Source: Gallionellales bacterium GWA2_60_142
Lineage (GTDB): Bacteria; Pseudomonadota; Gammaproteobacteria; Burkholderiales; Gallionellaceae
Length of the DNA: 64,000 bases
NCBI GenBank assembly: GCA_001801085.1
Contig: MGWR01000061.1
Coordinates: 62,001 to 126,000, forward strand
Reading direction: 5' to 3'
Below the pieces are notes generated by a model. That model was not told the DNA's origin, searched no databases, and worked only from the letters and a program-made list of their open reading frames with translations. Positions within the stretch are counted from its first letter, which is position 1; every line of letters starts with the position of its first letter. The translations under genes were made by a program, and so were the position numbers. Of the stretch, positions 1 through 64,000 are shown one piece after another.

Positions 1-151
1 TGCTTTTTACCGTCACCGGCTCTTTGAGTCCGGCCGATGCTTTTTTTTCGATCTGCGGAATGTAATCGTCGAGAGAAATGAAGAACGGCAACGCCACCGC
101 AATCGCGAGCAGTATCGCCAGTGAGATCAGTATGCGTTTAAGCCATTTCAT
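1..151 (-). CDS. AsmA-like protein, N-terminal fragment
   Basis: The 5' end of a gene that runs off the left edge; about 50 codons are present. It begins MKWLKR, then a hydrophobic segment (about residues 7-25) that would be a signal anchor, then a DDYIPQIE stretch. This start is typical of AsmA/DUF748-type envelope proteins, which are inner-membrane anchored with a large periplasmic part. Only the N-terminus is visible, so the family call rests on the short motif and the anchor. Transcribed leftward, in the same direction as the cold-shock gene. Confidence 0.55.
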   Translation of the reverse strand, partial: MKWLKRILISLAILLAIAVALPFFISLDDYIPQIEKKASAGLKEPVTVKS

Positions 152-354
152 GATCGTCGCCGTTTTTCATGACATTGTTCGCTGCCGAATCCAGGCAAGG
201 CATGAGTGACCTCCTCTCGATTGCACGTCCATCCATCGCATCTCAATCGCCCGGTTCTGCAATGGCAGCCATATTACCAAGATGGGGCGATGTCTGCGTT
301 TTTCAGCCGTCAGCCAAAATGCAGGCAGGAAAGGATGCGCCCGAAAGCGGCGCC

Positions 355-387
355 AATAAAAAAGCCCGCCGAATCTCGACGGGCTTT
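355..387 (-). terminator. Rho-independent terminator of the cold-shock gene
   Basis: AAAGCCCG and CGGGCTTT form a stem. In the leftward direction the stem is followed by a T-rich run (TTTTTTATT). It lies about 25 bp past the stop of the cold-shock gene and before the AsmA-like gene. Confidence 0.8.
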
Positions 388-409
388 CAGGCAACAAAAA
401 AACCGCGGA

Positions 410-613
410 TCAGGCGGCTTGGATGTTGGAGGCTTGCTTGCCCTTGGGGCCTTGAACCACTTCGAAAGAGACCTTCTGGCCTTCCTTCAGGGACTTGAAA
501 CCGCTCATGTTGATTGCGGAGAAATGCGCGAACAAGTCTTCGCTGCCGTCATCGGGAGTAATAAAACCGAAACCCTTTGCGTCGTTGAACCACTTAACTG
601 TACCAGTTGCCAT
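410..613 (-). CDS. Cold-shock protein, CspA family
   Basis: A complete 67-residue single cold-shock domain (OB fold). RNP1 (KGFGFI, about residues 13-18) and RNP2 (DLFAHFS, about 26-32) are both present, so it should bind single-stranded RNA/DNA as an RNA chaperone. Length and motifs match the CspA family exactly; which paralogue it is cannot be told. It has its own terminator and a roughly 245-bp upstream gap shared with the divergent clpS, room for the long 5' leader typical of cold-shock genes, although I did not identify one. Confidence 0.95.
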
Positions 614-859
614 GTGATAACTTCCTTACGAGAAAAACGGGGAAGCCCCCCGCGAGACTGTTTGAATCTTAAGATCGCACACGGCAAAACCAGTACTGCA
701 GATACCTTAAAATCAAACACCGGCGCACTTTTTACATTCATTTCGCCGACATCGTCAAGTGGGTATGCAAAATATTTTTCGAATAAGCTTGAAAAAGCAT
801 CGCTAATCCCCGAGCATGCGCTTGAAACCCCATGCAAGAATCACCACTGTAGAAACATC

Positions 860-1168
860 ATGGCAACTAAACAACACAGCAGTACGGTACTCGCGCCGGA
901 ACAGACGAAGTTAAAGCCGCCGCCGCTGCACAAGGTAGTTCTGTTCAACGACGATTACACGACGATGGATTTTGTGATCGATGTTTTGCAACGCTTTTTC
1001 GCCATGGATCGCGAACGTGCACTGCAAACCATGCTCAAAGTACATAATGAAGGTTCGGCGGTATGCGGTGTCTATTCCCGCGACATCGCCGAAACCAAGG
1101 TCGCGCAAGTGACCGAATACGCCAGGCAAAACGGGCATCCGCTGCGATGCGGAACGGAGGAACTCTGA
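860..1168 (+). CDS. clpS: ATP-dependent Clp protease adaptor ClpS
   Basis: 102 residues. ClpS is the N-end-rule adaptor that binds the ClpA N-domain and delivers substrates to ClpAP. The core [16 protein letters not shown] and the later [13 protein letters not shown] are conserved family segments. The reading frame stays open far upstream by chance. I chose the ATG at 860 because the family starts with a short variable tail before the core and this gives the normal length. clpA follows after one base, so the two are an operon. Confidence 0.95.
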
Positions 1169-1169
1169 A

Positions 1170-3422
1170 ATGATTGCACAAGAATTGGAAGTCAGCCTGC
1201 ATCTGGCCTTTGTCGAGGCAAGACAGAAGCGCCACGAATTCATCACCGTCGAGCACCTGTTGCTGGCGATGCTGGACAACCCGTCCGCGGCGCAGATACT
1301 GCGTTCATGCAACGTAGACATCATCGAACTGCGTCAGGTCGTTGCAACCTTCATCGATCAGCACACCCCCATCGTCCCCGGCGAAGGCGAAGTGGACACG
1401 CAGCCCACGGTCGGCTTCCAGCGCGTGATCCAGCGCGCGATCCTGCATGTGCAATCCGCCAACAAGAAGGAAGTGGTCGGCGCCAACATCTTGGCCGCGC
1501 TGTTCGGCGAGAAAGATTCGCATGCGGTGCACTTCCTCGCCGAGCGCGGCGTCAGCCGCCTCGACGTGGTTAATCAGATCGTGCACGGCATTTCCAAGAG
1601 CGATGCGGGCAAGGTCGTGCAACCGCAGGGCGAGAACGAAACCGAACAGCCCGCGGCCGACGACGGCGTGCTGAAGAACTACACCGCGGACCTGAACGCC
1701 GTCGCACTGGCCGGCAAGATCGACCCGCTGATCGGGCGCGACCTCGAAATCGAGCGCGTGATCCAGACGCTGTGCCGCCGCCGCAAGAACAATCCGCTGC
1801 TGGTCGGCGAGGCCGGTGTCGGCAAGACCGCGATCGCGGAAGGCTTGGCGCGCCGCATCGTCGAAGGCGACGTGCCGGAAATTCTCAAGGATGCTCACGT
1901 CTATTCGCTGGACATGGGCTCGCTGCTGGCAGGCACCAAGTACCGCGGCGATTTCGAGCAGCGCCTCAAGTCCGTGCTCAAGGAACTGAGCGACATCCCC
2001 AACGCCGTGCTGTTCATCGACGAGATCCACACGATGATAGGCGCAGGCGCGGCTTCCGGCGGCACGATGGACGCCTCCAACCTGCTGAAGCCGGCGCTGT
2101 CCAGCGGCGCGCTGAAATGCATAGGTGCGACCACCTATCAGGAATACCGCGGCATCTTCGAGAAGGATCACGCGCTGTCACGCCGCTTCCAGAAGGTGGA
2201 CGTAGCCGAGCCGTCGGTCGAACAAACTATCGAAATCCTGAAGGGACTGAAGACGCGCTTCGAGGAACACCACAGCATCAAGTTCAGCGCCGCGGCGATC
2301 ACCAGCGCGGCCGAACTCTCCGCGCGCTTCATCAACGACCGCCACCTGCCGGACAAGGCCATCGATGTGCTGGACGAGGCCGGCGCAGCGCAGCGCATCC
2401 TGCCCAAGTCCAAGCAGAAGAAGATCGTGGGCAAGCACGAGATCGAGGAAATCATTGCCAAGATCGCGCGCATCCCGACACGCACCGTGTCGCACGATGA
2501 CCGCAACGCGCTGAAGAACCTCGACCGCGACCTGAAAGCCACGGTGTTCGGCCAGGACAAGGCCATCGACGCACTGGCCCGCGCGATCAAGATGTCGCGC
2601 AGCGGCTTGGGCAACCCGCAGAAGCCCATCGGCAGCTTTTTGTTCTCCGGCCCCACCGGCGTCGGCAAGACCGAAGTCGCTCGCCAGCTGGCCTATGCGA
2701 TGGGCATGCCCATCCACCGCTTCGACATGTCCGAATACATGGAGCGCCATGCGGTGAGCCGCCTGATCGGCTCGCCGCCGGGCTATGTCGGCTTCGAACA
2801 AGGCGGCCTGCTGACCGAGGCGATCAGCAAGCAGCCGCATTCCGTATTGCTGCTCGACGAGATCGAGAAAGCGCACCCGGACATCTTCAACATCCTGCTG
2901 CAAGTGATGGACCACGGCACACTGACCGACAACAACGGCCGCAAGGCCGACTTCCGCAACGTGGTCGTCATCATGACCACCAACGCCGGCGCGGAAGCCT
3001 TGAACAAGGTGCAGATCGGCTTCACCAAGTCTGCTACCGCAGGCGACGAAATGGGCGACATCAAGCGCATGTTCACGCCAGAGTTCCGCAATCGTATCGA
3101 TGCCATCGTCTCCTTCGCACCGCTGGATAAGGAAGTCATCCTGCGCGTCGTCGACAAATTCCTGATGCAGCTCGAAGAGCAGTTGCACGAGAAGAAGGTC
3201 GATGCTGTGTTCACCGATGCGCTGAAAGATCACCTCGCCGCAGAAGGCTTCGACCCGCAGATGGGCGCACGCCCGATGGCAAGACTGATCCAGGACACCA
3301 TCCGATCCGCACTGGCCGACGAACTGCTGTTCGGTCGCTTGGCCAGCGGCGGCAAGGTCGTCGTGGATGTGAAGAACGGCAAGGTGGAGTTGGAGTTCGA
3401 GAAAGAGGAAGTCCCCGCCTGA
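1170..3422 (+). CDS. clpA: ATP-dependent Clp protease ATP-binding subunit ClpA
   Basis: 750 residues, normal ClpA length. Order: N-domain (about 1-145) that docks ClpS; first AAA+ domain with Walker A GEAGVGKT and Walker B FIDEIH; no long ClpB-type middle coiled coil; second AAA+ domain with GPTGVGKT and LLLDEIE; C-terminal D2-small domain. It unfolds substrates and feeds them to ClpP, which is not in this window. Starts one base after clpS. No defect seen. Confidence 0.96.
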
Positions 3423-3523
3423 TCAGGAAAACTCAGGTTGGGCATCGCAATTCGTAGCTCTTTGACCTATTGTTGGGATGCCGATTACCCGAAGCCGGCG
3501 TATTTAACGAATGGAGGCATGCA

Positions 3524-4180
3524 ATGATTATTCAATCCTCTTCTGCTCTTTTCTCTGCTGCCGAAATTACGCGTTCGCCAACACCCCGGCAAACCCCGAC
3601 CACATCGCCGGCAAATATTGCCGACACTGTCAGCATTTCCAGAGAGGCGCGGGAGGCCCTCGCAGCCTCGCATGCCTCTTCTTCGTCGTCTTCCGCTGCT
3701 GCGAACAACGATAAATCGGTCGAGGCTCGGCTTGCCGAGATCAGGGCCAGAGGCCCAGTGAACAGAAGTCAGGAAGACCACGATTTTCTGTTCGCCAACG
3801 ACAAGAGGCTTGCTGAAATCACCGCCCAAGGCAAGTCAGCCGATCAGCTCACCGCTGATGAACTCGATTACATGCAAAAGGCGACGGGGCTGGTCAACAC
3901 GTTCGCAAATCTCAGTCCAGCAGAAAAAGCGCTGTATGACAAAGCCGTCGCCAGCGGCAACACCGAAGCCGCCGGGGGTATCAGCCAGATCGCACTCGTT
4001 CGCATGATGGGACACGCGGCGGGCGGTGCCAACGGCACGACTTACAACCCGCTCAACACGGAGATCACGGCGGCCAACATAGAGAAATACTTCAGCCACA
4101 GCATCGTCGATCCGACCGGCAAGGCCCAGTCCCAATTCCAAGCCTTGATCCAGTTTTTGCAAGACAATCCGGTGGTTTGA
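3524..4180 (+). CDS. Hypothetical protein, flagellar/secretion-style low-complexity N-terminus
   Basis: 218 residues, family not recognised. The start at 3524 is set by GGAGG six bases upstream. The N-terminal third is Ser/Thr/Pro/Ala rich and contains VSISREAREAL followed by a serine run, a pattern seen near the N-terminus of some flagellar and secreted regulatory proteins (FlgM-like SISxEA), but no FlgM core is present. The middle (AEIRARGPVN..., SADQLTADELDYM) is helical and charged. The unrelated-looking 161-residue protein at 31824-32309 has a loosely similar composition. No signal peptide or membrane segment. Function unknown. Confidence 0.7.
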   Translation: MIIQSSSALFSAAEITRSPTPRQTPTTSPANIADTVSISREAREALAASHASSSSSSAAANNDKSVEARLAEIRARGPVNRSQEDHDFLFANDKRLAEITAQGKSADQLTADELDYMQKATGLVNTFANLSPAEKALYDKAVASGNTEAAGGISQIALVRMMGHAAGGANGTTYNPLNTEITAANIEKYFSHSIVDPTGKAQSQFQALIQFLQDNPVV

Positions 4181-4199
4181 CGCAAGACTGTGGCAGCAC

Positions 4200-4267
4200 A
4201 GCGTAGGGCGCAACACCCGAGGGGTGCAAGAACCTCTTCGAAGTAACCAACGGGCATTGCGCCGTAT
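4200..4267. repeat. Palindromic intergenic repeat (GTAGGGCGCAA type)
   Basis: GTAGGGCGCAA, then CACCC..GGGTG, then CATTGCGCC: nested inverted repeats of the kind scattered in proteobacterial intergenic DNA. It lies between the hypothetical gene and gluQ; no gene is seen here. Confidence 0.55.
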
Positions 4268-4294
4268 GAAAGACATCCGGCGGGTAGCTTTGCA

Positions 4295-4342
4295 TAGCCA
4301 TCTGACTAAGCGACCAAACAACGCTCGCCAAGTCATTGGTTA
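4295..4342. repeat. Dispersed inverted repeat, copy A
   Basis: Arms TAGCCA-N2-GACTA and GCCAAGTC-N2-TGGTTA enclose AAACAAC. The same arrangement recurs at 14692-14738, and its right half at 47832-47847, so this is a dispersed mobile or REP-like sequence. The following 25 bases (TTAACGC..GCTAACCCGCCC) resemble the GTAGGTCGGG family tail. Confidence 0.6.
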
Positions 4343-4377
4343 ACGCTGCGCTAACCCGCCCTATACGAAACCCAATG

Positions 4378-5412
4378 CCGTCCACATCACAATATCGCGG
4401 GCGCTTCGCCCCCTCCCCCAGCGGCCCGCTGCACTTCGGCTCGCTCGTCGCCGCAGTCGGCAGCTATCTCGACGCAAGACATCATCACGGCACTTGGCTG
4501 GTGCGCATCGAAGACCTCGATGCGCCGCGCTGCGTCGCCGGTGCGGCGGACGACATCCTGCGCACGCTGGAAGCCTTCGGCCTGCACTGGGACGGCGAGA
4601 TCATCCACCAGAGCCAGCGCACCGCCGCCTACGACGAAGCGCTGCATAGCCTGCAATCCCTAGCCGCGGTCTATCCCTGCTGCTGCACCCGCAAGGAGAT
4701 CGCCGACTCCGCGCTGCACGGCATCGACGGCCCGGTCTACCCCGGCACCTGCCGCAACGGCATCCCGATGGGGCGCGAAGGCCGCGCGTGGCGCGTGCGC
4801 ACTGATCTTTTTTTCCGTCATCCGCGCAGAGGGGAAGAGCGAAGCGAGGGGACAACTGGGATGGGGGCGGAACAGCAAGGACTGATCGCTTCTACCCCCA
4901 CCCTAACCCTCCCCCTGCAAGGGGGAGGGAATCAAATTCCGGATGACTCAGTTGAGTTCGACGACGAACTGCAAGGCCGCATCACCCAGCATCTCGAAAG
5001 CGAGATCGGCGACTTCGTCGTCAAGCGCGCCGACGGCCTGTACGCCTACCAGCTCGCGGTGGTGGTCGATGATGCCTTCCAAGACATCACCCACATCGTC
5101 CGAGGCTGCGACCTGCTCGCCTCCACCCCGCGCCAGATCCACCTGCAACGCCTGCTGGGGTTGCCCACCCCAGCCTACATGCACCTCCCGGTCGCAGTGA
5201 ACGCACAGGGCGAAAAACTCAGCAAACAGACGCTGGCCCTCGCGATTACGACTGACGACGTGGTCGCAACACTGATCTCGGCGCTCGACTTCCTGCACCA
5301 ACAACCGCCCGCCGAATTGCAACAAGACAGCGTCGAGGAAGTGCTGGGATGGGCGATAAAAAACTGGCAACCGGAACAGCTAAAGGGATGCCGTCAGATT
5401 CCGGTCACGTAA
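4378..5412 (+). CDS. gluQ: Glutamyl-Q tRNA(Asp) synthetase with in-frame repeat insertion
   Basis: 344 residues. The enzyme glutamylates queuosine in tRNA(Asp). PSPSGPLHFGSL is the HIGH-type motif, the CCC...YPGTC region is the zinc site, and GEKLSKQ is the KMSKS-type motif. The start at 4378 precedes the conserved YRGRFAPSPSG. Between WRVRTD (about residue 142) and VEFDDELQG, where relatives run on directly, about 45 extra residues are encoded by a repeat element (see 4817-4947). The frame is kept on both sides and no stop appears. The insertion is in a loop between the zinc site and the VVDDAFQ core, so the enzyme may still fold. Confidence 0.93.
   Translation, partial: PSTSQYRGRFAPSPSGPLHFGSLVAAVGSYLDARHHHGTWLVRIEDLDAPRCVAGAADDILRTLEAFGLHWDGEIIHQSQRTAAYDEALHSLQSLAAVYPCCCTRKEIADSALHGIDGPVYPGTCRNGIPMGREGRAWRVRTDLFFRHPRRGEERSEGTTGMGAEQQGLIASTPTLTLPLQGGGNQIPDDSVEFDDELQGRITQHLESEIGDFVVKRADGLYAYQLAVVVDDAFQDITHIVRGCDLLASTPRQIHLQRLLGLPTPAYMHLPVAVNAQGEKLSKQTLALAITTDDVVATLISALDFLHQQPPAELQQDSVEEVLGWAIKNWQPEQLKGCRQIPVT
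4817..4947. repeat. Small palindromic element inserted inside gluQ
   Basis: A 131-bp segment bounded by inverted GTCATCCG / CGGATGAC. It contains a GAAGAGCGAAGCGAGG stretch and a near-perfect palindrome at 4907-4929 (CCCTCCCCC...GGGGGAGGG). Intergenic repeats with the CCCACCCTAACCCTCCCC signature are common in betaproteobacteria; here one is translated in frame. Confidence 0.75.
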
Positions 5413-5436
5413 ACATCGCGATCGATGGGTATCGCG

Positions 5437-5470
5437 GAGTTTATCCTGAGCACTGCCGAAGGGTTCAACC
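5437..5470. repeat. Dispersed intergenic repeat between gluQ and hrcA
   Basis: GTTTATCCTGAGCACTGCCG then AAGGGTTCAACCC resembles the widespread ATCCTGAGCnnnnCGAAGG intergenic repeat. The rest of 5413-5552 is C-rich with no gene seen. Confidence 0.45.
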
Positions 5471-5552
5471 CATCTACGCCCCGCACCCTGCGGACAATCC
5501 CCCTCCCCCTCCCCATACCCGCCCCTGCCGCGCGTGATGATAGAATCCGCGC

Positions 5553-6572
5553 ATGCTCAACGAACGCGCCCAGATACTGCTCAAGACCCTGATGGAACGC
5601 TACATCAGCGACGGTCAGCCGGTCGGGTCGCGCGTACTGCAACAGTATTCCGGGCTGGATGTCAGTTCGGCGACGATACGCAACACGATGGCCGATCTCG
5701 AAGACCTCGGCCTGGTCAGCAGCCCGCACACCTCGGCCGGACGCATCCCGACCGGTCTCGCCTACCGTTTGTTCATCGACACCATGCTGGTGACCAAGCC
5801 GCTGGACGGCGCGCGTATCCAGCAACTGGAGCACCAGTTGCAGCCGGACAACCCGTCGCGGCTGATCGCGCAGGCCTCCAACATTCTCTCCGAGCTGACG
5901 CAGTTCGCCGGCGTGGTCGCCTCGCCCCGGCGCGAAGCGATCACGGTGCGCCAGATCGAGTTCCTGCGCCTCGGCGAGAAGCGCGTGCTGCTGATTATCG
6001 TGATGCCGGACGGCGAGGTGGAAAACCGCGTGCTGCTGACCGAGAAGGACTACAGCCAGTCGCAACTGACCGAGGGCGGCAACTTCCTGAACCAGAATTA
6101 CATCGGCTGCAGCTTCTCGCAGATACGCGAAAAATTGCGCGGCGAGCTGCACCAGTTGCAGCGGGACATGAGCGCGCTGATGGCGGCGGCGCTGGCCGCG
6201 GGTGATGAGGCCGCGGCGAAGAAGGCGGACGACTACGTCATCAGCGGCGAACACAAGCTGCTGAGCGTGCACGACCTTTCCGCCGACATGAACAAGCTGC
6301 GCGGACTGTTCAACCTATTCGAGCAGAAGACCGAGCTGATGCAGTTGCTGGAAGCGGGCCGTCACGGCCAAGGCATCCACATCTTCGTCGGCGCGGAATC
6401 CGGCCTCGCTTCGCTGGAGGAATGCAGCGTGATCACAGCGCCCTACTCCGCCGACGGAAAAGTGGTCGGCACGCTGGCCGTGGTCGGGCCGAAGCGCATG
6501 GACTACCAGCGCGTGATACCGATAGTGGACATTACTGCGAGGCTGCTGGGCAATGCGCTGTCGCAGAACTAG
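5553..6572 (+). CDS. hrcA: Heat-inducible transcription repressor HrcA
   Basis: 339 residues, full length. The N-terminal winged-helix DNA-binding part contains DVSSATIRNTMADLEDLGL and SPHTSAGRIPT, the HrcA signature; the C-terminal GAF-like part contains FVGAE and VIGPKRMDYxRVIP-type segments (here VVGPKRMDYQRVIP). It represses heat-shock operons by binding CIRCE with help from GroEL. No CIRCE (TTAGCACTC-N9-GAGTGCTAA) was seen in this window, so its targets lie elsewhere. hemH follows after a repeat, the usual betaproteobacterial neighbourhood. Confidence 0.95.
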   Translation: MLNERAQILLKTLMERYISDGQPVGSRVLQQYSGLDVSSATIRNTMADLEDLGLVSSPHTSAGRIPTGLAYRLFIDTMLVTKPLDGARIQQLEHQLQPDNPSRLIAQASNILSELTQFAGVVASPRREAITVRQIEFLRLGEKRVLLIIVMPDGEVENRVLLTEKDYSQSQLTEGGNFLNQNYIGCSFSQIREKLRGELHQLQRDMSALMAAALAAGDEAAAKKADDYVISGEHKLLSVHDLSADMNKLRGLFNLFEQKTELMQLLEAGRHGQGIHIFVGAESGLASLEECSVITAPYSADGKVVGTLAVVGPKRMDYQRVIPIVDITARLLGNALSQN

Positions 6573-6585
6573 GTCAAAATCGAGT

Positions 6586-6630
6586 GTAGGTCGGGCTTTG
6601 CCCGACATGGTGGGCGGAGCCCACCCTACG
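6586..6630. repeat. GTAGG double-hairpin repeat
   Basis: Two adjacent hairpins, GTCGGGC-TTT-GCCCGAC and GGTGGGC-GGA-GCCCACC, lie inside outer GTAGG..CCTAC ends, between hrcA and hemH. Related forms lie at 12875-12952 and 38037-38192. It may also act as a transcription attenuator. Confidence 0.7.
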
Positions 6631-6686
6631 GACTGAAATCTCAATCCATCCGCGCAATCTGCGGACAAAAGCTTTTATAGATAACC

Positions 6687-7775
6687 ATGACCTATCGAAC
6701 CGAACCCCGCCACACCCACGGCACGCCCGAGAAGACCGGCATCCTGCTGGTCAATCTCGGCACGCCGAATGCGCCGACGCCGTCGGCGGTGCGCACCTAT
6801 CTGAAGGAATTCCTGAGCGATCCGCGCGTCGTCGAGATACCGCGCGCGATCTGGTGGTTGATTCTGAACGGCATCATCCTGAACACGCGCCCGAAAAAAT
6901 CGGCGGCGAAGTATGCGTCGGTCTGGATGAAAGAAGGCTCGCCGCTACGCGTCTACACCGAGAAGCAGGCCGCGCTGTTGCAGGGATATATGAGCCAGCG
7001 CACCAAAGCGCCGTTCGTGGTCGAATACGCGATGCGCTACGGCAATCCGTCGATCCCTTCGGTGTTGCGCAAGCTGAAGGAACAGAACTGCCAGCGCATC
7101 CTGGTCGTGCCGATGTATCCGCAATACGCCGCGAGCACCACCGCGACCGTCACCGACATCGTGTACCGCGAGTTGCAGCAGATGCGCAACACACCGGCGA
7201 TCCGCACCATCAAGCACTTCCACGACGATCCCGGCTACATCAAGGCGCTGGCGGGCAGCATCAACGATTACTGGATGATGCACGGCCGCCCGGAGAAGCT
7301 GGTGATGAGCTTCCACGGCCTGCCACGCAAGTCGCTGGAACAGGGCGATCCGTATCACTGCGAATGCCAGAAGACCGGTCGCTTGCTGGCGCAGGAACTG
7401 GGGCTGAAGCAGGAGCAATACGCAATCAGTTTCCAGTCGCGCTTCGGTCGTGCCGAATGGCTGCAACCCTACACCACCGCGACGCTGAAGGAGTTAGGCA
7501 AGCAAAAAACCAAGCGCGTGGATATGGTCTGCCCCGGCTTCGTCGCCGATTGCCTGGAGACGCTGGAAGAAATCGCGCAGGAGGGCAAAGAGGACTTCCA
7601 GCATGCGGGCGGCGGCGAATACCACTACATCCCCTGCCTCAACGCCCGCAACGACTGGATGCATGCGCTGACCGACATGGTGATCGACAACCTGCAAGGC
7701 TGGCTGGTCGAGACCGACGCAGCCGCGCTCGAACAGGGCCGATTGCACGCACTGGCGATGGGCGCGAAGAGCTAA
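6687..7775 (+). CDS. hemH: Ferrochelatase
   Basis: 362 residues, normal for the proteobacterial enzyme that inserts Fe(II) into protoporphyrin IX, the last step of heme synthesis. [15 protein letters not shown] at the N-terminus, the catalytic-His region SFHGLPRKS (about residues 209-217), and [14 protein letters not shown] are family hallmarks. Its stop TAA shares its last base with the target duplication of a MITE-like insertion that now separates it from the kinase gene. Heme supply fits the many cytochromes nearby. Confidence 0.96.
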
Positions 7776-7779
7776 TCAT

Positions 7780-8014
7780 CCTAGATTCCTCAGTTGACCG
7801 CGCAAACAGGTACGCAAGCAAATGAACAGAAAAACAAAAAATGATTTATACCCGCGCGCCCAATGGGTGGTGCGCTACGAGGCGTATTGCACGTCCCTCG
7901 CAACGCATGGCGGCGTTGCTTCTCCTCGGAATGGAACGACCATTCCTCGTCGGCGCGCCTTGCCCTGCGCCGCGATGAACGCACACTACACCTCGTCCAA
8001 CCGAGAATTCTAGG
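7780..8014. mobile_element. MITE-like element with terminal inverted repeats and 5-bp target duplication
   Basis: A 235-bp non-coding segment starts CCTAGATTCCTCAGTTG and ends CAACCGAGAATTCTAGG, which are imperfect inverted repeats of 17 bp. It is flanked by ATCAT at 7775-7779 and again at 8015-8019. No transposase is encoded; the 63-codon frame inside is not credible. Removing the element and one ATCAT copy leaves TAATCATGG, joining the hemH stop to the kinase start with 2 bases between. The right end supplies TAGGA just before the kinase ATG. No second copy was noticed in the window. Confidence 0.85.
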
Positions 8015-8017
8015 ATC

Positions 8018-10363
8018 ATGGCCGACGAGAAGAAAATAGGCCGCTTCGAGATCCTCGGCGAACTGGGCCGGGGCGGACAAGGCACGGTCTACCTCGCCCA
8101 CGATCCGCAGCTCGACCGCAAGGTTGCGATCAAGACGCTGCGCAAATTCAGTCACCAGACCGAACAACTGACGCGCGAGGCGCTGATCGTCAGCAAGCTG
8201 ACGCACCCCAACATCATCGCGCTGTACGACGCCGGCGAACATAACGGCACGCCCTATCTGGTCTATGCCTACATCGAAGGCAAGACGCTCGCGCAAGTGC
8301 TGACCGAAGACAAGACGCTGCCGTTCGCGCGCGCGGCGGAGATCGCTTGCGACGCACTGAAGGGACTGGTCTACGCGCACGAGCAGGGCGTATCGCATCT
8401 GGACATCAAGCCGGCCAACATCATGATCGCGAAGAACGGCCTGGCGATGGTGATGGACTTCGGACTGGCGACGACCAGCAACGCCGACGAGCAGACCGCC
8501 ACCGGCATGATTCACGGCACGCCGCGTTATGTCGCACCCGAGATCATCTCGGGCCAGGTCGGTGGCCCGCTCGCGGATGTCTACGCGACCGGCGCGGTGC
8601 TGTACGAAATGGTGACCGGCCGATACGCCGTCACCGGCGAAAACTTGTTCGAGGTGCTGAACCGCGCCGCGCACGAACAGATCGTCGCGCCGTCGTCCCA
8701 CAACGAGCAAATGGACGAGACGCTGGAAGCGATCATCATGAACGCGCTGGCAAAGAAGCCCGAGGAGCGCTATCCCAGCGCCGCCTCGATGCTGCAGGAT
8801 CTGGAGGAATACCTCGACGAATCGCGTAGCGCGACGACCGAGTTCCTGCTGCAACGCATGCGCAGCAAGCAGGACTTCCCCGCCATCTCCGGCGTCATTT
8901 CGCAGATCAACCAGATCGTTGCATCCGAATCCGAAAGCAGCAGCAAGCTGGCCAGCGTGATCCTGCAAGACCTGGCGCTCACTAACAAACTGCTGCGGCT
9001 GGTCAACACCGCGACGTTCAGCCAGTTCGGCGGCAGCATCAACACCATTTCCAAGGCCGTCGTGATTCTCGGTTTCGAGACCGTGCGCAACATCGCGACC
9101 AAGCTGATCCTGCTGGAGTTCCTGCAAAACAAGGCGCAGGCGGTGCAACTCAAGGAGGAAATCGTCAAGGGCGTGCTGGCCGGCGAACTCGCCGCAAAGC
9201 TGGCAGCCCGCAACGGTCTCCGCGATATCGAAGAAGTGCTGATCTGCTCGATGTTCCACAACCTCGGCAAGATGCTGGCGCTGTACTACTTCTACGAGGA
9301 AAGCCAGGAGATCGCGAACCTGATACGGGATGGCGAAAACGAGCAGGCCGCCTCCGCGCGGATACTGGGCATACCCTATGCTGAACTGGGCCTCAGCGTG
9401 GCGCGCAGTTGGAACTACCCGCCCCGGCTGATCGCCGGCATGCGCCACCTGACCGCAGAAACCATCGCCCCGCCCAGGAACGAACAGGAGCGGCTGACCG
9501 CCACGGTCAATCTCGCCTACGACCTGTGCGAGGCCTCATCGACGAGCAGCATCCAGATCAAACCGCAAAAGCTGGCGGAACTGACCAAGCGCTATGAAAA
9601 CCTCGGCAAACTCACCGAACGCGACCTGTCCAATGTGCTCGATACCGGCCTGAACGAAATGTCCAACCGCTCGGCAACGCTGGGCATCGGCATCTCCGGT
9701 AGCCCGCTGCTCACCCGCGCGCGCGAGTGGAGCGGCCGCCCACTGCCCGCCCCCCGTGCAAAAAACGGCAAGGGCATCGAGGAGATGACCGACCTCGGCC
9801 AGTCGGTCGCACAACGCTACGGCACGGAAGAGTCGCTCACCCTGTCGCTCAACCCGGACTCGATACTCGGCGCGGGCATACAGGAAGTGACGAACACGAT
9901 GATGGGCGAATTCAACCTGACCGATCTGTTGCAGATGGTGCTGGAGACGATCTATCGCGGCATGAATTTCCAGCGCGCGCTGTTCATGCTGCGCAACAAC
10001 AAGGGAGGCGCGATGCTCGCCCGCTTCGGCTTCGGCCCGGACATCGAGGAAATCATCCCGAAGTTCCGCTTCCCGCTACAGTTCGCGCCGGACGTGTTCC
10101 ACCTCGCGATAGATAAAGGCCTGGACATCTCCATCGAGGACGTTCGCTCGCTCAACATCTCCGACAAGATTCCGGCCTGGTATCTCGACGAAGTCAACGC
10201 CCCCAGCTTCATCCTGCTGCCGCTGATGCTGGACGGCAAGGCGATCGGCCTGATCTACGCCGACATGCCGGACGCCCACCAGCTCGACATCTCCCACCAG
10301 CAACTGGCGCTGCTGCGCACGCTGCGCAACCAGGCTGTTCTGGCGATAAAACAAAAAGTCTGA
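8018..10363 (+). CDS. Ser/Thr protein kinase-HDOD-GAF protein (first of tandem pair)
   Basis: 781 residues. Kinase domain about 9-265: glycine loop GRGGQGTVY, Lys39 in VAIK, catalytic loop HLDIKPANI (a non-RD kinase, Leu in place of Arg), MDFGLA and APE. Then an HDOD domain, about 285-480 (FPAISGVISQINQI, LTNKLLRLVNTA, MFHNLGKMLALYYF), usually a signalling output domain lacking full HD catalysis. Then a C-terminal GAF domain, about 620-775. No transmembrane segment, so cytosolic. Its start codon abuts a MITE insertion, and its ribosome site now comes from that element. About 60 percent identical by eye to the next gene, hence a tandem duplication. Confidence 0.9.
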   Translation: MADEKKIGRFEILGELGRGGQGTVYLAHDPQLDRKVAIKTLRKFSHQTEQLTREALIVSKLTHPNIIALYDAGEHNGTPYLVYAYIEGKTLAQVLTEDKTLPFARAAEIACDALKGLVYAHEQGVSHLDIKPANIMIAKNGLAMVMDFGLATTSNADEQTATGMIHGTPRYVAPEIISGQVGGPLADVYATGAVLYEMVTGRYAVTGENLFEVLNRAAHEQIVAPSSHNEQMDETLEAIIMNALAKKPEERYPSAASMLQDLEEYLDESRSATTEFLLQRMRSKQDFPAISGVISQINQIVASESESSSKLASVILQDLALTNKLLRLVNTATFSQFGGSINTISKAVVILGFETVRNIATKLILLEFLQNKAQAVQLKEEIVKGVLAGELAAKLAARNGLRDIEEVLICSMFHNLGKMLALYYFYEESQEIANLIRDGENEQAASARILGIPYAELGLSVARSWNYPPRLIAGMRHLTAETIAPPRNEQERLTATVNLAYDLCEASSTSSIQIKPQKLAELTKRYENLGKLTERDLSNVLDTGLNEMSNRSATLGIGISGSPLLTRAREWSGRPLPAPRAKNGKGIEEMTDLGQSVAQRYGTEESLTLSLNPDSILGAGIQEVTNTMMGEFNLTDLLQMVLETIYRGMNFQRALFMLRNNKGGAMLARFGFGPDIEEIIPKFRFPLQFAPDVFHLAIDKGLDISIEDVRSLNISDKIPAWYLDEVNAPSFILLPLMLDGKAIGLIYADMPDAHQLDISHQQLALLRTLRNQAVLAIKQKV

Positions 10364-10373
10364 TCCTGCCGCG

Positions 10374-10398
10374 GAGGTGCGGCAATTTGCCGCACCTC
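10374..10398. terminator. Perfect 11-bp hairpin between the two kinase genes
   Basis: GAGGTGCGGCA-ATT-TGCCGCACCTC just past the stop of the first kinase. No T-run follows, so it may slow or process the transcript rather than terminate it. Confidence 0.5.
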
Positions 10399-10497
10399 AT
10401 GGTGTAGAATGTCGCCGGTATTCCAAGTTCGAGACAGCTCTATCCTCATCCGACAAAATGCGCCCCAGCTGCGCCTATAACCGCATCCGATCCAGAC

Positions 10498-12864
10498 ATG
10501 CCCGCACAAACCATCGGTCGTTTTGAAATTCTGAGAGAACTCGGCAAGGGCGGCCAAGGCGCAGTGTATCTGGCGCAGGACAGTCAGCTCGACCGTAAGG
10601 TCGCGATCAAGACGCTGCTCGGGCTTGCCCGCCAGTCGGAGCAGCTCGCCCGCGAGGCGCGCATCGTCGCCAAGCTGCAACACCCCAACATCATTCCGCT
10701 ATACGACGCCGGCGAGAATCAGGGTGCACCTTACCTGGTCTATGCCTACATCGAAGGACTGACGCTGGAGCAGTTGCTACGGAAGGAGCAGGCTTTGCCG
10801 TTGGTACGTTCCGCGGAGATCGCCTGCGGCGTGCTCGAAGGACTCGCCTATGCTCACGCCCAGGGCATTGTCCATCTGGACATCAAACCGGCCAACGTCA
10901 TGATCTCCGCTAGCGATACGCCGATGGTAATGGATTTCGGGCTGGCGAAACTGGTCAGCCAGCAGGAGCAGGTCAGCGGCACGCTGAGCGGAACGCCGCG
11001 CTACATCGCGCCGGAGGTCATCGCCGGCAAACAGGCGGGCGCAAAGGCGGACATTTATGCGGTCGGCATCATGCTCTACGAGATGGTGACCGGCGAAGCG
11101 GCGATTAGCGGCAGCAACGTCTACGAGGTGCTGAACCGCGCCGCGAACGAGAGGATCGCCGCACCTTCGACCCACAACGAGCTGATTGATGAACAGCTTG
11201 AGAGCATCATCCTCAAGGCCATCTCGAAAAATCCGGACGAACGCTACGCCACCACCGAGGCGATGTTGCTGGCGTTGCACGCCTATCTCGGCGAACTGCA
11301 GGAGGCGGCCAGCGAGGAGCAGGAGAAGCAGAACCACAGCACGCTGGAGTTCCTGTTGCGCCGCATGCGCAGCAAGCAGGACTTCCCCGCGCTGTCCAAT
11401 ATCATCTCCGAGATCAACAAGATCGTCGCCTCGGACTCGGAGGGCGCGAACAAACTGGCGAGCGTGATCCTGCAGGATTTCGCGCTGACCAACAAACTGC
11501 TGAAACTGGTCAATACCGCGTCCTACGGGCAGTTCGGCGGCAGCATCAACACGATTTCCAAGGCCGTCGTCATCCTCGGTTTCGAGACGGTGCGCAACAT
11601 CGCGATGACGCTGATCTTGCTGGAGTTCATGCAGAACAAGGCGCAGGCCAGCCAGCTCAAGGACGAGGTCATCCAGTCCATCCTGTCCGGCATGGTGGCC
11701 GCCCAATTGCTGAGCGAACACGACTTCCGCGATGCGGAAGAAGTGATGGTCTGCTCCATGTTCCACAATCTGGGCAGAATGCTGGGCATCTTCTATTTCT
11801 TCGACGAGAGCCAGGAAATCGCCCGGCGCGTCGAGCAGGGTGAAATCGAGGACCGGGCCGCCACCAAGGTGCTGGGCATGCCCTATCACGAGCTTGGCAT
11901 AGGCGTGGCGCGCAGCTGGAACTTCCCGGCAAGGCTGATCGCGGGAATGCACAAGCTGCCGCCGGGCAAGATCCGGCCGGCACAGGGCGAACTGGAACAA
12001 CTGACGGTGACCGTCAACATGGCGCACGAACTGTGCGAGATCGCTGCCTACACCGACATCAAGGAGAAGCAGCGCCTGCTGAGCGAGCTATCGAAGCGCT
12101 ATGAAAGTGCGACCAAAATATCCGAACGCAAACTGTCGGCCGCGATAGACGGCGGCCTGAAGGAGTTGTCCAGCCGCGCCGGCATCCTCGGCATCGGCAT
12201 GCACCACAGCCAGATGCTGAAACGCACTCAACGCTGGAGCGGCCAGGCCGAAACGCCCGCACAGGAAAAAACCGACGGGGAGCTGGACGGGATCACCAAG
12301 CTCGACCAGACGGTCACGCCGAGCGAAGAAAATGGCGGCGGCATTCCGCACAATCCGGAAGCCATCCTCGGCGCGGGCATCCAGGACGTCACCACCTCGC
12401 TGGTCAGCGACTTCAAGCTCAACGACGTGCTGCAAATGGTGCTGGAGACCATGTATCGCGGCATGGGCTTCAGCCGCGCGATGATATTGATCCGCGACAA
12501 CCAGCAAGGCATCATGGCAGCCCGGTTCGGCTTCGGCGCCAACGTCCGCGAGATCATCCCTCGCTTCCGCTTCCCGCTGGCTTTCGTACCGGACGTCTTC
12601 CACTTGTGCATCCAGAAGGGCGTGGACATCGCGATCGAAGACATCGATGCGCCCAATATCGCGGACAAGATCCCGGAGTGGTACAAGAACGACATCCATG
12701 CGCCCTGCTTCATGCTCCTGCCCATTATGGTCAAGGACAAGGTGATCGGTCTGTTCTATGCGGACATGATCGAGGCCAACGCACTGAAACTGTCGCAGCA
12801 ACAACTGTCGCTGCTGCGCACGCTGCGCAACCAAGCAGTGCTGGCGATCAAACAGAAGACCTGA
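10498..12864 (+). CDS. Ser/Thr protein kinase-HDOD-GAF protein (second of tandem pair)
   Basis: 788 residues with the same architecture as its upstream neighbour: kinase (GKGGQGAVY, VAIK, HLDIKPANV, MDFGLAKL, GTPRYIAPE), HDOD (FPALSNIISEINKI, LTNKLLKLVNTA, MFHNLGRMLGIFYF) and GAF (LNDVLQMVLETMYRGMGF). The linker between HDOD and GAF differs most. The kinase again lacks the RD arginine. It probably phosphorylates or is controlled by different partners, with the GAF as sensor; no partner is identifiable here. Confidence 0.9.
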   Translation: MPAQTIGRFEILRELGKGGQGAVYLAQDSQLDRKVAIKTLLGLARQSEQLAREARIVAKLQHPNIIPLYDAGENQGAPYLVYAYIEGLTLEQLLRKEQALPLVRSAEIACGVLEGLAYAHAQGIVHLDIKPANVMISASDTPMVMDFGLAKLVSQQEQVSGTLSGTPRYIAPEVIAGKQAGAKADIYAVGIMLYEMVTGEAAISGSNVYEVLNRAANERIAAPSTHNELIDEQLESIILKAISKNPDERYATTEAMLLALHAYLGELQEAASEEQEKQNHSTLEFLLRRMRSKQDFPALSNIISEINKIVASDSEGANKLASVILQDFALTNKLLKLVNTASYGQFGGSINTISKAVVILGFETVRNIAMTLILLEFMQNKAQASQLKDEVIQSILSGMVAAQLLSEHDFRDAEEVMVCSMFHNLGRMLGIFYFFDESQEIARRVEQGEIEDRAATKVLGMPYHELGIGVARSWNFPARLIAGMHKLPPGKIRPAQGELEQLTVTVNMAHELCEIAAYTDIKEKQRLLSELSKRYESATKISERKLSAAIDGGLKELSSRAGILGIGMHHSQMLKRTQRWSGQAETPAQEKTDGELDGITKLDQTVTPSEENGGGIPHNPEAILGAGIQDVTTSLVSDFKLNDVLQMVLETMYRGMGFSRAMILIRDNQQGIMAARFGFGANVREIIPRFRFPLAFVPDVFHLCIQKGVDIAIEDIDAPNIADKIPEWYKNDIHAPCFMLLPIMVKDKVIGLFYADMIEANALKLSQQQLSLLRTLRNQAVLAIKQKT

Positions 12865-12874
12865 TGTAACAGAT

Positions 12875-12952
12875 GTAGGTCGGGTTAGCGTAGCGTAACC
12901 CGACAGCCGTCGTGTGCATATCGCGTCGGGTTACGCTGCGCTAACCCGACCT
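12875..12952. repeat. GTAGGTCGGGTTAGCG inverted repeat
   Basis: GTAGGTCGGGTTAGCG..GTAACCCGAC, then the inverse GTCGGGTTACGCTGCG..AACCCGACC. This intergenic repeat family is also at 6586 and 38081. It lies at the 3' ends of the convergent kinase and HD-GYP genes. Confidence 0.7.
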
Positions 12953-13061
12953 GGCAATGATGCGTAAACTGATTCACGTTGCTTTCGGGGTGTTCAAATC
13001 GAAAAAATATTCGATCCAGAGTTGCATGGATGTTGACGGGGATAACAGTATCTACAAATAC

Positions 13062-13898
13062 TTACAGCACATGCGGTGCGATCTCTTCCACCATCGCGCC
13101 GATCAAGTCGGTGTCGCAGTCCGGTGCCAGCACGGAGGCATCGCCTTGCACCCCGGTCATCTCCAATTTGCGTGTGTCGCCCTGTTTGCTCAGGCGCGAT
13201 TCGCCGCCGCAGCAATGGCAGTACACATGGTCACCGTCGCGCAATGCGCCGGGTATCGCCAGCGGCGCGCCGCAGCCGCACTGGAACAAGGGCAGGCCGG
13301 GTTCGCTGTGGCCGACGATGTGGGCCAACTCGGCGGATGCGCTCAGCGACAGGAAGTGTTTCGCCAGTGGCGCGTCGAACTGGCCGCCCAATTCGCCGCC
13401 GATGATGCTGAAGGCCTTTTCCGTCGGCATGCCTTTGCGGTAGGCGCGCGTGCTGGTCATGGCGTCGAAAGCATCGGCGATGCCGACGATGCGCGCGACT
13501 TCGGGAATGACGTCGCCCACGAGTCCGTGCGGGTAGCCCTTGCCGTCCGGTCGCTCGTGGTGGCCGACCACCGCCTCGTACGCCAGGTTCGCCAGCGGAT
13601 GGTTGGACAGCAGTTTTCCTCCGACCGCGGGATGTGTCTTGATCACGTCGTACTCGCCATCGGTGAGCCGGTCCGGTTTGTTGAGGATGGCGTCGGGCAC
13701 GCCGACCTTGCCAAGGTCATGCAGGAAACCGCCCACCTCGCTCAACGCAACATCGCGGCGAGACAGCCCCACATGTTGAGCCAATAGTTTTGAGAACTGC
13801 GAGACGCGCCACAGGTGGCCGCCGGTATAGGGATCTCGCGCCTCGACGATCATCGACAGTCCGAGCAGCGAGTTGAGCAACGATTCTTTTTCGGCCAT
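13062..13898 (-). CDS. HD-GYP domain phosphohydrolase with C-terminal zinc ribbon (copy 1)
   Basis: 278 residues. HD-GYP core: ARDPYTGGHLWRVSQ, FLHDLGKVGVPD, THPAVGG, GHHERPDGKGYP and DAFDAMTSTRAY; these are the metal-binding and GYP residues of c-di-GMP phosphodiesterases. After about residue 190 comes a CGCG...YCHCCG four-cysteine ribbon not found in the minimal HD-GYP unit. No receiver or sensor domain and no signal peptide. A close paralogue of identical length lies at 38208-39044. A ccdA-like and a thioredoxin gene follow upstream on the same strand, in the same order as their decayed copies near 39 kb. Confidence 0.9.
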   Translation of the reverse strand: MAEKESLLNSLLGLSMIVEARDPYTGGHLWRVSQFSKLLAQHVGLSRRDVALSEVGGFLHDLGKVGVPDAILNKPDRLTDGEYDVIKTHPAVGGKLLSNHPLANLAYEAVVGHHERPDGKGYPHGLVGDVIPEVARIVGIADAFDAMTSTRAYRKGMPTEKAFSIIGGELGGQFDAPLAKHFLSLSASAELAHIVGHSEPGLPLFQCGCGAPLAIPGALRDGDHVYCHCCGGESRLSKQGDTRKLEMTGVQGDASVLAPDCDTDLIGAMVEEIAPHVL

Positions 13899-13922
13899 GT
13901 CGTTCTCCTTGAATCAGCAAAT

Positions 13923-14648
13923 TCAGAAACGGCTGGTCAGCGTCACCAGCCAGTCTGGCATCGCGTCCACCGCCCATTTCTCGAAGGACTTGTCCGCGCC
14001 CGTCAGCACAAGGATGCCGATCAGCAACAGCGCGCCGCCGAATATCTTCTTGGCCGTTTGGCCGGCTTCCATCATACGCCCGCGCCAACGCCCCAGCGCC
14101 TGACGCGACAGCATGCCGACGGCGAGCAGCGGCAGGCCGGCACCAAGGCTGAACACCAGCATCACCGCGGCGACCTGGGCCAAGGCCTGCCCTTGGCTGG
14201 CCAGCGTGATCGCCACGCCCAGCGTGGGGCCGACGCAGGGGCTCCACACGATGCCGAGCAGCAGGCCCAACAGAAACTGTCCGTGCAAACCGCTCAGGTT
14301 GAAACGCGCGAGCAGTCCCTGCCCCATGCCCAAGCGGCTGATTGCTGCACCAAAACGCTCTTGCAATACTCGCGAAAAAAGCACCGCACCGAACAGCAGC
14401 AACAGCACGCCGCCGACCACGCGCAAGCTGTCCTGCTCCAGCCCGATGCTGCCGCCCAGCGAGCCCAGCCCGACGCCGATGAGCGTGAACGACAGCATCA
14501 GCCCGCCCACCAGCGCGTAAGGGCCGAGGCGATGGGCGCCGGCCGCCGAGCCCATCAGGATGGGCACCAGCGGCAGCACGCAAGGCGACAGCGTGGACAA
14601 CACGCCGGCCAGCAACGACAGGCCGTAGCTGCTTGCGGTCAGTTCCAT
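13923..14648 (-). CDS. CcdA/DsbD-like thiol-disulfide transporter
   Basis: 241 residues, six hydrophobic segments. Two SPC motifs in the membrane (SPCVLPLVP near residue 22 and SPCVGPTLG near 136) supply the cysteine pair that passes electrons across the inner membrane in CcdA and DsbD. Between the HD-GYP gene and a periplasmic thioredoxin on the same strand, so it probably reduces that thioredoxin. Used for cytochrome c maturation or disulfide repair; the exact partner is inferred. Confidence 0.88.
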   Translation of the reverse strand: MELTASSYGLSLLAGVLSTLSPCVLPLVPILMGSAAGAHRLGPYALVGGLMLSFTLIGVGLGSLGGSIGLEQDSLRVVGGVLLLLFGAVLFSRVLQERFGAAISRLGMGQGLLARFNLSGLHGQFLLGLLLGIVWSPCVGPTLGVAITLASQGQALAQVAAVMLVFSLGAGLPLLAVGMLSRQALGRWRGRMMEAGQTAKKIFGGALLLIGILVLTGADKSFEKWAVDAMPDWLVTLTSRF

Positions 14649-14691
14649 TTATCCGCCCTCACCCTCTCTCCAACTCTCTGGGTGAAACAAC

Positions 14692-14760
14692 TAGCCATTC
14701 GACTAGGCTGCAAACAACCGCAGCCAAGTCGCTGGTTATTCCGCATGCGGGCGAGAGGGC
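14692..14760. repeat. Dispersed inverted repeat, copy B
   Basis: TAGCCA..GACTAGGC and GCCAAGTC..TGGTTA as at 4295-4342, then CCGCATGCGGGCGAGAGGG, which is shared with 47805-47850. Between the thioredoxin stop and the CcdA-like start. Confidence 0.65.
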
Positions 14761-14786
14761 AAACGTAGCGCTGCGCGGAATTCATG

Positions 14787-15167
14787 TTAAAGGGCCTTGC
14801 GCAGCAGGTCGGCGATACGCTCGCGGTCCGTCTCGCCGGTCACACGCGCCACTTCGTGCCCGCCCTTGAACATTATCAACGTGCTCTGGTAGCGCACGCC
14901 GAACGCCTTGACCACCGGCTTCTGCGTATCGAAATCGACCTTCAGCGTGGTGATGGGCTTGAACTCATCGGTCGGCAGCAGCTTCTCCAGCACCGCATCC
15001 TGCGCGCGGCAGGTCGGGCACCATGGGGCATGGATGAACACCAGCACCGGTTTGCCAGCCTGGTTCAGCGCATCCAGCTTGTCTTGCGTGTAGGGCTCGC
15101 CGACGGCGTGGGCGAACAGCGGGAACAGCAGGGTCAGCAGCAACATCAGTTTACGTAGCGCATTCAT
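14787..15167 (-). CDS. Periplasmic thioredoxin-like protein
   Basis: 126 residues from the ATG at 15167, preceded by AAGGAG. The signal peptide ends near FAHAVGE. The active site is APWCPTCRAQ (WCPTC), in a thioredoxin fold with FGVRYQSTLIMFKGG. It belongs with the membrane CcdA-like protein directly downstream as a transmembrane reducing pair. A fragment with the same signal peptide, LTLLFPLFAHAVGE, lies at 39136-39198 beside the second HD-GYP gene. Confidence 0.9.
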   Translation of the reverse strand: MNALRKLMLLLTLLFPLFAHAVGEPYTQDKLDALNQAGKPVLVFIHAPWCPTCRAQDAVLEKLLPTDEFKPITTLKVDFDTQKPVVKAFGVRYQSTLIMFKGGHEVARVTGETDRERIADLLRKAL

Positions 15168-15244
15168 GGTCGTCTCCTTGTGGATGGTGTGCATTGGTCG
15201 GCCGGAATACGGAAACCTTACACATAATGACCCGGCATGTCCGG

Positions 15245-15466
15245 TCATCCGGCCACAGTGCCGAGCAAGCGCGCCAGCGCCTCCCGCCGCGCGACCCGGA
15301 TCGTGCCGCGCCCGGTCTGGATGAGCCTGTCGGCGACCATCCGGCGCAGCAGCTTGGCGACCACTTCGCGCATGGTGCCCAGGTGCGCGGCCAGCTCGCT
15401 TTGCGTCACCGCTCGTTCAAGTTCAGAGCATGCACCTCTTCCAGCTCTTCCATCAAGCCTGAAGGC
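15245..15466 (-). pseudogene. Crp/Fnr-family regulator remnant
   Basis: The helix-turn-helix end TQSELAAHLGTMREVVAKLLRRM closely matches the intact regulator at 27125-27820 (TQSELAAHLGTTREVIAKLL). Upstream, in another frame, LMEELEEVHALNLNER matches the same protein, but the 17 residues between NER and TQSE are missing and an extra T breaks the frame earlier. The sensory half is gone. A decayed paralogue. Confidence 0.85.
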
Positions 15467-15515
15467 CCGCCGCTTTTGCGGGTCGGAATGCAACCGATCA
15501 TTAGGCATATCTCCC

Positions 15516-15731
15516 CTATTTTGCACGCGAAATGTCACAGGCGAGAGCTTCGTTTTTCAACCCTACTTTTGTCCAGAAAATGAGACCTGGGCAGATCCCA
15601 GTAATGCCAGCAAAGATGAGAAACGCAGGCGGAAGATAAAGAACCCAGTGAGCCCGCTCGAAACCCGTAAGCCAAATACCAAGCATCATGATTGCAGCGA
15701 TTGAAAGAAGGGTCATTCGCATGGCATTCAT
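15516..15731 (-). CDS. Small DUF2892-like membrane protein (copy 1)
   Basis: 71 residues, start at 15731 behind AAAGGAG. Two hydrophobic segments, then GITGICPGLIFWTKVGLK, resembling the GxCPxY region of the DUF2892/YgaP-type inner-membrane proteins. A paralogue (72 residues) lies at 20835-21053, next to stress genes. Function unknown. Confidence 0.75.
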   Translation of the reverse strand: MNAMRMTLLSIAAIMMLGIWLTGFERAHWVLYLPPAFLIFAGITGICPGLIFWTKVGLKNEALACDISRAK

Positions 15732-15889
15732 CGTGTTTCTCCTTTTGTTGTTTATGTCTCCCTAGCCCCAGTAATTTCAGCCACTTTCCCGATATACAGG
15801 TAGGGTTCGGTTCCATGGCGCTGTGCCGTGAAAATATGATGCATTGTTGCGTGTTTTGTCATCGGACTACGCTCTCATCGCCGCCAACG

Positions 15890-16378
15890 TTAGCCGTCGA
15901 GCTCTTTGACATAGACGCCATATTCAACTCCATGGATTGGTGGCGCGCTGGCCACCCACTTAAACCCCATGCGCTGGTACATGGGCAAAGCGACCTGCAT
16001 GAGTTCGCTTGTGTGCAAAGCAAACACGGATGCCTGGTCTCGCTTGGCACGGCGGAGACATTCTTCAGCCAACGTCCGACCGACACCATGGCCGCGGGAG
16101 TCCGGGGCCACGACAAGCATTCGCATGATTGGCCACTCAAGCCGAAAGAACTCTGCTTTGGGAGCGCCAGGGCCAACATACGCGACCGCACCAACAATCT
16201 GCCCCTCAACTACTGCAACAATTATCTCCCCAACATTTGCAAGCGCGGACATATTCCCGATCTTTGTCCGGAGCGCCGGCCAGTCTTGATACGCATCCTT
16301 GAACTGCTCGAAAGCACTGAGAGCCAGTGCATTGACTGGCATTGTGTCGCTTTGCAGAAAATCGCGAATTACAGGCAC
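15890..16378 (-). CDS. GNAT-family N-acetyltransferase (cassette gene)
   Basis: 162 residues. The acetyl-CoA loop MLVVAPDSRGHGVGRTL (motif A, about residues 87-103) and the late MYQRMGFKWV segment define a GNAT fold. The substrate is unknown. An attC-like site lies directly upstream at 16392-16458 and GGCTAACGTTGGC follows its stop, so it is probably an integron cassette. Base composition is more even than in the flanking core genes. Confidence 0.85.
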   Translation of the reverse strand: MPVIRDFLQSDTMPVNALALSAFEQFKDAYQDWPALRTKIGNMSALANVGEIIVAVVEGQIVGAVAYVGPGAPKAEFFRLEWPIMRMLVVAPDSRGHGVGRTLAEECLRRAKRDQASVFALHTSELMQVALPMYQRMGFKWVASAPPIHGVEYGVYVKELDG

Positions 16379-16391
16379 GGATGCTTTCGAC

Positions 16392-16458
16392 GGTTAACGT
16401 GCGTGACTTGCGGGGTGCCGCGTTTGCGCGGCATCCCTCTCGAACGAATTGTTAGTGC
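16392..16458 (-). other. attC-like recombination site
   Basis: Ends GGTTAAC and GTTAGTG in inverted sense; read on the minus strand CACTAACAATTCGTTCGAG leads into a stem GGGATGCCGCG/CGCGGCACCCC and closes at ACGTTAACC. Size and layout (R box, extrahelical spacers, variable stem) fit integron attC sites. It separates the RraB-tail remnant from the GNAT gene. Confidence 0.65.
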
Positions 16459-16459
16459 G

Positions 16460-16534
16460 CTATTCAACAATTTCAGCACCCCAGCCGTCATAGTTACCTC
16501 CATATTTCTTTGCCAATGCTTCGAACTGAAGGGT
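16460..16534 (-). pseudogene. RraB-like C-terminal remnant
   Basis: Encodes LQFEALAKKYGGNYDGWGAE, then IVE and a stop: the conserved tail of RraB-type ribonuclease E inhibitors (KYGG.YDGW). An in-frame TAA lies just upstream and no start exists, so only the 3' end survives, immediately before an attC-like site as expected for a cassette gene. Confidence 0.6.
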
Positions 16535-16555
16535 AGTTTATTCAAACTACGAAAA

Positions 16556-16633
16556 TCAAGCAGCATGATGCGTTCGGCAACAACCTGATAATGCTAATGC
16601 TCCACCGAAAAAAGCCCAAGCTATTAGTTCCAT
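16556..16633 (-). CDS. Possible 25-residue peptide
   Basis: MELIAWAFFGGALALSGCC followed by RTHHAA and a stop, behind a good AGGAG at 6-base spacing. Hydrophobic with a lipobox-like SGCC. It follows GTTAGGC at about 16645, the end of a further attC, so it may be the truncated 5' end of a cassette gene. Very uncertain. Confidence 0.3.
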   Translation of the reverse strand: MELIAWAFFGGALALSGCCRTHHAA

Positions 16634-16693
16634 TCGTTACTCCTGGCCTAACGTTGTAAATCACGGTGGATTGTGATGTTGGACAACATTCTG

Positions 16694-17887
16694 TTATTGA
16701 TCACTGCCTGAACGTGTTGCATACCAATAGACCGTGCCCGCCAGCACTATTAACAGCGTCAACATCCAAATTGCCGCGTTCATATCCGAAGCACCGATTA
16801 CCCAAGCGGTCAGAACCGGCCCAAGCGCTCGCGCAAACAATGCAGGTGCAGACAGCATACCCAGCATAAGCGCATAACTTTTTCTGTCGAACAATTCGTT
16901 AAGGATGGTTCCTCGCACGATTGTCATGACACCATTGGACGCGCCGTAAACGATGGCAAATCCGAGGGCAAGCCAATAGTAGAACCCCATCAACTGAACA
17001 AGTAGCAGACTGGCCGCCAAAGCGGCCAGTGCAATCATCCCGGTCCTCGTCGAGGATATGCGATGCGCAACTGACAGTTCGGCAATACGCCCGGCCACCT
17101 GCATCGGACCTATTAACGCAAGTGCGGCTATCGCAAGCCAATCCGGCACTTGTTTGTCTGACATCACCAGGCTGGCATGAGATGAGATTGCCGCGGTAAC
17201 AAAGGCAGCCAGTGCGAACGCCATTGCCAGCAAGACGATCTGACGTTTGTTGGTTGTGGGAAGCGCCTCCTCCTTAGTGTGAGCGGCCGCAGCCATTGGC
17301 TTATACCCCAATGAAAGGTGCATTGGAAAACAGATAAGCAAATGCATCCCTGCATAGATCAGCAATGTTGTGCGCCAGCCTAGTTCGTATGCAAGCCAAT
17401 GCGTGAGCGGCCAATACAATGTACTGGCGAAGCCGCCGACTATTGTGATGACCCCGACCCCACGCCTGAAATTGGTCGAAAACATTTCCTGAAGTGTCGA
17501 AAATGCTGCTTCGTAAAGCGTCATCGACATTGCGATCCCAGCGAATAGCCAGCCGATCTGAAAAAGGATGAAGCTATTACTAAAGGCGACCATCACGAGG
17601 GCGATGGCAGCCAAGAGCGATCCCGCCGACATGACTATTCGGCCGCCATGCCGGTGAAGAAAACGCCCGACAGATGGGGCTGTCACGGCAGCCAGCAACA
17701 GCCCTGCCGAGTAGGCCCAAAAAATTAGCCCCAAACTCCAGCTCGTTTCATGCCGAATCGGTTCGGCCAGGAATGTAATGGCGTAGTACAGCGTGCCCCA
17801 CGATATGAGCTGCCCGAGGGATAGCATGAAAAGGGGAATGTGCGAGACATTCCCTTCGGTCACGTTGGGTGTGGTTAGCCGCAACAT
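16694..17887 (-). CDS. Major facilitator superfamily transporter
   Basis: 397 residues with 12 hydrophobic segments and an MFS pattern (SVGRFLHRHGGR after helix 2-3). The ATG at 17887 overlaps the stop of the flavoprotein gene, so the two are translationally coupled; an in-frame upstream start would overlap further. Third gene of a sigma factor-flavoprotein-MFS unit. Substrate unknown; export of the flavoprotein's product or of a metalloid/thiol compound is only a guess. Confidence 0.85.
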   Translation of the reverse strand: MLRLTTPNVTEGNVSHIPLFMLSLGQLISWGTLYYAITFLAEPIRHETSWSLGLIFWAYSAGLLLAAVTAPSVGRFLHRHGGRIVMSAGSLLAAIALVMVAFSNSFILFQIGWLFAGIAMSMTLYEAAFSTLQEMFSTNFRRGVGVITIVGGFASTLYWPLTHWLAYELGWRTTLLIYAGMHLLICFPMHLSLGYKPMAAAAHTKEEALPTTNKRQIVLLAMAFALAAFVTAAISSHASLVMSDKQVPDWLAIAALALIGPMQVAGRIAELSVAHRISSTRTGMIALAALAASLLLVQLMGFYYWLALGFAIVYGASNGVMTIVRGTILNELFDRKSYALMLGMLSAPALFARALGPVLTAWVIGASDMNAAIWMLTLLIVLAGTVYWYATRSGSDQ

Positions 17888-19269
17888 GCTACTTGTTTGG
17901 ATGATGTTACATTTCCAGTACTGCAACAAGATTGTTCCACTGCCAGACCTGTCGTTTTCTTTGGTTCAATACCGCAGCATCCGCCACGACCTCCAGAATC
18001 GGAGAAGTCCGAAGAACACACACCAGTTTCTGGCAGATCCAACTGCACGTCGTCCGCCGACGCGAAATCGCCAGCCATTGCTGCCGCAATTGATCGCACC
18101 TGTTCATACCCCGTAGCCATCAGGAACGTCGGCGCTCGGCCATAGCTCTTTGCTCCGGCAATGTAGAAATTGGGTTCCGGATGCGAGAGTTCACGGCGAC
18201 CATGGGGGCGGACCGTACCGCAACTGTGTTCATTGGGATCAATCAATGGCGCAAGCGCTTCGACGCTTTCCAGCCATGCGTCCAGACGCACCCGCAATTC
18301 GCGCGTGATACTGAGATCGGGACGTGAACCCGTCCCGGCGACAATCTCGTCAACTCCCTGTATTTGCGCAGCCTCGCCTTGATCCAACTCAGGTATTACA
18401 GTCAGAGATCCATTTTCATTGCGTATTTCGCGAATGTTGAAATTTTTATGCAAAGTGAGCTGACCGTTTTCAACAAGCGAGCGGAGCTTGATGCCCAGCG
18501 CCCCTCGCGCGGGAAGACCATCAGCTTCCCCACCTCCGAAAATTCGGGTGAGATTGCTGCCGCGAATGGCCCAGTGAATTCTGGTTCGCGGATCGTTTTT
18601 CGCAAGTTCGGCCAGTGCAATCAGACTGCCCGCTGCCGAATGCCCACCGCCCACCACAAGAATGCATTTACCCAGATACCGGTCGCGCAACCTGCCGAGT
18701 ATGTCCGGCATGCCGTATTCGATACGGTCAGCGAAATCGCGCTCGCCGATGGCCGGCAAGCCGTTCGCGCCGATTGGATTGGGTTGATGCCAGTTCCCTG
18801 TGGCATCTATTACGCCACTCGCCATGAACTCTTGCAGCTTGCCGCCAATCTCGGCGCGGATGATGAACGGGGCATGCTCCCGCCCCTTGGTTCTTACCTT
18901 GTCATACCCCTTCCGCGTAATCTCAACCACATGTGCATTTAGTTTGAGCCTGCTTTTTACCGCCGGAATTTCAGCAAAGGGTTGCAGATATTGCTGCACC
19001 ACTTCCCCGGCTGTAGGCAGGTCATCATCGCTCGGTGCGATCCACCCATTGGCTTCGAGCAGTTTCCTGGCTGCCTTGTCGATGTTGTAGCGCCACGGCG
19101 AGAACAATCTGACTTGTGCAAAATCACGGAAGCTGGTGGCGACCGCATTACCGGATTCAAAAATGACAGGGTTAAAGCCTTGCTCCAGCAAATGAGCGGC
19201 TGCGGCCAGACCAATCGGCCCTGCACCAAGGACGGCAATAGGGTATTCAGTATTCGATAAGGTATTCAA
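17875..19269 (-). CDS. FAD-dependent oxidoreductase with Cys-rich tail
   Basis: 464 residues from a TTG at 19269, chosen because AGGAGG lies 5 bases upstream and no ATG does. FAD site VLGAGPIGLAAAAHLLEQG (about 12-30), a second nucleotide site VVGGGHSAAGS (about 210), and ATG near 390: the flavin monooxygenase/thioredoxin-reductase-like layout. The last 45 residues carry CSSDFSDSGGRGGCCG, SCC and ACCG, seven cysteines in all, suggesting binding of a thiophilic metal or metalloid. Lies between a SigZ-like sigma gene and an MFS exporter. Confidence 0.82.
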   Translation of the reverse strand: MNTLSNTEYPIAVLGAGPIGLAAAAHLLEQGFNPVIFESGNAVATSFRDFAQVRLFSPWRYNIDKAARKLLEANGWIAPSDDDLPTAGEVVQQYLQPFAEIPAVKSRLKLNAHVVEITRKGYDKVRTKGREHAPFIIRAEIGGKLQEFMASGVIDATGNWHQPNPIGANGLPAIGERDFADRIEYGMPDILGRLRDRYLGKCILVVGGGHSAAGSLIALAELAKNDPRTRIHWAIRGSNLTRIFGGGEADGLPARGALGIKLRSLVENGQLTLHKNFNIREIRNENGSLTVIPELDQGEAAQIQGVDEIVAGTGSRPDLSITRELRVRLDAWLESVEALAPLIDPNEHSCGTVRPHGRRELSHPEPNFYIAGAKSYGRAPTFLMATGYEQVRSIAAAMAGDFASADDVQLDLPETGVCSSDFSDSGGRGGCCGIEPKKTTGLAVEQSCCSTGNVTSSKQVACCG

Positions 19270-19316
19270 GAAGTCCTCCTGTCGTTCAAAATGGCGGCAC
19301 ACGCTGTGCCACATCC

Positions 19317-19349
19317 CTATAGACGGAGAATTTCTGAAAAAGACGCAAA
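19317..19349 (-). promoter_or_regulatory. Candidate ECF-type promoter
   Basis: On the minus strand TTTGCGTC, 16 bases, then CGTCTATAG, about 45 bp before the flavoprotein TTG. CGTCTA is a classic ECF -10. The likely user is the SigZ-like factor encoded just upstream. Confidence 0.5.
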
Positions 19350-19354
19350 CTTTC

Positions 19355-19897
19355 TTAGCGAGGACGGCATCCGCGTTTGGGGTCGCGGAGTTCAAAGCCA
19401 ACAATACCGTTACTTCCGGTTTCTATATCACAGCATTCGGACAGACTCTGGCGCAACTTCTCTCGTCCGCGCTGCACTCTGGATTTTGCACCCGAAAGTG
19501 AAAGTCCTAATCGACCCGCCACTTCTTTCTGGGTCAATCCTTCGATTTCCGATAACACCAGCGCCGCCTTGTAAGGGGCTGGCAGATTATCGATAAGCGG
19601 TTGCAGGCAAGCAGCCAGATCACCAATAAAGTCCGGATCAGGTTCCAGAGCCGCCAGTTCGTCAGAAATTTCTTCGGATGGCTTCTGTATCCGGTAATGG
19701 TCCGCTATGACGTTGGCTGCAATACGGTACAGCCAAGCAACAAGGCTGCCATGTGACTTTACCGTGTGCAGGTTTGTGTGAGCCTTAATAAACACATCCT
19801 GGAGAATGTCATCTACAGCGTTACGATCCCGCACATGTTTTGAAATGTAATTGCGTAGCCGAACTTTGTGCTCGGTCCAAAAATCAGACGTGATCAT
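19355..19897 (-). CDS. ECF RNA polymerase sigma factor, SigZ-like
   Basis: 180 residues. Region 2 (DDILQDVFIKAHTNL, WLYRIAANVIADHYR) and region 4 (LPAPYKAALVLSEIEGLTQKEVAGRLGLSLSGAKSRVQRGREKL) are intact. The tail SECCDIE...RGCRPR with three cysteines recalls SigZ-type factors, which carry a cysteine-containing C-terminus and lack an obvious anti-sigma gene; none is seen here. It probably drives the downstream flavoprotein and MFS genes. Confidence 0.88.
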   Translation of the reverse strand: MITSDFWTEHKVRLRNYISKHVRDRNAVDDILQDVFIKAHTNLHTVKSHGSLVAWLYRIAANVIADHYRIQKPSEEISDELAALEPDPDFIGDLAACLQPLIDNLPAPYKAALVLSEIEGLTQKEVAGRLGLSLSGAKSRVQRGREKLRQSLSECCDIETGSNGIVGFELRDPKRGCRPR

Positions 19898-20042
19898 CTC
19901 TAAGGGTGTTCCGGATTATGGGCAAGAATGAATCGTTCAAGACTGCTACAGACGCGCATCTGTATCATCCACTTATCTCTCCTAGAGCGAAACTCTCACC
20001 TTGTGACATGTCTGAGTAGCATCCAGATTTCGCAGGTTGTGC

Positions 20043-20276
20043 CTACGTTACTGGCTCTGTTAATCGTGCCACGAGTTTGCGCACACGCGGGGCTACCACC
20101 AATACAGTAGGAAAGGCAATTGGCCATGCAGAAACAAAACCTTTCAACCATAGACGAGGCATATCCGTTGTCAGCCCTTGATTCACAAGCACAACCGTTC
20201 CAGAGATTATTGTCACCATGATGATGGATAACACGCAACCGAATAATAGGTCACCATATTTTGCGGGTAGTTTCAA
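20043..20276 (-). CDS. DUF2798 family small membrane protein
   Basis: 77 residues with two hydrophobic helices (LLFGCVLSIIMVTIISGTVV and the WLKGFVSAWPIAFPTVLVVAP region). The WxxxxxxxWPIAFP block followed by a basic RVRKLVARL end is typical of DUF2798. Function unknown. It stands alone, divergent from the DUF4242 gene. Confidence 0.8.
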   Translation of the reverse strand: MKLPAKYGDLLFGCVLSIIMVTIISGTVVLVNQGLTTDMPRLWLKGFVSAWPIAFPTVLVVAPRVRKLVARLTEPVT

Positions 20277-20337
20277 ATGATTCTCCGTCCTGTGTAATTG
20301 TATTAGACGATGCTACCGAAATTTATTGAGGTACTCC

Positions 20338-20401
20338 GTAGCAAAAACTACACAAGACAACAGTGATGAGAGTGCATGATTGACTACGTAGCTTTTGCTA
20401 C
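20338..20401 (+). promoter_or_regulatory. Paired GTAG/CTAC dyads upstream of DUF4242 copy 1
   Basis: GTAGCAAAAACTAC at 20338-20351 and GTAGCTTTTGCTAC at 20388-20401, start to start 50 bp. Similar pairs occur at 30124/30172 and 32601/32649, and the second dyad alone at 21201. Downstream, ATGATCGCTACA recurs and may be the -10. A shared operator is inferred. Confidence 0.7.
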
Positions 20402-20470
20402 AGATGGACCGGGCCATGATCGCTACACTCCCTGTCGCTACTCCTTCGCAGCGTTACACAGGAGATCAAC

Positions 20471-20773
20471 ATGAAACCGATGCGATTCTTTCTCGACACC
20501 CATGACCGGACACTCAAGACTTTCCCGGAAAAGCTTTCGGTGGACGATTTCGAGAAGTTCTATGCGCTGTACGAGAAGGCGTGCTACGAGGAAAGTGTCG
20601 TCCCTATCCGCCTGCACGTGAGTTACCAGGACGGCCGCGCCTTCTGCCTGAACATGGCGATCGATGCCGAAGCTTTGCGGCGCGCACATGAAAGGGTCGG
20701 ACTGCCGTTCGACTCGATCACCGAAGTGACGATCGCCACGCCGGGCGACACGTTCTTCAGACGCAGTGAATAA
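20471..20773 (+). CDS. DUF4242 family protein (copy 1)
   Basis: 100 residues, start set by AGGAGATCAAC. HVSYQDGRAFCLNMAIDAEA and RAHERVGLPFDSITEV match DUF4242, a ferredoxin-like fold family whose SCO4226 member binds nickel. No signal peptide. A near copy is at 32734-33039, and both are behind the same GTAGC dyads and an almost identical 5' leader. Role unknown; context is metal/oxidative stress. Confidence 0.85.
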   Translation: MKPMRFFLDTHDRTLKTFPEKLSVDDFEKFYALYEKACYEESVVPIRLHVSYQDGRAFCLNMAIDAEALRRAHERVGLPFDSITEVTIATPGDTFFRRSE

Positions 20774-20834
20774 TTGCCGGCCTGACTTTGCGTTATTTAA
20801 CTTTATGCAATTTATATCAAAAAAGGAGACAAGG

Positions 20835-21053
20835 ATGAATGCCCTAAGAATGTTGTTTATTTCTGTAGCTGGAATGATTTTGCTGGGAATCTGGTTGTCC
20901 GGTTTCGACAAAGTTCATTGGTTTCTGTATCTCCCAGTGGGGTTTTTCGCATTTGCCGGGATCACCGGCATTTGTCCCGGACTAATTTTCTGGAACAAGG
21001 TCGGTTTCAAAAATGAGGCGCTGGCCTGCGGCATGCGAAAACGCCAGGGCTAA
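20835..21053 (+). CDS. Small DUF2892-like membrane protein (copy 2)
   Basis: 72 residues behind AAAGGAGACAAGG. Two hydrophobic stretches and GITGICPGLIFWNKVGFK, then basic end. Paralogue of 15516-15731. 61 bp after DUF4242 copy 1, so probably co-transcribed with it. Confidence 0.75.
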   Translation: MNALRMLFISVAGMILLGIWLSGFDKVHWFLYLPVGFFAFAGITGICPGLIFWNKVGFKNEALACGMRKRQG

Positions 21054-21200
21054 GCCAAATACGTGGCGTAGTGCAAGCCGAAAAGCGCTGCGTGCGGCGA
21101 ATCCCTGCGTTTGTTCCGTTCTGGTTACCGGAGTTGCTCAATTCAGAATCACAATACACAACCACTTCGAATCATTGTGTGCACAAAATTGAGCGGAAAA

Positions 21201-21214
21201 GTAGCTTTTGCTAC
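21201..21214 (+). promoter_or_regulatory. GTAGC-TTTT-GCTAC dyad upstream of DUF4142 gene
   Basis: A perfect dyad 70 bp before the DUF4142 start, followed by the same ATGATCGCTACA and a GCTAC..GTAGC leader hairpin as at 20388. A single site here: no clear second dyad is seen 48-50 bp upstream. Confidence 0.7.
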
Positions 21215-21283
21215 AGATAATTCGGGTCATGATCGCTACATTTCCTCCCGCTACACCTTCGTAGCACCACACAGGAGAGCAAC

Positions 21284-21820
21284 ATGAAACATTCCATTCG
21301 CAATGTCGCACTATCCATCGCCGTCTTTCTTTCCATGGCCTCCGGCATGGCAAGTGCCGGCGTGCTGAACGACGCAACCATCTTCTCCATCTTCGACCAA
21401 GCCAACATGGCCGACATCACCACCGCGCGAATCGGCATCAAGAAGGCGCATAGCAAGGAAGTCCGCGAACTGGCGCAGATGGTCGTCGCGGACCACGAGG
21501 CAGTCCAGCACATGGGGCGTGAACTGGCGACGAAGCTTGGGGTCACGCCCTTGCCGCCGGACAACGACAAGAGCGTGGAAAACCTGGCCAAAGCCATCGC
21601 CAATCTCGACGGCAAAAACGGAGCGGAGTTCGACAAGGCGTATCTGCTCTACGAGATCGGCTTTCACCAATCGGTGATCGACGCGATCAAGGGAGCGCTG
21701 CTGCCGGCCATCAAGGATGATCAATTCAAGGCGCTGATGACCAAGGTACTGCCCGGTTTCGAGCATCACCTTGCCGCCACCAAGGTGGCAGCGAAAAAAC
21801 TCGGCATTCAGGTCATGTAG
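21284..21820 (+). CDS. DUF4142 family periplasmic protein
   Basis: 178 residues. Signal peptide about 1-25 (ending ASAG). The rest is a helical bundle with DQANMADITTARIGIKKAHS, VADHEAVQHMGRELA and a final PGFEHHLAATKVAAKKLG, the DUF4142 pattern, with two conserved His-containing helices reminiscent of ferritin-like folds. Often found with stress genes; metal binding is possible but not shown. Confidence 0.88.
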   Translation: MKHSIRNVALSIAVFLSMASGMASAGVLNDATIFSIFDQANMADITTARIGIKKAHSKEVRELAQMVVADHEAVQHMGRELATKLGVTPLPPDNDKSVENLAKAIANLDGKNGAEFDKAYLLYEIGFHQSVIDAIKGALLPAIKDDQFKALMTKVLPGFEHHLAATKVAAKKLGIQVM

Positions 21821-21831
21821 CGGGAAGACCC

Positions 21832-21874
21832 GGGGCAGGCCTGGCTTTTTAGTGTTCGTTTCTTGACTTGCCCC
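21832..21874 (+). terminator. Possible terminator after DUF4142 gene
   Basis: GGGGCAGG and CTTGCCCC enclose a T-rich 27-base loop and are followed by GTGTTTATGTTT. The long loop makes this tentative. Confidence 0.4.
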
Positions 21875-21904
21875 GTGTTTATGTTTATCTAGCACGGAGG
21901 AAAT

Positions 21905-22396
21905 ATGATCGTGAGCTGTAAAGTGTGTGGAAAGAGCATTGCGCCGAACAATAGAAACATAACGCATGGAATTTGCGATGAATGTACCAGCCAAGTATCT
22001 GGCTTGCCTGACAACAGCGTGTTACTTGAGTCCATCGATGCGCCAGTTCTTTTGATGCAGGAAAATCCAAGACGGGTTGTTACTGCGAATAGAGAAGCGC
22101 TTGAATTGTTCGAAAAAGAATTGCACGAGGTTGAAAGACACAGAGGCGGCGAAGTATTCGACTGTATTCATTCGTTCACAGAAGCCGGGTGCGGAAAGGA
22201 TGTGAATTGCGAAGGCTGCAAAATCAAGGATGCGATCATCGATACGTTCACTACGGCTAATTCACATAACGGCATTTCGACCGAACTGTTCATCCAAAAG
22301 TCCAATGGCACAAAAACCTACGCATTGCAGGTGTCAACCGAAAAGGTTGGCGACTTGGCATTGGTGCGGATTGATCGCTATAAGACCGATGCGTAA
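21905..22396 (+). CDS. PAS-like protein with N-terminal zinc ribbon
   Basis: 163 residues. Begins CKVCGK...GICDEC, a CxxC pair of pairs that should bind zinc. Then SIDAPVLLMQENPRRVVTANREALELF, a PAS-type opening; further cysteines in CIHSFTEAGCGKDVNCEGC may hold a redox centre or heme. It ends at the PAS beta strands with no output domain. Precedes a methyltransferase by 48 bp. A single-domain sensor is inferred. Confidence 0.65.
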   Translation: MIVSCKVCGKSIAPNNRNITHGICDECTSQVSGLPDNSVLLESIDAPVLLMQENPRRVVTANREALELFEKELHEVERHRGGEVFDCIHSFTEAGCGKDVNCEGCKIKDAIIDTFTTANSHNGISTELFIQKSNGTKTYALQVSTEKVGDLALVRIDRYKTDA

Positions 22397-22444
22397 CACT
22401 TCGAACCAGCGCTCTTGTTCCGGCGTTACGCGTAAGAAAGGGCA

Positions 22445-23155
22445 ATGCCAATGATAGAGCAGATATTTGATGTCGCCCCGCTTGACGAAGTGGAAGAAGG
22501 AATCTTCTCGTGCCTTGGTGCGAACGAGCGTGCGAGCAGCTACGACAATAAGGTCGACGCCTACGACATGGTCGTCGGCAACCGCTTCTACAACAGGTTC
22601 GTTTGGGGGAACTGGCCTTCGGCTTACCGGGAATTCTGCAGACAGGCCCTGGCAAGCTCCCGAGGCGGCGCGTTTCTGGATGTCGGTTGCGGCTCGCTTG
22701 TTTTTACGGCTGGCGTGTACGCGGAAGCCGAAAACAAGTTGATCATCCTCCTGGATCGCTCCATTGGCATGCTTGTCAAAGGCAGGGATAGAATCACGAG
22801 AATAAAAGGATTTGTGCCAAACAATATCGTGTTCATTCAGGGTGATGTTTTTAACCTGCCTTTCAAAACTCATGTTTTTGACACTGTCGCTTCCTTTGGT
22901 GTGCTTCACCTCTTTGACGACAAATACGGACTCCTTAGCGAGCTGGAGCGGGTGAAGCGCAACGATGGGCATTTGTATTATTCAAGCCTGGTCGGCAACA
23001 ATGCTATCGGCAGGAAGTATCTCGAAATACTAAAACAAGCAGGTGAAGTCGCAACGTGTCATTCCAGCGAGTCATTGGGCAACCTCATTTCAACAATGTC
23101 TTTTGAACACAAGTCAAACAGCATCGGGAATGTGGCGTATTTCAGAAGCGCATGA
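22445..23155 (+). CDS. Class I SAM-dependent methyltransferase
   Basis: 236 residues. Motif I is FLDVGCGSLVFTA (about 79-91), motif II region IILLDRSIGM, post-II IVFIQGDVFNLPF, motif III TVASFGVLHLF. These place it with class I methyltransferases of the UbiE/small-molecule kind. The substrate cannot be told. A start at 22451 is also possible. It probably forms a transcription unit with the PAS-like gene. Confidence 0.85.
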   Translation: MPMIEQIFDVAPLDEVEEGIFSCLGANERASSYDNKVDAYDMVVGNRFYNRFVWGNWPSAYREFCRQALASSRGGAFLDVGCGSLVFTAGVYAEAENKLIILLDRSIGMLVKGRDRITRIKGFVPNNIVFIQGDVFNLPFKTHVFDTVASFGVLHLFDDKYGLLSELERVKRNDGHLYYSSLVGNNAIGRKYLEILKQAGEVATCHSSESLGNLISTMSFEHKSNSIGNVAYFRSA

Positions 23156-23182
23156 CAAATCCATCAATGCGGATCGCAGCGA

Positions 23183-24190
23183 TCAACAATTGCGACAGAG
23201 TACGATCCTGTAACGCGCCTGACCGCTTCTCAGTCTTGCTATCGCCTGGTTGATGTCCTCGAACCGGAATTTTTCTATTTGAGGCCTGATGCGGTGCAGC
23301 CTGGCGAAATCCAGCATTTTGGCAATCGTGGCCGGACTGCCCACCGGCGAACCGGAAACGGAGCGTTGTTTGCCGATCAGCGAGAATACATTGATATCGA
23401 GGGGTTCCAGCGTTGCGCCGACAAAGTGCAAGCGCCCGCGCGGACTCAGGGTGCTCAAATAGAGGTTCCAGTCCAGTTTGACATTGACCGTGGAAATGAT
23501 GAAATCGAAACGGCCTGCAGCAGCCTTGATCTCATCCGCATCGCGGGAATTCAACGTGTGGTGAGCGCCCAGACTGAGCGCTTCTTTCTTCTTGGCTTCG
23601 GTGGAGGTAAAAGCCGTGACTTCGCAGCCCCAGGCATTGAGAAATTCCACAGCCATGTGTCCCAGGCCGCCGATGCCGATCACCGCGACCTTGTCGGTAG
23701 GCTTGATGTTGAACTGCACCAGCGGATTGAAAACTGTGATGCCGCCGCAAAACAGGGGGCCGGCAGATTCCAGGTCGATGCCGTCAGGGATGGGAACGAC
23801 GCTGTTCGAGGCAGCGCGCACTTTGTCTGCAAATCCCCCGTGATGGCCGATGATGGTGGCCTGAGAATTGGAGCACAAGTTGTGATCTCCCGCGCGACAC
23901 AGCGAACATTCGTCGCAGTATCCTGCATGCCAACCCAGCCCCACGACCTGTCCGATTGATAGTTCCTTGACCTGATTTCCAACCTGACTGATCTTTCCAA
24001 CTACTTCATGGCCTGGCACCACGGGGTATTGGGTATCCCCCCAATCACTGTCGATCACATTCAGATCGCTATGGCAAATGCCGCAGTAGTGGACATCAAT
24101 CTCCACCTCATGCGGCTTCAACTCGCCGGGATCGTACTCGAAGGGTTTTAGCAGGCCTTTGGGTTCATATGCGGCATAGGCTTTAATCAT
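23183..24190 (-). CDS. Zinc-dependent NAD(P) alcohol/aldehyde dehydrogenase
   Basis: 335 residues. HYCGICHSDLNVID and PGHEVVGKISQVG hold the catalytic zinc ligands; the four-cysteine structural zinc site is CDECSLCRAGDHNLC; Rossmann motif GIGGLGHMAVEF. It resembles YahK/AdhC-type NADPH aldehyde reductases. Its start overlaps the cueR stop (ATGA), so it is expressed with the copper genes. Its role there may be removal of toxic aldehydes under copper stress; that is inference. Confidence 0.9.
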   Translation of the reverse strand: MIKAYAAYEPKGLLKPFEYDPGELKPHEVEIDVHYCGICHSDLNVIDSDWGDTQYPVVPGHEVVGKISQVGNQVKELSIGQVVGLGWHAGYCDECSLCRAGDHNLCSNSQATIIGHHGGFADKVRAASNSVVPIPDGIDLESAGPLFCGGITVFNPLVQFNIKPTDKVAVIGIGGLGHMAVEFLNAWGCEVTAFTSTEAKKKEALSLGAHHTLNSRDADEIKAAAGRFDFIISTVNVKLDWNLYLSTLSPRGRLHFVGATLEPLDINVFSLIGKQRSVSGSPVGSPATIAKMLDFARLHRIRPQIEKFRFEDINQAIARLRSGQARYRIVLCRNC

Positions 24191-24639
24191 TTTGCTTCTC
24201 CTTTAAATGTTCTCGGGCTGCTGCTGATCACAGCACCTGCGACTTCTCTTTCCTTGTTGCTTAGGCCATCCAGAATCGGACAGTCTGGCCGATGGTCGCC
24301 ATGACAATGCGTCGCCAGTGTACGCAGGGTGCCGATCATGCCGTTTAGCTCAGCCACCTTGGCCTCCAGTGCGCTGATGTGAGCCAGCGCCAAGGCCTTT
24401 ACCTCGCGACTCTCGCGACCGCGGTTTTGCCACAGAGAAAGCAGCTCACGGATAGTATCGAGCCCGAAGCCAAGATCTCGTGCAGCACGGATAAACCGCA
24501 GGGTGCTGGCATCGTTGTCGGTGTAATAGCGATAGCCAGCCTCGGAGCGCGGTGCAGCGGGGAACAAACCGATCGCCTCGTAGTGGCGGATCATCTTTAC
24601 TGACACGCCGCTGCGTTTGGCAGCTTCACCGATGTTCAT
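24187..24639 (-). CDS. cueR: CueR/HmrR-type MerR regulator
   Basis: 150 residues from the ATG at 24639 (GGGGGAATAAAC upstream). MNIGEAAKRSGVSVKMIRHYE is the MerR winged helix. The metal loop CHGDHRPDC (C-x7-C) near residue 112-120 is the Cu(I)/Ag(I) site of CueR. Lies between copA and the dehydrogenase on the same strand, so it controls its own operon from the copA promoter. Confidence 0.9.
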   Translation of the reverse strand: MNIGEAAKRSGVSVKMIRHYEAIGLFPAAPRSEAGYRYYTDNDASTLRFIRAARDLGFGLDTIRELLSLWQNRGRESREVKALALAHISALEAKVAELNGMIGTLRTLATHCHGDHRPDCPILDGLSNKEREVAGAVISSSPRTFKGEAK

Positions 24640-24705
24640 GTTTATTCCCCCGGTCAAATATGCATCTGTGCATCGTTGCGGAATGTGCTCTACAGCTGGA
24701 CCCTG

Positions 24706-26883
24706 CTAACGCACTCGTCCGATCTGCGAGGGCGACCAGCGCTTTAGCAGCAGGGCATTGCCGAGCACCGAAACACTGGAGAGCGCCATTGCCGCACCGG
24801 CGAGCACCGGATTGAGCATACCGAAAGCCGCCAAAGGAATGCCAATCACGTTGTAGAAAAAGGCCCAGAACAGGTTCTGGCGGATCTTGCGTACGGTCTG
24901 CCGAGACAGGTCAATTGCCGCCGCCACGAGTCGCGGATCACCCCGCATCAGGGTGATGCCGGCGGCATGCATCGCCACATCAGTGCCATTACCCATGGCG
25001 ATGCCCACGTCGGCGGCGGCGAGAGCCGGCGCGTCGTTGATGCCGTCGCCGACCATCGCCACCACTGCATTCCCTGCTTTCATCCGCTCCACAGTGGCCG
25101 TCTTGTCTGCGGGTAACACCTCGGCCTCGATGTGATCGATTCCCAATTTGTCGGCAACTGTTCGTGCGGCAGCGAAGTGATCCCCGGTGACCAAGGCGGT
25201 CAAGATACCCTGTTTGTGGAGAGAACCGATGGCGCTGCTGGATTCGTCCTTAAGTGGGTCACCGAAGGCAAGCATCCCGAGCACCAGCGGGCGACCGCTG
25301 GAGCGCGCTTCGGCCAGCCAGGCGAGACTGTGGCCCTGTGCAGAAAATTTGTGCCGTACTTCGTCAAAATCGCTCAGGTCGGCCTGTATTTCGTTCATAT
25401 AACGCGTACTGCCAAGGTGTAATGAGCGACCTTCGACCATGCCTGTAATTCCCCGGCCTGGCAGGGCTTGTACTTGAGTTGCCTTCGGTATCATGAGGTT
25501 ATTGGCAGCGGCGAGTACCGCTCTGGCCAGCGGATGCTCGCTGCCCTGCTGCAGCGCAGCGGCAAAATTGAGGAGAGGTAAATCAACGGTCGCAGCCTGC
25601 TGAAAGACAATTGCCGGCTGTCCACGCGTCAGCGTACCGGTCTTGTCGAAAACGACCATGCTCACCGCGCCGGCACGCTCAAGTGCCTCGGCATCCTTAA
25701 TCAAGATGCCGTGACGGGCGCCGACACCGGTGCCCGCCATAATCGCTGCCGGCGTCGCCAAGCCGAGCGCGCAGGGACAAGAGATAACAAGCACCGTAAC
25801 TGCGTTGATCAACGACGAGCTCCAGTCGCCTGTCAACAAGCCGCCGACTACCAGGGTCGCCGTCGCAATGACGAGTACCACCGGTACAAATACGGCAGCC
25901 ACTTTGTCCACCTGCTTCTGGATCGGCGCTTTGGCACCCTGCGCATCCTCGACCAAACGGATAATGCGGGCAAGCACCGTTTCTGCACCCACCGCAGTTA
26001 CGCACACACGAAGCTGCCCATCGCCGTTGATTGCACCGCCGGTAACCAGGTCGCCGACATTTTTATCAACAGGCAGACTCTCGCCGGAAACCAGCGATTC
26101 GTCGATGCTTGACTGCCCGGTAATGATTCTCCCGTCGACCGGAATGCGCGCCCCCGGGTTGACCAGGACAATGTCGCCCATGACTACCCAATCCAGCGAC
26201 AACACCTGTTTCAGTTCGCCTCGAACCACGATTGCCGTGGCCGGCCGGAGCGCCTGCAAAGCACGGATTGCATCAGTAGTCTGACGCTTGGCATGTGTCT
26301 CCAGCCACTTGCCGAGACGAACGAGGACGATCACCACGGCGGAGGCTTCGAAGTAGAGATGACTTTCTTCCTGGACCAGCCACAGGTAGATGGACAGACC
26401 GTAGGCAGCGCTGGTGCCGATGCTGACCAGGAGATCCATGTTCCCAACGCGGGCACGCAATGCTTTCCAACCGGCGCGATAGAATCGCATACCCAGCCAA
26501 AACTGCACTATGGTGGCGATTACAAACTGCGGCCAGGATGGTATTTCCCAGTGTTCGCCCAGAAACTGAGCGACCATAGGTACCACGAGGGGGAGCGCCA
26601 AAATAGCACCTATAGCCACTTGCCACCCTTCGCCTGTGTTGGGTGAGTGTGACGCGGAAAACTTGTCAGCCGCTGGCGGTTTGGTGCGATAACCTGCCGC
26701 CGTGACGGCTTCGACCAAACGTGCGGCGGGAGTTGAGCCCGCCAAACGGACACGGGCGGTTTCGCTGGCCAGATTCACCTGTGCTGATTCCACGCCGGGT
26801 ACCGCGAGCAGAGCCTTCTCGACGCGGCCAGAGCAGGAAGTACAGGTCATGCCGCTGATCGGCAGGGTCAATTCTGTTGTCAT
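24706..26883 (-). CDS. copA: Cu(I)-exporting P1B-type ATPase CopA
   Basis: 725 residues from the ATG at 26883, which has CCAGGAG upstream; an in-frame ATG 30 bases earlier lacks one. One N-terminal HMA domain with GMTCTSC, eight membrane segments with the CPC site ([11 protein letters not shown]), phosphorylation loop [12 protein letters not shown], and [10 protein letters not shown]. Exports cuprous ion from the cytosol. Heads the copA-cueR-dehydrogenase operon. Confidence 0.95.
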
Positions 26884-26920
26884 GTCACACTCCTGGATAA
26901 AGGGATACGACACAGCTTCG

Positions 26921-26944
26921 ACTCTCCCATCGTAGGAAGGTCAA
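26921..26944 (-). promoter_or_regulatory. CueR-type operator/promoter of copA
   Basis: On the minus strand TTGACCTTCCTACGATGGGA continues to GAGAGT. TTGACC serves as -35, and the ACCTTCC-N7-GGAGAGT half-dyad is the form used by CueR/HmrR. It is about 40 bp before the copA start. Confidence 0.6.
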
Positions 26945-27124
26945 GAGATTTTTTTATTGCTTATCCGGCAACCAAGCAAATGGGTTTTCAACAATTCTGG
27001 ACTGGATCGCCCCACCTTCGGGCAACGTCATCGATCAACCAGAGCAACGCAGAGCAAGTCAGCAAACCTCGGCATGAATGGGGTCACCACGTTTCTCGGC
27101 AAGATTTGCAGCGGAAGGAAATAT

Positions 27125-27820
27125 CTAAAGAGACGAGGCCGAGCCCCCTCTCAGCCCCGCCAGCTTGGCGAGCACATCCGGTTTCTCGACCACGATGGCC
27201 CCGCGCAAGGTCCTGATCGACTTTGCAGCAACCATCTTGCGCAACAACTTGGCGATCACCTCGCGTGTCGTGCCAAGGTGCGCAGCCAGTTCGCTTTGTG
27301 TCATGCGCAACCGCCCCTCCCCTTCCGAACGCATCAGGATGAACTTGGCCAGCCGCTCGTTCAGGTTGAGGGCGTGCACTTCTTCCAGCTCTTCCATCAG
27401 CCTGAATACCAGTACAGACAACGCATGCACGGTGAGGTTCTGGATGGAGGGCTCGGTCTGGAACAGGGTGCGGTAAGTGAGCGCGGGAATCACGCCGACG
27501 CAAGTGTCGGGTTCGGTCTGCACCCAGGCGGGATATTGCAGGTTGTTGAAGATGCAGTTCAGCGCGAGGATGCAGACCTCGCCGGGATTGATGAAGTACA
27601 GCGTGGCCTCGTTGCCGCCCGGCGAGATCGAGTAGACGCGCAGCCGACCGCGCACCACGACATAGGCGCCGGCCACGCTGTTGCCCTTGTTGATGATGGT
27701 CTTCAGCTCGTCGAAGCGGTTAAGCTGCATGCCGCATTCGAGCATCTGCCGACCGGTGGCGGAAAGTTCGCGAAAGACGCCCAGCGTCCGCAGTTCGTTC
27801 ATGGACTTTGCACCGCTCAT
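27125..27820 (-). CDS. Crp/Fnr-family transcriptional regulator
   Basis: 231 residues from the ATG at 27820 (AGGAGG upstream; the frame is open further but without support). N-terminal cyclic-nucleotide-type beta roll (GNSVAGAYVVVRGRLRVYSIS, PGEVCILALNCIF), then TQSELAAHLGTTREVIAKLLRKM as recognition helix region. No FNR-type N-terminal cysteine cluster; two cysteines, in GEVCILALNC, could sense redox. It has a decayed paralogue at 15245-15466. It is a candidate binder of the GTAGC dyads, by proximity only. Confidence 0.9.
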   Translation of the reverse strand: MSGAKSMNELRTLGVFRELSATGRQMLECGMQLNRFDELKTIINKGNSVAGAYVVVRGRLRVYSISPGGNEATLYFINPGEVCILALNCIFNNLQYPAWVQTEPDTCVGVIPALTYRTLFQTEPSIQNLTVHALSVLVFRLMEELEEVHALNLNERLAKFILMRSEGEGRLRMTQSELAAHLGTTREVIAKLLRKMVAAKSIRTLRGAIVVEKPDVLAKLAGLRGGSASSL

Positions 27821-27866
27821 CGCCAGCCTCCTGACATGAAACCGGAAAGCGCCTCTCCGCTCATTT

Positions 27867-28325
27867 TTAGCGATCCGACTCGGCGATGAGGCGGGCCGCA
27901 ATCTCTGCGGCCTTGCCCGTGTACCTGGCACAGCGCTCGCCCAGCCGGTTTTCGCGAAATGCGGCCTGGCCTTCCGGGGTACCGAGATCGCAGCCCAGCA
28001 GCGCATGGCAGTCGCGCGCACCGAACTCCTGTTCGAACTCCCGGATGAGGCGCTCGGTCGCCATGTATGCCGGCTGCACGGGCTGGCCGGATTCGGAGCG
28101 CCCGAGGGCGAGACTGACGCCCATGACCGCGCCGGTGAGCGCACCGCAGGTTCCGCAGGTACGCGCCATGCCACTACAGAATGCGGTGGCGACCCTGGGC
28201 AACAGGTCGGACTCGACGCCCTGCGCCTTGGCCAGCGCGAGCACAACGCTCTCCGCGCAATACAGGCCCGAGGCAAAGGATTCCTCGGCAGACTTGCGAA
28301 CCTCGGCAACGAATTGCGATTCCAT
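27867..28325 (-). CDS. C_GCAxxG_C_C family redox protein
   Basis: 152 residues from 28325 (AAGGAG upstream). CAESVVLAL, FCSGMARTCGTCGALTGAVM, RDCHALLGCDL and RCARYTGKAAEIA give the spaced cysteines of the C_GCAxxG_C_C family, thought to be redox-active or metal-binding. 46 bp before the Crp/Fnr gene on the same strand, probably one operon with the cupin and peroxidase genes. Confidence 0.88.
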   Translation of the reverse strand: MESQFVAEVRKSAEESFASGLYCAESVVLALAKAQGVESDLLPRVATAFCSGMARTCGTCGALTGAVMGVSLALGRSESGQPVQPAYMATERLIREFEQEFGARDCHALLGCDLGTPEGQAAFRENRLGERCARYTGKAAEIAARLIAESDR

Positions 28326-28375
28326 GTATGGCTCCTTGTTCAACCCGGCTACGGTACAGTGTCGTATCGAACTAT

Positions 28376-28690
28376 TCATGCATCTTCCACCAGAAAGAGC
28401 CGGACACTTGGCGTAAGCGAACGCGCCTTGTGTCTGGTGGCTGTCCCCATCGGAATGAATATCCCGGCGCCTTCGCCGTATCTGACGACTCGGCCGTCAA
28501 AGTCGATTTCCAGTTCGCCTGCGAGCACAAAACCAACGTGCCCCTTTTCGCACCAGTGCGGCTCAACAAACCCGGAGGTAAATTCGAGCAAGCGCATCTG
28601 CTTGCGGCCATCGCCGAATACCTTGAAGCGAGCGCCGGGCATGGCCTCTTGCCACTCTAACGAGTCAAATATGACTTTGCATGCATCCAC
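28376..28690 (-). CDS. Cupin domain protein
   Basis: 104 residues, a single small beta barrel: EPHWCEKGHVGFVLAGELEIDFDG and YGEGAGIFIPMGTATRHKA are the two cupin motifs; metal ligands would be His and Glu of the first and the late His. Function unspecified. Between the peroxidase and C_GCAxxG genes. Confidence 0.82.
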   Translation of the reverse strand: MDACKVIFDSLEWQEAMPGARFKVFGDGRKQMRLLEFTSGFVEPHWCEKGHVGFVLAGELEIDFDGRVVRYGEGAGIFIPMGTATRHKARSLTPSVRLFLVEDA

Positions 28691-28724
28691 TGCTTACTCC
28701 CTGGATGAATCCACAACCGGATAC

Positions 28725-30062
28725 TCACGACCCCCTGTTGCGCAACGCGAGCGATTCGCTGCTCAGGGATTTCAGGAACTCGACAATGTCGTCCACGTCG
28801 CTCTCGCTCAACGGAGCGGAGCCGACACGCGCGATCGTCCTGTCCTGCTTCGACCACACGATGCGTCTGTTGCCGTTGGCATCGTTGCCGATCTCCCTGC
28901 CGCGCTGCACGGTCGCCATGATACGCACCGCCTCCCGCAGGCTGTCAACACTGCCGTTGTGGAAATAGGGCGCAGTCAACGCGACGTTCCTGAGCGAGGG
29001 GATGCGCCAGACGCCCTGTTTGTTGCCGGGGACATTGGCGCCGACATCGCTGGTCAGACTGTAACGATCCGCATATTTCTGTGCGGCGAACACCGGGAAC
29101 AGCCGCTGCGGCGACGGCGGCGGATCGAACACGCTGGCCCCGCTGAAATTGGGGCCGGAGTGGCACTGGATGCAACCGACCGACTGGAACAACTCCATCC
29201 CGCGCAACTGCGCCGCGCTCAATGCCGACTCGTCGCCGCGCACGAAGCGGTCGTAGGCAGCATCCGGCGTAATCAGCGTGCGCTCGTAGGCGGCGATGGC
29301 GGCGACGATACGGTCGATGGTGATCGGCTGCGCGGCGCCGAAGGCCGCATCGAACATTTCCCGATAGCCCTCGCCTTCGCGCACGCGCCGCGCCACGGCC
29401 TCCAGCGACGGCATGCCCATCTCCTTCGGATTCAGCGGCGGGCCTTTCGCCTGCTCTTCCAGCGAGGCGGCGCGTCCGTCCCAGAACAGCACGGACTGGA
29501 AAGCGGCGTTCCACACCGTCGGCGCGTTGCGTGCGCCGAGCTGCCCACCCACCCCCAGCGAGGCGCGGCGACCATCCATGCCAGCACCTCGCCTCACCTC
29601 GTGGCAGGAACTGCACGAGACCGTGCGGTCGATGGACAGCGCCTTGTCATGGAACAGGCGCTCGCCCAGCGCGACCTTCTCCGGCGTGGTCGGGTTCCAC
29701 GCCGGAGAAGGCGCGACATCGGGCAAGGCGCGCCAGACGTAGCCCTTGCGCACGCTCGGCGGGCGGTCATGGCGAGCGACTTGCGCAGGTTGTCGCAAGA
29801 CTGCCGGCCGCACCGACTGCGCGGCCAGTTGCGCCCTGATCGTGTGTTCGGGGAAATTCACCAGCATGGCGATGACGAACAGCTTGATCGAGAACGCCAC
29901 CATGCCGGAACCCAGTATCAGCGACAGCAGCCACTTCTTTCCGGTGGACATCCCGCCCAGCGGTCCCAGCTCGAATTGCACCATCAGCAACAGCACCGTG
30001 AAGCCGATCACCAGCATGACGATGCCGACCTGCATGAACCCGATCAATCCAGCCTGCCCCAT
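28725..30062 (-). CDS. Di-heme cytochrome c peroxidase family protein, membrane anchored
   Basis: 445 residues from the ATG at 30062 (GGAG six bases before; an ATG 18 bases further up is weaker). Two N-terminal hydrophobic segments anchor it, then two heme sites, SCSSCHEV (about 190) and GCIQCHSG (about 345), the CCP/MauG pattern, with GARNAPTVWNAAFQSVLFWDGRA between them. Reduces peroxide or acts as a MauG-like oxidase in the periplasm. Its 5' region is duplicated at 32502-32667. Confidence 0.9.
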   Translation of the reverse strand: MGQAGLIGFMQVGIVMLVIGFTVLLLMVQFELGPLGGMSTGKKWLLSLILGSGMVAFSIKLFVIAMLVNFPEHTIRAQLAAQSVRPAVLRQPAQVARHDRPPSVRKGYVWRALPDVAPSPAWNPTTPEKVALGERLFHDKALSIDRTVSCSSCHEVRRGAGMDGRRASLGVGGQLGARNAPTVWNAAFQSVLFWDGRAASLEEQAKGPPLNPKEMGMPSLEAVARRVREGEGYREMFDAAFGAAQPITIDRIVAAIAAYERTLITPDAAYDRFVRGDESALSAAQLRGMELFQSVGCIQCHSGPNFSGASVFDPPPSPQRLFPVFAAQKYADRYSLTSDVGANVPGNKQGVWRIPSLRNVALTAPYFHNGSVDSLREAVRIMATVQRGREIGNDANGNRRIVWSKQDRTIARVGSAPLSESDVDDIVEFLKSLSSESLALRNRGS

Positions 30063-30190
30063 CTCGCGCTCCTTTCGCATTAACGATCCGGGGCGAGGCT
30101 AACTGCAATCGGGCTCGCGCTCTGTATCAATTGCTACACAAGACCACCGGTTAAAAAGTCCGCGTCGCCGCGTAACTTTTGCTACAGAAC
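30024..30190. repeat. Direct duplication flanking the cassette cluster, left copy
   Basis: The first codons of the peroxidase gene and about 125 bp of its upstream DNA match 32502-32667 with few differences, up to the junction GCTACAGAAC. The cassette genes lie between the two copies. Confidence 0.85.
30124..30185. promoter_or_regulatory. Paired dyads upstream of the peroxidase gene
   Basis: GTATCAATTGCTAC (30124) and GTAACTTTTGCTAC (30172), 48 bp apart, degenerate forms of GTAGC-N4-GCTAC. The TAG stop of the tautomerase gene falls within the second dyad. Confidence 0.65.
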
Positions 30191-30433
30191 TGCATCGGCC
30201 TGAGTCTTTCCAACAAGGTTGACGAGCGTTTCCGCGTGTACCTCGTGTATGACGATGTAGCTTGCTGGTGCGACGTTGCCAAGTATCTCTTCCATGCTCG
30301 CAAACACTCGGCTTATATATTCGGCCTTCTCGCTCTTGGTGTTTGTGCCTTCTGTCACCTTGATATCGAGATAGAAGGTCGCGACACCCAGTTGCTCAAC
30401 GGGAACACCACCGATGAACCAAGCATGGGGCAC
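30182..30433 (-). CDS. Tautomerase-fold protein, 3' end altered (cassette gene)
   Basis: 83 residues. MPHAWFIGGVPVEQLG...FYLDIKVTEGTNTKSEKAEYISRVFASME is a 4-oxalocrotonate tautomerase-like fold that keeps a Pro after Met. The last residues (GKTQADAVL) run into the duplicated peroxidase promoter and the stop lies in its dyad, so the natural C-terminus and its attC appear lost. Last cassette of the cluster. Confidence 0.7.
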   Translation of the reverse strand: MPHAWFIGGVPVEQLGVATFYLDIKVTEGTNTKSEKAEYISRVFASMEEILGNVAPASYIVIHEVHAETLVNLVGKTQADAVL

Positions 30434-30463
30434 CGTGAAACACTCCTTGGGTTCTTATGAGGG

Positions 30464-30544
30464 GCCTAACGAATGCCATAACCAGCATGCAAAAGCAGGC
30501 GGCGCGGCGCTTTTGCAACGTCCGAGTTGATGACGTTATTGGGC
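30464..30544 (-). other. attC-like site (SDR cassette)
   Basis: GCCTAAC at 30464-30470 (GTTAGGC on the minus strand), stem GCAAAAGC/GCTTTTGC, and ATTGGGC as degenerate distal box. Lies between the stop of the SDR gene and the start of the tautomerase gene, as an attC should. Confidence 0.65.
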
Positions 30545-30547
30545 ATA

Positions 30548-31282
30548 TTAACCATTCCGAATAATCCTTTCTGCTACTGCCGGCAGGAACCTGTTCAACG
30601 CAAACAGCATCTTGGTTTTTTCAATCCGTATTTCGTACCTATCAGACGCGATCCCTCGTAAGGCCTCAGCAGTCAATGCTTCGGGGGTGATCTTGCCCTT
30701 ACCCCTGCCCTTGGTCATTTCTGTGTCCACCAAGGCGGGAATAATCTCGAAGACCTTTACCGATGTATCTTCGAGCTGGTACCGCAAGGCCTTCGTGAAG
30801 TTGTGCATAGCGGCCTTTGTCGCGCAGTAAACGGGGGCACTTTGCTTTGGAACCAAGGCCAAGGCAGATGTAACGTTCACAATCGCCGCACTGGGTCGTT
30901 TTGTGAGTAACGGTAAGAACCGATCGATTAGTTTCAGATGGGCCACTAAGTTTATGGCGACCTCCTCATCGATTCGGCCCGTATGGTCCCCGGAATCCGA
31001 GAAATCATAATTGTGCTGAATCCCGGCGTTGTTTATCAGTACATTCAGGTTCGGGTATTGCTGCGTAATATGCTCGACAAGGCGTTGTTGGTCTTTGTCG
31101 TCAGCGATATCGCAGGGAACTACAACAATGGCGGGATTCTCTTTCTGTACCGCCATCAACTTATTTGAATCACGTCCACACACAATGACTGCGCTGCCAT
31201 GCAGGGCAAATGCCCTTGCTAGCGCAAGACCGATACCCGACCCGCCACCGGTTACAAGAACCGTGTTATCGCTGAGTTTCAT
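30548..31282 (-). CDS. Short-chain dehydrogenase/reductase (cassette gene)
   Basis: 244 residues from 31282 (GGAGTCCGA before ATG). Cofactor site TGGGSGIGLALA, NNAG, catalytic Ser (NVTSALALV) and YCATKAA (Y-x3-K) are complete, so it should be an active NAD(P)-dependent oxidoreductase; IPALVDTEMTKGRGKG follows. Substrate unknown. Flanked by attC-like sites on both sides. Confidence 0.9.
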   Translation of the reverse strand: MKLSDNTVLVTGGGSGIGLALARAFALHGSAVIVCGRDSNKLMAVQKENPAIVVVPCDIADDKDQQRLVEHITQQYPNLNVLINNAGIQHNYDFSDSGDHTGRIDEEVAINLVAHLKLIDRFLPLLTKRPSAAIVNVTSALALVPKQSAPVYCATKAAMHNFTKALRYQLEDTSVKVFEIIPALVDTEMTKGRGKGKITPEALTAEALRGIASDRYEIRIEKTKMLFALNRFLPAVAERIIRNG

Positions 31283-31302
31283 TCGGACTCCATAAATTTG
31301 AC

Positions 31303-31370
31303 GCCTAGCGTTTGAATTCACCGGCCTTGCGCGGCTTTATGCACAAGGCCGGTGGAATGGTTGGTTAGGC
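31303..31370 (-). other. attC-like site (ABM cassette)
   Basis: GCCTAGC at 31303 and GTTAGGC at 31364 are inverted ends; inside, ACCGGCCTTG/CAAGGCCGGT forms a 10-bp stem with spacer bases. Sits 6 bp past the ABM stop and before the SDR start. Confidence 0.8.
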
Positions 31371-31376
31371 GGCAAG

Positions 31377-31691
31377 TCAGAAACCATACTCGCGCTCGAC
31401 ACGGCAGACCCGGACACGAAATGTCCGATACCAGTCCTTTGCTCGGCTCTGAGCGTGGCGATGAATGATGTTTTCCTTCCAGGCCGTTATTGCTTCCTGG
31501 CTCGCCCAATATGAAACGGAGATTCCGATTTCTTGTCTCGCACTCTCGAAGCCAAGAAAGCCCGGTTGTTCGGAGGCAAGCTCCAACATTTGCCTTGCCG
31601 TTTCACCGTAGTCGTTGTCACCGTCGGTGCGGTCGGATGTAAAGATTACGGCGAAGTACGGCGGTTGTGGTGTTTGCGCGGCGGAAACCAT
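31377..31691 (-). CDS. Antibiotic biosynthesis monooxygenase-family protein (cassette gene)
   Basis: 104 residues. FAVIFTSDRTDGD, LASEQPGFLGFESARQ, ISVSYWASQEAITAWKENIIH and a final WYRTFRVRVCRVEREYGF give the dimeric ferredoxin-like ABM fold used by small monooxygenases and heme-degrading enzymes. Substrate unknown. Common as an integron cassette gene. Confidence 0.88.
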   Translation of the reverse strand: MVSAAQTPQPPYFAVIFTSDRTDGDNDYGETARQMLELASEQPGFLGFESARQEIGISVSYWASQEAITAWKENIIHRHAQSRAKDWYRTFRVRVCRVEREYGF

Positions 31692-31707
31692 CTACGCTCC
31701 TTTTGTT

Positions 31708-31771
31708 GCCCAACATTCAAATTGAGGGGCGGTCCGCTATTGGCGCGTCCCGATCGAATGCAGTGTTGGGC
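31708..31771 (-). other. attC-like site (161-residue protein cassette)
   Basis: GCCCAAC at 31708 and GTTGGGC at 31765 are perfect inverted ends, with ATTCAAATTGAGG and TCGAATGCAGT as spaced inner boxes. Lies about 50 bp past the hypothetical gene stop and 16 bp before the ABM start. Confidence 0.8.
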
Positions 31772-31823
31772 ACAAACAGCATTCGTCAAACTGGCGGATT
31801 GTGTGCAAGAACCGGGCAAGGAG

Positions 31824-32309
31824 TCACGCCGTTAAATCAATCCCATGAGAAATTTCTTTCCCATCAAGTTGCTCTAGCGTGCTAATAAATTGTTCCCAAG
31901 GCTTGGTATCGACCTTTTGAAGAGGATATTTCTCATTCACCATTTCTATGTAGTTAAGTTTGTCTTTAGCGTACTGAAGCATATCGATATTTTTCCTTGG
32001 GTCTTCTATATGTCCACCTAAAACGCGGGTATCGGACGGAAGTCCACCTACGTGCATTGCTGCGCTCCCTAATCTGGGAAGAGTCATCATCAAATGTGTC
32101 TCGGCGTTAATCTGACCTTTCGAATATAACTCGTTACCAACACTAGCAAGCGTGTTGGCCGAGATATCGGTAATCTTGAGATTGAATTGAGACGATGCAG
32201 CATTAACAGTGCTTGTTTTAGGCGGCAATTCATTGCCGCCGACAAGTGTGTCTTTTGCCGCTTTGTTTTGCGGAAAACGAAAATTATTCCCAATGCCGTT
32301 AATAGTCAT
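31824..32309 (-). CDS. Hypothetical protein (cassette gene)
   Basis: 161 residues from the ATG at 32309 (GGAG seven bases before). Not recognised. AT-rich compared with its surroundings. N-terminus MTINGIGNNFRFPQNKAAKD is polar; later ISANTLASVGNELYSKGQIN and EDPRKNIDMLQYAKDKLNYIEM suggest helices. No signal peptide, no membrane segment. First gene of the cassette run, with an attC on its 3' side. Function unknown. Confidence 0.75.
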   Translation of the reverse strand: MTINGIGNNFRFPQNKAAKDTLVGGNELPPKTSTVNAASSQFNLKITDISANTLASVGNELYSKGQINAETHLMMTLPRLGSAAMHVGGLPSDTRVLGGHIEDPRKNIDMLQYAKDKLNYIEMVNEKYPLQKVDTKPWEQFISTLEQLDGKEISHGIDLTA

Positions 32310-32435
32310 TATCAACTCCATAAATTTAAGGATGAACTCGATTTAATTACCAAACACCGTGCCAATACCGATTGAAATTTTTATGTATGCAAAATATCAC
32401 AACTGCCATGTGATGACGCCAAGCGACTAAGCTCA

Positions 32436-32540
32436 TTAGTTCGAGATAGCCGTCATCCACCAGCAACAAAGCGGCATCCACACCGTTGGCGCATTGCATG
32501 CGCCGACCTGCATGAAACCGATCAATCCAGCCTGCCCCAT
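32436..32540 (-). pseudogene. Cytochrome c peroxidase remnant
   Basis: Starts MGQAGLIGFMQVG like the intact gene at 28725-30062, then jumps to ACNAPTVW, matching GARNAPTVW near residue 210 of that protein, and soon ends at TAA. A large internal deletion and decay. It retains the upstream dyads. Confidence 0.85.
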
Positions 32541-32667
32541 CTCGCTCTCCTTTCGCATAACGATCCGGGCCGAGGCTAACTGCAATCGGGCGCGCGCTCT
32601 GTATCAAATGCTACACAAGACCGCCGGGCAAAGAATCCGCGTCGCCGCGTAACTTTTGCTACAGAAC
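32502..32667. repeat. Direct duplication flanking the cassette cluster, right copy
   Basis: Second copy of 30024-30190; here the regulatory DNA lies between the peroxidase remnant and DUF4242 copy 2, probably the original divergent layout. Confidence 0.85.
32601..32662 (+). promoter_or_regulatory. Paired dyads upstream of DUF4242 copy 2
   Basis: GTATCAAATGCTAC (32601) and GTAACTTTTGCTAC (32649), 48 bp apart, then GTTACATT and a GCTACATCTTCGTAGC leader hairpin before AGGAGAGCAAC and the start codon. Confidence 0.7.
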
Positions 32668-32733
32668 GCGGCGCGTCCGCCCGTTACATTGCGCCTCGCT
32701 ACATCTTCGTAGCGTCACCTACAGGAGAGCAAC

Positions 32734-33039
32734 ATGAAACCGATGCGATTTTTTCTGGACACGCATGACCGCACGCGCCAGACCTTTCCCGAGCAACTTT
32801 CGATGGAGGATTTCGAAAAGTTCTACGCGCTGTACGAACAGGCCTGCTACGACGAAAACGTCGTGCCCATCCGTCTGCACGTGAGTTATGAGGACGGCCG
32901 CGCCTTTTGCCTGAACATGGCGACCGATGCCGAGGCGGTGCGGCGCGCGCACGAACGGGTCGGCCTGCCCTACGACTCGATCACCGAGGTCACCACGGCC
33001 ACGCCGGGCGACACCTTCTTCCGCCGCAACGCCGTATAG
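32734..33039 (+). CDS. DUF4242 family protein (copy 2)
   Basis: 101 residues, nearly identical to the protein at 20471-20773 (RFFLDTHDRT, DFEKFYALYEQACYDE, HVSYEDGRAFCLNMATDAEA). Same DUF4242 fold, and same leader and operator pattern. GC-richer at silent sites than copy 1, so the duplication is not recent. Confidence 0.86.
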   Translation: MKPMRFFLDTHDRTRQTFPEQLSMEDFEKFYALYEQACYDENVVPIRLHVSYEDGRAFCLNMATDAEAVRRAHERVGLPYDSITEVTTATPGDTFFRRNAV

Positions 33040-33049
33040 CGGAACGCGC

Positions 33050-33080
33050 CCTTGCCGCATTGTTCCGGAGTGCGGCAAGG
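33050..33080. terminator. Hairpin after DUF4242 copy 2
   Basis: CCTTGCCGCA and TGCGGCAAGG form a perfect 10-bp stem 11 bp past the stop; a weak TTTTT follows 15 bases later. Confidence 0.55.
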
Positions 33081-33189
33081 TGACCTTCCCTCAGTTTTTC
33101 GTCTTTCAACAGGCGGTGGTCATGCTCCCTGTTTCTCCTTCGGTTGAGAATTCATCCAGTCGTTCAGGGAGTTTATGCGGCGCGTTTTT

Positions 33190-33203
33190 ATAGCAAACGC
33201 TAC
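33190..33203 (+). promoter_or_regulatory. Degenerate dyad ATAGC-AAAC-GCTAC
   Basis: A further GTAGC-N4-GCTAC-like site about 115 bp before the broken gene at 33317. Confidence 0.45.
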
Positions 33204-33316
33204 AACGCGGGCCAAGCCCCACAATATTCGCGCTCCCTCCTTGTAAGTTGTCCGCCCCGGCGGCAACGCCTGCATCCGCCATTCCGGCCATGCCCTCACA
33301 ATCAAGGAGAACCACC

Positions 33317-33560
33317 ATGAACTTCAACACCCTCGCCGAGACCCTGATCTCCTCCGGCGCACGCGATGTTCGTGCTCTACCGCCCGCACATCGAAGCGCT
33401 GCTGAAAAAACGTGACGAGACCGTATGGGCCTGGGCGGAAGCGCATCCCGGCGAGGACGTGTTCGAGGATCGCGCGCTGGACATCACCAGCCAGATGGAT
33501 ATTTCGGTGGAAGATATTCTGAGTAGAATCGAACGGGAGATCGCCGCCAGAAAAGACTAA
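33317..33560 (+). pseudogene. Frameshifted small gene, unknown family
   Basis: Starts at ATG 33317 behind AAGGAG with MNFNTLAETLISSGA; near 33361 the reading frame must shift to reach MFVLYRPHIEALLKKRDETV and on to IEREIAARKD at 33560. Either half alone is incomplete. One indel, a programmed shift, or a sequencing error are all possible. About 80 residues if joined, charged and cytosolic. Family not recognised. Confidence 0.6.
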
Positions 33561-33562
33561 CC

Positions 33563-33784
33563 ATGACCGCATTCAAGCCCGTACTGGAATCGCTGCTCAA
33601 CTGCCCGCACTGCGGACACTAGCAGCTGGAAACCATGCCGACAGACTCATGCCAGTGGTTCTACGAATGCCCCCACTGCCACGCCCTGCTCAAACCCAGG
33701 CCCGGCGATTGTTGCGTGTATTGTTCTTACGGCAGCGTGCCGTGTCCGCCGGTGCAGGAACACGGCAAGGGCTGTTGCGCCTGA
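33563..33784 (+). pseudogene. Cys-rich GDCCVYCSYG protein with in-frame TAG
   Basis: From ATG 33563: MTAFKPVLESLLNCPHCGH, then TAG at 33620-33622, then in the same frame QLETMPTDSCQWFYECPHCH and GDCCVYCSYGSVPCPPVQ to TGA. Relatives with the GDCCVxCSYG signature that I recall are continuous across this point, with CPxCGH as the first zinc pair. Two bases after the preceding broken gene. Confidence 0.7.
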
Positions 33785-33812
33785 TCCTGCCGTTCACGAC
33801 AGCAACGCAACC

Positions 33813-34754
33813 TCAATGCTGATGCCCCAGCCGTACCTCGATCTGAGGGTGACGTGAAACCAGTTCCTTCATGCGTTTAAGGTTCTCAAGATTGCGTTCG
33901 TGATCGGCGGTGAACGCACCCGGCTCCACCGTATGATCCCAGCCCCAGCGCGTGATGCACGCATCGCCGGTCAGCAACACGGGGCCGTGCGTGGTTCGAA
34001 TCAAAAAGGCGGTACTGCCCGGCGTATGCCCCGGCACACTGATGGCGAACACCGAGCCATCTTCGAACACATCGACGATGCCTTCGAAGTTATGCTGCGG
34101 GTCTGCCTGAAAGTGCCATTCCTGCAGCGGCTGCTTGCCCTGCAATAACTGATCGGTCAGGCCGCGCACGAACAGATTCTTGAAGCTGCTGTCCGTGGAT
34201 TCCAGCGCGCCGATATACAGCGGGACGTCGTTGGCGATATCCGGCAGCCCGGAGATATGGTCGGCGTGCAGATGTGTGAAGAACACCCCGGCCAATCTGT
34301 GATCCACGCGCTGCAAGATCTCGCCGGTGCTCTCGCGCATGTGCAACCGATCCAAATGCATCGCCTGCTGCACCAGCCAGTTGAAGCCCTCCTTGCCCGG
34401 ATCGTCCACCAGCTTCTGCGACACCCCGGTATCGATGATGAAGTTGCCGTGCTGCGGATGCTTCAGCAGATGCGCGTACACCTGTATCGGTTCTTCGCGA
34501 TTCTTCACCCCGGCGCTGATCGCCTCGGCGCTATCGAGATTCAGCAGCCCATCAAGCGAGACGGACCAATCCGCACTGACGATGCTCTCCAGCTCGGCCG
34601 GCCCGGGCTGGTCGATCAGTCGCTCCATCTCGGCGCTGCCGGAAGGTTTGCCGGGCGCCGGCTTGCCCAGCGAATGGCTGGTCAGGCGGCATCCCTGCAA
34701 GGCCACGAGCAGCGCGCAGCCCAGCAAGGCAAACAAAATCCGATTCGTTTTCAT
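33813..34754 (-). CDS. Metallo-beta-lactamase-fold hydrolase, lipoprotein
   Basis: 313 residues from 34754 (GGAGGACGAC before ATG). Signal with lipobox LVALQGC, so outer-membrane or periplasmic. The HLHADHISG metal motif and later PGHTPGSTAF and LTGDAC supply the two-zinc site; the arrangement resembles AHL lactonase-type enzymes. Substrate unknown. Divergent from a LysR gene, its likely regulator. Confidence 0.88.
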   Translation of the reverse strand: MKTNRILFALLGCALLVALQGCRLTSHSLGKPAPGKPSGSAEMERLIDQPGPAELESIVSADWSVSLDGLLNLDSAEAISAGVKNREEPIQVYAHLLKHPQHGNFIIDTGVSQKLVDDPGKEGFNWLVQQAMHLDRLHMRESTGEILQRVDHRLAGVFFTHLHADHISGLPDIANDVPLYIGALESTDSSFKNLFVRGLTDQLLQGKQPLQEWHFQADPQHNFEGIVDVFEDGSVFAISVPGHTPGSTAFLIRTTHGPVLLTGDACITRWGWDHTVEPGAFTADHERNLENLKRMKELVSRHPQIEVRLGHQH

Positions 34755-34859
34755 GTCGTCCTCCAGAAAGAGTCTGCATAATTGCATATCCGTATATCAT
34801 CCAACAATTGGCTAAATTTCGATGAGCCCATCCGTATTCGGATGGGGAATGGACAGCAG

Positions 34860-35738
34860 ATGAATCTGAGATGGGACGACCTGAAACTGTTTCTGGCGGT
34901 GCATGAACATGGCAGCCTGAGCGCCGCAGCGCGCGCACTCAAGCTGGGCCAGCCCACGCTGAGCCGACGCATCGCCGAACTGGAAGCCGCAGTGAACGAA
35001 ACCCTGTTCGAGCGCAAAAGCCAGGGGGCGCACCTCACCGCCGCCGGCCAGAAACTCCTGCCCGCCGCACAGCGCATGGCCGAATGGGCCAACGAAGCCG
35101 CGCTCAACATCAGGAAGCAGACCCATCTGCCGGAAGGAAAAGTGCGCATCGCGGCACCGCCCGGCATCGCCTACCAGGTGGTCGCGCCATTGGCCGCCAG
35201 GATACGCCAGCAGTATCCGCAAATTCAGCTCGAAGTGCTGTCGGGCGTGGAGCTCCTGAACCTGGGACGCGGCGAAGCCGACATCTCGCTGCGCTCAGAG
35301 AAACCCACCGACACCGACCTGGTGTGCATCGACGAGATCGCCAGCACCATGCGCGTCTACGCCAGCAAAGACTACGCGGCAAAACTGCCGCCCGAACCCA
35401 CGCTGGCCGATCTCGACTGGATATGCTGGGCCGCCCCCTACGACGAATTGCGCACCAATCAGGAACTGCATGCAACAATCCCCAACTTCAAACCCGCGTT
35501 CACCTCGGACGACTACATCGTGCAACTCGCCGCATGCACAGCCGGCGCAGGCACCATGATCCTGCCGCAGATATTGCACGGCCATGCCGGACAGCAAACA
35601 TTGCAGGAGCTGGACATCGACCTCGGGCCGGAGGCCGTCGGCCACCTATACGTGGTGTGCCACAAACGCCATCGTCACCTGCCCAAGGTACGGCTGGTGA
35701 CGGATCTCATTTCACAAGAGTTCGACCGCTTGCGCTAA
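34860..35738 (+). CDS. LysR-family transcriptional regulator
   Basis: 292 residues. Winged helix: FLAVHEHGSLSAAARALKLGQPTLSRRIAELE; then the LysR substrate-binding domain (VRIAAPPGIAYQVVAPLAAR, LGRGEADISLR). The start at 34860 gives the normal N-terminus; in-frame ATGs upstream add an unlikely extension. Divergent from the MBL-fold lipoprotein with about 105 bp between. Confidence 0.9.
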   Translation: MNLRWDDLKLFLAVHEHGSLSAAARALKLGQPTLSRRIAELEAAVNETLFERKSQGAHLTAAGQKLLPAAQRMAEWANEAALNIRKQTHLPEGKVRIAAPPGIAYQVVAPLAARIRQQYPQIQLEVLSGVELLNLGRGEADISLRSEKPTDTDLVCIDEIASTMRVYASKDYAAKLPPEPTLADLDWICWAAPYDELRTNQELHATIPNFKPAFTSDDYIVQLAACTAGAGTMILPQILHGHAGQQTLQELDIDLGPEAVGHLYVVCHKRHRHLPKVRLVTDLISQEFDRLR

Positions 35739-35925
35739 GCAACAAGGTCTCTGCAAACCCGGTTGGGCGGCGGCTTGCTCGGAGTGGATCGGGGGCGGGT
35801 ATTCGGCCAAAGCCGACTATCAGATCAATGCGATTGATAGACTGCTCCCGACCCAAAGCAGACATCTAACAACCGACTTATGGCAAACTAAATGTCATAT
35901 TAACTAATCTGACTCTGACAGGCAT

Positions 35926-36957
35926 ATGGATCTTCCTCTACTTAGGGACTGGGCGCCAGATAACAACACTAGCTATCCCATCGCTGTAATGCCGATTGAG
36001 GTACAGCAGATGGCTATAGAGGCAGATGGGATTAAAAAAAAATGGCGTGAGATTCACGCTAATGGACGAGGTTCAATAACCCCTCCAGAGACTCTGTATC
36101 ACTATACCGACGTACACGGACTCCACGGGATCGTTTTTTCAAACAATGACAGTGAGATATGGCTAACAGACTTTCGCTCAACAAATGATCCGACTGAAGG
36201 ATGTCATGTAAAAACGTTATTAGAGAAAAGCGTCGCTAAAAATCTTCCAGCAAATGCCGTAGCTGCTCTTGGATATTTCCGAAATCCACATGGTGGCATG
36301 TTGGCCGAAGCCGACGAAATGCTTGCCAATTTTATGTGGATTGCAAATAACTTGGACCGGAGGTTTCTAACCTCATTTTCTGAAAGCGAAAACGAGCTAT
36401 CTCAATGGGTTCATTACGGGGCAGGAGGAACTGGTTATTGCATAGGGGTGTCAACGGAATCTCTTCTTAATCAGGAATATACCGCGGGAGATATCACATT
36501 CAAGTTACAACTCATTCCTGTTGAATACCGCTTGCATATTCAAACAAAAATGATAAACGAATTCATTGCTGACATAGCTGAATGCTACGAGAAACATGCA
36601 CCTATTCTAAGCACTCATTCCCGAGCGCTTAGCACGATGTATGGTGAGTTCGATAACCTTCTTAGGTGGTTTGGGAGTGCTTATTCATTAGAATTTAAAA
36701 ACCCCCATTTTTCGAGTGAGCGTGAGTGGCGCTTGATTGTTGAAGTTACTCGGCCAGACTCTATTAATGCTATACCAGCAAGATCACGTGTCAAAGGTAT
36801 GGGGATAACTTGGTATGTACCCGCGAAATGCGCAGTGCAGTCGATCATGGCTGGACCTAAGGTTGAATATGAACAATTTCGTGCAGCATGTGCGCCTCTG
36901 ATGTTCACTCGACTGGGTAAAGTCCGGCTTTCAAAGTCGGATATTCCCCTTCGTTAA
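35926..36957 (+). CDS. DUF2971 domain protein
   Basis: 343 residues. LYHYTDVHGLHGIVFSN, IWLTDFRSTNDPTEG, FLTSFSESENELSQWVHYG and TGYCIGVSTE are the hallmarks of DUF2971, and EREWRLIVE closes it. The family often occurs in mobile or defence-rich regions. The gene is clearly more AT-rich than its neighbours and stands alone, with about 190 bp before and 135 bp after it, suggesting transfer. No catalytic role is established. Confidence 0.85.
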   Translation: MDLPLLRDWAPDNNTSYPIAVMPIEVQQMAIEADGIKKKWREIHANGRGSITPPETLYHYTDVHGLHGIVFSNNDSEIWLTDFRSTNDPTEGCHVKTLLEKSVAKNLPANAVAALGYFRNPHGGMLAEADEMLANFMWIANNLDRRFLTSFSESENELSQWVHYGAGGTGYCIGVSTESLLNQEYTAGDITFKLQLIPVEYRLHIQTKMINEFIADIAECYEKHAPILSTHSRALSTMYGEFDNLLRWFGSAYSLEFKNPHFSSEREWRLIVEVTRPDSINAIPARSRVKGMGITWYVPAKCAVQSIMAGPKVEYEQFRAACAPLMFTRLGKVRLSKSDIPLR

Positions 36958-37093
36958 GGGTGTATGATCGTATCAAATGACTGCTTTTGGAAGTGGAATT
37001 TCCAACTCGCTTCAGTGAAGTTCTGCTATAGCTACTGGAGCGGACAAGAGTCTGGATACTCAGAATGACGGCAGTGGCCGACAACCGGACTAT

Positions 37094-37546
37094 TTAAGGA
37101 GCCAGCGTAGTTTCCACAAGCCCGGTCAATACCTTCTGAAGTTTCTCGACGACCGGGCACTGGGCGACGCCATGGCGGCGCGACAGATAGGCGGGGTCGT
37201 TGTAGCCCAGCCACACCTGGGCTGCGGCATCTTCCCAGACCAGTACTTTCAAGGGCAGATCGATGCCTGCCGTTTGTTCGCACTGCATGAACGGCGTGCC
37301 GCCTTGCGCGTTTCCGAAAATCAGCAATGTTGTCGGGCGTAGCGTTTGGCCGATCTTGCTTGCCCCGGCGGCATGATCGATGCGCGCAAACACGGTCAGG
37401 CCGCGCTGCTTGACGGTTGCTTCCAGCCTGTCCATGGTTTCGGCGACGCTGCGCGAACTCTTCACGGCAACAAGGCCTTCCGCTGCCGATGCAAGTGATG
37501 AATACATGGCCAGCACTGCCGCAAGCACAAGTGGTATCAGTTTCAT
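37094..37546 (-). CDS. DUF302 family periplasmic protein
   Basis: 150 residues from 37546 (GAGGAG upstream). Signal peptide about 1-21 (ends ASA). The remainder, TMDRLEATVKQRGLTVFARIDHAAGA, LRPTTLLIFGNAQGGTPFMQ, and DLPLKVLVWEDAAAQVWLGYN, is a full DUF302 domain. Function unknown; members are often near redox and metal genes. Confidence 0.9.
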   Translation of the reverse strand: MKLIPLVLAAVLAMYSSLASAAEGLVAVKSSRSVAETMDRLEATVKQRGLTVFARIDHAAGASKIGQTLRPTTLLIFGNAQGGTPFMQCEQTAGIDLPLKVLVWEDAAAQVWLGYNDPAYLSRRHGVAQCPVVEKLQKVLTGLVETTLAP

Positions 37547-37610
37547 GATGTTCTCCTCTTGAATGTTGTTGATCGACGATGGCGCCCGGCCGCCCGACAT
37601 GTGGTCGTTT

Positions 37611-37994
37611 TCAGATCCAGTAATTTCCCTGCCACGCCCCGCGCACGAAGTCGATCTCGACCCGCTTCGGCGCGATCTTGCGGACGTTGGGCGTATCGAG
37701 TTCGATCTCGGGCTGGCGGCCCAGGCGGTCTGCGACTTCGAACGAGCAGGCGGTCGAGGTGACGGGACGGAAGAAGACGGCGAGTTTGTCGCTGACTGCG
37801 ACGGTGTTGCGTTGCGGTGGCGCGTCATGGAAGTGGACGAACTTTTTCACCAGGCAGGAGAAGTAGAGTTCCAGTTCGACCACCAGCGGCTGGGTGCGTT
37901 GTGCCAGTTCGCGGGCGGCGGATTTGCTCCATTGCACCGAGACGGGCCTGCCGTTGATCTCTACCATGTTGTTGAATTCGGACATCGCAAACAT
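37611..37994 (-). CDS. Conserved hypothetical protein
   Basis: 127 residues (or 124 from a second ATG at 37985). VEINGRPVSVQWSKSAARELAQRTQPLVVELELYFSCLVKKFVHF is followed by a strand-rich second half ending WQGNYWI. Not recognised. Cytosolic. 64 bp before DUF302 on the same strand. Confidence 0.7.
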   Translation of the reverse strand: MFAMSEFNNMVEINGRPVSVQWSKSAARELAQRTQPLVVELELYFSCLVKKFVHFHDAPPQRNTVAVSDKLAVFFRPVTSTACSFEVADRLGRQPEIELDTPNVRKIAPKRVEIDFVRGAWQGNYWI

Positions 37995-38036
37995 CGCTTT
38001 CTTTCCCTCTCCCTACCCATGAACCTCATATTTTCC

Positions 38037-38192
38037 GGAGGGTGGGCACGTTTCCTGTGCCCACCCTACGTTCTGCTTTTGTAGGTTGGGTTAGCCCGCA
38101 GGGCGTAACCCAACGATGGATATAAAGCGCATGTTGGGTTACTTCCGTCGGTGGTGAGCGTGTCGAACCATGAAACCGCTAACCCAACCTAC
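38037..38192. repeat. Intergenic repeat cluster (GTAGGTTGGGTTAGCC type)
   Basis: A GGTGGGCAC/GTGCCCACC hairpin followed by GTAGGTTGGGTTAGCC..GTAACCCAAC and a distal inverse CTAACCCAACCTAC. Variant of the family at 6586 and 12875. Confidence 0.65.
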
Positions 38193-38207
38193 AAAAACCA
38201 CAAGAAC

Positions 38208-39044
38208 TCACAGCACATGCGGCGCGATCTGTTCCACCATCGCGCCGATCAGGTCGGTGTCGCAGCCCGGGGCGAGCACGGCGGCGTCTCCCACCACGCC
38301 GGTCATTTCCAGTTTGCGTTCGTCGCCGTGTTTGCTCAGGCGCGATTCGCCGCCGCAGCAGTGGCAATACACATGGTCGCCGTCGCGCAATGAACCGGGG
38401 ATCGCCAGCGGCGCGCCGCAGCCGCACTGGAACAGCGGCAGGCCGGGTTCGCTGTGGCCGTGGATGTGCGCCAGCTGGTCGGTTCCGCCCAGTGACAGGA
38501 AGTGCTTCGCCAGCGGGGCATCGAATTGGCTGCCCAGTTCGTCGCCGATGATGGCGAGCGCCTTTTCCATCGGCATGCCTTGGCGGTAGGCGCGCGTGCT
38601 GGTCATCGCGTCGAAGGCGTCGGCGATGCTGACGATGCGCGCGACCTCGGGGATGACCTCGCCCGCGAGTCCGTTCGGGTAGCCTTTGCCGTCCGGGCGC
38701 TCGTGATGGCCGACCACCGCTTCGAAAGCAAGATTCGCCAGCGGATGGCTGGACAGCAAACGGCCTCCCACCGTGGGGTGCGTCTTGATGACATCGTATT
38801 CGCCATCGGTCAGCCGGTCCGGCTTGTTGAGGATGGAATCGGGCACACCGACCTTGCCGAGGTCGTGCAGAAAGCCGCCGACCTCGCACAGCGCGATGTC
38901 GCGTCTGGATAGTCCCGCCTGCTGCGCCAGCAGCTTGGAGAATTGCGACACGCGCCACAGATGGCCGCCGGTGTAGGGATCGCGCGCCTCGACGATCATC
39001 GACAGACCGAGCAGCGTGTTGAGCAGGGATTCTTTTTCGGACAT
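38208..39044 (-). CDS. HD-GYP domain phosphohydrolase with zinc ribbon (copy 2)
   Basis: 278 residues from 39044 (GGGAGG upstream), same length and layout as 13062-13898: FLHDLGKVGVPD, THPTVGG, GHHERPDGKGYP, CGCG...YCHCCG. About 85-90 percent identical by eye. c-di-GMP phosphodiesterase is the expected activity. Upstream, the signal-peptide end of a thioredoxin gene survives, as beside copy 1. Confidence 0.9.
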   Translation of the reverse strand: MSEKESLLNTLLGLSMIVEARDPYTGGHLWRVSQFSKLLAQQAGLSRRDIALCEVGGFLHDLGKVGVPDSILNKPDRLTDGEYDVIKTHPTVGGRLLSSHPLANLAFEAVVGHHERPDGKGYPNGLAGEVIPEVARIVSIADAFDAMTSTRAYRQGMPMEKALAIIGDELGSQFDAPLAKHFLSLGGTDQLAHIHGHSEPGLPLFQCGCGAPLAIPGSLRDGDHVYCHCCGGESRLSKHGDERKLEMTGVVGDAAVLAPGCDTDLIGAMVEQIAPHVL

Positions 39045-39135
39045 GTGTGCCTCCCTTAATTTCAGATCGTCATTAGAAAAAACCGTCATTCCGGCCAGTT
39101 CTCTATCCAACTTCCCCCCGGAGGGGGAAAGCGCA

Positions 39136-39198
39136 CTCGCCGACGGCGTGGGCGAACAGCGGGAACAGCAAGGTCAACATCGCGAATAGTTTCTTGAA
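39136..39198 (-). pseudogene. Thioredoxin gene remnant (signal peptide)
   Basis: Encodes FKKLFAMLTLLFPLFAHAV then GE, matching the signal peptide of the thioredoxin at 14787-15167 (LLLTLLFPLFAHAVGE); the WCPTC part is gone. A C/G-rich palindrome at 39111-39127 sits at the break. The rest of 39045-39348 holds no gene. Confidence 0.75.
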
Positions 39199-39348
39199 GT
39201 GGATATTGAATGGTTCGATGTCGATTAGTCGCAGCTATCTTCGTTTCCTTACAGATCGTTTTCAAGCTGTAAGGTTCGTCGATCTGGTACGACCAACGCA
39301 CGTCACCGTCGTCAATGTGACTTCCCCAATTCGATACAGGAGACTGAA

Positions 39349-39477
39349 ATGTCCATGATGTGCAAGATTAACGGCAGTTGCGAGGCCACGCCCGGCATGT
39401 GCGTGCATGAAAAGATGATGCTGGGGGCAGCGGTGTTGACTGCGCTCGGCGTCGCGGCCTACTGGTTGCTGGCTTGA
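39349..39477 (+). CDS. Small Cys/Met-rich membrane protein
   Basis: 42 residues behind ACAGGAGACTGAA. MSMMCKINGSCEATPGMCVH is cysteine- and methionine-rich, then one membrane helix, LGAAVLTALGVAAYWLLA. Too short for standard gene calls. 17 bp before the NPCAA cytochrome gene, so probably translated from the same mRNA. A soft-metal (copper-like) ligand set is visible; function unknown. Confidence 0.65.
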   Translation: MSMMCKINGSCEATPGMCVHEKMMLGAAVLTALGVAAYWLLA

Positions 39478-39494
39478 TACAAAAGGAGAACGAG

Positions 39495-40154
39495 ATGAAA
39501 CGCACCCGAATGATGCATACCCTGATCGCCTCCGGCGTGCTGAGCCTGTCCGTCGGCGGCATGGCGCTGGCCGCACCCTGTCGCGCCAACCCCTGCGCTC
39601 CGCGCAGTTCGCGCATGAACCCCTGTGCGGCGAAGAACCCCTGCGCGGCAGCCAATCCCTGCGCGGCCGCGATGGTGAAGATGGATGTCAAAGGCGTGAT
39701 GCGCCCGGCCGACTATCGCCCGTACAAGGGCAAGCAGAAGGAACTGGTCGCCTATGGCAAGCAATTGTTCAGCGACACCCGCCTGAGCAGCAACGGCATG
39801 TCGTGCAACACCTGTCATCAGGATAACGCCGCATTCCAGGCCACCTTCGCCCAGCCTTACCCGCACTATGTGCAGATGACCGACGAACGCGCAGGGGTGA
39901 AGGCGGTGCATCTGGACGAGATGGTGCAGTTCTGCATGGTGGTGCCGATGGCCGCCAAACCGCTGCCCTGGAACAGCAAGAAGCTGGCCGCACTGACGGC
40001 TTACACGGGATCGCTGCAAAAAGGATTCCGCGCGGGCAACCCTTGCGCGGCAAAGAATCCCTGTGCTGCCCGCAATCCTTGCGCTGCGAAAAGTCCTTGC
40101 GCGGCGGCCAATCCCTGCGCAGCGAAAAACCCTTGTGCGGCGACACGGCACTAA
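39495..40154 (+). CDS. c-type cytochrome with NPCAA pentapeptide repeats
   Basis: 219 residues from 39495 (AAGGAGAACGAG upstream). Signal peptide about 1-26. Then a cysteine repeat region with NPCAAK and NPCAAA units, a single-heme cytochrome domain with SCNTCHQD (about 95-102), and a C-terminal run of six units (NPCAAK NPCAAR NPCAAK SPCAAA NPCAAK NPCAAT). At least ten repeat cysteines, none in CxxCH context. Periplasmic; binding of a metal by the repeats is inferred. Upstream of an ECF sigma gene. Confidence 0.85.
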   Translation: MKRTRMMHTLIASGVLSLSVGGMALAAPCRANPCAPRSSRMNPCAAKNPCAAANPCAAAMVKMDVKGVMRPADYRPYKGKQKELVAYGKQLFSDTRLSSNGMSCNTCHQDNAAFQATFAQPYPHYVQMTDERAGVKAVHLDEMVQFCMVVPMAAKPLPWNSKKLAALTAYTGSLQKGFRAGNPCAAKNPCAARNPCAAKSPCAAANPCAAKNPCAATRH

Positions 40155-40254
40155 AGCCAACATACCCCACTGCACCCGCCCTCACCCGGCGGGTGCTTTG
40201 CATTTCTGCGGGTGCTACCATGCGGCAGCGCCATGCCCACCATCCGGAGCCTGA

Positions 40255-40818
40255 ATGAGTGCCATCGATCCAGAAACCCTGCAACAGCACCGCAGCTACC
40301 TCCTGCGCTACGCGATGCTGCAACTGCGCGATCCGCATCTTGCGGAGGATGTCGTGCAGGAGACGCTGATCGCCGCCATCGAGAGCCAAGCCAAGTTCGC
40401 CGCTCAGTCTTCTCCGCGCACCTGGCTGGTCGGCATCCTCAAGCACAAGATCATGGATCTACTGCGCAAGCGCGCGAGAGAGCCACAGTTGGACGTAGCA
40501 GACGGAGAAGACGAGAGCGAACTGGTCGATGCCCTATTCAAGGCGAACGGGCGCTGGGCCGATCCGCCGCAGACCTGGGCCGACCCGGAACAGTCGCTGG
40601 AGAACGCCAACTTCTGGAACGTGTTCGAGCAATGCAACCAGCGCATGCCGCTCAACACCGCGCGCGCCTTCATGATGCGCGAGTTCATGGACATGTCGAC
40701 CGAGGAAATCTGTCAGGAACTGGCCATCTCAACGACTAACTGCTGGGTGATCCTGCACCGCGCGCGGCTGGCGTTGCGCGAGTGTCTCGATCTGAACTGG
40801 TTCGGAAACGCGAGGTGA
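40255..40818 (+). CDS. ECF-type RNA polymerase sigma factor
   Basis: 187 residues. Region 2: YLLRYAMLQLRDPHLAEDVVQETLIAAIE and SPRTWLVGILKHKIMDLLRKR. Region 4: FMMREFMDMSTEEICQELAISTTNCWVILHRARLALRECL. Followed after 2 bases by a zinc-finger-type partner gene, the usual sigma/anti-sigma layout. Its promoter motif is unknown; the 38-bp element found three times downstream is one candidate. Confidence 0.92.
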   Translation: MSAIDPETLQQHRSYLLRYAMLQLRDPHLAEDVVQETLIAAIESQAKFAAQSSPRTWLVGILKHKIMDLLRKRAREPQLDVADGEDESELVDALFKANGRWADPPQTWADPEQSLENANFWNVFEQCNQRMPLNTARAFMMREFMDMSTEEICQELAISTTNCWVILHRARLALRECLDLNWFGNAR

Positions 40819-40820
40819 CC

Positions 40821-40997
40821 ATGCTGGACTGCAAACACAACACTGAACTGCTGTCGCAATCCTGCGACCGCCCGATCACGTTGCGCGAACGCATGGCGAT
40901 GCGCATGCACCTGCTGATGTGCCGCGGCTGCCGCAACTTCGAGAAGCAGCTGGCCTTCATCCGCAAGGCCGCGCGCGAACTGCCGCGCAAACTATAG
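40821..40997 (+). CDS. Small zinc-finger (zf-HC2-like) anti-sigma-type protein
   Basis: 58 residues, start at 40821 with GAGGTGA upstream, 2 bases after the sigma stop. The layout CKHNTELLSQSCDRPITLRERMAMRMHLLMCRGCRNF gives the H-x-C-x2-C-like cluster of zf-HC2 anti-sigma factors, without any membrane or extracytoplasmic domain. Presumed cytosolic regulator of the sigma factor. Confidence 0.82.
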   Translation: MLDCKHNTELLSQSCDRPITLRERMAMRMHLLMCRGCRNFEKQLAFIRKAARELPRKL

Positions 40998-41007
40998 GCC
41001 GACTCCG

Positions 41008-41931
41008 ATGACAGAACCGAATGCCGCGCCGCATATCAACGACTTCCTGCGCCGCCTGCATCTCGGCTCCGAGGTGTACTACGTCGGCCAGTTGTGCGAC
41101 GCCTGGCACATGTCCACGCCCGGCGGCTCCGATGCCACCACCTTCCATCTGGTGTGCATCGGCGAGGCGTGGATACACATGCCGGACGGCACGAAGCCGA
41201 CGCGAATGACGGCCGGCGACATCGCCTTCTTTGCGCACGATGCGGCGCACGCCTTCGGCGCCCAGCCCGTCATCCCGCAGCAACCCTTCGATTATTCGCA
41301 CCCCGCGCCGCTGGACAAGAACGCGCCCGGCGCCGGCCTGCTGTGCGGCCACCTGAGGCTGCCCGCGCATATCCGCCGCCTGCTGCTCGCCTCGTTCCCG
41401 GACTTCATGCTGATCCGCCCGGATAAAAGCCCCGTGGGGCGGCAGATGCGCGACCTGATCGAGATGATGACCGAAGAGGCGACGCAGAACGACCTCGGCG
41501 TGACCGCGATCCTGGATCGCCTGTCGGACATGCTGTTCCTGTATGTCATCCGTCATGCGCTGCATCAGCAGCCGAACCTGTCACCCTTGCTGGCGGCATT
41601 GTCGGACGAACACCTGCGCCCTGCCGTATCGGCCTTCATCGATGCGCCCGCCGAAAGCTGGACGGTGGAGCGCCTCGCAGGGCTGGCCTGCCAGTCGCGC
41701 TCCGCGTTCTCGGAGCGCTTCACGCAACTGGTCAGGATGCCGCCGATGGAGTTCGTCGCGACCTGGCGCATGCAGATGGCGGCCGCCATGCTGGCGGACG
41801 AACGCGCCAACATGCTGGATATCGCAATGAAGTGCGGCTACGAGTCCGAAGCCGCGTTCCGCAAGGCATTCAAGCGCATTATCGGCACCCCGCCCGGGAA
41901 AGTCCGCGGCCACGGCTCCAGTATCGCCTGA
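41008..41931 (+). CDS. AraC-family regulator with cupin sensor
   Basis: 307 residues. N-terminal cupin_6-type ligand domain (TPGGSDATTFHLVCIGEAWIHMPDG, MTAGDIAFFAHDAAHAF), C-terminal pair of helix-turn-helix (LAGLACQSRSAFSERFTQLV, IAMKCGYESEAAFRKAFKRIIGTPP). Such regulators commonly control adjacent redox genes. 10 bp after the zinc-finger gene; possibly one operon with the sigma pair. Confidence 0.9.
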   Translation: MTEPNAAPHINDFLRRLHLGSEVYYVGQLCDAWHMSTPGGSDATTFHLVCIGEAWIHMPDGTKPTRMTAGDIAFFAHDAAHAFGAQPVIPQQPFDYSHPAPLDKNAPGAGLLCGHLRLPAHIRRLLLASFPDFMLIRPDKSPVGRQMRDLIEMMTEEATQNDLGVTAILDRLSDMLFLYVIRHALHQQPNLSPLLAALSDEHLRPAVSAFIDAPAESWTVERLAGLACQSRSAFSERFTQLVRMPPMEFVATWRMQMAAAMLADERANMLDIAMKCGYESEAAFRKAFKRIIGTPPGKVRGHGSSIA

Positions 41932-41995
41932 TATTCCGCACTCCGCTCCCGCGCCGTAAACGCTCCAGCATTTACGGCGCAGAAATTTGCGCTTA

Positions 41996-42033
41996 TCTGG
42001 ACGAATAGACACAAATCCCGCCTTTACAGTCAT
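41996..42033 (+). promoter_or_regulatory. 38-bp shared motif, copy 1
   Basis: TCTGGACGAATAGACACAAA then TCCCGCCTTTACAGTCAT. Aligned to copies at 47909 and 50574 without gaps; common core ACAnAAATCCCGC plus a terminal TCAT. It lies 76 bp before the CMD remnant start. Confidence 0.65.
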
Positions 42034-42108
42034 AGCCCCTGAAATAGCAATTCACGAGAATAAGTCTCGGGCAGCACTTCCGCTGCCTGCTCAATTCTGG
42101 AGCTCATC

Positions 42109-42267
42109 GTGAATTCATTCGAACTGCACACTCGCAATTCCGCAGCGCCGGCGTTGGCCCCGATTCCCGGTGCCGCACAGAACACACGCGGGTACGAGCA
42201 AAACCTGTCGGCACATCTGACGGAATCCCCTGCTGCATTGAAGCCCTATGTGTGCCGCAAACATTAA
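42109..42267 (+). pseudogene. AhpD/CMD-family gene remnant
   Basis: A GTG start behind GGAGCTCATC, like the intact gene at 48023. MNSFELHTRNSAAPALAPIP and LSAHLTESPAALKPY line up with MSTFKLHTIGSAPAASAPIL and LYANLAESPSTLKAY of that protein, then the frame ends at VCRKH. The CxxC part is lost; only 52 codons remain, directly before glutaredoxin. Confidence 0.85.
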
Positions 42268-42290
42268 CTCGACACATCGGGAGACAAAAA

Positions 42291-42551
42291 ATGTCAGGCA
42301 TCACGATTTACACCAAAAAACATTGCTCTTACTGCGTCCAGGCCAAGGTGCTACTCCAAAGCAAGGAATATTTGTTCCATGAGATCAGCCTCGAAGCGCA
42401 TCCGGAACTGCTGCTGGAAGTCATGGAGAGATCCGGACAACGCACCGTCCCGCAAATTTTCGTAGGCAACCAATCTGTCGGCGGCTTCACCGAGCTGTTC
42501 CAGAAAATATCGAACGGCGAGTTCGATGCATTAATTCAACCATCAACTTAA
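42291..42551 (+). CDS. grxC: Glutaredoxin 3-type protein
   Basis: 86 residues from 42291 (GGGAGACAAAAA upstream). Dithiol active site CSYC (about 12-15), then the TVPQIFVGNQSVGGFTEL cis-Pro and GG region, standard for GrxC. Reduces disulfides with glutathione. Next to a hydrolase with signal peptide; no strong functional link visible. Confidence 0.92.
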   Translation: MSGITIYTKKHCSYCVQAKVLLQSKEYLFHEISLEAHPELLLEVMERSGQRTVPQIFVGNQSVGGFTELFQKISNGEFDALIQPST

Positions 42552-42570
42552 CAATAACCGAGGAGCGATC

Positions 42571-43323
42571 ATGAAAACGATATTTAATCCAATCAAAAAA
42601 ACGGCACAAACCCTGGCCATGCTGGTGGCAATCACTTCGAGCGCCTGGGCCGAATTACCCAATCCCGGAATGACCATCGATCCTGCACGCACAGCGCTGG
42701 TCATCACCGATCCGCAGAACGACTTCCTGAGTCCCAAGGGCGTGACCTGGGGCGTGGTTGGCAAGAGCGTGGAGAAAAACGGGACGGTCGAGCATATCGA
42801 GCAATTGTTCAAGGCCGCCAAGGCAAATAATATTCCCGTGTTTGTCTCGCCGCATTACTACTACCAGCACGACCATCAGTGGAAATTCGAGGGCGCGCTG
42901 GAAACGCTGATGCACAAGATCGGCATGTTCGACCGCAAGGGCGCGTTGACCACGGAAGGCTTCAAGGATTCCGGTGCGGATTGGCTGAAGCAATACAAAC
43001 CGTATATCGAAGACGGCAAGACCGTGGTGACCAGCCCGCACAAGGTATACGGCCCGGAGACCAATGATCTGGTGCTGCAACTGCGCAAACGCGGGATTGA
43101 TAAAGTGATCCTCGCCGGCATGTCCGCCAACCTGTGTACCGAATCCCACTTGCGCGAATTTCTGGAACAGGGCTTTGAAGTCGCCGTGGTGACCGATGCC
43201 ACCGCCGCAGCGCAACTACCGGAAGGGGACGGTTACGAGGCCGCGCTGGTAAATTTCCGCTACATGGCCAACACCACCTGGAATACCGCACAGGCTGTCG
43301 AGGAAATAGGCAAGAGCAAGTAG
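42571..43323 (+). CDS. Isochorismatase-family cysteine hydrolase, exported
   Basis: 250 residues. Signal peptide about 1-27 (ends SAWA). Catalytic triad by family comparison: Asp in TDPQNDF, Lys in SPHKVYGP, Cys in MSANLCTESH. Members hydrolyse amides, ureides or vinyl ethers; the substrate is unknown. A periplasmic location is unusual for the family. A hairpin follows. Confidence 0.9.
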   Translation: MKTIFNPIKKTAQTLAMLVAITSSAWAELPNPGMTIDPARTALVITDPQNDFLSPKGVTWGVVGKSVEKNGTVEHIEQLFKAAKANNIPVFVSPHYYYQHDHQWKFEGALETLMHKIGMFDRKGALTTEGFKDSGADWLKQYKPYIEDGKTVVTSPHKVYGPETNDLVLQLRKRGIDKVILAGMSANLCTESHLREFLEQGFEVAVVTDATAAAQLPEGDGYEAALVNFRYMANTTWNTAQAVEEIGKSK

Positions 43324-43342
43324 GCCGGCTTTAATGCCGGCC
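43323..43342 (+). terminator. Hairpin after isochorismatase-family gene
   Basis: GGCCGGC-TTTAAT-GCCGGCC beginning at the stop codon; no T-run follows, so termination is uncertain. Confidence 0.5.
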
Positions 43343-43477
43343 ATTACCTGCCACTGACGGGAGATAAGTCTGGAATGAAAATTCAACCGGCGAATGCGGG
43401 CTATACCTCGTCAATCCAGAACAGGCACTGCCAAAAGAAGCAGATCAACCCACCCCACCACTTATGGAAATAACCTT

Positions 43478-44245
43478 ATGAAAAGCATCAATCACTCTAC
43501 GGCCTTGATCATAGGCGGATCAAGCGGGATGGGCCTTGCAACCGCGAGGCTGTTGCTGGAGCGCGACATTGCAACCGTCATTGTCGGCAGTTCACTGGAA
43601 AAGCTGGAAGCGGCAAAGCGCGAGCTTTCCGCATCCGGCAGTGTTGAAACCATTCAGGCCAACCTGTACGAGCAGGATGATGTGCAGCGTATTGTCTCGC
43701 TCGCCGAAAACCATGGCCGTCACATCAAATACCTGGTTAATGCAGCGGGATACTTCAAGCCAACATCATTCCTTGAGCACACTCCAGGGGACTACGACAC
43801 TTATATGGGTTTGAACCGCGCTGCCTTTTTCATTTCGCAGGCAGTGGCAAAAAACATGAAGGCAAACGGCGGTGGCTCGATCGTGCATATAGGTTCGATG
43901 TGGGCCAAACAAGCGATCAAGGCCACACCCTCTTCTGCATATTCGATGGCGAAGGCAGGATTGCACGCACTCACGCAGCACATGGCGATGGAGTTGGCCG
44001 ACCACAACATTCGTGTGAACGCTGTCTCGCCGGCGGTGGTGAATACGCCTATTTACAAGTCATTCATTGATCCGGGCAAGATCGTCGAAACACTCGCATC
44101 GTTCAACGCCTTTCACCCGATCGGAAGGATAGGCACACCCGAGGACGTGGCAAAAACCGTCGACTTTCTGCTGGCAGACGATGCGAGCTGGGTAACTGGC
44201 GCAATATGGGATGTCGATGGCGGGGTGATCGCCGGGCGAAACTGA
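43478..44245 (+). CDS. Short-chain dehydrogenase/reductase
   Basis: 255 residues. [17 protein letters not shown] cofactor loop, VNAAG, Ser in IGSMW, YSMAKAG (Y-x3-K), and the C-terminal [14 protein letters not shown] classical SDR. The substrate is unknown. Upstream 5' DNA to 43345 shows no other gene. Followed by an HPP-family gene on the same strand. Confidence 0.9.
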
Positions 44246-44311
44246 ACGCGCCGATGCGCGTGCCTGGCTCAGGTGACGAGCGTTTAGGATTGCAACAGGA
44301 AAGGGAAACAG

Positions 44312-44821
44312 ATGTTGATATTCATGCGAAAGTTGCGGGGAGACGACATGCCGCTGCCACCGAGAGCGAGTCTGCAAGCTGTCGGCCTCGCGTGGCTGGG
44401 TGGTTTTCTGGCGATCGCCGTCCTCGCCGTTTTTTCGGACATGTACGCCGCAGCACTGCTGCTCGGCTCGTTCGGCGCATCATGTGTTCTGGTATTCGGC
44501 TACCCGGAGGTGCCATTCTCGCAGCCTAGGAATGTGCTGTTCGGTCACCTGATCAGCTCCGCAACAGGGCTGGCGTTCATGGCGCTGACAGGCCCGCACT
44601 GGTGGACGGTGGCCGGTGCCGTCGGCACCGCCATTGCGCTCATGATGCTCACCCGCACCGTCCATCCGCCCGCCGGCTCGAATCCCGTAATCATTTTTCT
44701 GGCCCAGCCAGGGTGGGGATTCCTGCTGTTCCCAACGCTGGCTGGAGCATGTCTGCTGATTGCCGTCGCACTGCTTTACAACAATGTGACGCGTGCAAGC
44801 CGCTATCCGAAATACTGGTAA
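44312..44821 (+). CDS. HPP-family membrane protein
   Basis: 169 residues with four hydrophobic segments and the name motif, RTVHPPAGSNP (about 117). Some HPP proteins carry nitrite in plastids and cyanobacteria; a transport role is inferred. Starts at 44324 or 44348 are possible. Convergent with a LysR gene. Confidence 0.9.
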   Translation: MLIFMRKLRGDDMPLPPRASLQAVGLAWLGGFLAIAVLAVFSDMYAAALLLGSFGASCVLVFGYPEVPFSQPRNVLFGHLISSATGLAFMALTGPHWWTVAGAVGTAIALMMLTRTVHPPAGSNPVIIFLAQPGWGFLLFPTLAGACLLIAVALLYNNVTRASRYPKYW

Positions 44822-44864
44822 ACGACCTGGCCGCCGTGAACGGACACCACAAAATAAATGGCCC

Positions 44865-45764
44865 TTAGTTCAGCGCCTTGTCCGCACGCAGTCGCTCGAC
44901 CGCGAGATCGACGAAACTGCGAATCTTCGCTGACTTGTGACGCCCTTCGCTGTGGATGACATGCACCGGCAGGTCGGTCCCTTCGTAGTCCCCGAGAACG
45001 GTTTTCAGTTCCCCCGAAGCAAGTTGCGGCGCTACCTGGTAGGACAACAGGCGCGTCAATCCATAACCTTGTCGCGCGGCCTCCAGCGCTCCGTCATTGG
45101 TATTTACAACGATGCGCGGCTGGATGCGCAGTGTTTGTTTTTCGCCGGCCGACTGAAAAATCCAGTCGTTCGTCGGCGAGAGTCCGCTCGACGCAACGAG
45201 GCGATGTTGTGCCAAATCATCCGGTGTCCGGGGAATTCCATGTTTTTCGAGATAGGCCGGTGCACCGACCACGACCCGGCGCACGCGCCCGACGCGGATG
45301 GCGCGCAGTGACGAATCCGGCAATTGGCCGATGCGGATGCCGACATCCATGCCCTCGTCAACCAGGTTCACGACACGATCGACAAACAGTGCCGACACCG
45401 TCGTTTGTTCGAAGGCCGACTGATACTCGGTAATGATCGGCATCACGCACAGCTTGCCAAAGAGCACCGGCGCCGTGACCGCCAATTGCCCGCGCGGCGT
45501 CGCATTGATGCCCGCTGCGGCGGCATCGGCCTCCTCCATCTCGATCATGATGCGGCGCGCGTCCTCAAGGTAGCGCGCCCCGGCTTCGGTCACGCGCACG
45601 ACGCGCGTAGTCCGGATGAGCAAACGCACCCCCAGCCGTTCTTCCAGCGCCACCACGGCGCGCGTCACCGCTGGAGGTGACATCTTCAGGTGCCGGGCAC
45701 CGCCGGCAAAACTTTCGGCTTCGGCAACGGCGACAAAGACGTTCATCAGGTGGAAACGGTTCAT
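44865..45764 (-). CDS. LysR-family transcriptional regulator
   Basis: 299 residues: FVAVAEAESFAGGARHLKMSPPAVTRAVVALEERLGVRLL is the HTH, then the substrate-binding part (AVTAPVLFGKLCVMPIITEY, DVGIRIGQLPDSSL). CrgA/AaeR-like subgroup. Divergent from the CMD gene at 45896, with an AT-rich 130-bp gap containing ATTCT/TAATTAATTA; it probably regulates that gene and its PNPOx-FNR neighbour. Confidence 0.93.
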   Translation of the reverse strand: MNRFHLMNVFVAVAEAESFAGGARHLKMSPPAVTRAVVALEERLGVRLLIRTTRVVRVTEAGARYLEDARRIMIEMEEADAAAAGINATPRGQLAVTAPVLFGKLCVMPIITEYQSAFEQTTVSALFVDRVVNLVDEGMDVGIRIGQLPDSSLRAIRVGRVRRVVVGAPAYLEKHGIPRTPDDLAQHRLVASSGLSPTNDWIFQSAGEKQTLRIQPRIVVNTNDGALEAARQGYGLTRLLSYQVAPQLASGELKTVLGDYEGTDLPVHVIHSEGRHKSAKIRSFVDLAVERLRADKALN

Positions 45765-45895
45765 TATTGTTTCTCCAATCGGAATAATTAATTACATTCT
45801 ATAGGTATTCTTGCTTTCAATCATCTTTGGCAAAGTGGCGACCGTCGGCAACACAGCGACACCCCAACCTCAACATCACGCAAAGGATGAATATC

Positions 45896-46441
45896 ATGGC
45901 CCGCATCAACGTCGTCACCCACGAAACCGCCAACGCCGAACAAAAGGCGCTTTTCGACGCGATCCAATCGCAACTCGGCATCGTCCCAAACTTTCTCAAG
46001 GTGTTCGCCAACTCGCCGGATGCCCTCAAGGCATTCCTCGGCCTGCACGGCATCGCCAACGGCGGCAGCCTCGATCCCCAGACCCGCGAACGCATCGCCC
46101 TTGCGCTGGCGCAACAGAACGCCTGCGAATACTGCCTGTCGGCGCACACCGCAATCGGTCGCAAGGCCGGCCTCAACGGTGCCGAGATGGATGCCAACCG
46201 TGCCGGCACCAGCCAGGATGCCAGAGCCGCTGCCGCCGTGAGGTTCGCCCGGGCCATCAATGATCACACCGGCGACGTCACCACCGACGAACTGGACGAA
46301 GTTCGCAGCGCCGGCTACAGCGAGGCGGAAATCGTCGAGATCATCACTCACGTCGGCATGAACATCCTGACGAACCTCATCGGCAGGGCCAGCCGCGTCG
46401 AAATCGACTTTCCGAAAGTCGACTTGAAACTCGCCGCCTGA
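45896..46441 (+). CDS. AhpD/CMD-fold peroxidase-like protein (1)
   Basis: 181 residues. Start at 45896 after AAAGGA (an ATG 9 bases earlier is too close to it). Active site NACEYCLSAH (E-x2-C-x2-C-H type with Glu), preceded by LGIVPNFLKVFANSPDALKAFLG, gives the carboxymuconolactone decarboxylase / AhpD fold. Likely thiol peroxidase or alkylhydroperoxidase activity. Next gene is the PNPOx-FNR fusion. Confidence 0.92.
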   Translation: MARINVVTHETANAEQKALFDAIQSQLGIVPNFLKVFANSPDALKAFLGLHGIANGGSLDPQTRERIALALAQQNACEYCLSAHTAIGRKAGLNGAEMDANRAGTSQDARAAAAVRFARAINDHTGDVTTDELDEVRSAGYSEAEIVEIITHVGMNILTNLIGRASRVEIDFPKVDLKLAA

Positions 46442-46492
46442 GAACGAGGCGATGGCGGAAGGGAACCCTTCCGCCTACGAAAGGAGACATCC

Positions 46493-47788
46493 ATGGCCAA
46501 CGCATTTTTCCATACTGCGTTCACACCGAACGTCAAGGCCGTGCAGACCCGCATGGGAAGCCGCGAGGCCTATGGCCTCCATGAGCAGGGCCCGGTGGAA
46601 GAACCCGAACTTGGTCCGAACGAGATCGCCTTCATCGAGGCGCGCGACAGTTTTTATCAAGGATCTGCAGGCGAAACCGGCTGGCCCTATGTCCAGCATC
46701 GCGGGGGGCCTGCCGGCTTCCTCAAAGTACTCGACGCACACACCGTCGGCTACGCCGACTTCGCCGGAAACCGTCAGTACATCTCGACGGGCAACCTCGC
46801 CGGCGACAACCGCGTCAGCCTGTTCCTGATGGACTACCCGCACCAGACCCGGCTGAAGATATTCGGCCGGGCGCAGGTGATCGACGAGGACAGCGATTCC
46901 GGACTGCTGGCACGTCTGGACAATCCCCATTACCGGGCGCGCGTTGAGCGCGGCATTGTCATCCGTATCGAGGGCTTCGACTGGAACTGCCCGAAGTACA
47001 TCACCCCCCGCTATACGGAAGGCGAAGTCGTGCAAAGGATCAAGCAGGCCACGTCGGCGCTGGCAGCGCAGGCTTCGCGGCAGAACGCACGGCCTGAGGA
47101 AGCGCTCGGCAACGGCGCGCTTGCGCTCACGGTCACCGGTGTCCGCCAGCTGACCCCGCGCATCCGCGCCTACGAACTGCATGCCGAAGACTGGGGCGAC
47201 CTGCCGCCGGCTGAGGCCGGCGCACACCTCGATGTGCCGGTGCGTCTTGTCGACGGATCGGTGGTCACGCGACAGTACTCGCTCGCGGCGGATCCCAGAC
47301 ACCGCGACATGTACGAGATCGCCGTGCTCCGCGAGAGCGACGGACGCGGCGGCTCGCGGGCGATCCACGAGACCTGGCAGATCGGCACGCGGCTGCGCGT
47401 CGCACCGCCGGCCAACCACTTTCCGCTGCACGCCGATTCGCGCCCTGCGGTGCTGATTGCCGGCGGGATCGGAATCACGCCGATCAAGGCCATGGCACAG
47501 GCACTGAAGCGGCGCAACGTACCGTTCGAACTGCACTACACGGGGCGGTCGCTCGCTGACATGGCCTACCGCGACCGGCTCGCAGTCGAATTTACGAACG
47601 GCTATTTCACCTATTTCAGCCGCGTGCCGGGCCACCGACGCCTCGATGTTGCCGAAGTGATGGAGCATGCTGCCGTCGGCGCCGTGTTCTACGTCTGCGG
47701 CCCGGTCGCGCTGATCGAGGCTGCGCGCACGGCCGCAAACCGGCTGGGTATCGCACCGGAGCGGGTGCAGCAAGAGTCGTTCTATTAA
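46493..47788 (+). CDS. PNPOx-like domain fused to ferredoxin-NADP reductase-like domain
   Basis: 431 residues. About 30-170 is a PNPOx-type flavin (FMN) fold: WPYVQHRGGPAGFLKVLD, YADFAGNRQYISTGNL. About 205-431 is an FNR module: RQYSLAADP (FAD), LIAGGIGITPIKAMAQAL (NADP), and YVCGP. The final [2Fe-2S] domain of phthalate-dioxygenase-type reductases is absent; the protein stops at QQESFY. Transfers electrons from NAD(P)H to a flavin substrate. Coupled to the CMD protein 51 bp upstream. Confidence 0.9.
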   Translation: MANAFFHTAFTPNVKAVQTRMGSREAYGLHEQGPVEEPELGPNEIAFIEARDSFYQGSAGETGWPYVQHRGGPAGFLKVLDAHTVGYADFAGNRQYISTGNLAGDNRVSLFLMDYPHQTRLKIFGRAQVIDEDSDSGLLARLDNPHYRARVERGIVIRIEGFDWNCPKYITPRYTEGEVVQRIKQATSALAAQASRQNARPEEALGNGALALTVTGVRQLTPRIRAYELHAEDWGDLPPAEAGAHLDVPVRLVDGSVVTRQYSLAADPRHRDMYEIAVLRESDGRGGSRAIHETWQIGTRLRVAPPANHFPLHADSRPAVLIAGGIGITPIKAMAQALKRRNVPFELHYTGRSLADMAYRDRLAVEFTNGYFTYFSRVPGHRRLDVAEVMEHAAVGAVFYVCGPVALIEAARTAANRLGIAPERVQQESFY

Positions 47789-47804
47789 CGTGAATCGAGC
47801 GGGA

Positions 47805-47850
47805 TCTTGTCCCTCTCGCCCGCTTGCGGGATAACCAGCGACTTGGCCGC
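47805..47850. repeat. Dispersed repeat, copy C (right half)
   Basis: On the minus strand GCCAAGTCGCTGGTTATCCC then GCAAGCGGGCGAGAGGG, as at 14723-14760. The left half is absent. Confidence 0.6.
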
Positions 47851-47908
47851 GGGCGCATCGTCGCCGTTCCGCCGGACAAGGTTCGCGGCCGACCCGCCGC
47901 AACACATC

Positions 47909-47946
47909 TCTGGATGATCGGACATAAATCCCGCTCTGGCAGTCAT
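47909..47946 (+). promoter_or_regulatory. 38-bp shared motif, copy 2
   Basis: TCTGGATGATCGGACATAAA then TCCCGCTCTGGCAGTCAT, 76 bp before the CMD start at 48023, the same spacing as copy 1 to its remnant. Confidence 0.7.
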
Positions 47947-48022
47947 GGAGACCTCCCCTCCGAATCCTGACAATGGATTCCAGCAACTCGTCCCGTTGCT
48001 TAACCAATTTCAGGAGATCATC

Positions 48023-48604
48023 GTGAGTACATTCAAGCTGCATACCATCGGCTCTGCCCCTGCGGCATCCGCCCCCATCCTCGAAGAGGCCAACAAAGGC
48101 CTGGGCTTCATCCCCAACCTGTATGCCAACCTGGCCGAGTCGCCTTCGACCCTGAAAGCATACAAGCAACTCGGCGCCCTGCTCGAACAGAGTGCCTTCA
48201 CCCCCGAAGAGCAGCAGGTCATCCTGATTGCCGTCAGCGTCGAGAACAACTGCTCATATTGCGTGGCGGCTCACTCGTTCATTGCCAAGAACATGGTCAA
48301 TGTCGCCGGCGAGGTTGTCGCGGCACTCCGCAATGACCAGGCGCTTTCAAGCCCCAAGCTGAATGCGCTGTCCCTGTTCGCAAAGGCTGTCGTGCGTGAG
48401 CGCGGCTGGGTCGCCGACAGTCAGGCGCTCAAGGATTTCTTCGCCGCCGGCTACGGCCGCCAACATGCGCTTGAAGTCGTGCTGGGCGTCACCATGAAGA
48501 CCCTGAGCAACTACGCCAACCATTTGATGGATACGCCGCTGGATGTCGTATTCGCCAGCGAAGAATGGGAAGCGACAAGCAAGGCCGCGTGCTGCGGGCA
48601 TTAA
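48023..48604 (+). CDS. AhpD/CMD-fold protein (2)
   Basis: 193 residues from a GTG at 48023, placed by CAGGAG and by homology with the remnant at 42109. Active site NNCSYCVAAHS (Cys-x2-Cys). The C-terminal tail SKAACCGH adds a CC pair. About 30 percent like CMD (1) and (3). Likely peroxide or thiol-linked. Followed by a tautomerase gene. Confidence 0.9.
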   Translation: MSTFKLHTIGSAPAASAPILEEANKGLGFIPNLYANLAESPSTLKAYKQLGALLEQSAFTPEEQQVILIAVSVENNCSYCVAAHSFIAKNMVNVAGEVVAALRNDQALSSPKLNALSLFAKAVVRERGWVADSQALKDFFAAGYGRQHALEVVLGVTMKTLSNYANHLMDTPLDVVFASEEWEATSKAACCGH

Positions 48605-48693
48605 TCCGGGAGGGGTAATTCGCACGCGAAGTTTGTGTGTGGTCGCCACTCAAGGGCATCAGTTCAAATTCAACCAATGAAAGGAAATCAATC

Positions 48694-48909
48694 ATGCCAC
48701 TCGTACAAATCAAGGGGATCAGCGGTTATCTGTCCATCGAGCAAAAACAGGAAATCATCCGCAAGGTCACCGATGCCGTGCTGTCGGTGGAAGGCGAAGG
48801 CCTGCGCTCCGTAACCTGGGTGCTGATCGAGGATGTTCCATCCGGCGCATGGGGCGTGGGGGGTACGCCTGTCAGCTCGGACGATCTTCGTGCGATGAGC
48901 AAGGCCTGA
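48694..48909 (+). CDS. 4-Oxalocrotonate tautomerase-family protein
   Basis: 71 residues from 48694 (AAAGGA). Pro immediately after Met (MPLVQIKGI), later VLIEDVPSGAWGVGGTPVS, complete for a catalytic 4-OT subunit. Acts as hexamer or similar. Substrate here unknown. Between CMD (2) and the redoxin. Confidence 0.92.
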   Translation: MPLVQIKGISGYLSIEQKQEIIRKVTDAVLSVEGEGLRSVTWVLIEDVPSGAWGVGGTPVSSDDLRAMSKA

Positions 48910-49019
48910 TTCTCGATGGCGTCCGAGGTGCAGTCGGCGAAGGCCGCCATCAATCAGTTCACGTCCCGCAAGGCATGTCCCTGCGGGATGTCTCAACCGA
49001 ATCGAAGAAGGGAATTATC

Positions 49020-49886
49020 ATGAATCTGATCAAGTCGATTTTCATCAGCAGTTACATGATGCTGATCATGGGTGTCACGGCATATTCTGGCTGGATGCTC
49101 TATCAAGGCGATAACTCACTGTCCTGGGGCGGAGCGATGCTGACTTCACTACCGATGTTGATGGTGCTCAGCCAGCTCATGATGCTGAAAAACACCGCGC
49201 GAACCAGCGTCCACTTCCCCGTTCCGAACCTCCTCGGCGCAAGCGGCGTACTGCTTTCCGCATGGGCATGGATAAACATGGATGCGGATATTCTTGCTCC
49301 CGCCCTGTCCATGATTGCCTGGGCTGGCTTCTGGCTTTATGCCTACTGGTTTTCGACCTTCGGCGGACGACAGCCGAGCATGAAAATGATCGTGGGAAAC
49401 AAGCTGCCAAAATTCAGCGTTCGCGGAACCGATGGCGCTTTCGTCACCTCGTCGCAATTGACCGACAAGCCGGCAATCCTGATTTTCTATCGCGGCAACT
49501 GGTGCCCGTTGTGCATGGCTCAAATCAAGGAGCTCGTTGCACACTACAAGGAAATCTCCGCGCTCGGCGTGCGGGTTGCGATGATCGCCCCGCAGCCGCA
49601 CAGCAACACTGTTGAGTTGGCGAACAAATTCGATGTGAAGTTCGACTTCCTGACCGACGAAGGCAATGCCGCCGCGCGCGCGCTCGGGATCGAGAATCCG
49701 AACGGCATACCGATGGGAATGCAGGCGCTCGGGTACGACAGCGAATCGGTTCTTCCGACGGTCATCATCACCGATCGTGACGGCAAGATCGTCTGGACTC
49801 ACGAAACCGACAACTACCGCATTCGTCCGGAACCGGATCTTTATCTCGACATCCTGCGCAGATACGGCGTGGTGGCCGGAGCCTGA
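49020..49886 (+). CDS. Membrane-anchored AhpC/TSA-type redoxin
   Basis: 288 residues from 49020. Four hydrophobic segments (to about 120), then a peroxiredoxin-like domain with ILIFYRGNWCPLCMAQIKEL: C-x2-C as in redoxins. YDSESVLPTVIITDRDGKIVWTHETDNYRIRPEPD closes it. Probably faces the cytosol. A decayed copy of its C-terminus is at 50644-50791. Confidence 0.88.
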   Translation: MNLIKSIFISSYMMLIMGVTAYSGWMLYQGDNSLSWGGAMLTSLPMLMVLSQLMMLKNTARTSVHFPVPNLLGASGVLLSAWAWINMDADILAPALSMIAWAGFWLYAYWFSTFGGRQPSMKMIVGNKLPKFSVRGTDGAFVTSSQLTDKPAILIFYRGNWCPLCMAQIKELVAHYKEISALGVRVAMIAPQPHSNTVELANKFDVKFDFLTDEGNAAARALGIENPNGIPMGMQALGYDSESVLPTVIITDRDGKIVWTHETDNYRIRPEPDLYLDILRRYGVVAGA

Positions 49887-49987
49887 CAGGAATTCGGCGT
49901 TGACGGATGGCGGCCGATTGGGCGCAGCTGCGACAACATGGTTCGCCCCGTCTTTTCCAGGGAAATGAAAATGATGGAGACCAAGCA

Positions 49988-50506
49988 ATGAATCAAACTT
50001 CGCATAATTCGACGGATGCATCTCTGGCCATTCTTCACGAGATCGGCCGTTCGTTCGGGTGCATTCCGAATCTCTTCCAGGCCTATGCAAAACATCCCCC
50101 TTTGCTGCAAGCCAACTGGAACAAAGTTAAGCAGTTGCTGCTGAACGGCAAGATGGCCCGCCTTCCCAAGGAGGTCATCGCGCTGCTCGTGTCGCATGAC
50201 AACGGCTGCAGCTATTGCATCGCGGCACATTCCGCCGCCCTGAAAAGCATGGGCGTGGGCGAGCGCCAGATCGAAGAGATGATTCAGGGCAACCTCGCAC
50301 CCCATTTGCACAAACGGGATATCGAGCTCGTTCTCTTCGCCCGCAAGGCCAACCAGCGTCACCATGACATCGACAAGGATGAAATCGACAGACTGGTCTC
50401 CTCGGGATACACGGAAGCCGAAATCGTCGAGGCACTGGGCGTCATGGAACTGTTCGCCGGATTCAACCGCTTCGCCAGAGCCATGAAGATCGAGGTGGAC
50501 TTCTGA
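49988..50506 (+). CDS. AhpD/CMD-fold protein (3)
   Basis: 172 residues from 49988. NGCSYCIAAHSAALKSMGV is the active site; IPNLFQAYAKHPPLLQANW and FNRFARAMKIEVDF are the fold edges. Third CMD gene in 5 kb. GGAGACC before ATG. Downstream is copy 3 of the 38-bp motif. Confidence 0.9.
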   Translation: MNQTSHNSTDASLAILHEIGRSFGCIPNLFQAYAKHPPLLQANWNKVKQLLLNGKMARLPKEVIALLVSHDNGCSYCIAAHSAALKSMGVGERQIEEMIQGNLAPHLHKRDIELVLFARKANQRHHDIDKDEIDRLVSSGYTEAEIVEALGVMELFAGFNRFARAMKIEVDF

Positions 50507-50573
50507 TGCGCAGTGAAGAGCGGAACAATGGATATAACCGTCTGGCAGTAATACACCCATGCAGATACAGAAC

Positions 50574-50611
50574 TGTGGACGATCAGACATAAATCCCGCT
50601 CTCGCGATCAT
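50574..50611 (+). promoter_or_regulatory. 38-bp shared motif, copy 3
   Basis: TGTGGACGATCAGACATAAA then TCCCGCTCTCGCGATCAT. The following genes are a redoxin remnant and the hypothetical at 50815. Confidence 0.65.
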
Positions 50612-50643
50612 GGAGGCGGCAACATAACTTCCTGATAATAGAC

Positions 50644-50791
50644 TACGACAGCGACACGGTGATGCCCCCTCGTCATCACCGACCACAACGACAGGATATT
50701 GTGGGCGCACGAGACGGACAACTACCGGGTGCGCCCCGAGCCGGACACTTTTCTGGGAGTGCTGTGCATGCATGGCGTAGTCGCGGCATGA
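50644..50791 (+). pseudogene. Redoxin C-terminal remnant
   Basis: YDSDTVMPP, then in the next frame LVITDHNDRILWAHETDNYR and VRPEPDTFLGVL to a stop: matches the C-terminus of the redoxin at 49020-49886. Frame shifted after MPP; the front is absent. Confidence 0.85.
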
Positions 50792-50814
50792 ATCCAACAT
50801 CAAGGAGATACAGC

Positions 50815-51261
50815 ATGAGCAAGAAAGTATTACTCGCCCGACCGCACGCATTCATCGTGGCTGAGATGCGCCCGTTCCTGGAACGCAGCGGCTACCAGCC
50901 GACCCGGCTGGAAAGTCTGGACGACATGCAGTCCGGCAAGCTGGGCACGTTCAGCGGCGCGATCATCTCGACGGCGGTGGTGTCGTCCATCGCGGCCAAA
51001 CCGGCAGAGGTGTTCGCCGCATTGCGCCAGCACTATCCGTCTCTGCCTGTGATGTTCGCCGGACTGACCGGATTCGATTCCACCCTGCCCACGATACAGC
51101 GCATCGTGCGTGACGTGCATCCCGGCGCGACCATCCTGCCTTTCAATGGCAGCACTGAGCAAAACACCCGTCTGGGGGAGCGCGACGTGTTCCTGTTCCT
51201 GAACAAGGAGGACATTACGAACGGCGCCGCAGAAAACATCCTGCGCCGTCATTTCCGCTAG
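50815..51261 (+). CDS. Hypothetical receiver-like protein
   Basis: 148 residues from 50815 (AAGGAG). VLLARPHAFIVAEMRPFLERSGYQPTRLESLDDM and GAIISTAVVSSIAAK, PSLPVMFAGL suggest a response-regulator-like alpha/beta fold, but the phospho-Asp is not recognisable. Ends FLNKEDITNGAAENILRRHF. Function unknown. 9 bp before NrtS. Confidence 0.75.
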   Translation: MSKKVLLARPHAFIVAEMRPFLERSGYQPTRLESLDDMQSGKLGTFSGAIISTAVVSSIAAKPAEVFAALRQHYPSLPVMFAGLTGFDSTLPTIQRIVRDVHPGATILPFNGSTEQNTRLGERDVFLFLNKEDITNGAAENILRRHFR

Positions 51262-51270
51262 GCACGCGCC

Positions 51271-51504
51271 ATGGCTTTGATACGCCTGCTCCGCATCGCC
51301 GGTCGCCGCCGGATCGCGCTACCTGCCTTGAAGGTGGCGCTGGTGGTCGGCACCCTGCTCAATCTGGTGAATCAGGGCGGGAATCTGCTGGAGGGTATGC
51401 CGCTCAATGCGACGCAGATGCTGCTGAACTATCTCGTGCCTTTCTGCGTATCCAGCTACAGCGCCGCGCGCAACGAGCTGCAGCGTTGCGACGGACAGGA
51501 CTGA
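51271..51504 (+). CDS. NrtS-like small membrane protein
   Basis: 77 residues. KVALVVGTLLNLVNQGGNLL and LLNYLVPFCVSSYSAARNEL match the two-helix NrtS family, proposed to move nitrate/nitrite. 9 bp after the receiver-like gene and 86 bp before DUF427, all same strand. Confidence 0.8.
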   Translation: MALIRLLRIAGRRRIALPALKVALVVGTLLNLVNQGGNLLEGMPLNATQMLLNYLVPFCVSSYSAARNELQRCDGQD

Positions 51505-51590
51505 ACTCCCGCTCCATCCTGCCTTGTAAGGTCTTCGCTGTATTGACCGACCAACGGTCGCATCGTATTACTTACTTTCAGGAGAACGTC

Positions 51591-51881
51591 ATGCCCAGAG
51601 CCATCTGGAACGACCAGGTCATCGCCGAAGCGCCCAGCAACGAGATACACCGCGTGGAAGGCAACGTCTACTTTCCGCTGTCTGCAGTGAAGCGCGAGTT
51701 CCTGCGGGACAGCGAAACGCACACGCACTGCTTCTGGAAAGGCGAGGCCAGTTATTACGACGTGGTGGTCGACGGCAAGGTGAACGAGGATGCCGCCTGG
51801 TATTACCCCGAACCGTCCGCGATGGCGGCCCGCATCAAGGATTACGTCGCGTTCTGGCACGGCGTCAAGATAGAGGACTGA
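51591..51881 (+). CDS. DUF427 family protein
   Basis: 96 residues. PRAIWNDQVIAEAPSNEIHRVEGNVYFP, DSETHTHCFWKGEASYY, and DAAWYYPEPSAMAARIKDYVAFW are the DUF427 motif set, a small beta barrel. Often next to egt or other redox genes; function unknown. 7 bp before egtB. Confidence 0.93.
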   Translation: MPRAIWNDQVIAEAPSNEIHRVEGNVYFPLSAVKREFLRDSETHTHCFWKGEASYYDVVVDGKVNEDAAWYYPEPSAMAARIKDYVAFWHGVKIED

Positions 51882-51888
51882 CGAGACG

Positions 51889-53127
51889 ATGGATGAACTG
51901 ATCGAACGTTACCGCGCGGTGCGCGCGCGCACGGAAGCACTGTGCGGGCCGCTGGAGATCGAGGATTTCTGCATCCAGGCGATGGAGAACGCGAGTCCGC
52001 CGAAGTGGCACCTGGCGCATGTCAGCTGGTTCTTCGAGATGTTCATCCTCGTGCCCTATGCGCAACAGTACCGCATGCTGCGCGAGGAATACGCGCACCT
52101 ATTCAATTCCTATTACGAAACGGCGGGCACGTTCTTCCCGCGCCCGCAGCGCGGCATGCTGTCGCGGCCGACGGTAGACGACGTGTACCGCTATCGCCGC
52201 CATGTCGATGCCGCGCTGCTGGAACTGCTGGCGCAGCCGCCGGAACAGCATGTGACCGACATCCGACAGCGGGTGCAATTGGGGATCGAGCACGAGATCC
52301 AGCATCAGGAACTGCTGCTGATGGACATCCGCTACAACTTCTCCATCAACCCGCTGCACCCGGTCTATCACGAGATCGCGTTGCCACCCGCCGCGCCGCT
52401 GCCCGCAATGGGCTGGCAGGATTTTTCTGCAGGCATCGTAGAGATCGGCCACAACGGTGACGGCTTCGCCTATGACAACGAGCGTCCCCGGCACAAGACT
52501 TACGTGCAGGATTTCCGTCTCGCCACTCGGCTGGTCAGCAATGCGGAATATCTGGCCTTCATCGAAGACAGCGGCTACGACCGCGTCGAGCTGTGGCTGT
52601 CCGATGCGTGGCGCGCGCTCAAGGAACAAAGCTGGCAGGCGCCGCTATACTGGTTCAAACAAGACCGCGCCTGGCTGCATTTCGATCTAACCGGTGCGCA
52701 TGCACTGCGTCTGGATGAGCCGGTGTCGCACCTGAGTTATTACGAGGCTGACGCCTATGCGCGCTGGGCGGGCAAGCGGCTGCCGACCGAGGCAGAATGG
52801 GAACATGCCGCCGGCACGCAGACCATCGCCGGCAACTTCCTCAACAACGGCCTGTATGTGCCGCAGCCTGCGCAACATTCCGGCATGACCCAGATGTTCG
52901 GCGACCTGTGGGAATGGACGCAGAGCGCCTACCTGCCCTACCCCGGCTTCAAGCCGCTGCCCGGCACGCTGGGCGAATACAACGGCAAGTTCATGTGCGA
53001 CCAGATGGTGTTGCGCGGCGGATGCTGCGTCACCGCGCAGGATCACATGCGCGCCAGCTACCGCAACTTCTTCCGGGCCGCAGACCGCTGGATGTTCTCC
53101 GGCCTGCGTCTGGCGGAGGACATCTGA
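51889..53127 (+). CDS. egtB: Ergothioneine biosynthesis protein EgtB
   Basis: 412 residues. N-terminal DinB-like domain with the iron ligands in WHLAHVSWFFE and HEIQHQELLLMDI; C-terminal FGE-sulfatase domain (VSNAEYLAFIEDSGY, AYARWAGKRLPTEAEWEHAA, LRGGCCVTAQDHMRASYRNFF). A non-heme iron sulfoxide synthase joining hercynine and a thiol substrate (gamma-glutamylcysteine or cysteine). Overlaps egtD by one base (TGATG). Confidence 0.95.
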   Translation: MDELIERYRAVRARTEALCGPLEIEDFCIQAMENASPPKWHLAHVSWFFEMFILVPYAQQYRMLREEYAHLFNSYYETAGTFFPRPQRGMLSRPTVDDVYRYRRHVDAALLELLAQPPEQHVTDIRQRVQLGIEHEIQHQELLLMDIRYNFSINPLHPVYHEIALPPAAPLPAMGWQDFSAGIVEIGHNGDGFAYDNERPRHKTYVQDFRLATRLVSNAEYLAFIEDSGYDRVELWLSDAWRALKEQSWQAPLYWFKQDRAWLHFDLTGAHALRLDEPVSHLSYYEADAYARWAGKRLPTEAEWEHAAGTQTIAGNFLNNGLYVPQPAQHSGMTQMFGDLWEWTQSAYLPYPGFKPLPGTLGEYNGKFMCDQMVLRGGCCVTAQDHMRASYRNFFRAADRWMFSGLRLAEDI

Positions 53128-54116
53128 TGCGCAACGAATCCCCCACCCCTGCGCAGGTTCTGGGCGAGGACGATTTTCTCTGCAGCGTGCGCGAAGGTCT
53201 GCGCAGTCGCCCCAGGAGTATCCCGCCGAAATACTTCTACGACGCGCACGGCTCGCAGCTGTTCGACCTGATCTGCACCACGCCGGAGTATTACCCCACG
53301 CGCACCGAGACCGCCATCCTCGAACGGCACGGCGCGGAGATGGCCCGGATGATAGACACCTCCAGCACATTGATCGAGCTGGGCAGCGGCAGCGCGATCA
53401 AGACGCCGTTGATCCTGCAGCATCTGGCGCACGATGCCGTGTATGTGCCGATCGACATCTGCGAACCGCATCTGCTCAACAGCACGCAACGTCTGCAAAC
53501 GAGGTTCCCCGCGCTGAAAATGCAGCCGCTGTGCGCCGACTACCATCAACTGCCCGGCCATGCGATCAAGCGTCATGCGGGTCGGCGACAAGTGGTGTTC
53601 TTTCCCGGCTCCACCATCGGCAACTGCACACCGGACGAAGCCGTGCAGTTATTGAAGCGCGTCGCCGCGCTGGTCGGCCCCGGCGGTGGATTGCTGATCG
53701 GCGTGGATGCGAAGAAATCGACCGAGACGCTGAATGCCGCCTACAACGATGCCGCCGGTCACACTGCCGCGTTCAATCGCAACCTGCTGACGCGCATGCA
53801 AAGCGAACTCGGCGCGCAACTTGATGTGGATCAGTTCGCACATCATGCGTATTACAACGAGACGCATGGACGCATCGAGATGCATCTGGTCAGCCGCTGC
53901 AAACAAGCGATACGACTGAACGGGGAATCGTTCGAGTTCGACGAGGGCGAGAGCATCCACACCGAGAACTCCTACAAGTACACCGCGCAGGAATTCCAGC
54001 AACTGGCGCGCACGGCGGGCTGGCACCTGCAATCGACCTGGCACGACGCGCACGAATTGTTCAACGTGCACTACCTCAGCCAGTCCGCCGTAGAGCCGCT
54101 GAAGCTGGCGCGCTGA
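53127..54116 (+). CDS. egtD: L-histidine N-alpha-methyltransferase EgtD
   Basis: 329 residues from 53127 in the TGATG overlap with egtB. PPKYFYDAHGSQLFDLICTTPEYYPTRTE, LIELGSGSAIKTPLIL, FFPGSTIGN and HENSYKYT-like IHTENSYKYT motifs define EgtD. Makes hercynine from histidine and SAM. egtA, C and E are not seen here. Confidence 0.96.
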   Translation: MRNESPTPAQVLGEDDFLCSVREGLRSRPRSIPPKYFYDAHGSQLFDLICTTPEYYPTRTETAILERHGAEMARMIDTSSTLIELGSGSAIKTPLILQHLAHDAVYVPIDICEPHLLNSTQRLQTRFPALKMQPLCADYHQLPGHAIKRHAGRRQVVFFPGSTIGNCTPDEAVQLLKRVAALVGPGGGLLIGVDAKKSTETLNAAYNDAAGHTAAFNRNLLTRMQSELGAQLDVDQFAHHAYYNETHGRIEMHLVSRCKQAIRLNGESFEFDEGESIHTENSYKYTAQEFQQLARTAGWHLQSTWHDAHELFNVHYLSQSAVEPLKLAR

Positions 54117-54125
54117 GCGACGATC

Positions 54126-54965
54126 TTGACCCGCCTCTGCCTCGCCGTCTACACCACGCTGACCTTGATCGCCTTCGCGGGCAATTCGTTGTTCTGTCGC
54201 ATGGCACTGAAGGAGACCGCCATCGACGCGGCCACCTTCACCAGTGTGCGCCTGTTGTCCGGTGCGGCGATGTTGTGGCTGCTGATGCGCTGGCAACGGC
54301 AGTTGCCGCTGGCGCACGGCAGCTGGCGCAGCGCGACTGCGCTGTTCATCTATGCCGTCGCCCTCTCCTTCGCTTACCGCAGCATAGACACCGGCGCTGG
54401 CGCGCTGATGCTGTTCGGTGCTGTACAGGCGACCATGCTCATCGCCGGTTTCATCGCGGGCGAACGCATGACGACCATCCAGAGCGCGGGCTTCGTCGCG
54501 GCGATGATCGGACTGGTGATATTGGTATCGCCGGGTGTGGAGGCACCCTCGGTGCTGGATTCCCTGTTGATGCTGGCGAGCGGCGTCGCCTGGGGGATGT
54601 ATTCGATGTTCGGCCGCGGCCAGACCAACCCTGCCGCCGCCACTGCCGGCAACTTCCTGCGCGCCGCGCCGATGACCGTCGCGCTCTCGCTGCTGGCCTT
54701 GCCTTGGCTGCGGCTGGATATGCAAGGCGTGCTGTATGCCGTGCTCTCCGGCGCGGTGACCTCGGCGCTGGGCTACGTGCTGTGGTATCGCGTGCTGCAA
54801 CACATGCGCGCGATGACGGCCTCGACGGTGCAACTCGCCGCACCAGTGATTGCCGCCGTCGGCGGCATCCTGCTGCTGGGCGAAGCGCTCACGCGCGATC
54901 TGCTGGTGTCGTCGGTGTTGATACTGGGCGGGATCTGGCTGGTGCTGCGTTACGGCAGGAGGTGA
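54126..54965 (+). CDS. EamA/DMT-superfamily transporter
   Basis: 279 residues, TTG start at 54126, ten hydrophobic segments in two EamA repeats (NSLFCRMALKETAIDAATFTSVRL; VAWGMYSMFGRG). 9 bp after egtD, so perhaps co-transcribed with the ergothioneine genes; export of a related metabolite is possible but not shown. Confidence 0.9.
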   Translation: MTRLCLAVYTTLTLIAFAGNSLFCRMALKETAIDAATFTSVRLLSGAAMLWLLMRWQRQLPLAHGSWRSATALFIYAVALSFAYRSIDTGAGALMLFGAVQATMLIAGFIAGERMTTIQSAGFVAAMIGLVILVSPGVEAPSVLDSLLMLASGVAWGMYSMFGRGQTNPAAATAGNFLRAAPMTVALSLLALPWLRLDMQGVLYAVLSGAVTSALGYVLWYRVLQHMRAMTASTVQLAAPVIAAVGGILLLGEALTRDLLVSSVLILGGIWLVLRYGRR

Positions 54966-54966
54966 C

Positions 54967-56145
54967 TCAGCCGCGCAGTGCGGCAGCAATATTCTCCAGC
55001 GCCTGTTTGATCACGTTGCGCGGTGCGCCGATGTTCATGCGCATGTGGCCGCTGCCTTCTGTCCCGAACATGGCTCCCGGACTCAAACCCACGCCCGCCT
55101 TCTGCACGAAAAAATATTTCAACTGTTTGTCGTTCAATCCCAGCGCGCGGCAATCCAACCACAGCAGGTAAGTCCCTTCCGGCTCGATCATCCTGATCTG
55201 CGGCAATTGCTGTTGCAGGAATTCGCGCACCATGTCGCGCGTCACGGCGAGATAGTCCAACAGCGCATCCAGCCAGGGGGCGCCCTCGCGATACGCGGCT
55301 TCGAATGCAGCGATGCTGAACGGGTTGCTGGCGCTGACGTGCAAGGTCTCGAAAGCCTGCGTGATGGCTTTGCGATCCGACGCTTCCGGTACGACGAGCG
55401 CGGACAGGCCAAGGCCGGGGATGTTGAAGGTCTTGCTGGGTGCTGCGGCGGTGACGATCTTCACCTTGTCGTTCAGTGTGGCCAGCGGCAGATGCTGGTA
55501 GCCGGGGTAAATTAGGTCCGCGTGTATCTCGTCCGACACCACGGCGATGCCATGTCTCTCGCACACCGCCAGCAGCGCCTGCAACTCTTTGCGCAGCCAC
55601 ACGCGACCGACCGGGTTGTGCGGCGAGCACAGGATCAGCAGGCGTCCGCCCTCTTCCGCACAGCGTTCCAGATCGTCGAGGTCGAAACGGTAGCGCCCGC
55701 CTTCCAGCTTGAGCGGATTGGTCAGCAGCCTGCGCCCGCAGGTCTGCGGCGCGGCAAGGAACGGCGCGTACACCGGCGGCTGCACGATCACGCCGTCGCC
55801 GGGCTGTGTCAGCGCCATGATGCAGGCATGCAATGAAGGCACGACACCGGGACAGAACAGGATGGATGCGCGTTCGATGCGCCAGCCATGGCACGTATCC
55901 AGCCAGAGCATCAGCGACTCGTACAGCGATTCCGGATAGATGGTGTAACCGAACACGGGATGCGCGGCGCGTTGCGTCAGCGCGCGCTGCACCGCCTCCG
56001 GCACCGCAAAATCCATATCGGCCACCCACAGCGGGACGACGTCTTCCCGGCCGAACACCTCGCGGCGCGCGTCGTACTTGAGACTGGATGTGCCGTCGCG
56101 CCGAATGACGCGATCGAAATTGTTCTCAATTGGTTCTTTGGGCAT
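54967..56145 (-). CDS. PatB/MalY-type C-S lyase aminotransferase
   Basis: 392 residues from 56145 (56169 also possible). PLWVADMDF, GYTIYPES, CSPHNPVGRVW, SDEIHADLIYPG, and the PLP lysine in AAPSKTFNIPGLGLS. Cystathionine beta-lyase family, possibly acting on other thioethers. Convergent with EamA, with one base between the genes. Confidence 0.9.
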   Translation of the reverse strand: MPKEPIENNFDRVIRRDGTSSLKYDARREVFGREDVVPLWVADMDFAVPEAVQRALTQRAAHPVFGYTIYPESLYESLMLWLDTCHGWRIERASILFCPGVVPSLHACIMALTQPGDGVIVQPPVYAPFLAAPQTCGRRLLTNPLKLEGGRYRFDLDDLERCAEEGGRLLILCSPHNPVGRVWLRKELQALLAVCERHGIAVVSDEIHADLIYPGYQHLPLATLNDKVKIVTAAAPSKTFNIPGLGLSALVVPEASDRKAITQAFETLHVSASNPFSIAAFEAAYREGAPWLDALLDYLAVTRDMVREFLQQQLPQIRMIEPEGTYLLWLDCRALGLNDKQLKYFFVQKAGVGLSPGAMFGTEGSGHMRMNIGAPRNVIKQALENIAAALRG

Positions 56146-56301
56146 CTTGAGCCGCCTGTGAATGTTCATGTCCCGCACTCGTTACCGGATGCTGGATTCG
56201 ATTGCACCCATGCGGTCAGACTACAACCCACTCTTCGGCATATCGGCCAGAAACCGCCTGCCGGCGCGCAGCAGGCGTTTTTCCCGAACGGGGACTCCGC
56301 C

Positions 56302-57624
56302 TTATCCGTTCACATCCGTCCCGCCCTCCGGCTCAAGCGGAGCCATGTGCGAAACCAATACCTTGTCCACCCGGTTCTTGTCCATGTCCATCACTTCGAA
56401 ACGGCAGCCGGCCACCTCGAAATGATCGGCCGCCGTGGGGATGCGGCCCAGCACGTACATGACGAAACCGCCCAGGGTGTTGAAGGCGTTCTCGTCCTCG
56501 CCGGGCAAGTCTTCGCAGACTTCCAGTACGGACTTCAGGCGCTCTATGGTCACGCTGCCGTCGATCAGCAAAGAGCCGTCTTCGCGTTCGATGATGTCCT
56601 GCTCCTCGGGCGTATCGGAAGAAGGCAGCTCCCCGACAATCGCGGTCAGCACATCGGTCAGCGTGACCAGCCCTTGCAGCTCGCCGTATTCATCGACGAT
56701 CAGCGCGCATTGCTGGCGCGACTTGCGGAAGTTCTCCAGCAGGTGCGTGGTGGACACGCCTTCCGGCACATACAGCGGCGGACGCAGGTACGGATCGATC
56801 TGCAACGGCTTGCCCGTCAGCGCGTCCTTGAGGATGTCCGCCGTGCGCAATATCCCGACGATATGGTCCAGCCCGTCGCGACACACCACCAGACGGGTGT
56901 AGGGGCTCTCGGCGATGCGGTCGCGAATCGCCGTTTCGGGTTCGGCCAGGTCGAGCAGATAGATGTCGGTGCGATGCGTCATGATCGCGCCTATGCGCTG
57001 GTCGTCCAGACGCAGCACATTGGACACGATGGCCTGTTCGCTCTGGTGAAACACGCCCGCCTCCGAGCCCTGCTCCATCAGCACCTTGATTTCCTCGTCG
57101 GTGACGGGCGACTCCTCCTTGCGGGAAGCGCCCATCAAACGCAGCAGGAAGCCGGAAGAGGCCGAAAGCAACCAGACCAGGGGGCCAGCCAGACGCGACA
57201 GCACATTCATCGGCGGCGCAATGAAGGAGGCGGTTTTCTCGGGGGCCAGCAGGCCCAATTGTTTGGGCACCAGTTCCCCGACGACGACGGAGAAGTAGGT
57301 CAGGCCGATCACGACGACCGTCAATGCGATGCCTCGCGCATAGGGTTCGATCAGCGAGAAATCGGCCAGCCAGAGCGTCAGCGGATCGGCGAGCGCGGTC
57401 TCGCCGATTGCGCCGCTCAGGATGCCGACCGTGGTAATGCCGACCTGTATCGTGGAAAGAAAAGTGGCGGGTTCGTTGCTGAGCGCCAGTGCCGACTGCG
57501 CTCCGGGGCTATCGTCATCCGCCAGTTTTTGCAGACGCGCCTTGCGGGAAGAGACCACGGCGATTTCCGACATCGCCAATATGCCATTGAGAAGAATGAG
57601 AAACAGAAGTAAAACTAAATCCAT
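56302..57624 (-). CDS. CNNM/CBS/CorC_HlyC-domain membrane protein
   Basis: 440 residues from 57624. N-terminal DUF21 membrane domain (LILLNGILAMSEIAVVSSRKARLQKLA), two CBS repeats (about 210-330: IMTHRTDIYLLDL, LIVDEYGELQGLVTLTD), C-terminal CorC_HlyC domain. Called a hemolysin by similarity, but more likely Mg/Co efflux-linked. Confidence 0.93.
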   Translation of the reverse strand: MDLVLLLFLILLNGILAMSEIAVVSSRKARLQKLADDDSPGAQSALALSNEPATFLSTIQVGITTVGILSGAIGETALADPLTLWLADFSLIEPYARGIALTVVVIGLTYFSVVVGELVPKQLGLLAPEKTASFIAPPMNVLSRLAGPLVWLLSASSGFLLRLMGASRKEESPVTDEEIKVLMEQGSEAGVFHQSEQAIVSNVLRLDDQRIGAIMTHRTDIYLLDLAEPETAIRDRIAESPYTRLVVCRDGLDHIVGILRTADILKDALTGKPLQIDPYLRPPLYVPEGVSTTHLLENFRKSRQQCALIVDEYGELQGLVTLTDVLTAIVGELPSSDTPEEQDIIEREDGSLLIDGSVTIERLKSVLEVCEDLPGEDENAFNTLGGFVMYVLGRIPTAADHFEVAGCRFEVMDMDKNRVDKVLVSHMAPLEPEGGTDVNG

Positions 57625-57721
57625 TGCAAAGCCGCCCATCGCCGTCAGGCGCGCGACCCAGGGGTTTATGACCGGCGCATTCTATCACCTGCGAGCCACT
57701 CCGGCCCGCCCCGGCAGACGG

Positions 57722-59017
57722 CTAGTCGATCTGTCCGGTCTCCGCGTACCGGCAATAAGTCTCGCGGATGAACAACGTGGCGATCAGCCCCATCAACGAG
57801 AACGCGAGCAGGATCGCGATCCCGCCCTGATAGTCGCCCAAGCCCAACGGTGCGCTGGGCGAACCGGCATGCGCATGATCTATGGCCCAGCCGACCAGCG
57901 GCTGCATGATGGCCGTGCCGAGGAAGGCACCGACGTTCACCACGCTGGTGGACATGCCGGAAAGCGCAGGGGGATTCACTTCCTTGGCGCAGGACCAGCT
58001 CAGCGTGAAGCTGGGCGCGAACAGTCCCATCGCGAAGAACAGCGAGTAACTGGCGACAGCGCCCAACTCCACACCAAACAACAAAGGCAACCAGCACAGG
58101 CTGTACGCCAGCGCGCCGGCGATCATCAGCGGCTTGCGTCGCCCGATGCGGTCCGAGAGCGTACCGATGAAGAATGCGCCGATGGCGAATCCGGCCAGCA
58201 GCAAGGTGGTGTGGTCGGTGGCGGCGGCCCGATCCATGCCGTAGGCATCGCGCAGGAACGGCACGGCCCACAGTCCGCCGAAGGCAAACAGCGATCCTGC
58301 AATCCCCATGTTCACCCACAGCCCCGGCCAGGTCGCGCGATTTTTCAGCACGATCAGCAGGCCGTCGTACCAATGCCCCTCGTGGGGCGGATGCGCGGCC
58401 TTGCCGTCGAGTTCTCGCAGGCTGGGCAACCCGGCCTCGCCCGGATGGTTGCGCACCAGCCGCCATGCCAGCAAAGCGAGCAGCAGCGAAAGCACGCCGA
58501 CCGCGACGAACGCGGTGCGCCATGAGACATAAGTCAACGCCCAAGCCAGCGGCGCAGCGGCCAACAGCGAGCCCATATTGCCCAGCAGTATGGTCGCGCC
58601 CGTCATGGTGGCGAAATGGCGGTCGTGGAACCATGCGGCGTTGAGCTTGAGCAGCGCGATGAAGGTGACCGACACGCCCAGCCCGACCAACAGTCGGCCA
58701 GTGGATGCTATCGCCAGCGTGTCCGCCATGCCGAACAGTATCGAGCCTATGCTCGCAATTAATCCGCCGATGACCACCACGCGACGCGAACCCAGCGTAT
58801 CGACCAGAACCCCGGTGGGAATCTGCATCAGCATGTAAACGTAGAAATACGTCGCGGCCAGTCCGCCCAGTTCCGCGCCGCTGGCGTGGAAGGCCTGCTG
58901 CAAATCGCCGGAAATTGCGGCAGGCGCGAAGCGATGGAAGAAGGACAGGACATACGCCAGCCCGACGATGAAAAAGGTCGTCCAGCGCAGGCGAACGAGA
59001 GAATTAACGTAAGGCAC
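57722..59017 (-). CDS. Major facilitator superfamily transporter
   Basis: 431 residues, 12 hydrophobic segments. VLSFFHRFAPAAISGDL, GVLVDTLGSRRVVVIGGL, LSDRIGRRKPLMIAGAL. Resembles sugar phosphate/anion symporter-type MFS. Substrate unknown. About 100 bp after its stop is CorC/HlyC-like on the same strand. Confidence 0.9.
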   Translation of the reverse strand: MPYVNSLVRLRWTTFFIVGLAYVLSFFHRFAPAAISGDLQQAFHASGAELGGLAATYFYVYMLMQIPTGVLVDTLGSRRVVVIGGLIASIGSILFGMADTLAIASTGRLLVGLGVSVTFIALLKLNAAWFHDRHFATMTGATILLGNMGSLLAAAPLAWALTYVSWRTAFVAVGVLSLLLALLAWRLVRNHPGEAGLPSLRELDGKAAHPPHEGHWYDGLLIVLKNRATWPGLWVNMGIAGSLFAFGGLWAVPFLRDAYGMDRAAATDHTTLLLAGFAIGAFFIGTLSDRIGRRKPLMIAGALAYSLCWLPLLFGVELGAVASYSLFFAMGLFAPSFTLSWSCAKEVNPPALSGMSTSVVNVGAFLGTAIMQPLVGWAIDHAHAGSPSAPLGLGDYQGGIAILLAFSLMGLIATLFIRETYCRYAETGQID

Positions 59018-59135
59018 GTACAGGAAAGTGCGGCGACATAGGAAAAACTGCGATCAGTGACCGCGCAACGCGATCACCACGACCGCGACCAGCACCGCCA
59101 GGATGATGAGTTCGATGAACAAGGATGCGACGCGA

Positions 59136-60038
59136 TCAACTGCGCGAGGAGGCGATGCGGGTGCGGGTGTTGCTGCTTTCCATCCACTTCTTGATGCGGT
59201 TAGCGTCGCCGATACGGGTGCTCTTGCCCATGGAATTCAGCAACACGATGATGACCGGACGGTTATTGATCTTCGCTTCCATCACCAGACAGCGTCCGGC
59301 TTCGTTGATGAAACCGGTCTTGCTGACGCCGATGTCCCAAGACGCGTTTTTCACCAATGGGTTGGTGTTATTGAAACGCAATTCGCGACCGCCCCAGCCA
59401 TCAACGGAATGCGATGCCGTGGTGGTGTATTGATGAATCAACTGGTATCGCCGCGCCGCCATCACCATCCTGGACAGGTCGCGCGCGGTCGAGACGTTGT
59501 CGCTATTCAGGCCGGTCGAGTCGTGGAACTGCGTGTCGTACATCCCCAGCGAGCGCGCCTTGGCGTTCATTGCCGCGATGGCAGCCGCAGTGCCGCCGGG
59601 GTAAGTGCGCGCCAGCGCCGAGGCGGCGCGGTTCTCGGAAGCCATCAACGCAAGCTTGAGCAACTCGCTGCGGGTGAAGGTCATACCGATGCGCAAACGC
59701 GAATGCGTGCCCTTGAGCGTATCCAGGTCCGCAACATCCACGCTCACTTCTTCGTTCAGCGGCAGATTGGCATCCAGCACCACCATCGCCGTCATCAGCT
59801 TGGTGATCGAGGCGATAGGCGCGACTGTGTCGGCATTCTTGGCGTACAGAGGGCGCAGGCTTTTTTCGTCCAGAATCAGCGCGATATTGGAGCGCAGCTT
59901 GGGTGTGGACGTGGCGCGGTGCATGGAGCCGGATAACTCGCGATCCAGCTGGAGGTGGTTGGCGTTGCGCTCAGCCCAAGCCATTTGCGAGACGAACGCG
60001 GAACCCAGCAGTAAAGTCGTCAGCAATCGTTTTTTCAT
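59136..60038 (-). CDS. pbpG: D-alanyl-D-alanine endopeptidase (PBP7)
   Basis: 300 residues from 60038 (GGGAGTTTCA). Signal peptide about 1-22. The penicillin-binding triad: SITK (about 85), SEN (about 141) and KTG (about 248). A murein DD-endopeptidase of the S11 family. Confidence 0.93.
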   Translation of the reverse strand: MKKRLLTTLLLGSAFVSQMAWAERNANHLQLDRELSGSMHRATSTPKLRSNIALILDEKSLRPLYAKNADTVAPIASITKLMTAMVVLDANLPLNEEVSVDVADLDTLKGTHSRLRIGMTFTRSELLKLALMASENRAASALARTYPGGTAAAIAAMNAKARSLGMYDTQFHDSTGLNSDNVSTARDLSRMVMAARRYQLIHQYTTTASHSVDGWGGRELRFNNTNPLVKNASWDIGVSKTGFINEAGRCLVMEAKINNRPVIIVLLNSMGKSTRIGDANRIKKWMESSNTRTRIASSRS

Positions 60039-60114
60039 TGAAACTCCCTGAAGCTTATTTTGGAAGATAAGCATATTTTCGGCAGGCGACAGGATACCTT
60101 TACACCTATATTAA

Positions 60115-61911
60115 TCAATAGTCAGAATCGCTTATTTCTTCCTGTTTCTGAAGATTCCACATCTGAGCATACATCCGATCCTGCGCCAGCAGTTCGCGAT
60201 GCGTGCCGCGTTCGACGATACGCCCTTGATCCATCACCAAAATCTGGTCGGCCTCAACCACCGTGGACAATCGGTGCGCGATGATCAGCGTGGTACGGTT
60301 TTGCGATATGGCGCGCAGTTCGGCCTGTATCGCCTTCTCGGACTTGGAGTCGAGCGCGGAAGTCGCTTCGTCAAAGATCAGAATCGCAGGATTCTTCAGG
60401 ATCGCGCGCGCAATCGCCACGCGCTGCTTCTCGCCGCCGGACAGCTTCAACCCCCGCTCGCCGACCATACTGTCGTAACCTTGCGGCAGCGATTCGATGA
60501 AATCGTGGATATGCGCGGCCTGCGCGGCGGCGATGATCTCGTCGCGCGAGGCATCGGGACGACCATAGGCGATGTTGTAATAGATCGTGTCGTTGAACAG
60601 CACGGTGTCCTGCGGCACGATGCCTATCGCCGCGCGCAGGCTGGCCTGCGTCACCGCGCGGATGTTCTGTCCGTTGATCTGGATGCTGCCGCCTTGCACG
60701 TCGTAGAAACGGAACAGCAAACGCGACAGCGTGGATTTGCCCGCACCGCTGGCGCCGACCACCGCGACGGTGTGTCCCGCAGGAATGGCGAAACTCACCT
60801 CATGCAATATCTGGCGATCCGGCCCATAGCCGAAATCGACCCGCTCGAAATTCACCTCGGCGCGCCCCGGATTCAGCACCTGCGCGTCGGGCGCATCGGC
60901 GATCTCGCGGTGCTCGTGCAGCAGGCCGAACATCTTCTCCATGTCCGCCAGCGCATGACGGATTTCGCGATACACGAAGCCCAGGAAATGCAGCGGCATA
61001 TAGAGCTGGATCATGAACACGTTAATCAACACCAGGTCGCCCAGCGTCAGCGTCCCTTTCGCCACGCCGTCGGCGGCCAGCAGCATCAGCGCGGTGATGC
61101 CGATGGCGATGATGAAGCTCTGCCCGGCGTTCAGCAGCGCCAGCGAGGTAGTGTTGCGCACCGCGGCGACTTCCCAGCGCTGCATGTTCTCGTCGTAGCG
61201 CCCTGCTTCGTAGCGCTCGTTGCCGAAATATTTCACCGTCTCGTAGTTCAACAGGCTGTCGATCGCGCGGCTATTCGCCTTGGAATCGAGATCGTTCATC
61301 GAACGGCGCACCACCATGCGCCACTCGGTGATGAACAGCGTGAACGCGATGTAGACGATCAGGGTGATGAAGGTGATCGCCGCAAACCAGACGTTGTACT
61401 TGGTGAACAGAATAGCCGCCACCAGCCCGATCTCCAGCAGCGTCGGCAGGATGTTGAACAGCATGAAGTTCAGCAGAAAGCCGATGCCGCGCGTGCCGCG
61501 CTCGATGTCGCGCGACACCCCGCCGGTCTGCCGGTCCAGATGGAAGCGCAGGCTGAGGCTGTGCAGATGCTGGAATACCTGCAACGCCACGCGCCGGATC
61601 GCGCGCTGCGTCACCTTGGCGAACACCGCGTCGCGCATTTCGCCAAACAGGGTGCTGAACAGTCGCAGCACGCCGTAGGCGACGACCAGCGCCACCGGCA
61701 CCGCCAGAACGGCATGCTTGGCATCCAGCGCATCGATAATTTCCTTCAGCACCAGCGGCACCGACACGTTGGCGAGCTTGGACAGCACCAGCAGGCCCAG
61801 CGCGATCGCGACGCGCCACTTGAACTCCGTCAGATAAGGCAGCAGCGAGCGGATCGCCTGCCAGTCCGCAGGACGATCTTTAGGCGATGAGGAATACGAA
61901 GAGGGACGCAT
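60115..61911 (-). CDS. Atm1/HMT1-type ABC exporter
   Basis: 598 residues. Membrane domain with six helices (to about 330), then an ATPase domain: GASGAGKST, LSGGEKQRVAIARAIL, ILIFDEATSALD. Like Atm1/HMT1, which move glutathione conjugates or heavy-metal thiols. Full dimer of half-transporters. Fits the thiol/metal theme. Confidence 0.93.
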   Translation of the reverse strand: MRPSSYSSSPKDRPADWQAIRSLLPYLTEFKWRVAIALGLLVLSKLANVSVPLVLKEIIDALDAKHAVLAVPVALVVAYGVLRLFSTLFGEMRDAVFAKVTQRAIRRVALQVFQHLHSLSLRFHLDRQTGGVSRDIERGTRGIGFLLNFMLFNILPTLLEIGLVAAILFTKYNVWFAAITFITLIVYIAFTLFITEWRMVVRRSMNDLDSKANSRAIDSLLNYETVKYFGNERYEAGRYDENMQRWEVAAVRNTTSLALLNAGQSFIIAIGITALMLLAADGVAKGTLTLGDLVLINVFMIQLYMPLHFLGFVYREIRHALADMEKMFGLLHEHREIADAPDAQVLNPGRAEVNFERVDFGYGPDRQILHEVSFAIPAGHTVAVVGASGAGKSTLSRLLFRFYDVQGGSIQINGQNIRAVTQASLRAAIGIVPQDTVLFNDTIYYNIAYGRPDASRDEIIAAAQAAHIHDFIESLPQGYDSMVGERGLKLSGGEKQRVAIARAILKNPAILIFDEATSALDSKSEKAIQAELRAISQNRTTLIIAHRLSTVVEADQILVMDQGRIVERGTHRELLAQDRMYAQMWNLQKQEEISDSDY

Positions 61912-61960
61912 GATTCAGAAGTATCGATAAACGGGGCGCATTATAACGCCCCGCGAGGCG

Positions 61961-63340
61961 CTACCGTCCGGCGACCGTCATGCCATCGACGAGGATGGAC
62001 CCGCACTGGCGCGAGCCCTGCACCATCACGTCGCTGCCGACCGCGACGATATTGCGGTAGATATCCTTCAGGTTGCCGGCGATGGTGATCTCCTGCACCG
62101 GATACTGGATCTCGCCGTGCTCCACCCAGAAGCCCGCGGCCCCCCGCGAATAATCGCCGGTGACCTGGTTCACGCCCTGGCCCAGCAGTTCGGTGACCAG
62201 CAGGCCGCGCCCCATCTGTTTCAACAGCCCGGCGAAGTCGAGCTCGCCCGATTGCAGGATCAGGTTGTGGTTGCCGCCCGCATTGCCGGTAGTCTTCAGC
62301 CCGAGCTTGCGCGCCGAATAGCTGCCGAGGAAGTAGCCGCGCAGCACGCCGTCTTCGACGATGCGGCGCTTCTGCACGCGCACGCCCTCGTCGTCGAACG
62401 GGCTGGAAGCCAGGCCGCGCCGGATGTCCGGCACGTCTTCGATGTTGATATGCGGCGCAAAGACGGGCTGATCCATCTGTCCGAGCAGGAACGATGACTT
62501 GCGGTACAGGCTGCCGCCGCTGACCGCACCGACAAAATGGCCGAGCAGGCTGGAAGCGATCGGCGCCTCGAACAGCACCGGCACCTGCATCGTGTTCAGC
62601 TTGCGCGCATTCAGCCGGCGCACGGTGCGCTCGGCGGCGATGCGCCCGACCTCGTCGGCGCGCAGAATCTCGCTCGCGTCCCGCGCCACGCTGTACCAGT
62701 AGTCGCGCTCCATCGCGTCATCACGACCGGCGATCATCGCGCAACTGAGGCTATGGCGCGAAGTCGGATAACCGCCCATAAAGCCCAGGCTATTGGCATG
62801 CACAAACTGCGCCTCATGCACATTCACCGTCGCACCTTCCGAGTTGTTGATGCGCTTGTCGCGCGCCAGCGCGGCCTGCTCGCATTCGCGCGCCAATGCA
62901 ATCGCATCGTCCACCGGCAAATCCCACGGATGGTACAGATCGAGATCGGGACAGTCGCGCGCCAGCTTGTCGGCTTCCGGCAGCCCGGCGCAATCGTCAT
63001 CGGCGGTGTAGCGCGCGATGGACAACGCGGCGTCCACGGTGTCGCGCACTGCCTGCCGCGAGAAGTCGGAGGTGCTGGCGTTGCCGCGTCGCTGGCCGAT
63101 GTAAACGGTGATGCCCAGGCCCTTGTCGCGGTTGTATTCGATGGTTTCGACCTCGCCGTGACGCACCGTGACGGATTGCCCGAAACCTTCCGACACCTCG
63201 GCGGAGGCAGCAGTCGCGCCGCGCTGTCTGGCATAGTCCAGCATATCCTGCGCGATGTCGCGCAGCGTATCGGCGGAATGGGAGAATCTGGCCTTGGAGG
63301 ATTCGATGGAACGGGACGCGGTCGATACTGGATGGCTCAT
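61961..63340 (-). CDS. pmbA: Metalloprotease PmbA/TldE
   Basis: 459 residues from 63340. TldE half of the TldD-TldE heterodimer, lacking its own zinc HExxxH. RHGEVETIEYNRDKGLGITVYIGQRRGNAS, GGSLYRKSSFLLGQ, TGDYSRGAAGFWVEHGEI and TIAGNLKDIYRNIVAVGSD are conserved. Divergent from yjgA, with 64 bp between, a common gammaproteobacterial and betaproteobacterial pair. Confidence 0.95.
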   Translation of the reverse strand: MSHPVSTASRSIESSKARFSHSADTLRDIAQDMLDYARQRGATAASAEVSEGFGQSVTVRHGEVETIEYNRDKGLGITVYIGQRRGNASTSDFSRQAVRDTVDAALSIARYTADDDCAGLPEADKLARDCPDLDLYHPWDLPVDDAIALARECEQAALARDKRINNSEGATVNVHEAQFVHANSLGFMGGYPTSRHSLSCAMIAGRDDAMERDYWYSVARDASEILRADEVGRIAAERTVRRLNARKLNTMQVPVLFEAPIASSLLGHFVGAVSGGSLYRKSSFLLGQMDQPVFAPHINIEDVPDIRRGLASSPFDDEGVRVQKRRIVEDGVLRGYFLGSYSARKLGLKTTGNAGGNHNLILQSGELDFAGLLKQMGRGLLVTELLGQGVNQVTGDYSRGAAGFWVEHGEIQYPVQEITIAGNLKDIYRNIVAVGSDVMVQGSRQCGSILVDGMTVAGR

Positions 63341-63404
63341 AACTGAACGAACGATATGGAGAAAGGCGTTATCATAGCAGCATCGCAATTTCCCCATCCC
63401 TGCC

Positions 63405-63935
63405 ATGAGTGACCGCCAACATTTCCAAGACGAAGAAGATCAGGACATAGACCTGCCGCCCAGCAAGACCAAGATCAAACAGCAAATGCACGACCTGCAA
63501 GCGCTCGGCGAGGAGTTGGTCGCACTGGGCAAGGATCAACTGGCGCAGCTCGATCTGCCCGACAACCTGCGCGACGCCATCCGCGAGATGCACAGAATCA
63601 ACAAATTCGGCGCACAACGTCGTCAGTTGCAGTACATCGGCAGACTGATGCGCGACCTCGAAGACACCGCCCCCATCGTCGCGAAACTGAACGCATGGAA
63701 AGGCATATCGCAAGAGCACACCGTCCACCTGCATTTACTGGAGCGCTGGCGCGATCGCCTGCTGGAAAGCGACCAAGCTCTAACCGAACTGCTCGCCGCT
63801 CACCCCGAGACCGACGTGCAGCGCCTGCGCACGCTGATCCGCAACGCGCAAAAGGAAAAGGAGGCCGGGAAGCCGCCTAAGAATTACCGCGAAATTTTTC
63901 AGGTATTGCGCGAGTTGATTCCCGAACACGGGTAG
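63405..63935 (+). CDS. yjgA: Ribosome-associated protein YjgA (DUF615/DarP)
   Basis: 176 residues. PPSKTKIKQQMHDLQALGEELVALGKDQL, DAIREMHRINKFGAQRRQLQYIGRLMR, LERWRDRLL and LRTLIRNAQKE. Binds the 50S subunit late in its assembly. A partial copy of its C-terminal codons follows 20 bp downstream. Confidence 0.95.
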   Translation: MSDRQHFQDEEDQDIDLPPSKTKIKQQMHDLQALGEELVALGKDQLAQLDLPDNLRDAIREMHRINKFGAQRRQLQYIGRLMRDLEDTAPIVAKLNAWKGISQEHTVHLHLLERWRDRLLESDQALTELLAAHPETDVQRLRTLIRNAQKEKEAGKPPKNYREIFQVLRELIPEHG

Positions 63936-64000
63936 GCACGCCGTGCCCCTACGCCCCCCAAAAAATTACCGCGAAATCTTTCCGGTATAAGGCGGAGCCC
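63936..64000. repeat. Duplicated tail of yjgA and GGCACGCCGTGCC repeat
   Basis: GGCACGCCGTGCC palindrome at 63936-63948, then 63956-63990 repeats yjgA codons (PPKNYREIFPV and TAA), matching 63876-63905. No gene up to the right edge. Confidence 0.6.

Follow-up and report, generated by a model that had tools for sequence, protein, structure and literature searches.

A putative thiol-redox regulon around an RclR-like AraC-family regulator in an iron-oxidising member of the Gallionellaceae

Related systems and gene content of the locus

The targets of ECF41 sigma factors include carboxymuconolactone decarboxylase (CMD) genes and oxidoreductases, and these sigma factors carry a SnoaL-like C-terminal extension past regions 2 and 4. 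In Pseudomonas aeruginosa, RclR upregulates the AhpD-like gene rclX, and both protect against HOCl and HOSCN, as described in the available text of PMC7950407. Escherichia coli RclR is activated through Cys21 and Cys89 (available text of PMC7464077). An AhpD-like family, equated with RcsA by its authors, is linked to chlorite dismutase, and AhpD-like, SDR, LysR, ECF sigma and peroxiredoxin families recur beside cld (PMC9751292, available text and Table 1).

We analysed a 64,000-nucleotide stretch of DNA (the window) from Gallionellales bacterium GWA2_60_142, an iron-oxidising bacterium. The locus occupies positions 40255-51261, and all features lie on the plus strand except the LysR gene. It begins with an ECF sigma factor (40255-40818; Pfam Sigma70_r2/r4_2; TIGR02943, 252.2 bits, cut-off 162.2) and a small zf-HC2 protein, possibly an anti-sigma factor (40821-40997; 27.4 bits, cut-off 22.2). 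An AraC regulator follows (41008-41931), with a Cupin_6 domain (127.8 bits) and an HTH_18 domain. Next come glutaredoxin (42291-42551; 65.4 bits), an isochorismatase-family hydrolase with a signal peptide recognised by eye (42571-43323; PF00857, 100.4 bits, cut-off 27), a short-chain dehydrogenase (SDR; 43478-44245) and an HPP membrane protein (44312-44821; TM_HPP, 167.6 bits). A LysR gene on the minus strand (44865-45764) is divergent from CMD1 (45896-46441), which precedes a PNPOx-like domain fused to an FAD/NAD reductase (PNPOx/FNR; 46493-47788); all three were assigned with Pfam, as was the SDR. CMD2 (48023-48604, scanned from 48035) is followed by a tautomerase (48694-48909; 46.2 bits), an AhpC/TSA redoxin with an NWCPLC motif and a hydrophobic N-terminal part, judged by eye to be membrane-embedded (49020-49886; 83.2 bits), and CMD3 (49988-50506). 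The last gene encodes a 148-residue protein (50815-51261) that has a homologue in a Sideroxydans locus (L043) and no Pfam or NCBIfam match.

The three CMD proteins each carry a CxxC followed by His and pass the 23-bit cut-off of the CMD/AhpD-fold family PF02627 (CMD1, 54.8; CMD2, 31.1; CMD3, 51.7 bits). CMD1 (84.7) and CMD3 (84.0) exceed the 81.8-bit cut-off of the "peroxidase-related" model TIGR01926, and CMD2 (51.6) falls below it; its nearest PDB chains are 6e8l and 3lvy. Every gene family named in a preliminary description of this DNA was thus detected with Pfam, with two adjustments: the "two SDR/HPP genes" are one SDR and one HPP gene, and the conserved neighbourhood starts farther upstream than 40818, including the sigma gene and a cytochrome-like gene.

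The closest studied arrangement is that of P. aeruginosa, where an AraC-family regulator likewise adjoins an AhpD-like CxxC gene, CMD2 and RclX being compared here by description (available text of PMC7950407). There the regulator's neighbour is a single-gene operon, whereas the window has two operons with glutaredoxin, isochorismatase, SDR, tautomerase, redoxin and further CMD genes. The E. coli system shares the AraC family, with 27% identity between the regulators and the Cys89 position retained. However, its targets, rclA, rclB and rclC, differ from those in the window: RclB and the window tautomerase gave no alignment, and the 38-bp operator described below was not found in the E. coli rcl region (best score 4.8). 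Chlorite dismutase neighbourhoods have the AhpD-like, SDR, LysR, ECF sigma and peroxiredoxin families in common with the locus (available text of PMC9751292), but chlorite dismutase was found neither in the window's own assembly nor in any CMD2-bearing genome of the genus (one of 76 genomes has it), and we dropped it as a marker of chlorine chemistry. With ECF41 systems the window shares CMD genes beside oxidoreductases. As the preliminary description had held, though, its sigma factor is not an ECF41: the 187-residue protein is of the TIGR02943 family and has regions 2 and 4 only, and the promoter module goes with the AraC gene, not the sigma gene. On a Chelatococcus plasmid, LysR-CMD1-PNPOx adjoins a CMD gene and a sigma factor annotated SigJ, which we take to be ECF41-like.

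A 38-bp operator with a -10 element at fixed distance

Three 38-bp motifs had been reported in the window, and they are real: site 1 at 41998-42035 (matrix score 27.3), site 2 at 47911-47948 (37.3) and site 3 at 50576-50613 (37.6). Their consensus is approximately CGGAcgATCGGACAwnnAT-N14-CATGG. A 23-bp core, allowing up to three mismatches, matched three times in the window and never in 100 shuffles, and elsewhere in the 2.34 Mb assembly (80.5% complete) it does not occur. Twenty nucleotides past each site lies a -10-like hexamer: GAGAAT (42056-42061), GACAAT (47969-47974) and GATAAT (50634-50639). Site 1 precedes glutaredoxin-isochorismatase-SDR-HPP, site 2 precedes CMD2-tautomerase-redoxin-CMD3, and site 3 precedes the stretch after a redoxin remnant.

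The spacing is conserved among homologous sites, 48 of 49 having an xAxxxT hexamer exactly 20 nt downstream. In a set of 45 sites that omits L032, L045, L064 and L068, all 45 have it at this offset and the next best offset reaches 11; three of the four omitted sites agree, the miss being L032. The motifs are better read as promoters than as mere duplication scars, for which they had been taken.

We built the scoring matrix from 14 Gallionellaceae sites and applied it to 64 other loci, in a survey of 80 loci; three with less than 150 bp upstream were left unscored (L091, L102 and L047, the last of which contributed a training site). A locus was called AraC-positive when an ORF with at least 50 bits to the window AraC lay within 1.5 kb of CMD2. 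All 32 AraC-positive loci have a site before CMD2, scoring -12.4 or higher, although that of L032 is visibly broken. Where no AraC gene lies within 1.5 kb, a site precedes CMD2 in 3 of 32 loci and the other 29 score -18.9 or lower. Two of the exceptions, L036 and L072, have an AraC gene 3.6-3.7 kb away, and in L064 none was seen. An intact site is kept in 48 of the 80 loci. Across the genus, the 8 of 76 genomes that have AraC are also those that have CMD2 with its site, as nine pairs. These locus counts are not independent, since kinship within a few families links the loci that bear a site.

Beyond the matrix set, a site with its -10 lies upstream of a CMD gene in one further genome (G040) and on a Methylocystis plasmid (L130). 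The latter is the only one of seven plasmid AraC neighbourhoods with a convincing site and -10; L128 has a weak site with a -10, L131 a weak site without one, and the other four score at most 10.9. A genome-wide search for the combined site and -10 pattern, covering 27 loci in 26 genomes, found 20 places, against one for the reversed control: 17 CMD2 promoters, one place before glutaredoxin-isochorismatase in Candidatus Nitrotoga, and two others. This pattern is more stringent than the matrix, and for that reason eight of the 26 genomes gave no match. The genome G536 has two near-identical matches 1.2 kb apart. In L038, a second site stands directly before an isochorismatase gene whose frame is split into two ORFs. 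A shortened motif searched class-wide matched in 12 of 369 genomes, the window's own included, against 4 control matches, and with the full matrix no other match scored 17, which led us to the locus-based tests. In some relatives a match scoring about 17 falls within the AraC gene; we treated it as chance.

These comparisons show the 38-bp motif to be a promoter module of CMD2, comprising an operator and a -10 hexamer, that accompanies AraC genes like that of the window, with CMD2 as its predicted main conserved target. The AraC-CMD2 adjacency and the common module are seen by comparison, and control by AraC is putative. The module and this kind of AraC gene occur in Gallionellaceae, Methylococcaceae, Rhodanobacteraceae and a few others.

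Conservation of the gene set and capture of a promoter

The preliminary description had tied its redox or detoxification island to conservation in relatives. Candidatus Nitrotoga has the order of the window (AraC, site, CMD2 remnant, glutaredoxin, isochorismatase, SDR, HPP, LysR, CMD1, PNPOx/FNR, site, CMD2, tautomerase), and parts of the set recur in other phyla, which bears the island out. The end of the set fares less well: in Candidatus Nitrotoga the redoxin is present only as a 35-bit trace, and CMD3 has no match. The LysR-CMD1-PNPOx/FNR unit also occurs in L030, L049, L053, L056 and L061. We then considered 50 of the 80 loci (from 49 genomes), all with names outside the Gallionellaceae. 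Of the 17 distant genomes that have both isochorismatase and PNPOx or FNR genes, 11 carry the two within 6 kb of each other, for which a rough binomial estimate that ignores kinship gives a chance of about 1e-23. In five of the six remaining genomes the genes are on different contigs of assemblies that may be broken, and in one they are about 100 kb apart. The LysR-CMD1-PNPOx/FNR unit is classed as embedded in the island and a member of the same gene guild.

Two gene remnants noted earlier were confirmed. The 5' end of a CMD2 gene lies between site 1 and glutaredoxin (about 42109-42267), recognised by translation and with a counterpart in Nitrotoga, and the 3' end of a redoxin gene lies at about 50643-50791. 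The latter is continuous with the Sideroxydans locus, which window positions 50643-54112 match without a break. The remnants had been taken to mean that the block was copied repeatedly. We set this reading aside because the CMD2-remnant/glutaredoxin junction recurs in Nitrotoga and the Sideroxydans match is unbroken, and the insertion of a larger block into a CMD2-redoxin operon already in place, with capture of that operon's promoter, would fit better. Site 1 was probably taken over from a CMD2 promoter by the glutaredoxin/isochorismatase operon, as Candidatus Nitrotoga shares the gene and site order. The locus may thus exemplify an operon taking over a promoter while the promoter's original gene decays.

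The regulator and the possible chemistry

The top NCBIfam model for the window AraC is RclR (NF040475; 120.1 bits, below the 400-bit equivalog cut-off), with the runner-up at 53 bits, and its Cupin_6 and AraC HTH domains are those of RclR (Pfam). Cys113 aligns with RclR Cys89 and is Cys in 45 of 45 CMD2-linked AraC proteins; Cys30, conserved in 43 of 45, sits three alignment columns from RclR Cys21. Among seven plasmid AraC proteins, mostly not near CMD2, six have Cys in the Cys113 column and four in the Cys30 column. Because the cysteines are common to other AraC proteins, they appear to be no specific sign, which slightly lowers our confidence in the reading proposed below. In the AraC tree, the Gallionellaceae, methanotroph and Rhodanobacter groups are separate, and the long branches of most plasmid AraC proteins and of E. 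coli RclR are unplaced. We take the regulator to be a probable thiol-sensing activator of the three promoter copies, similar to RclR, which senses bleach.

We propose, with a probability of roughly 0.55, that the locus is an inducible thiol-redox detoxification regulon around this activator, likely directed against reactive chlorine or similar electrophilic oxidants. The regulatory part is well supported by sequence comparison; for the chemistry, we infer reactive chlorine as the preferred reading. The likely signal would be reactive chlorine species (HOCl, N-chloramines, HOSCN) or similar electrophilic oxidants, which would oxidise Cys30 and Cys113. Oxidised AraC would then bind over the -35 region and activate transcription. 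Drawing electrons from glutaredoxin, thioredoxin or NAD(P)H, the CxxC AhpD-fold proteins and redoxin would reduce the oxidant or the products it forms, and the exported hydrolase, tautomerase, SDR and flavoprotein would clear secondary products.

More tentatively, the module may belong to a widespread oxidant response in iron oxidisers, nitrite oxidisers and methanotrophs, in which a dedicated AraC operator-promoter with constant spacing governs an AhpD-fold enzyme and, via promoter capture, an exported isochorismatase-type hydrolase. Such a pathway would span two compartments and act on metabolites that are N-chlorinated or oxidised in a similar way, a doubtful but possible extension. The regulon reading turns a redox gene list into a testable regulon with exact promoter coordinates. 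In environmental lithotrophs and methanotrophs, it would also give an orphan exported isochorismatase and the AhpD-fold proteins named "carboxymuconolactone decarboxylase" a common AraC activator, probably a thiol-sensing one. In open-licence PMC literature, at the level of titles, starts of abstracts and passages, we found no description of the operator or the gene set.

The same regulon could serve another chemistry, with organic hydroperoxides, quinones, aldehydes or other electrophiles as inducer and substrates, and we consider this a serious possibility. Every enzyme has a generic redox fold, and the TIGR01926 matches of CMD1 and CMD3, the lack of chlorite dismutase in CMD2-bearing genomes of the genus, the low RclR score and the widely shared AraC cysteines all suit it. 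However, RclR is by far the top model for the regulator, and the P. aeruginosa pair, an AraC gene beside an AhpD-like gene, counters HOCl and HOSCN (available text of PMC7950407).

It is improbable that the locus is a catabolic island, with an aromatic or amide compound broken down by the CMD proteins, tautomerase, isochorismatase-type hydrolase, SDR and PDR-type reductase. These families do bear the names of catabolic enzymes; the hydrolase, which has close homologues in distant genomes, is weakly similar to biuret hydrolase and RutB. The reductase half of the PNPOx/FNR fusion resembles dioxygenase reductases, its matches among solved structures including P450 reductase parts and phthalate dioxygenase reductase, and no Fe-S domain was found in the fusion. 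(An AlphaFold model of the fusion, from seven sequences, was set aside at a mean pLDDT of 48.) Against this, a Pfam scan of 20 proteins found no ring-cleaving dioxygenase, the CMD proteins have the redox CxxC and His, and glutaredoxin and a peroxiredoxin-type protein belong to the set.

Less probable still is that the 38-bp module serves the TIGR02943 sigma factor encoded next to it as a promoter and is not an AraC operator. The sigma gene lies a short way upstream of AraC in the window, and within the stretch examined around each locus it occurs (at least 300 bits) in 7 of 80 (L031, L033, L034, L039, L041, L043 and L044). The 48 loci with an intact site far exceed these 7, AraC is the common factor, and the hexamers resemble a housekeeping -10. 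A chance gathering of unrelated genes that share no role would suit the remnants and the sporadic occurrence in the genus (PNPOx/FNR in 2 and AraC in 8 of 76 genomes), but it is very improbable, given that Nitrotoga keeps the same order, both promoters included, and that pieces of the set cluster in distant genomes.

Organization of the island

The island spans positions 40255-51261 of the window, which lies in a 2.34-Mb assembly that is 80.5% complete. It begins with genes encoding an ECF sigma factor (TIGR02943), a zf-HC2 protein and an AraC/Cupin_6 regulator (AraC; 41008..41931, plus strand), followed by the first copy of a 38-bp motif (site 1, 41998-42035), a 5' remnant of the CMD2 gene and a glutaredoxin gene. 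The middle part encodes an isochorismatase-family protein, whose signal peptide was judged by eye, an SDR, an HPP protein, a divergent LysR regulator, CMD1 and a PNPOx/FNR protein. Next come site 2 (47911-47948), CMD2, a tautomerase, a redoxin, CMD3, site 3 (50576-50613), a 3' remnant of the redoxin gene and a 148-residue protein. CMD1, CMD2 and CMD3 are AhpD-fold proteins, and all three contain CxxC and a later histidine. The genes, motif copies and remnants reported in the preliminary description of a redox island are confirmed.

The 148-residue protein (50815-51261), encoded 3' of site 3, matched no Pfam or NCBIfam model and has a counterpart in a Sideroxydans locus (L043). Directly 3' of the island, as in several relatives, are genes for DUF427 and for EgtB and EgtD, an ergothioneine-type pair (51585-54116). 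On the other side, a gene for a SoxA/TsdA-like cytochrome (39474-40154), with NPCAA repeats near both ends (18-nt repeats in the DNA), is also found 5' of the sigma factor gene in relatives.

A conserved site with a fixed -10 hexamer

The 23-bp core of the motif occurs three times in the window versus zero times in 100 shuffles, and no further copy with up to three mismatches was found in the 2.34-Mb assembly. Within the genus, the motif lies ~110 bp 5' of CMD2 orthologues. From 80 named CMD2 loci we took 14 Gallionellaceae sites to train a 38-bp matrix and used it to score 400 bp of upstream sequence at the remaining loci, counting an AraC gene as near when an ORF scoring at least 50 bits to the window AraC lay within 1.5 kb. 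All 32 loci with such an ORF near CMD2 scored at least -12.4, one match (L032) being visibly broken; 29 of the 32 loci lacking one within 1.5 kb scored at most -18.9. Two of the three exceptions (L036 and L072) have an AraC gene 3.6-3.7 kb away, and the third (L064) has none across its 6.6 kb of sequence. At about 5885 in L032, a second Nitrotoga contig, CMD2 has this broken site together with a weak AraC ORF of 82 bits, as if this CMD2 copy were decaying. Scanning 1.1 Mb of retrieved DNA (score 17) yielded one good site beyond those of CMD2 and the window, directly 5' of an isochorismatase gene that reads as two ORFs and is perhaps frame-shifted (L038), as well as a weak match within some AraC genes.

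A hexamer fitting xAxxxT begins 20 nt past the end of the motif in 45 of 45 aligned sites; at any other offset from 8 to 35, at most 11 of 45 fit. Three of four sites outside this set also fit at +20, the misfit being the broken one. Gallionellaceae mostly have GACAAT, methanotrophs have TAACCT-like hexamers, and Rhodanobacter has GACACT or CAAAGT-like ones; the window retains the hexamer at all three sites (GAGAAT, GACAAT and GATAAT at sites 1, 2 and 3, respectively). Both G040, a genome, and a Methylocystis plasmid, neither represented in the matrix, have a site and -10 upstream of a CMD gene. We infer that this geometry is that expected of an activator site over the -35 region of a housekeeping promoter, and the sequence comparisons indicate that the motif is a promoter. 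A weak site and -10 also precede a YHS-domain gene on a Pseudoalteromonas plasmid (L128, ~5439, minus strand), with AraC and glutaredoxin genes alongside.

One contig of Candidatus Nitrotoga (L030 and L151/L170) carries AraC, a site, a short CMD2 5' remnant, glutaredoxin, isochorismatase, SDR, HPP, LysR, CMD1, PNPOx/FNR, a second site, CMD2 and tautomerase, in that order. Redoxin is only a 35-bit trace in this locus, and no CMD3 was seen there. DNA identity to the window is 83-87% over 42611-47783, 81.5% over 40421-41907, 73% in the CMD2-tautomerase stretch and 75% in an HD-GYP gene. Site 1 probably now drives the glutaredoxin-isochorismatase operon, a probable case of promoter capture, since both organisms retain the site and -10 despite divergence of the remnant that separates this promoter from glutaredoxin. 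On the other flank, 50643-54112 matches Sideroxydans L043 without a break from the 3' end of the redoxin gene to EgtD, so the block seems to have entered a resident CMD2-redoxin operon, whose edges would be the two remnants.

The candidate regulator

AraC was detected (E < 1e-40) in 8 of 76 genus genomes searched, with two copies in one, and site-bearing CMD2 copies occur in the same eight (Fisher p 5e-11, kinship ignored). Two further genomes (G072 and G033) encode CMD homologues at 31-42% identity, with no site and no AraC at E < 1e-40. The adjacent TIGR02943 sigma factor, rather than AraC, could be the regulator of the site, but it is the poorer candidate: just 7 of 80 loci have a sigma match scoring 300 bits or more close to CMD2, whereas 48 have an intact site.

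The best NCBIfam model for AraC, the favored regulator, is RclR, at 120 bits versus 400 required (runner-up, 53 bits), and identity to E. coli RclR is 27%. Cys113 occupies the RclR Cys89 column and is conserved in all 45 CMD2-linked AraC proteins; Cys30, three alignment columns off RclR Cys21, is present in 43. These cysteines would fit an RclR-type switch but do not prove one, since the Cys113 and Cys30 columns are also Cys in six and four, respectively, of seven plasmid AraC proteins.

Possible function and the wider gene guild

The preliminary description had considered a peroxide or aldehyde detoxification unit plausible. That interpretation is partly supported and sharpened: the proposed regulation is backed by comparative evidence of high specificity, and the chemistry is putative. 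Our best guess is that the island acts against reactive chlorine or related oxidants, because of precedents involving RclR and rclX, an HOCl-induced CMD, and the chlorite dismutase neighborhood. In P. aeruginosa, expression of the AhpD-like gene rclX is raised by RclR, and both confer protection from HOCl and HOSCN (PMC7950407). According to a review (PMC7464077), oxidation of Cys21 and Cys89 activates E. coli RclR, an RclR target is induced by HOCl and N-chlorotaurine but not by the peroxides and electrophiles tested, and carboxymuconolactone decarboxylase is among the genes strongly induced by HOCl in Burkholderia cenocepacia. Recurrent neighbors of chlorite dismutase (PMC9751292) include AhpD-like, SDR, LysR and peroxiredoxin families. 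Counting against reactive chlorine, chlorite dismutase is absent here, and, judged by title, none of the papers found that name both Gallionella and hypochlorous is on this subject. The roles of single enzymes are putative, and our search of open-licence PMC papers found no description of this operator or gene set.

Among 49 CMD2-holding genomes chosen outside Gallionellaceae, 19 have isochorismatase homologues (E < 1e-20; one or two matches apiece) and 29 have PNPOx or FNR matches (E < 1e-40). The two lie at most 6 kb apart in 11 of the 17 genomes having both, based on the PNPOx domain in 10 and on the reductase domain only in 1. LysR-CMD1-PNPOx/FNR lies within 6 kb of AraC-site-CMD2 in Methylobacter (L049) and Methylomonas (L053, L056 and L061). 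The gene guild is wider than the regulon, because isochorismatase also lies near CMD2 in Roseobacter-type loci that lack both the site and such an AraC (e.g., L087, L094, L100, L101 and L107).

Chelatococcus plasmid pCO-6 (L126, 5369-9337) carries LysR, CMD1, PNPOx, CMD and SigJ, an arrangement that possibly links the LysR-CMD1-PNPOx unit with ECF41-type sigma factors. An E. coli IncC plasmid (L125, 6297-8278) encodes a haloacid dehalogenase, a CMD2-like protein and a sigma factor, and plasmids of Klebsiella, Salmonella and Citrobacter are also listed as carrying the dehalogenase-CMD pair.
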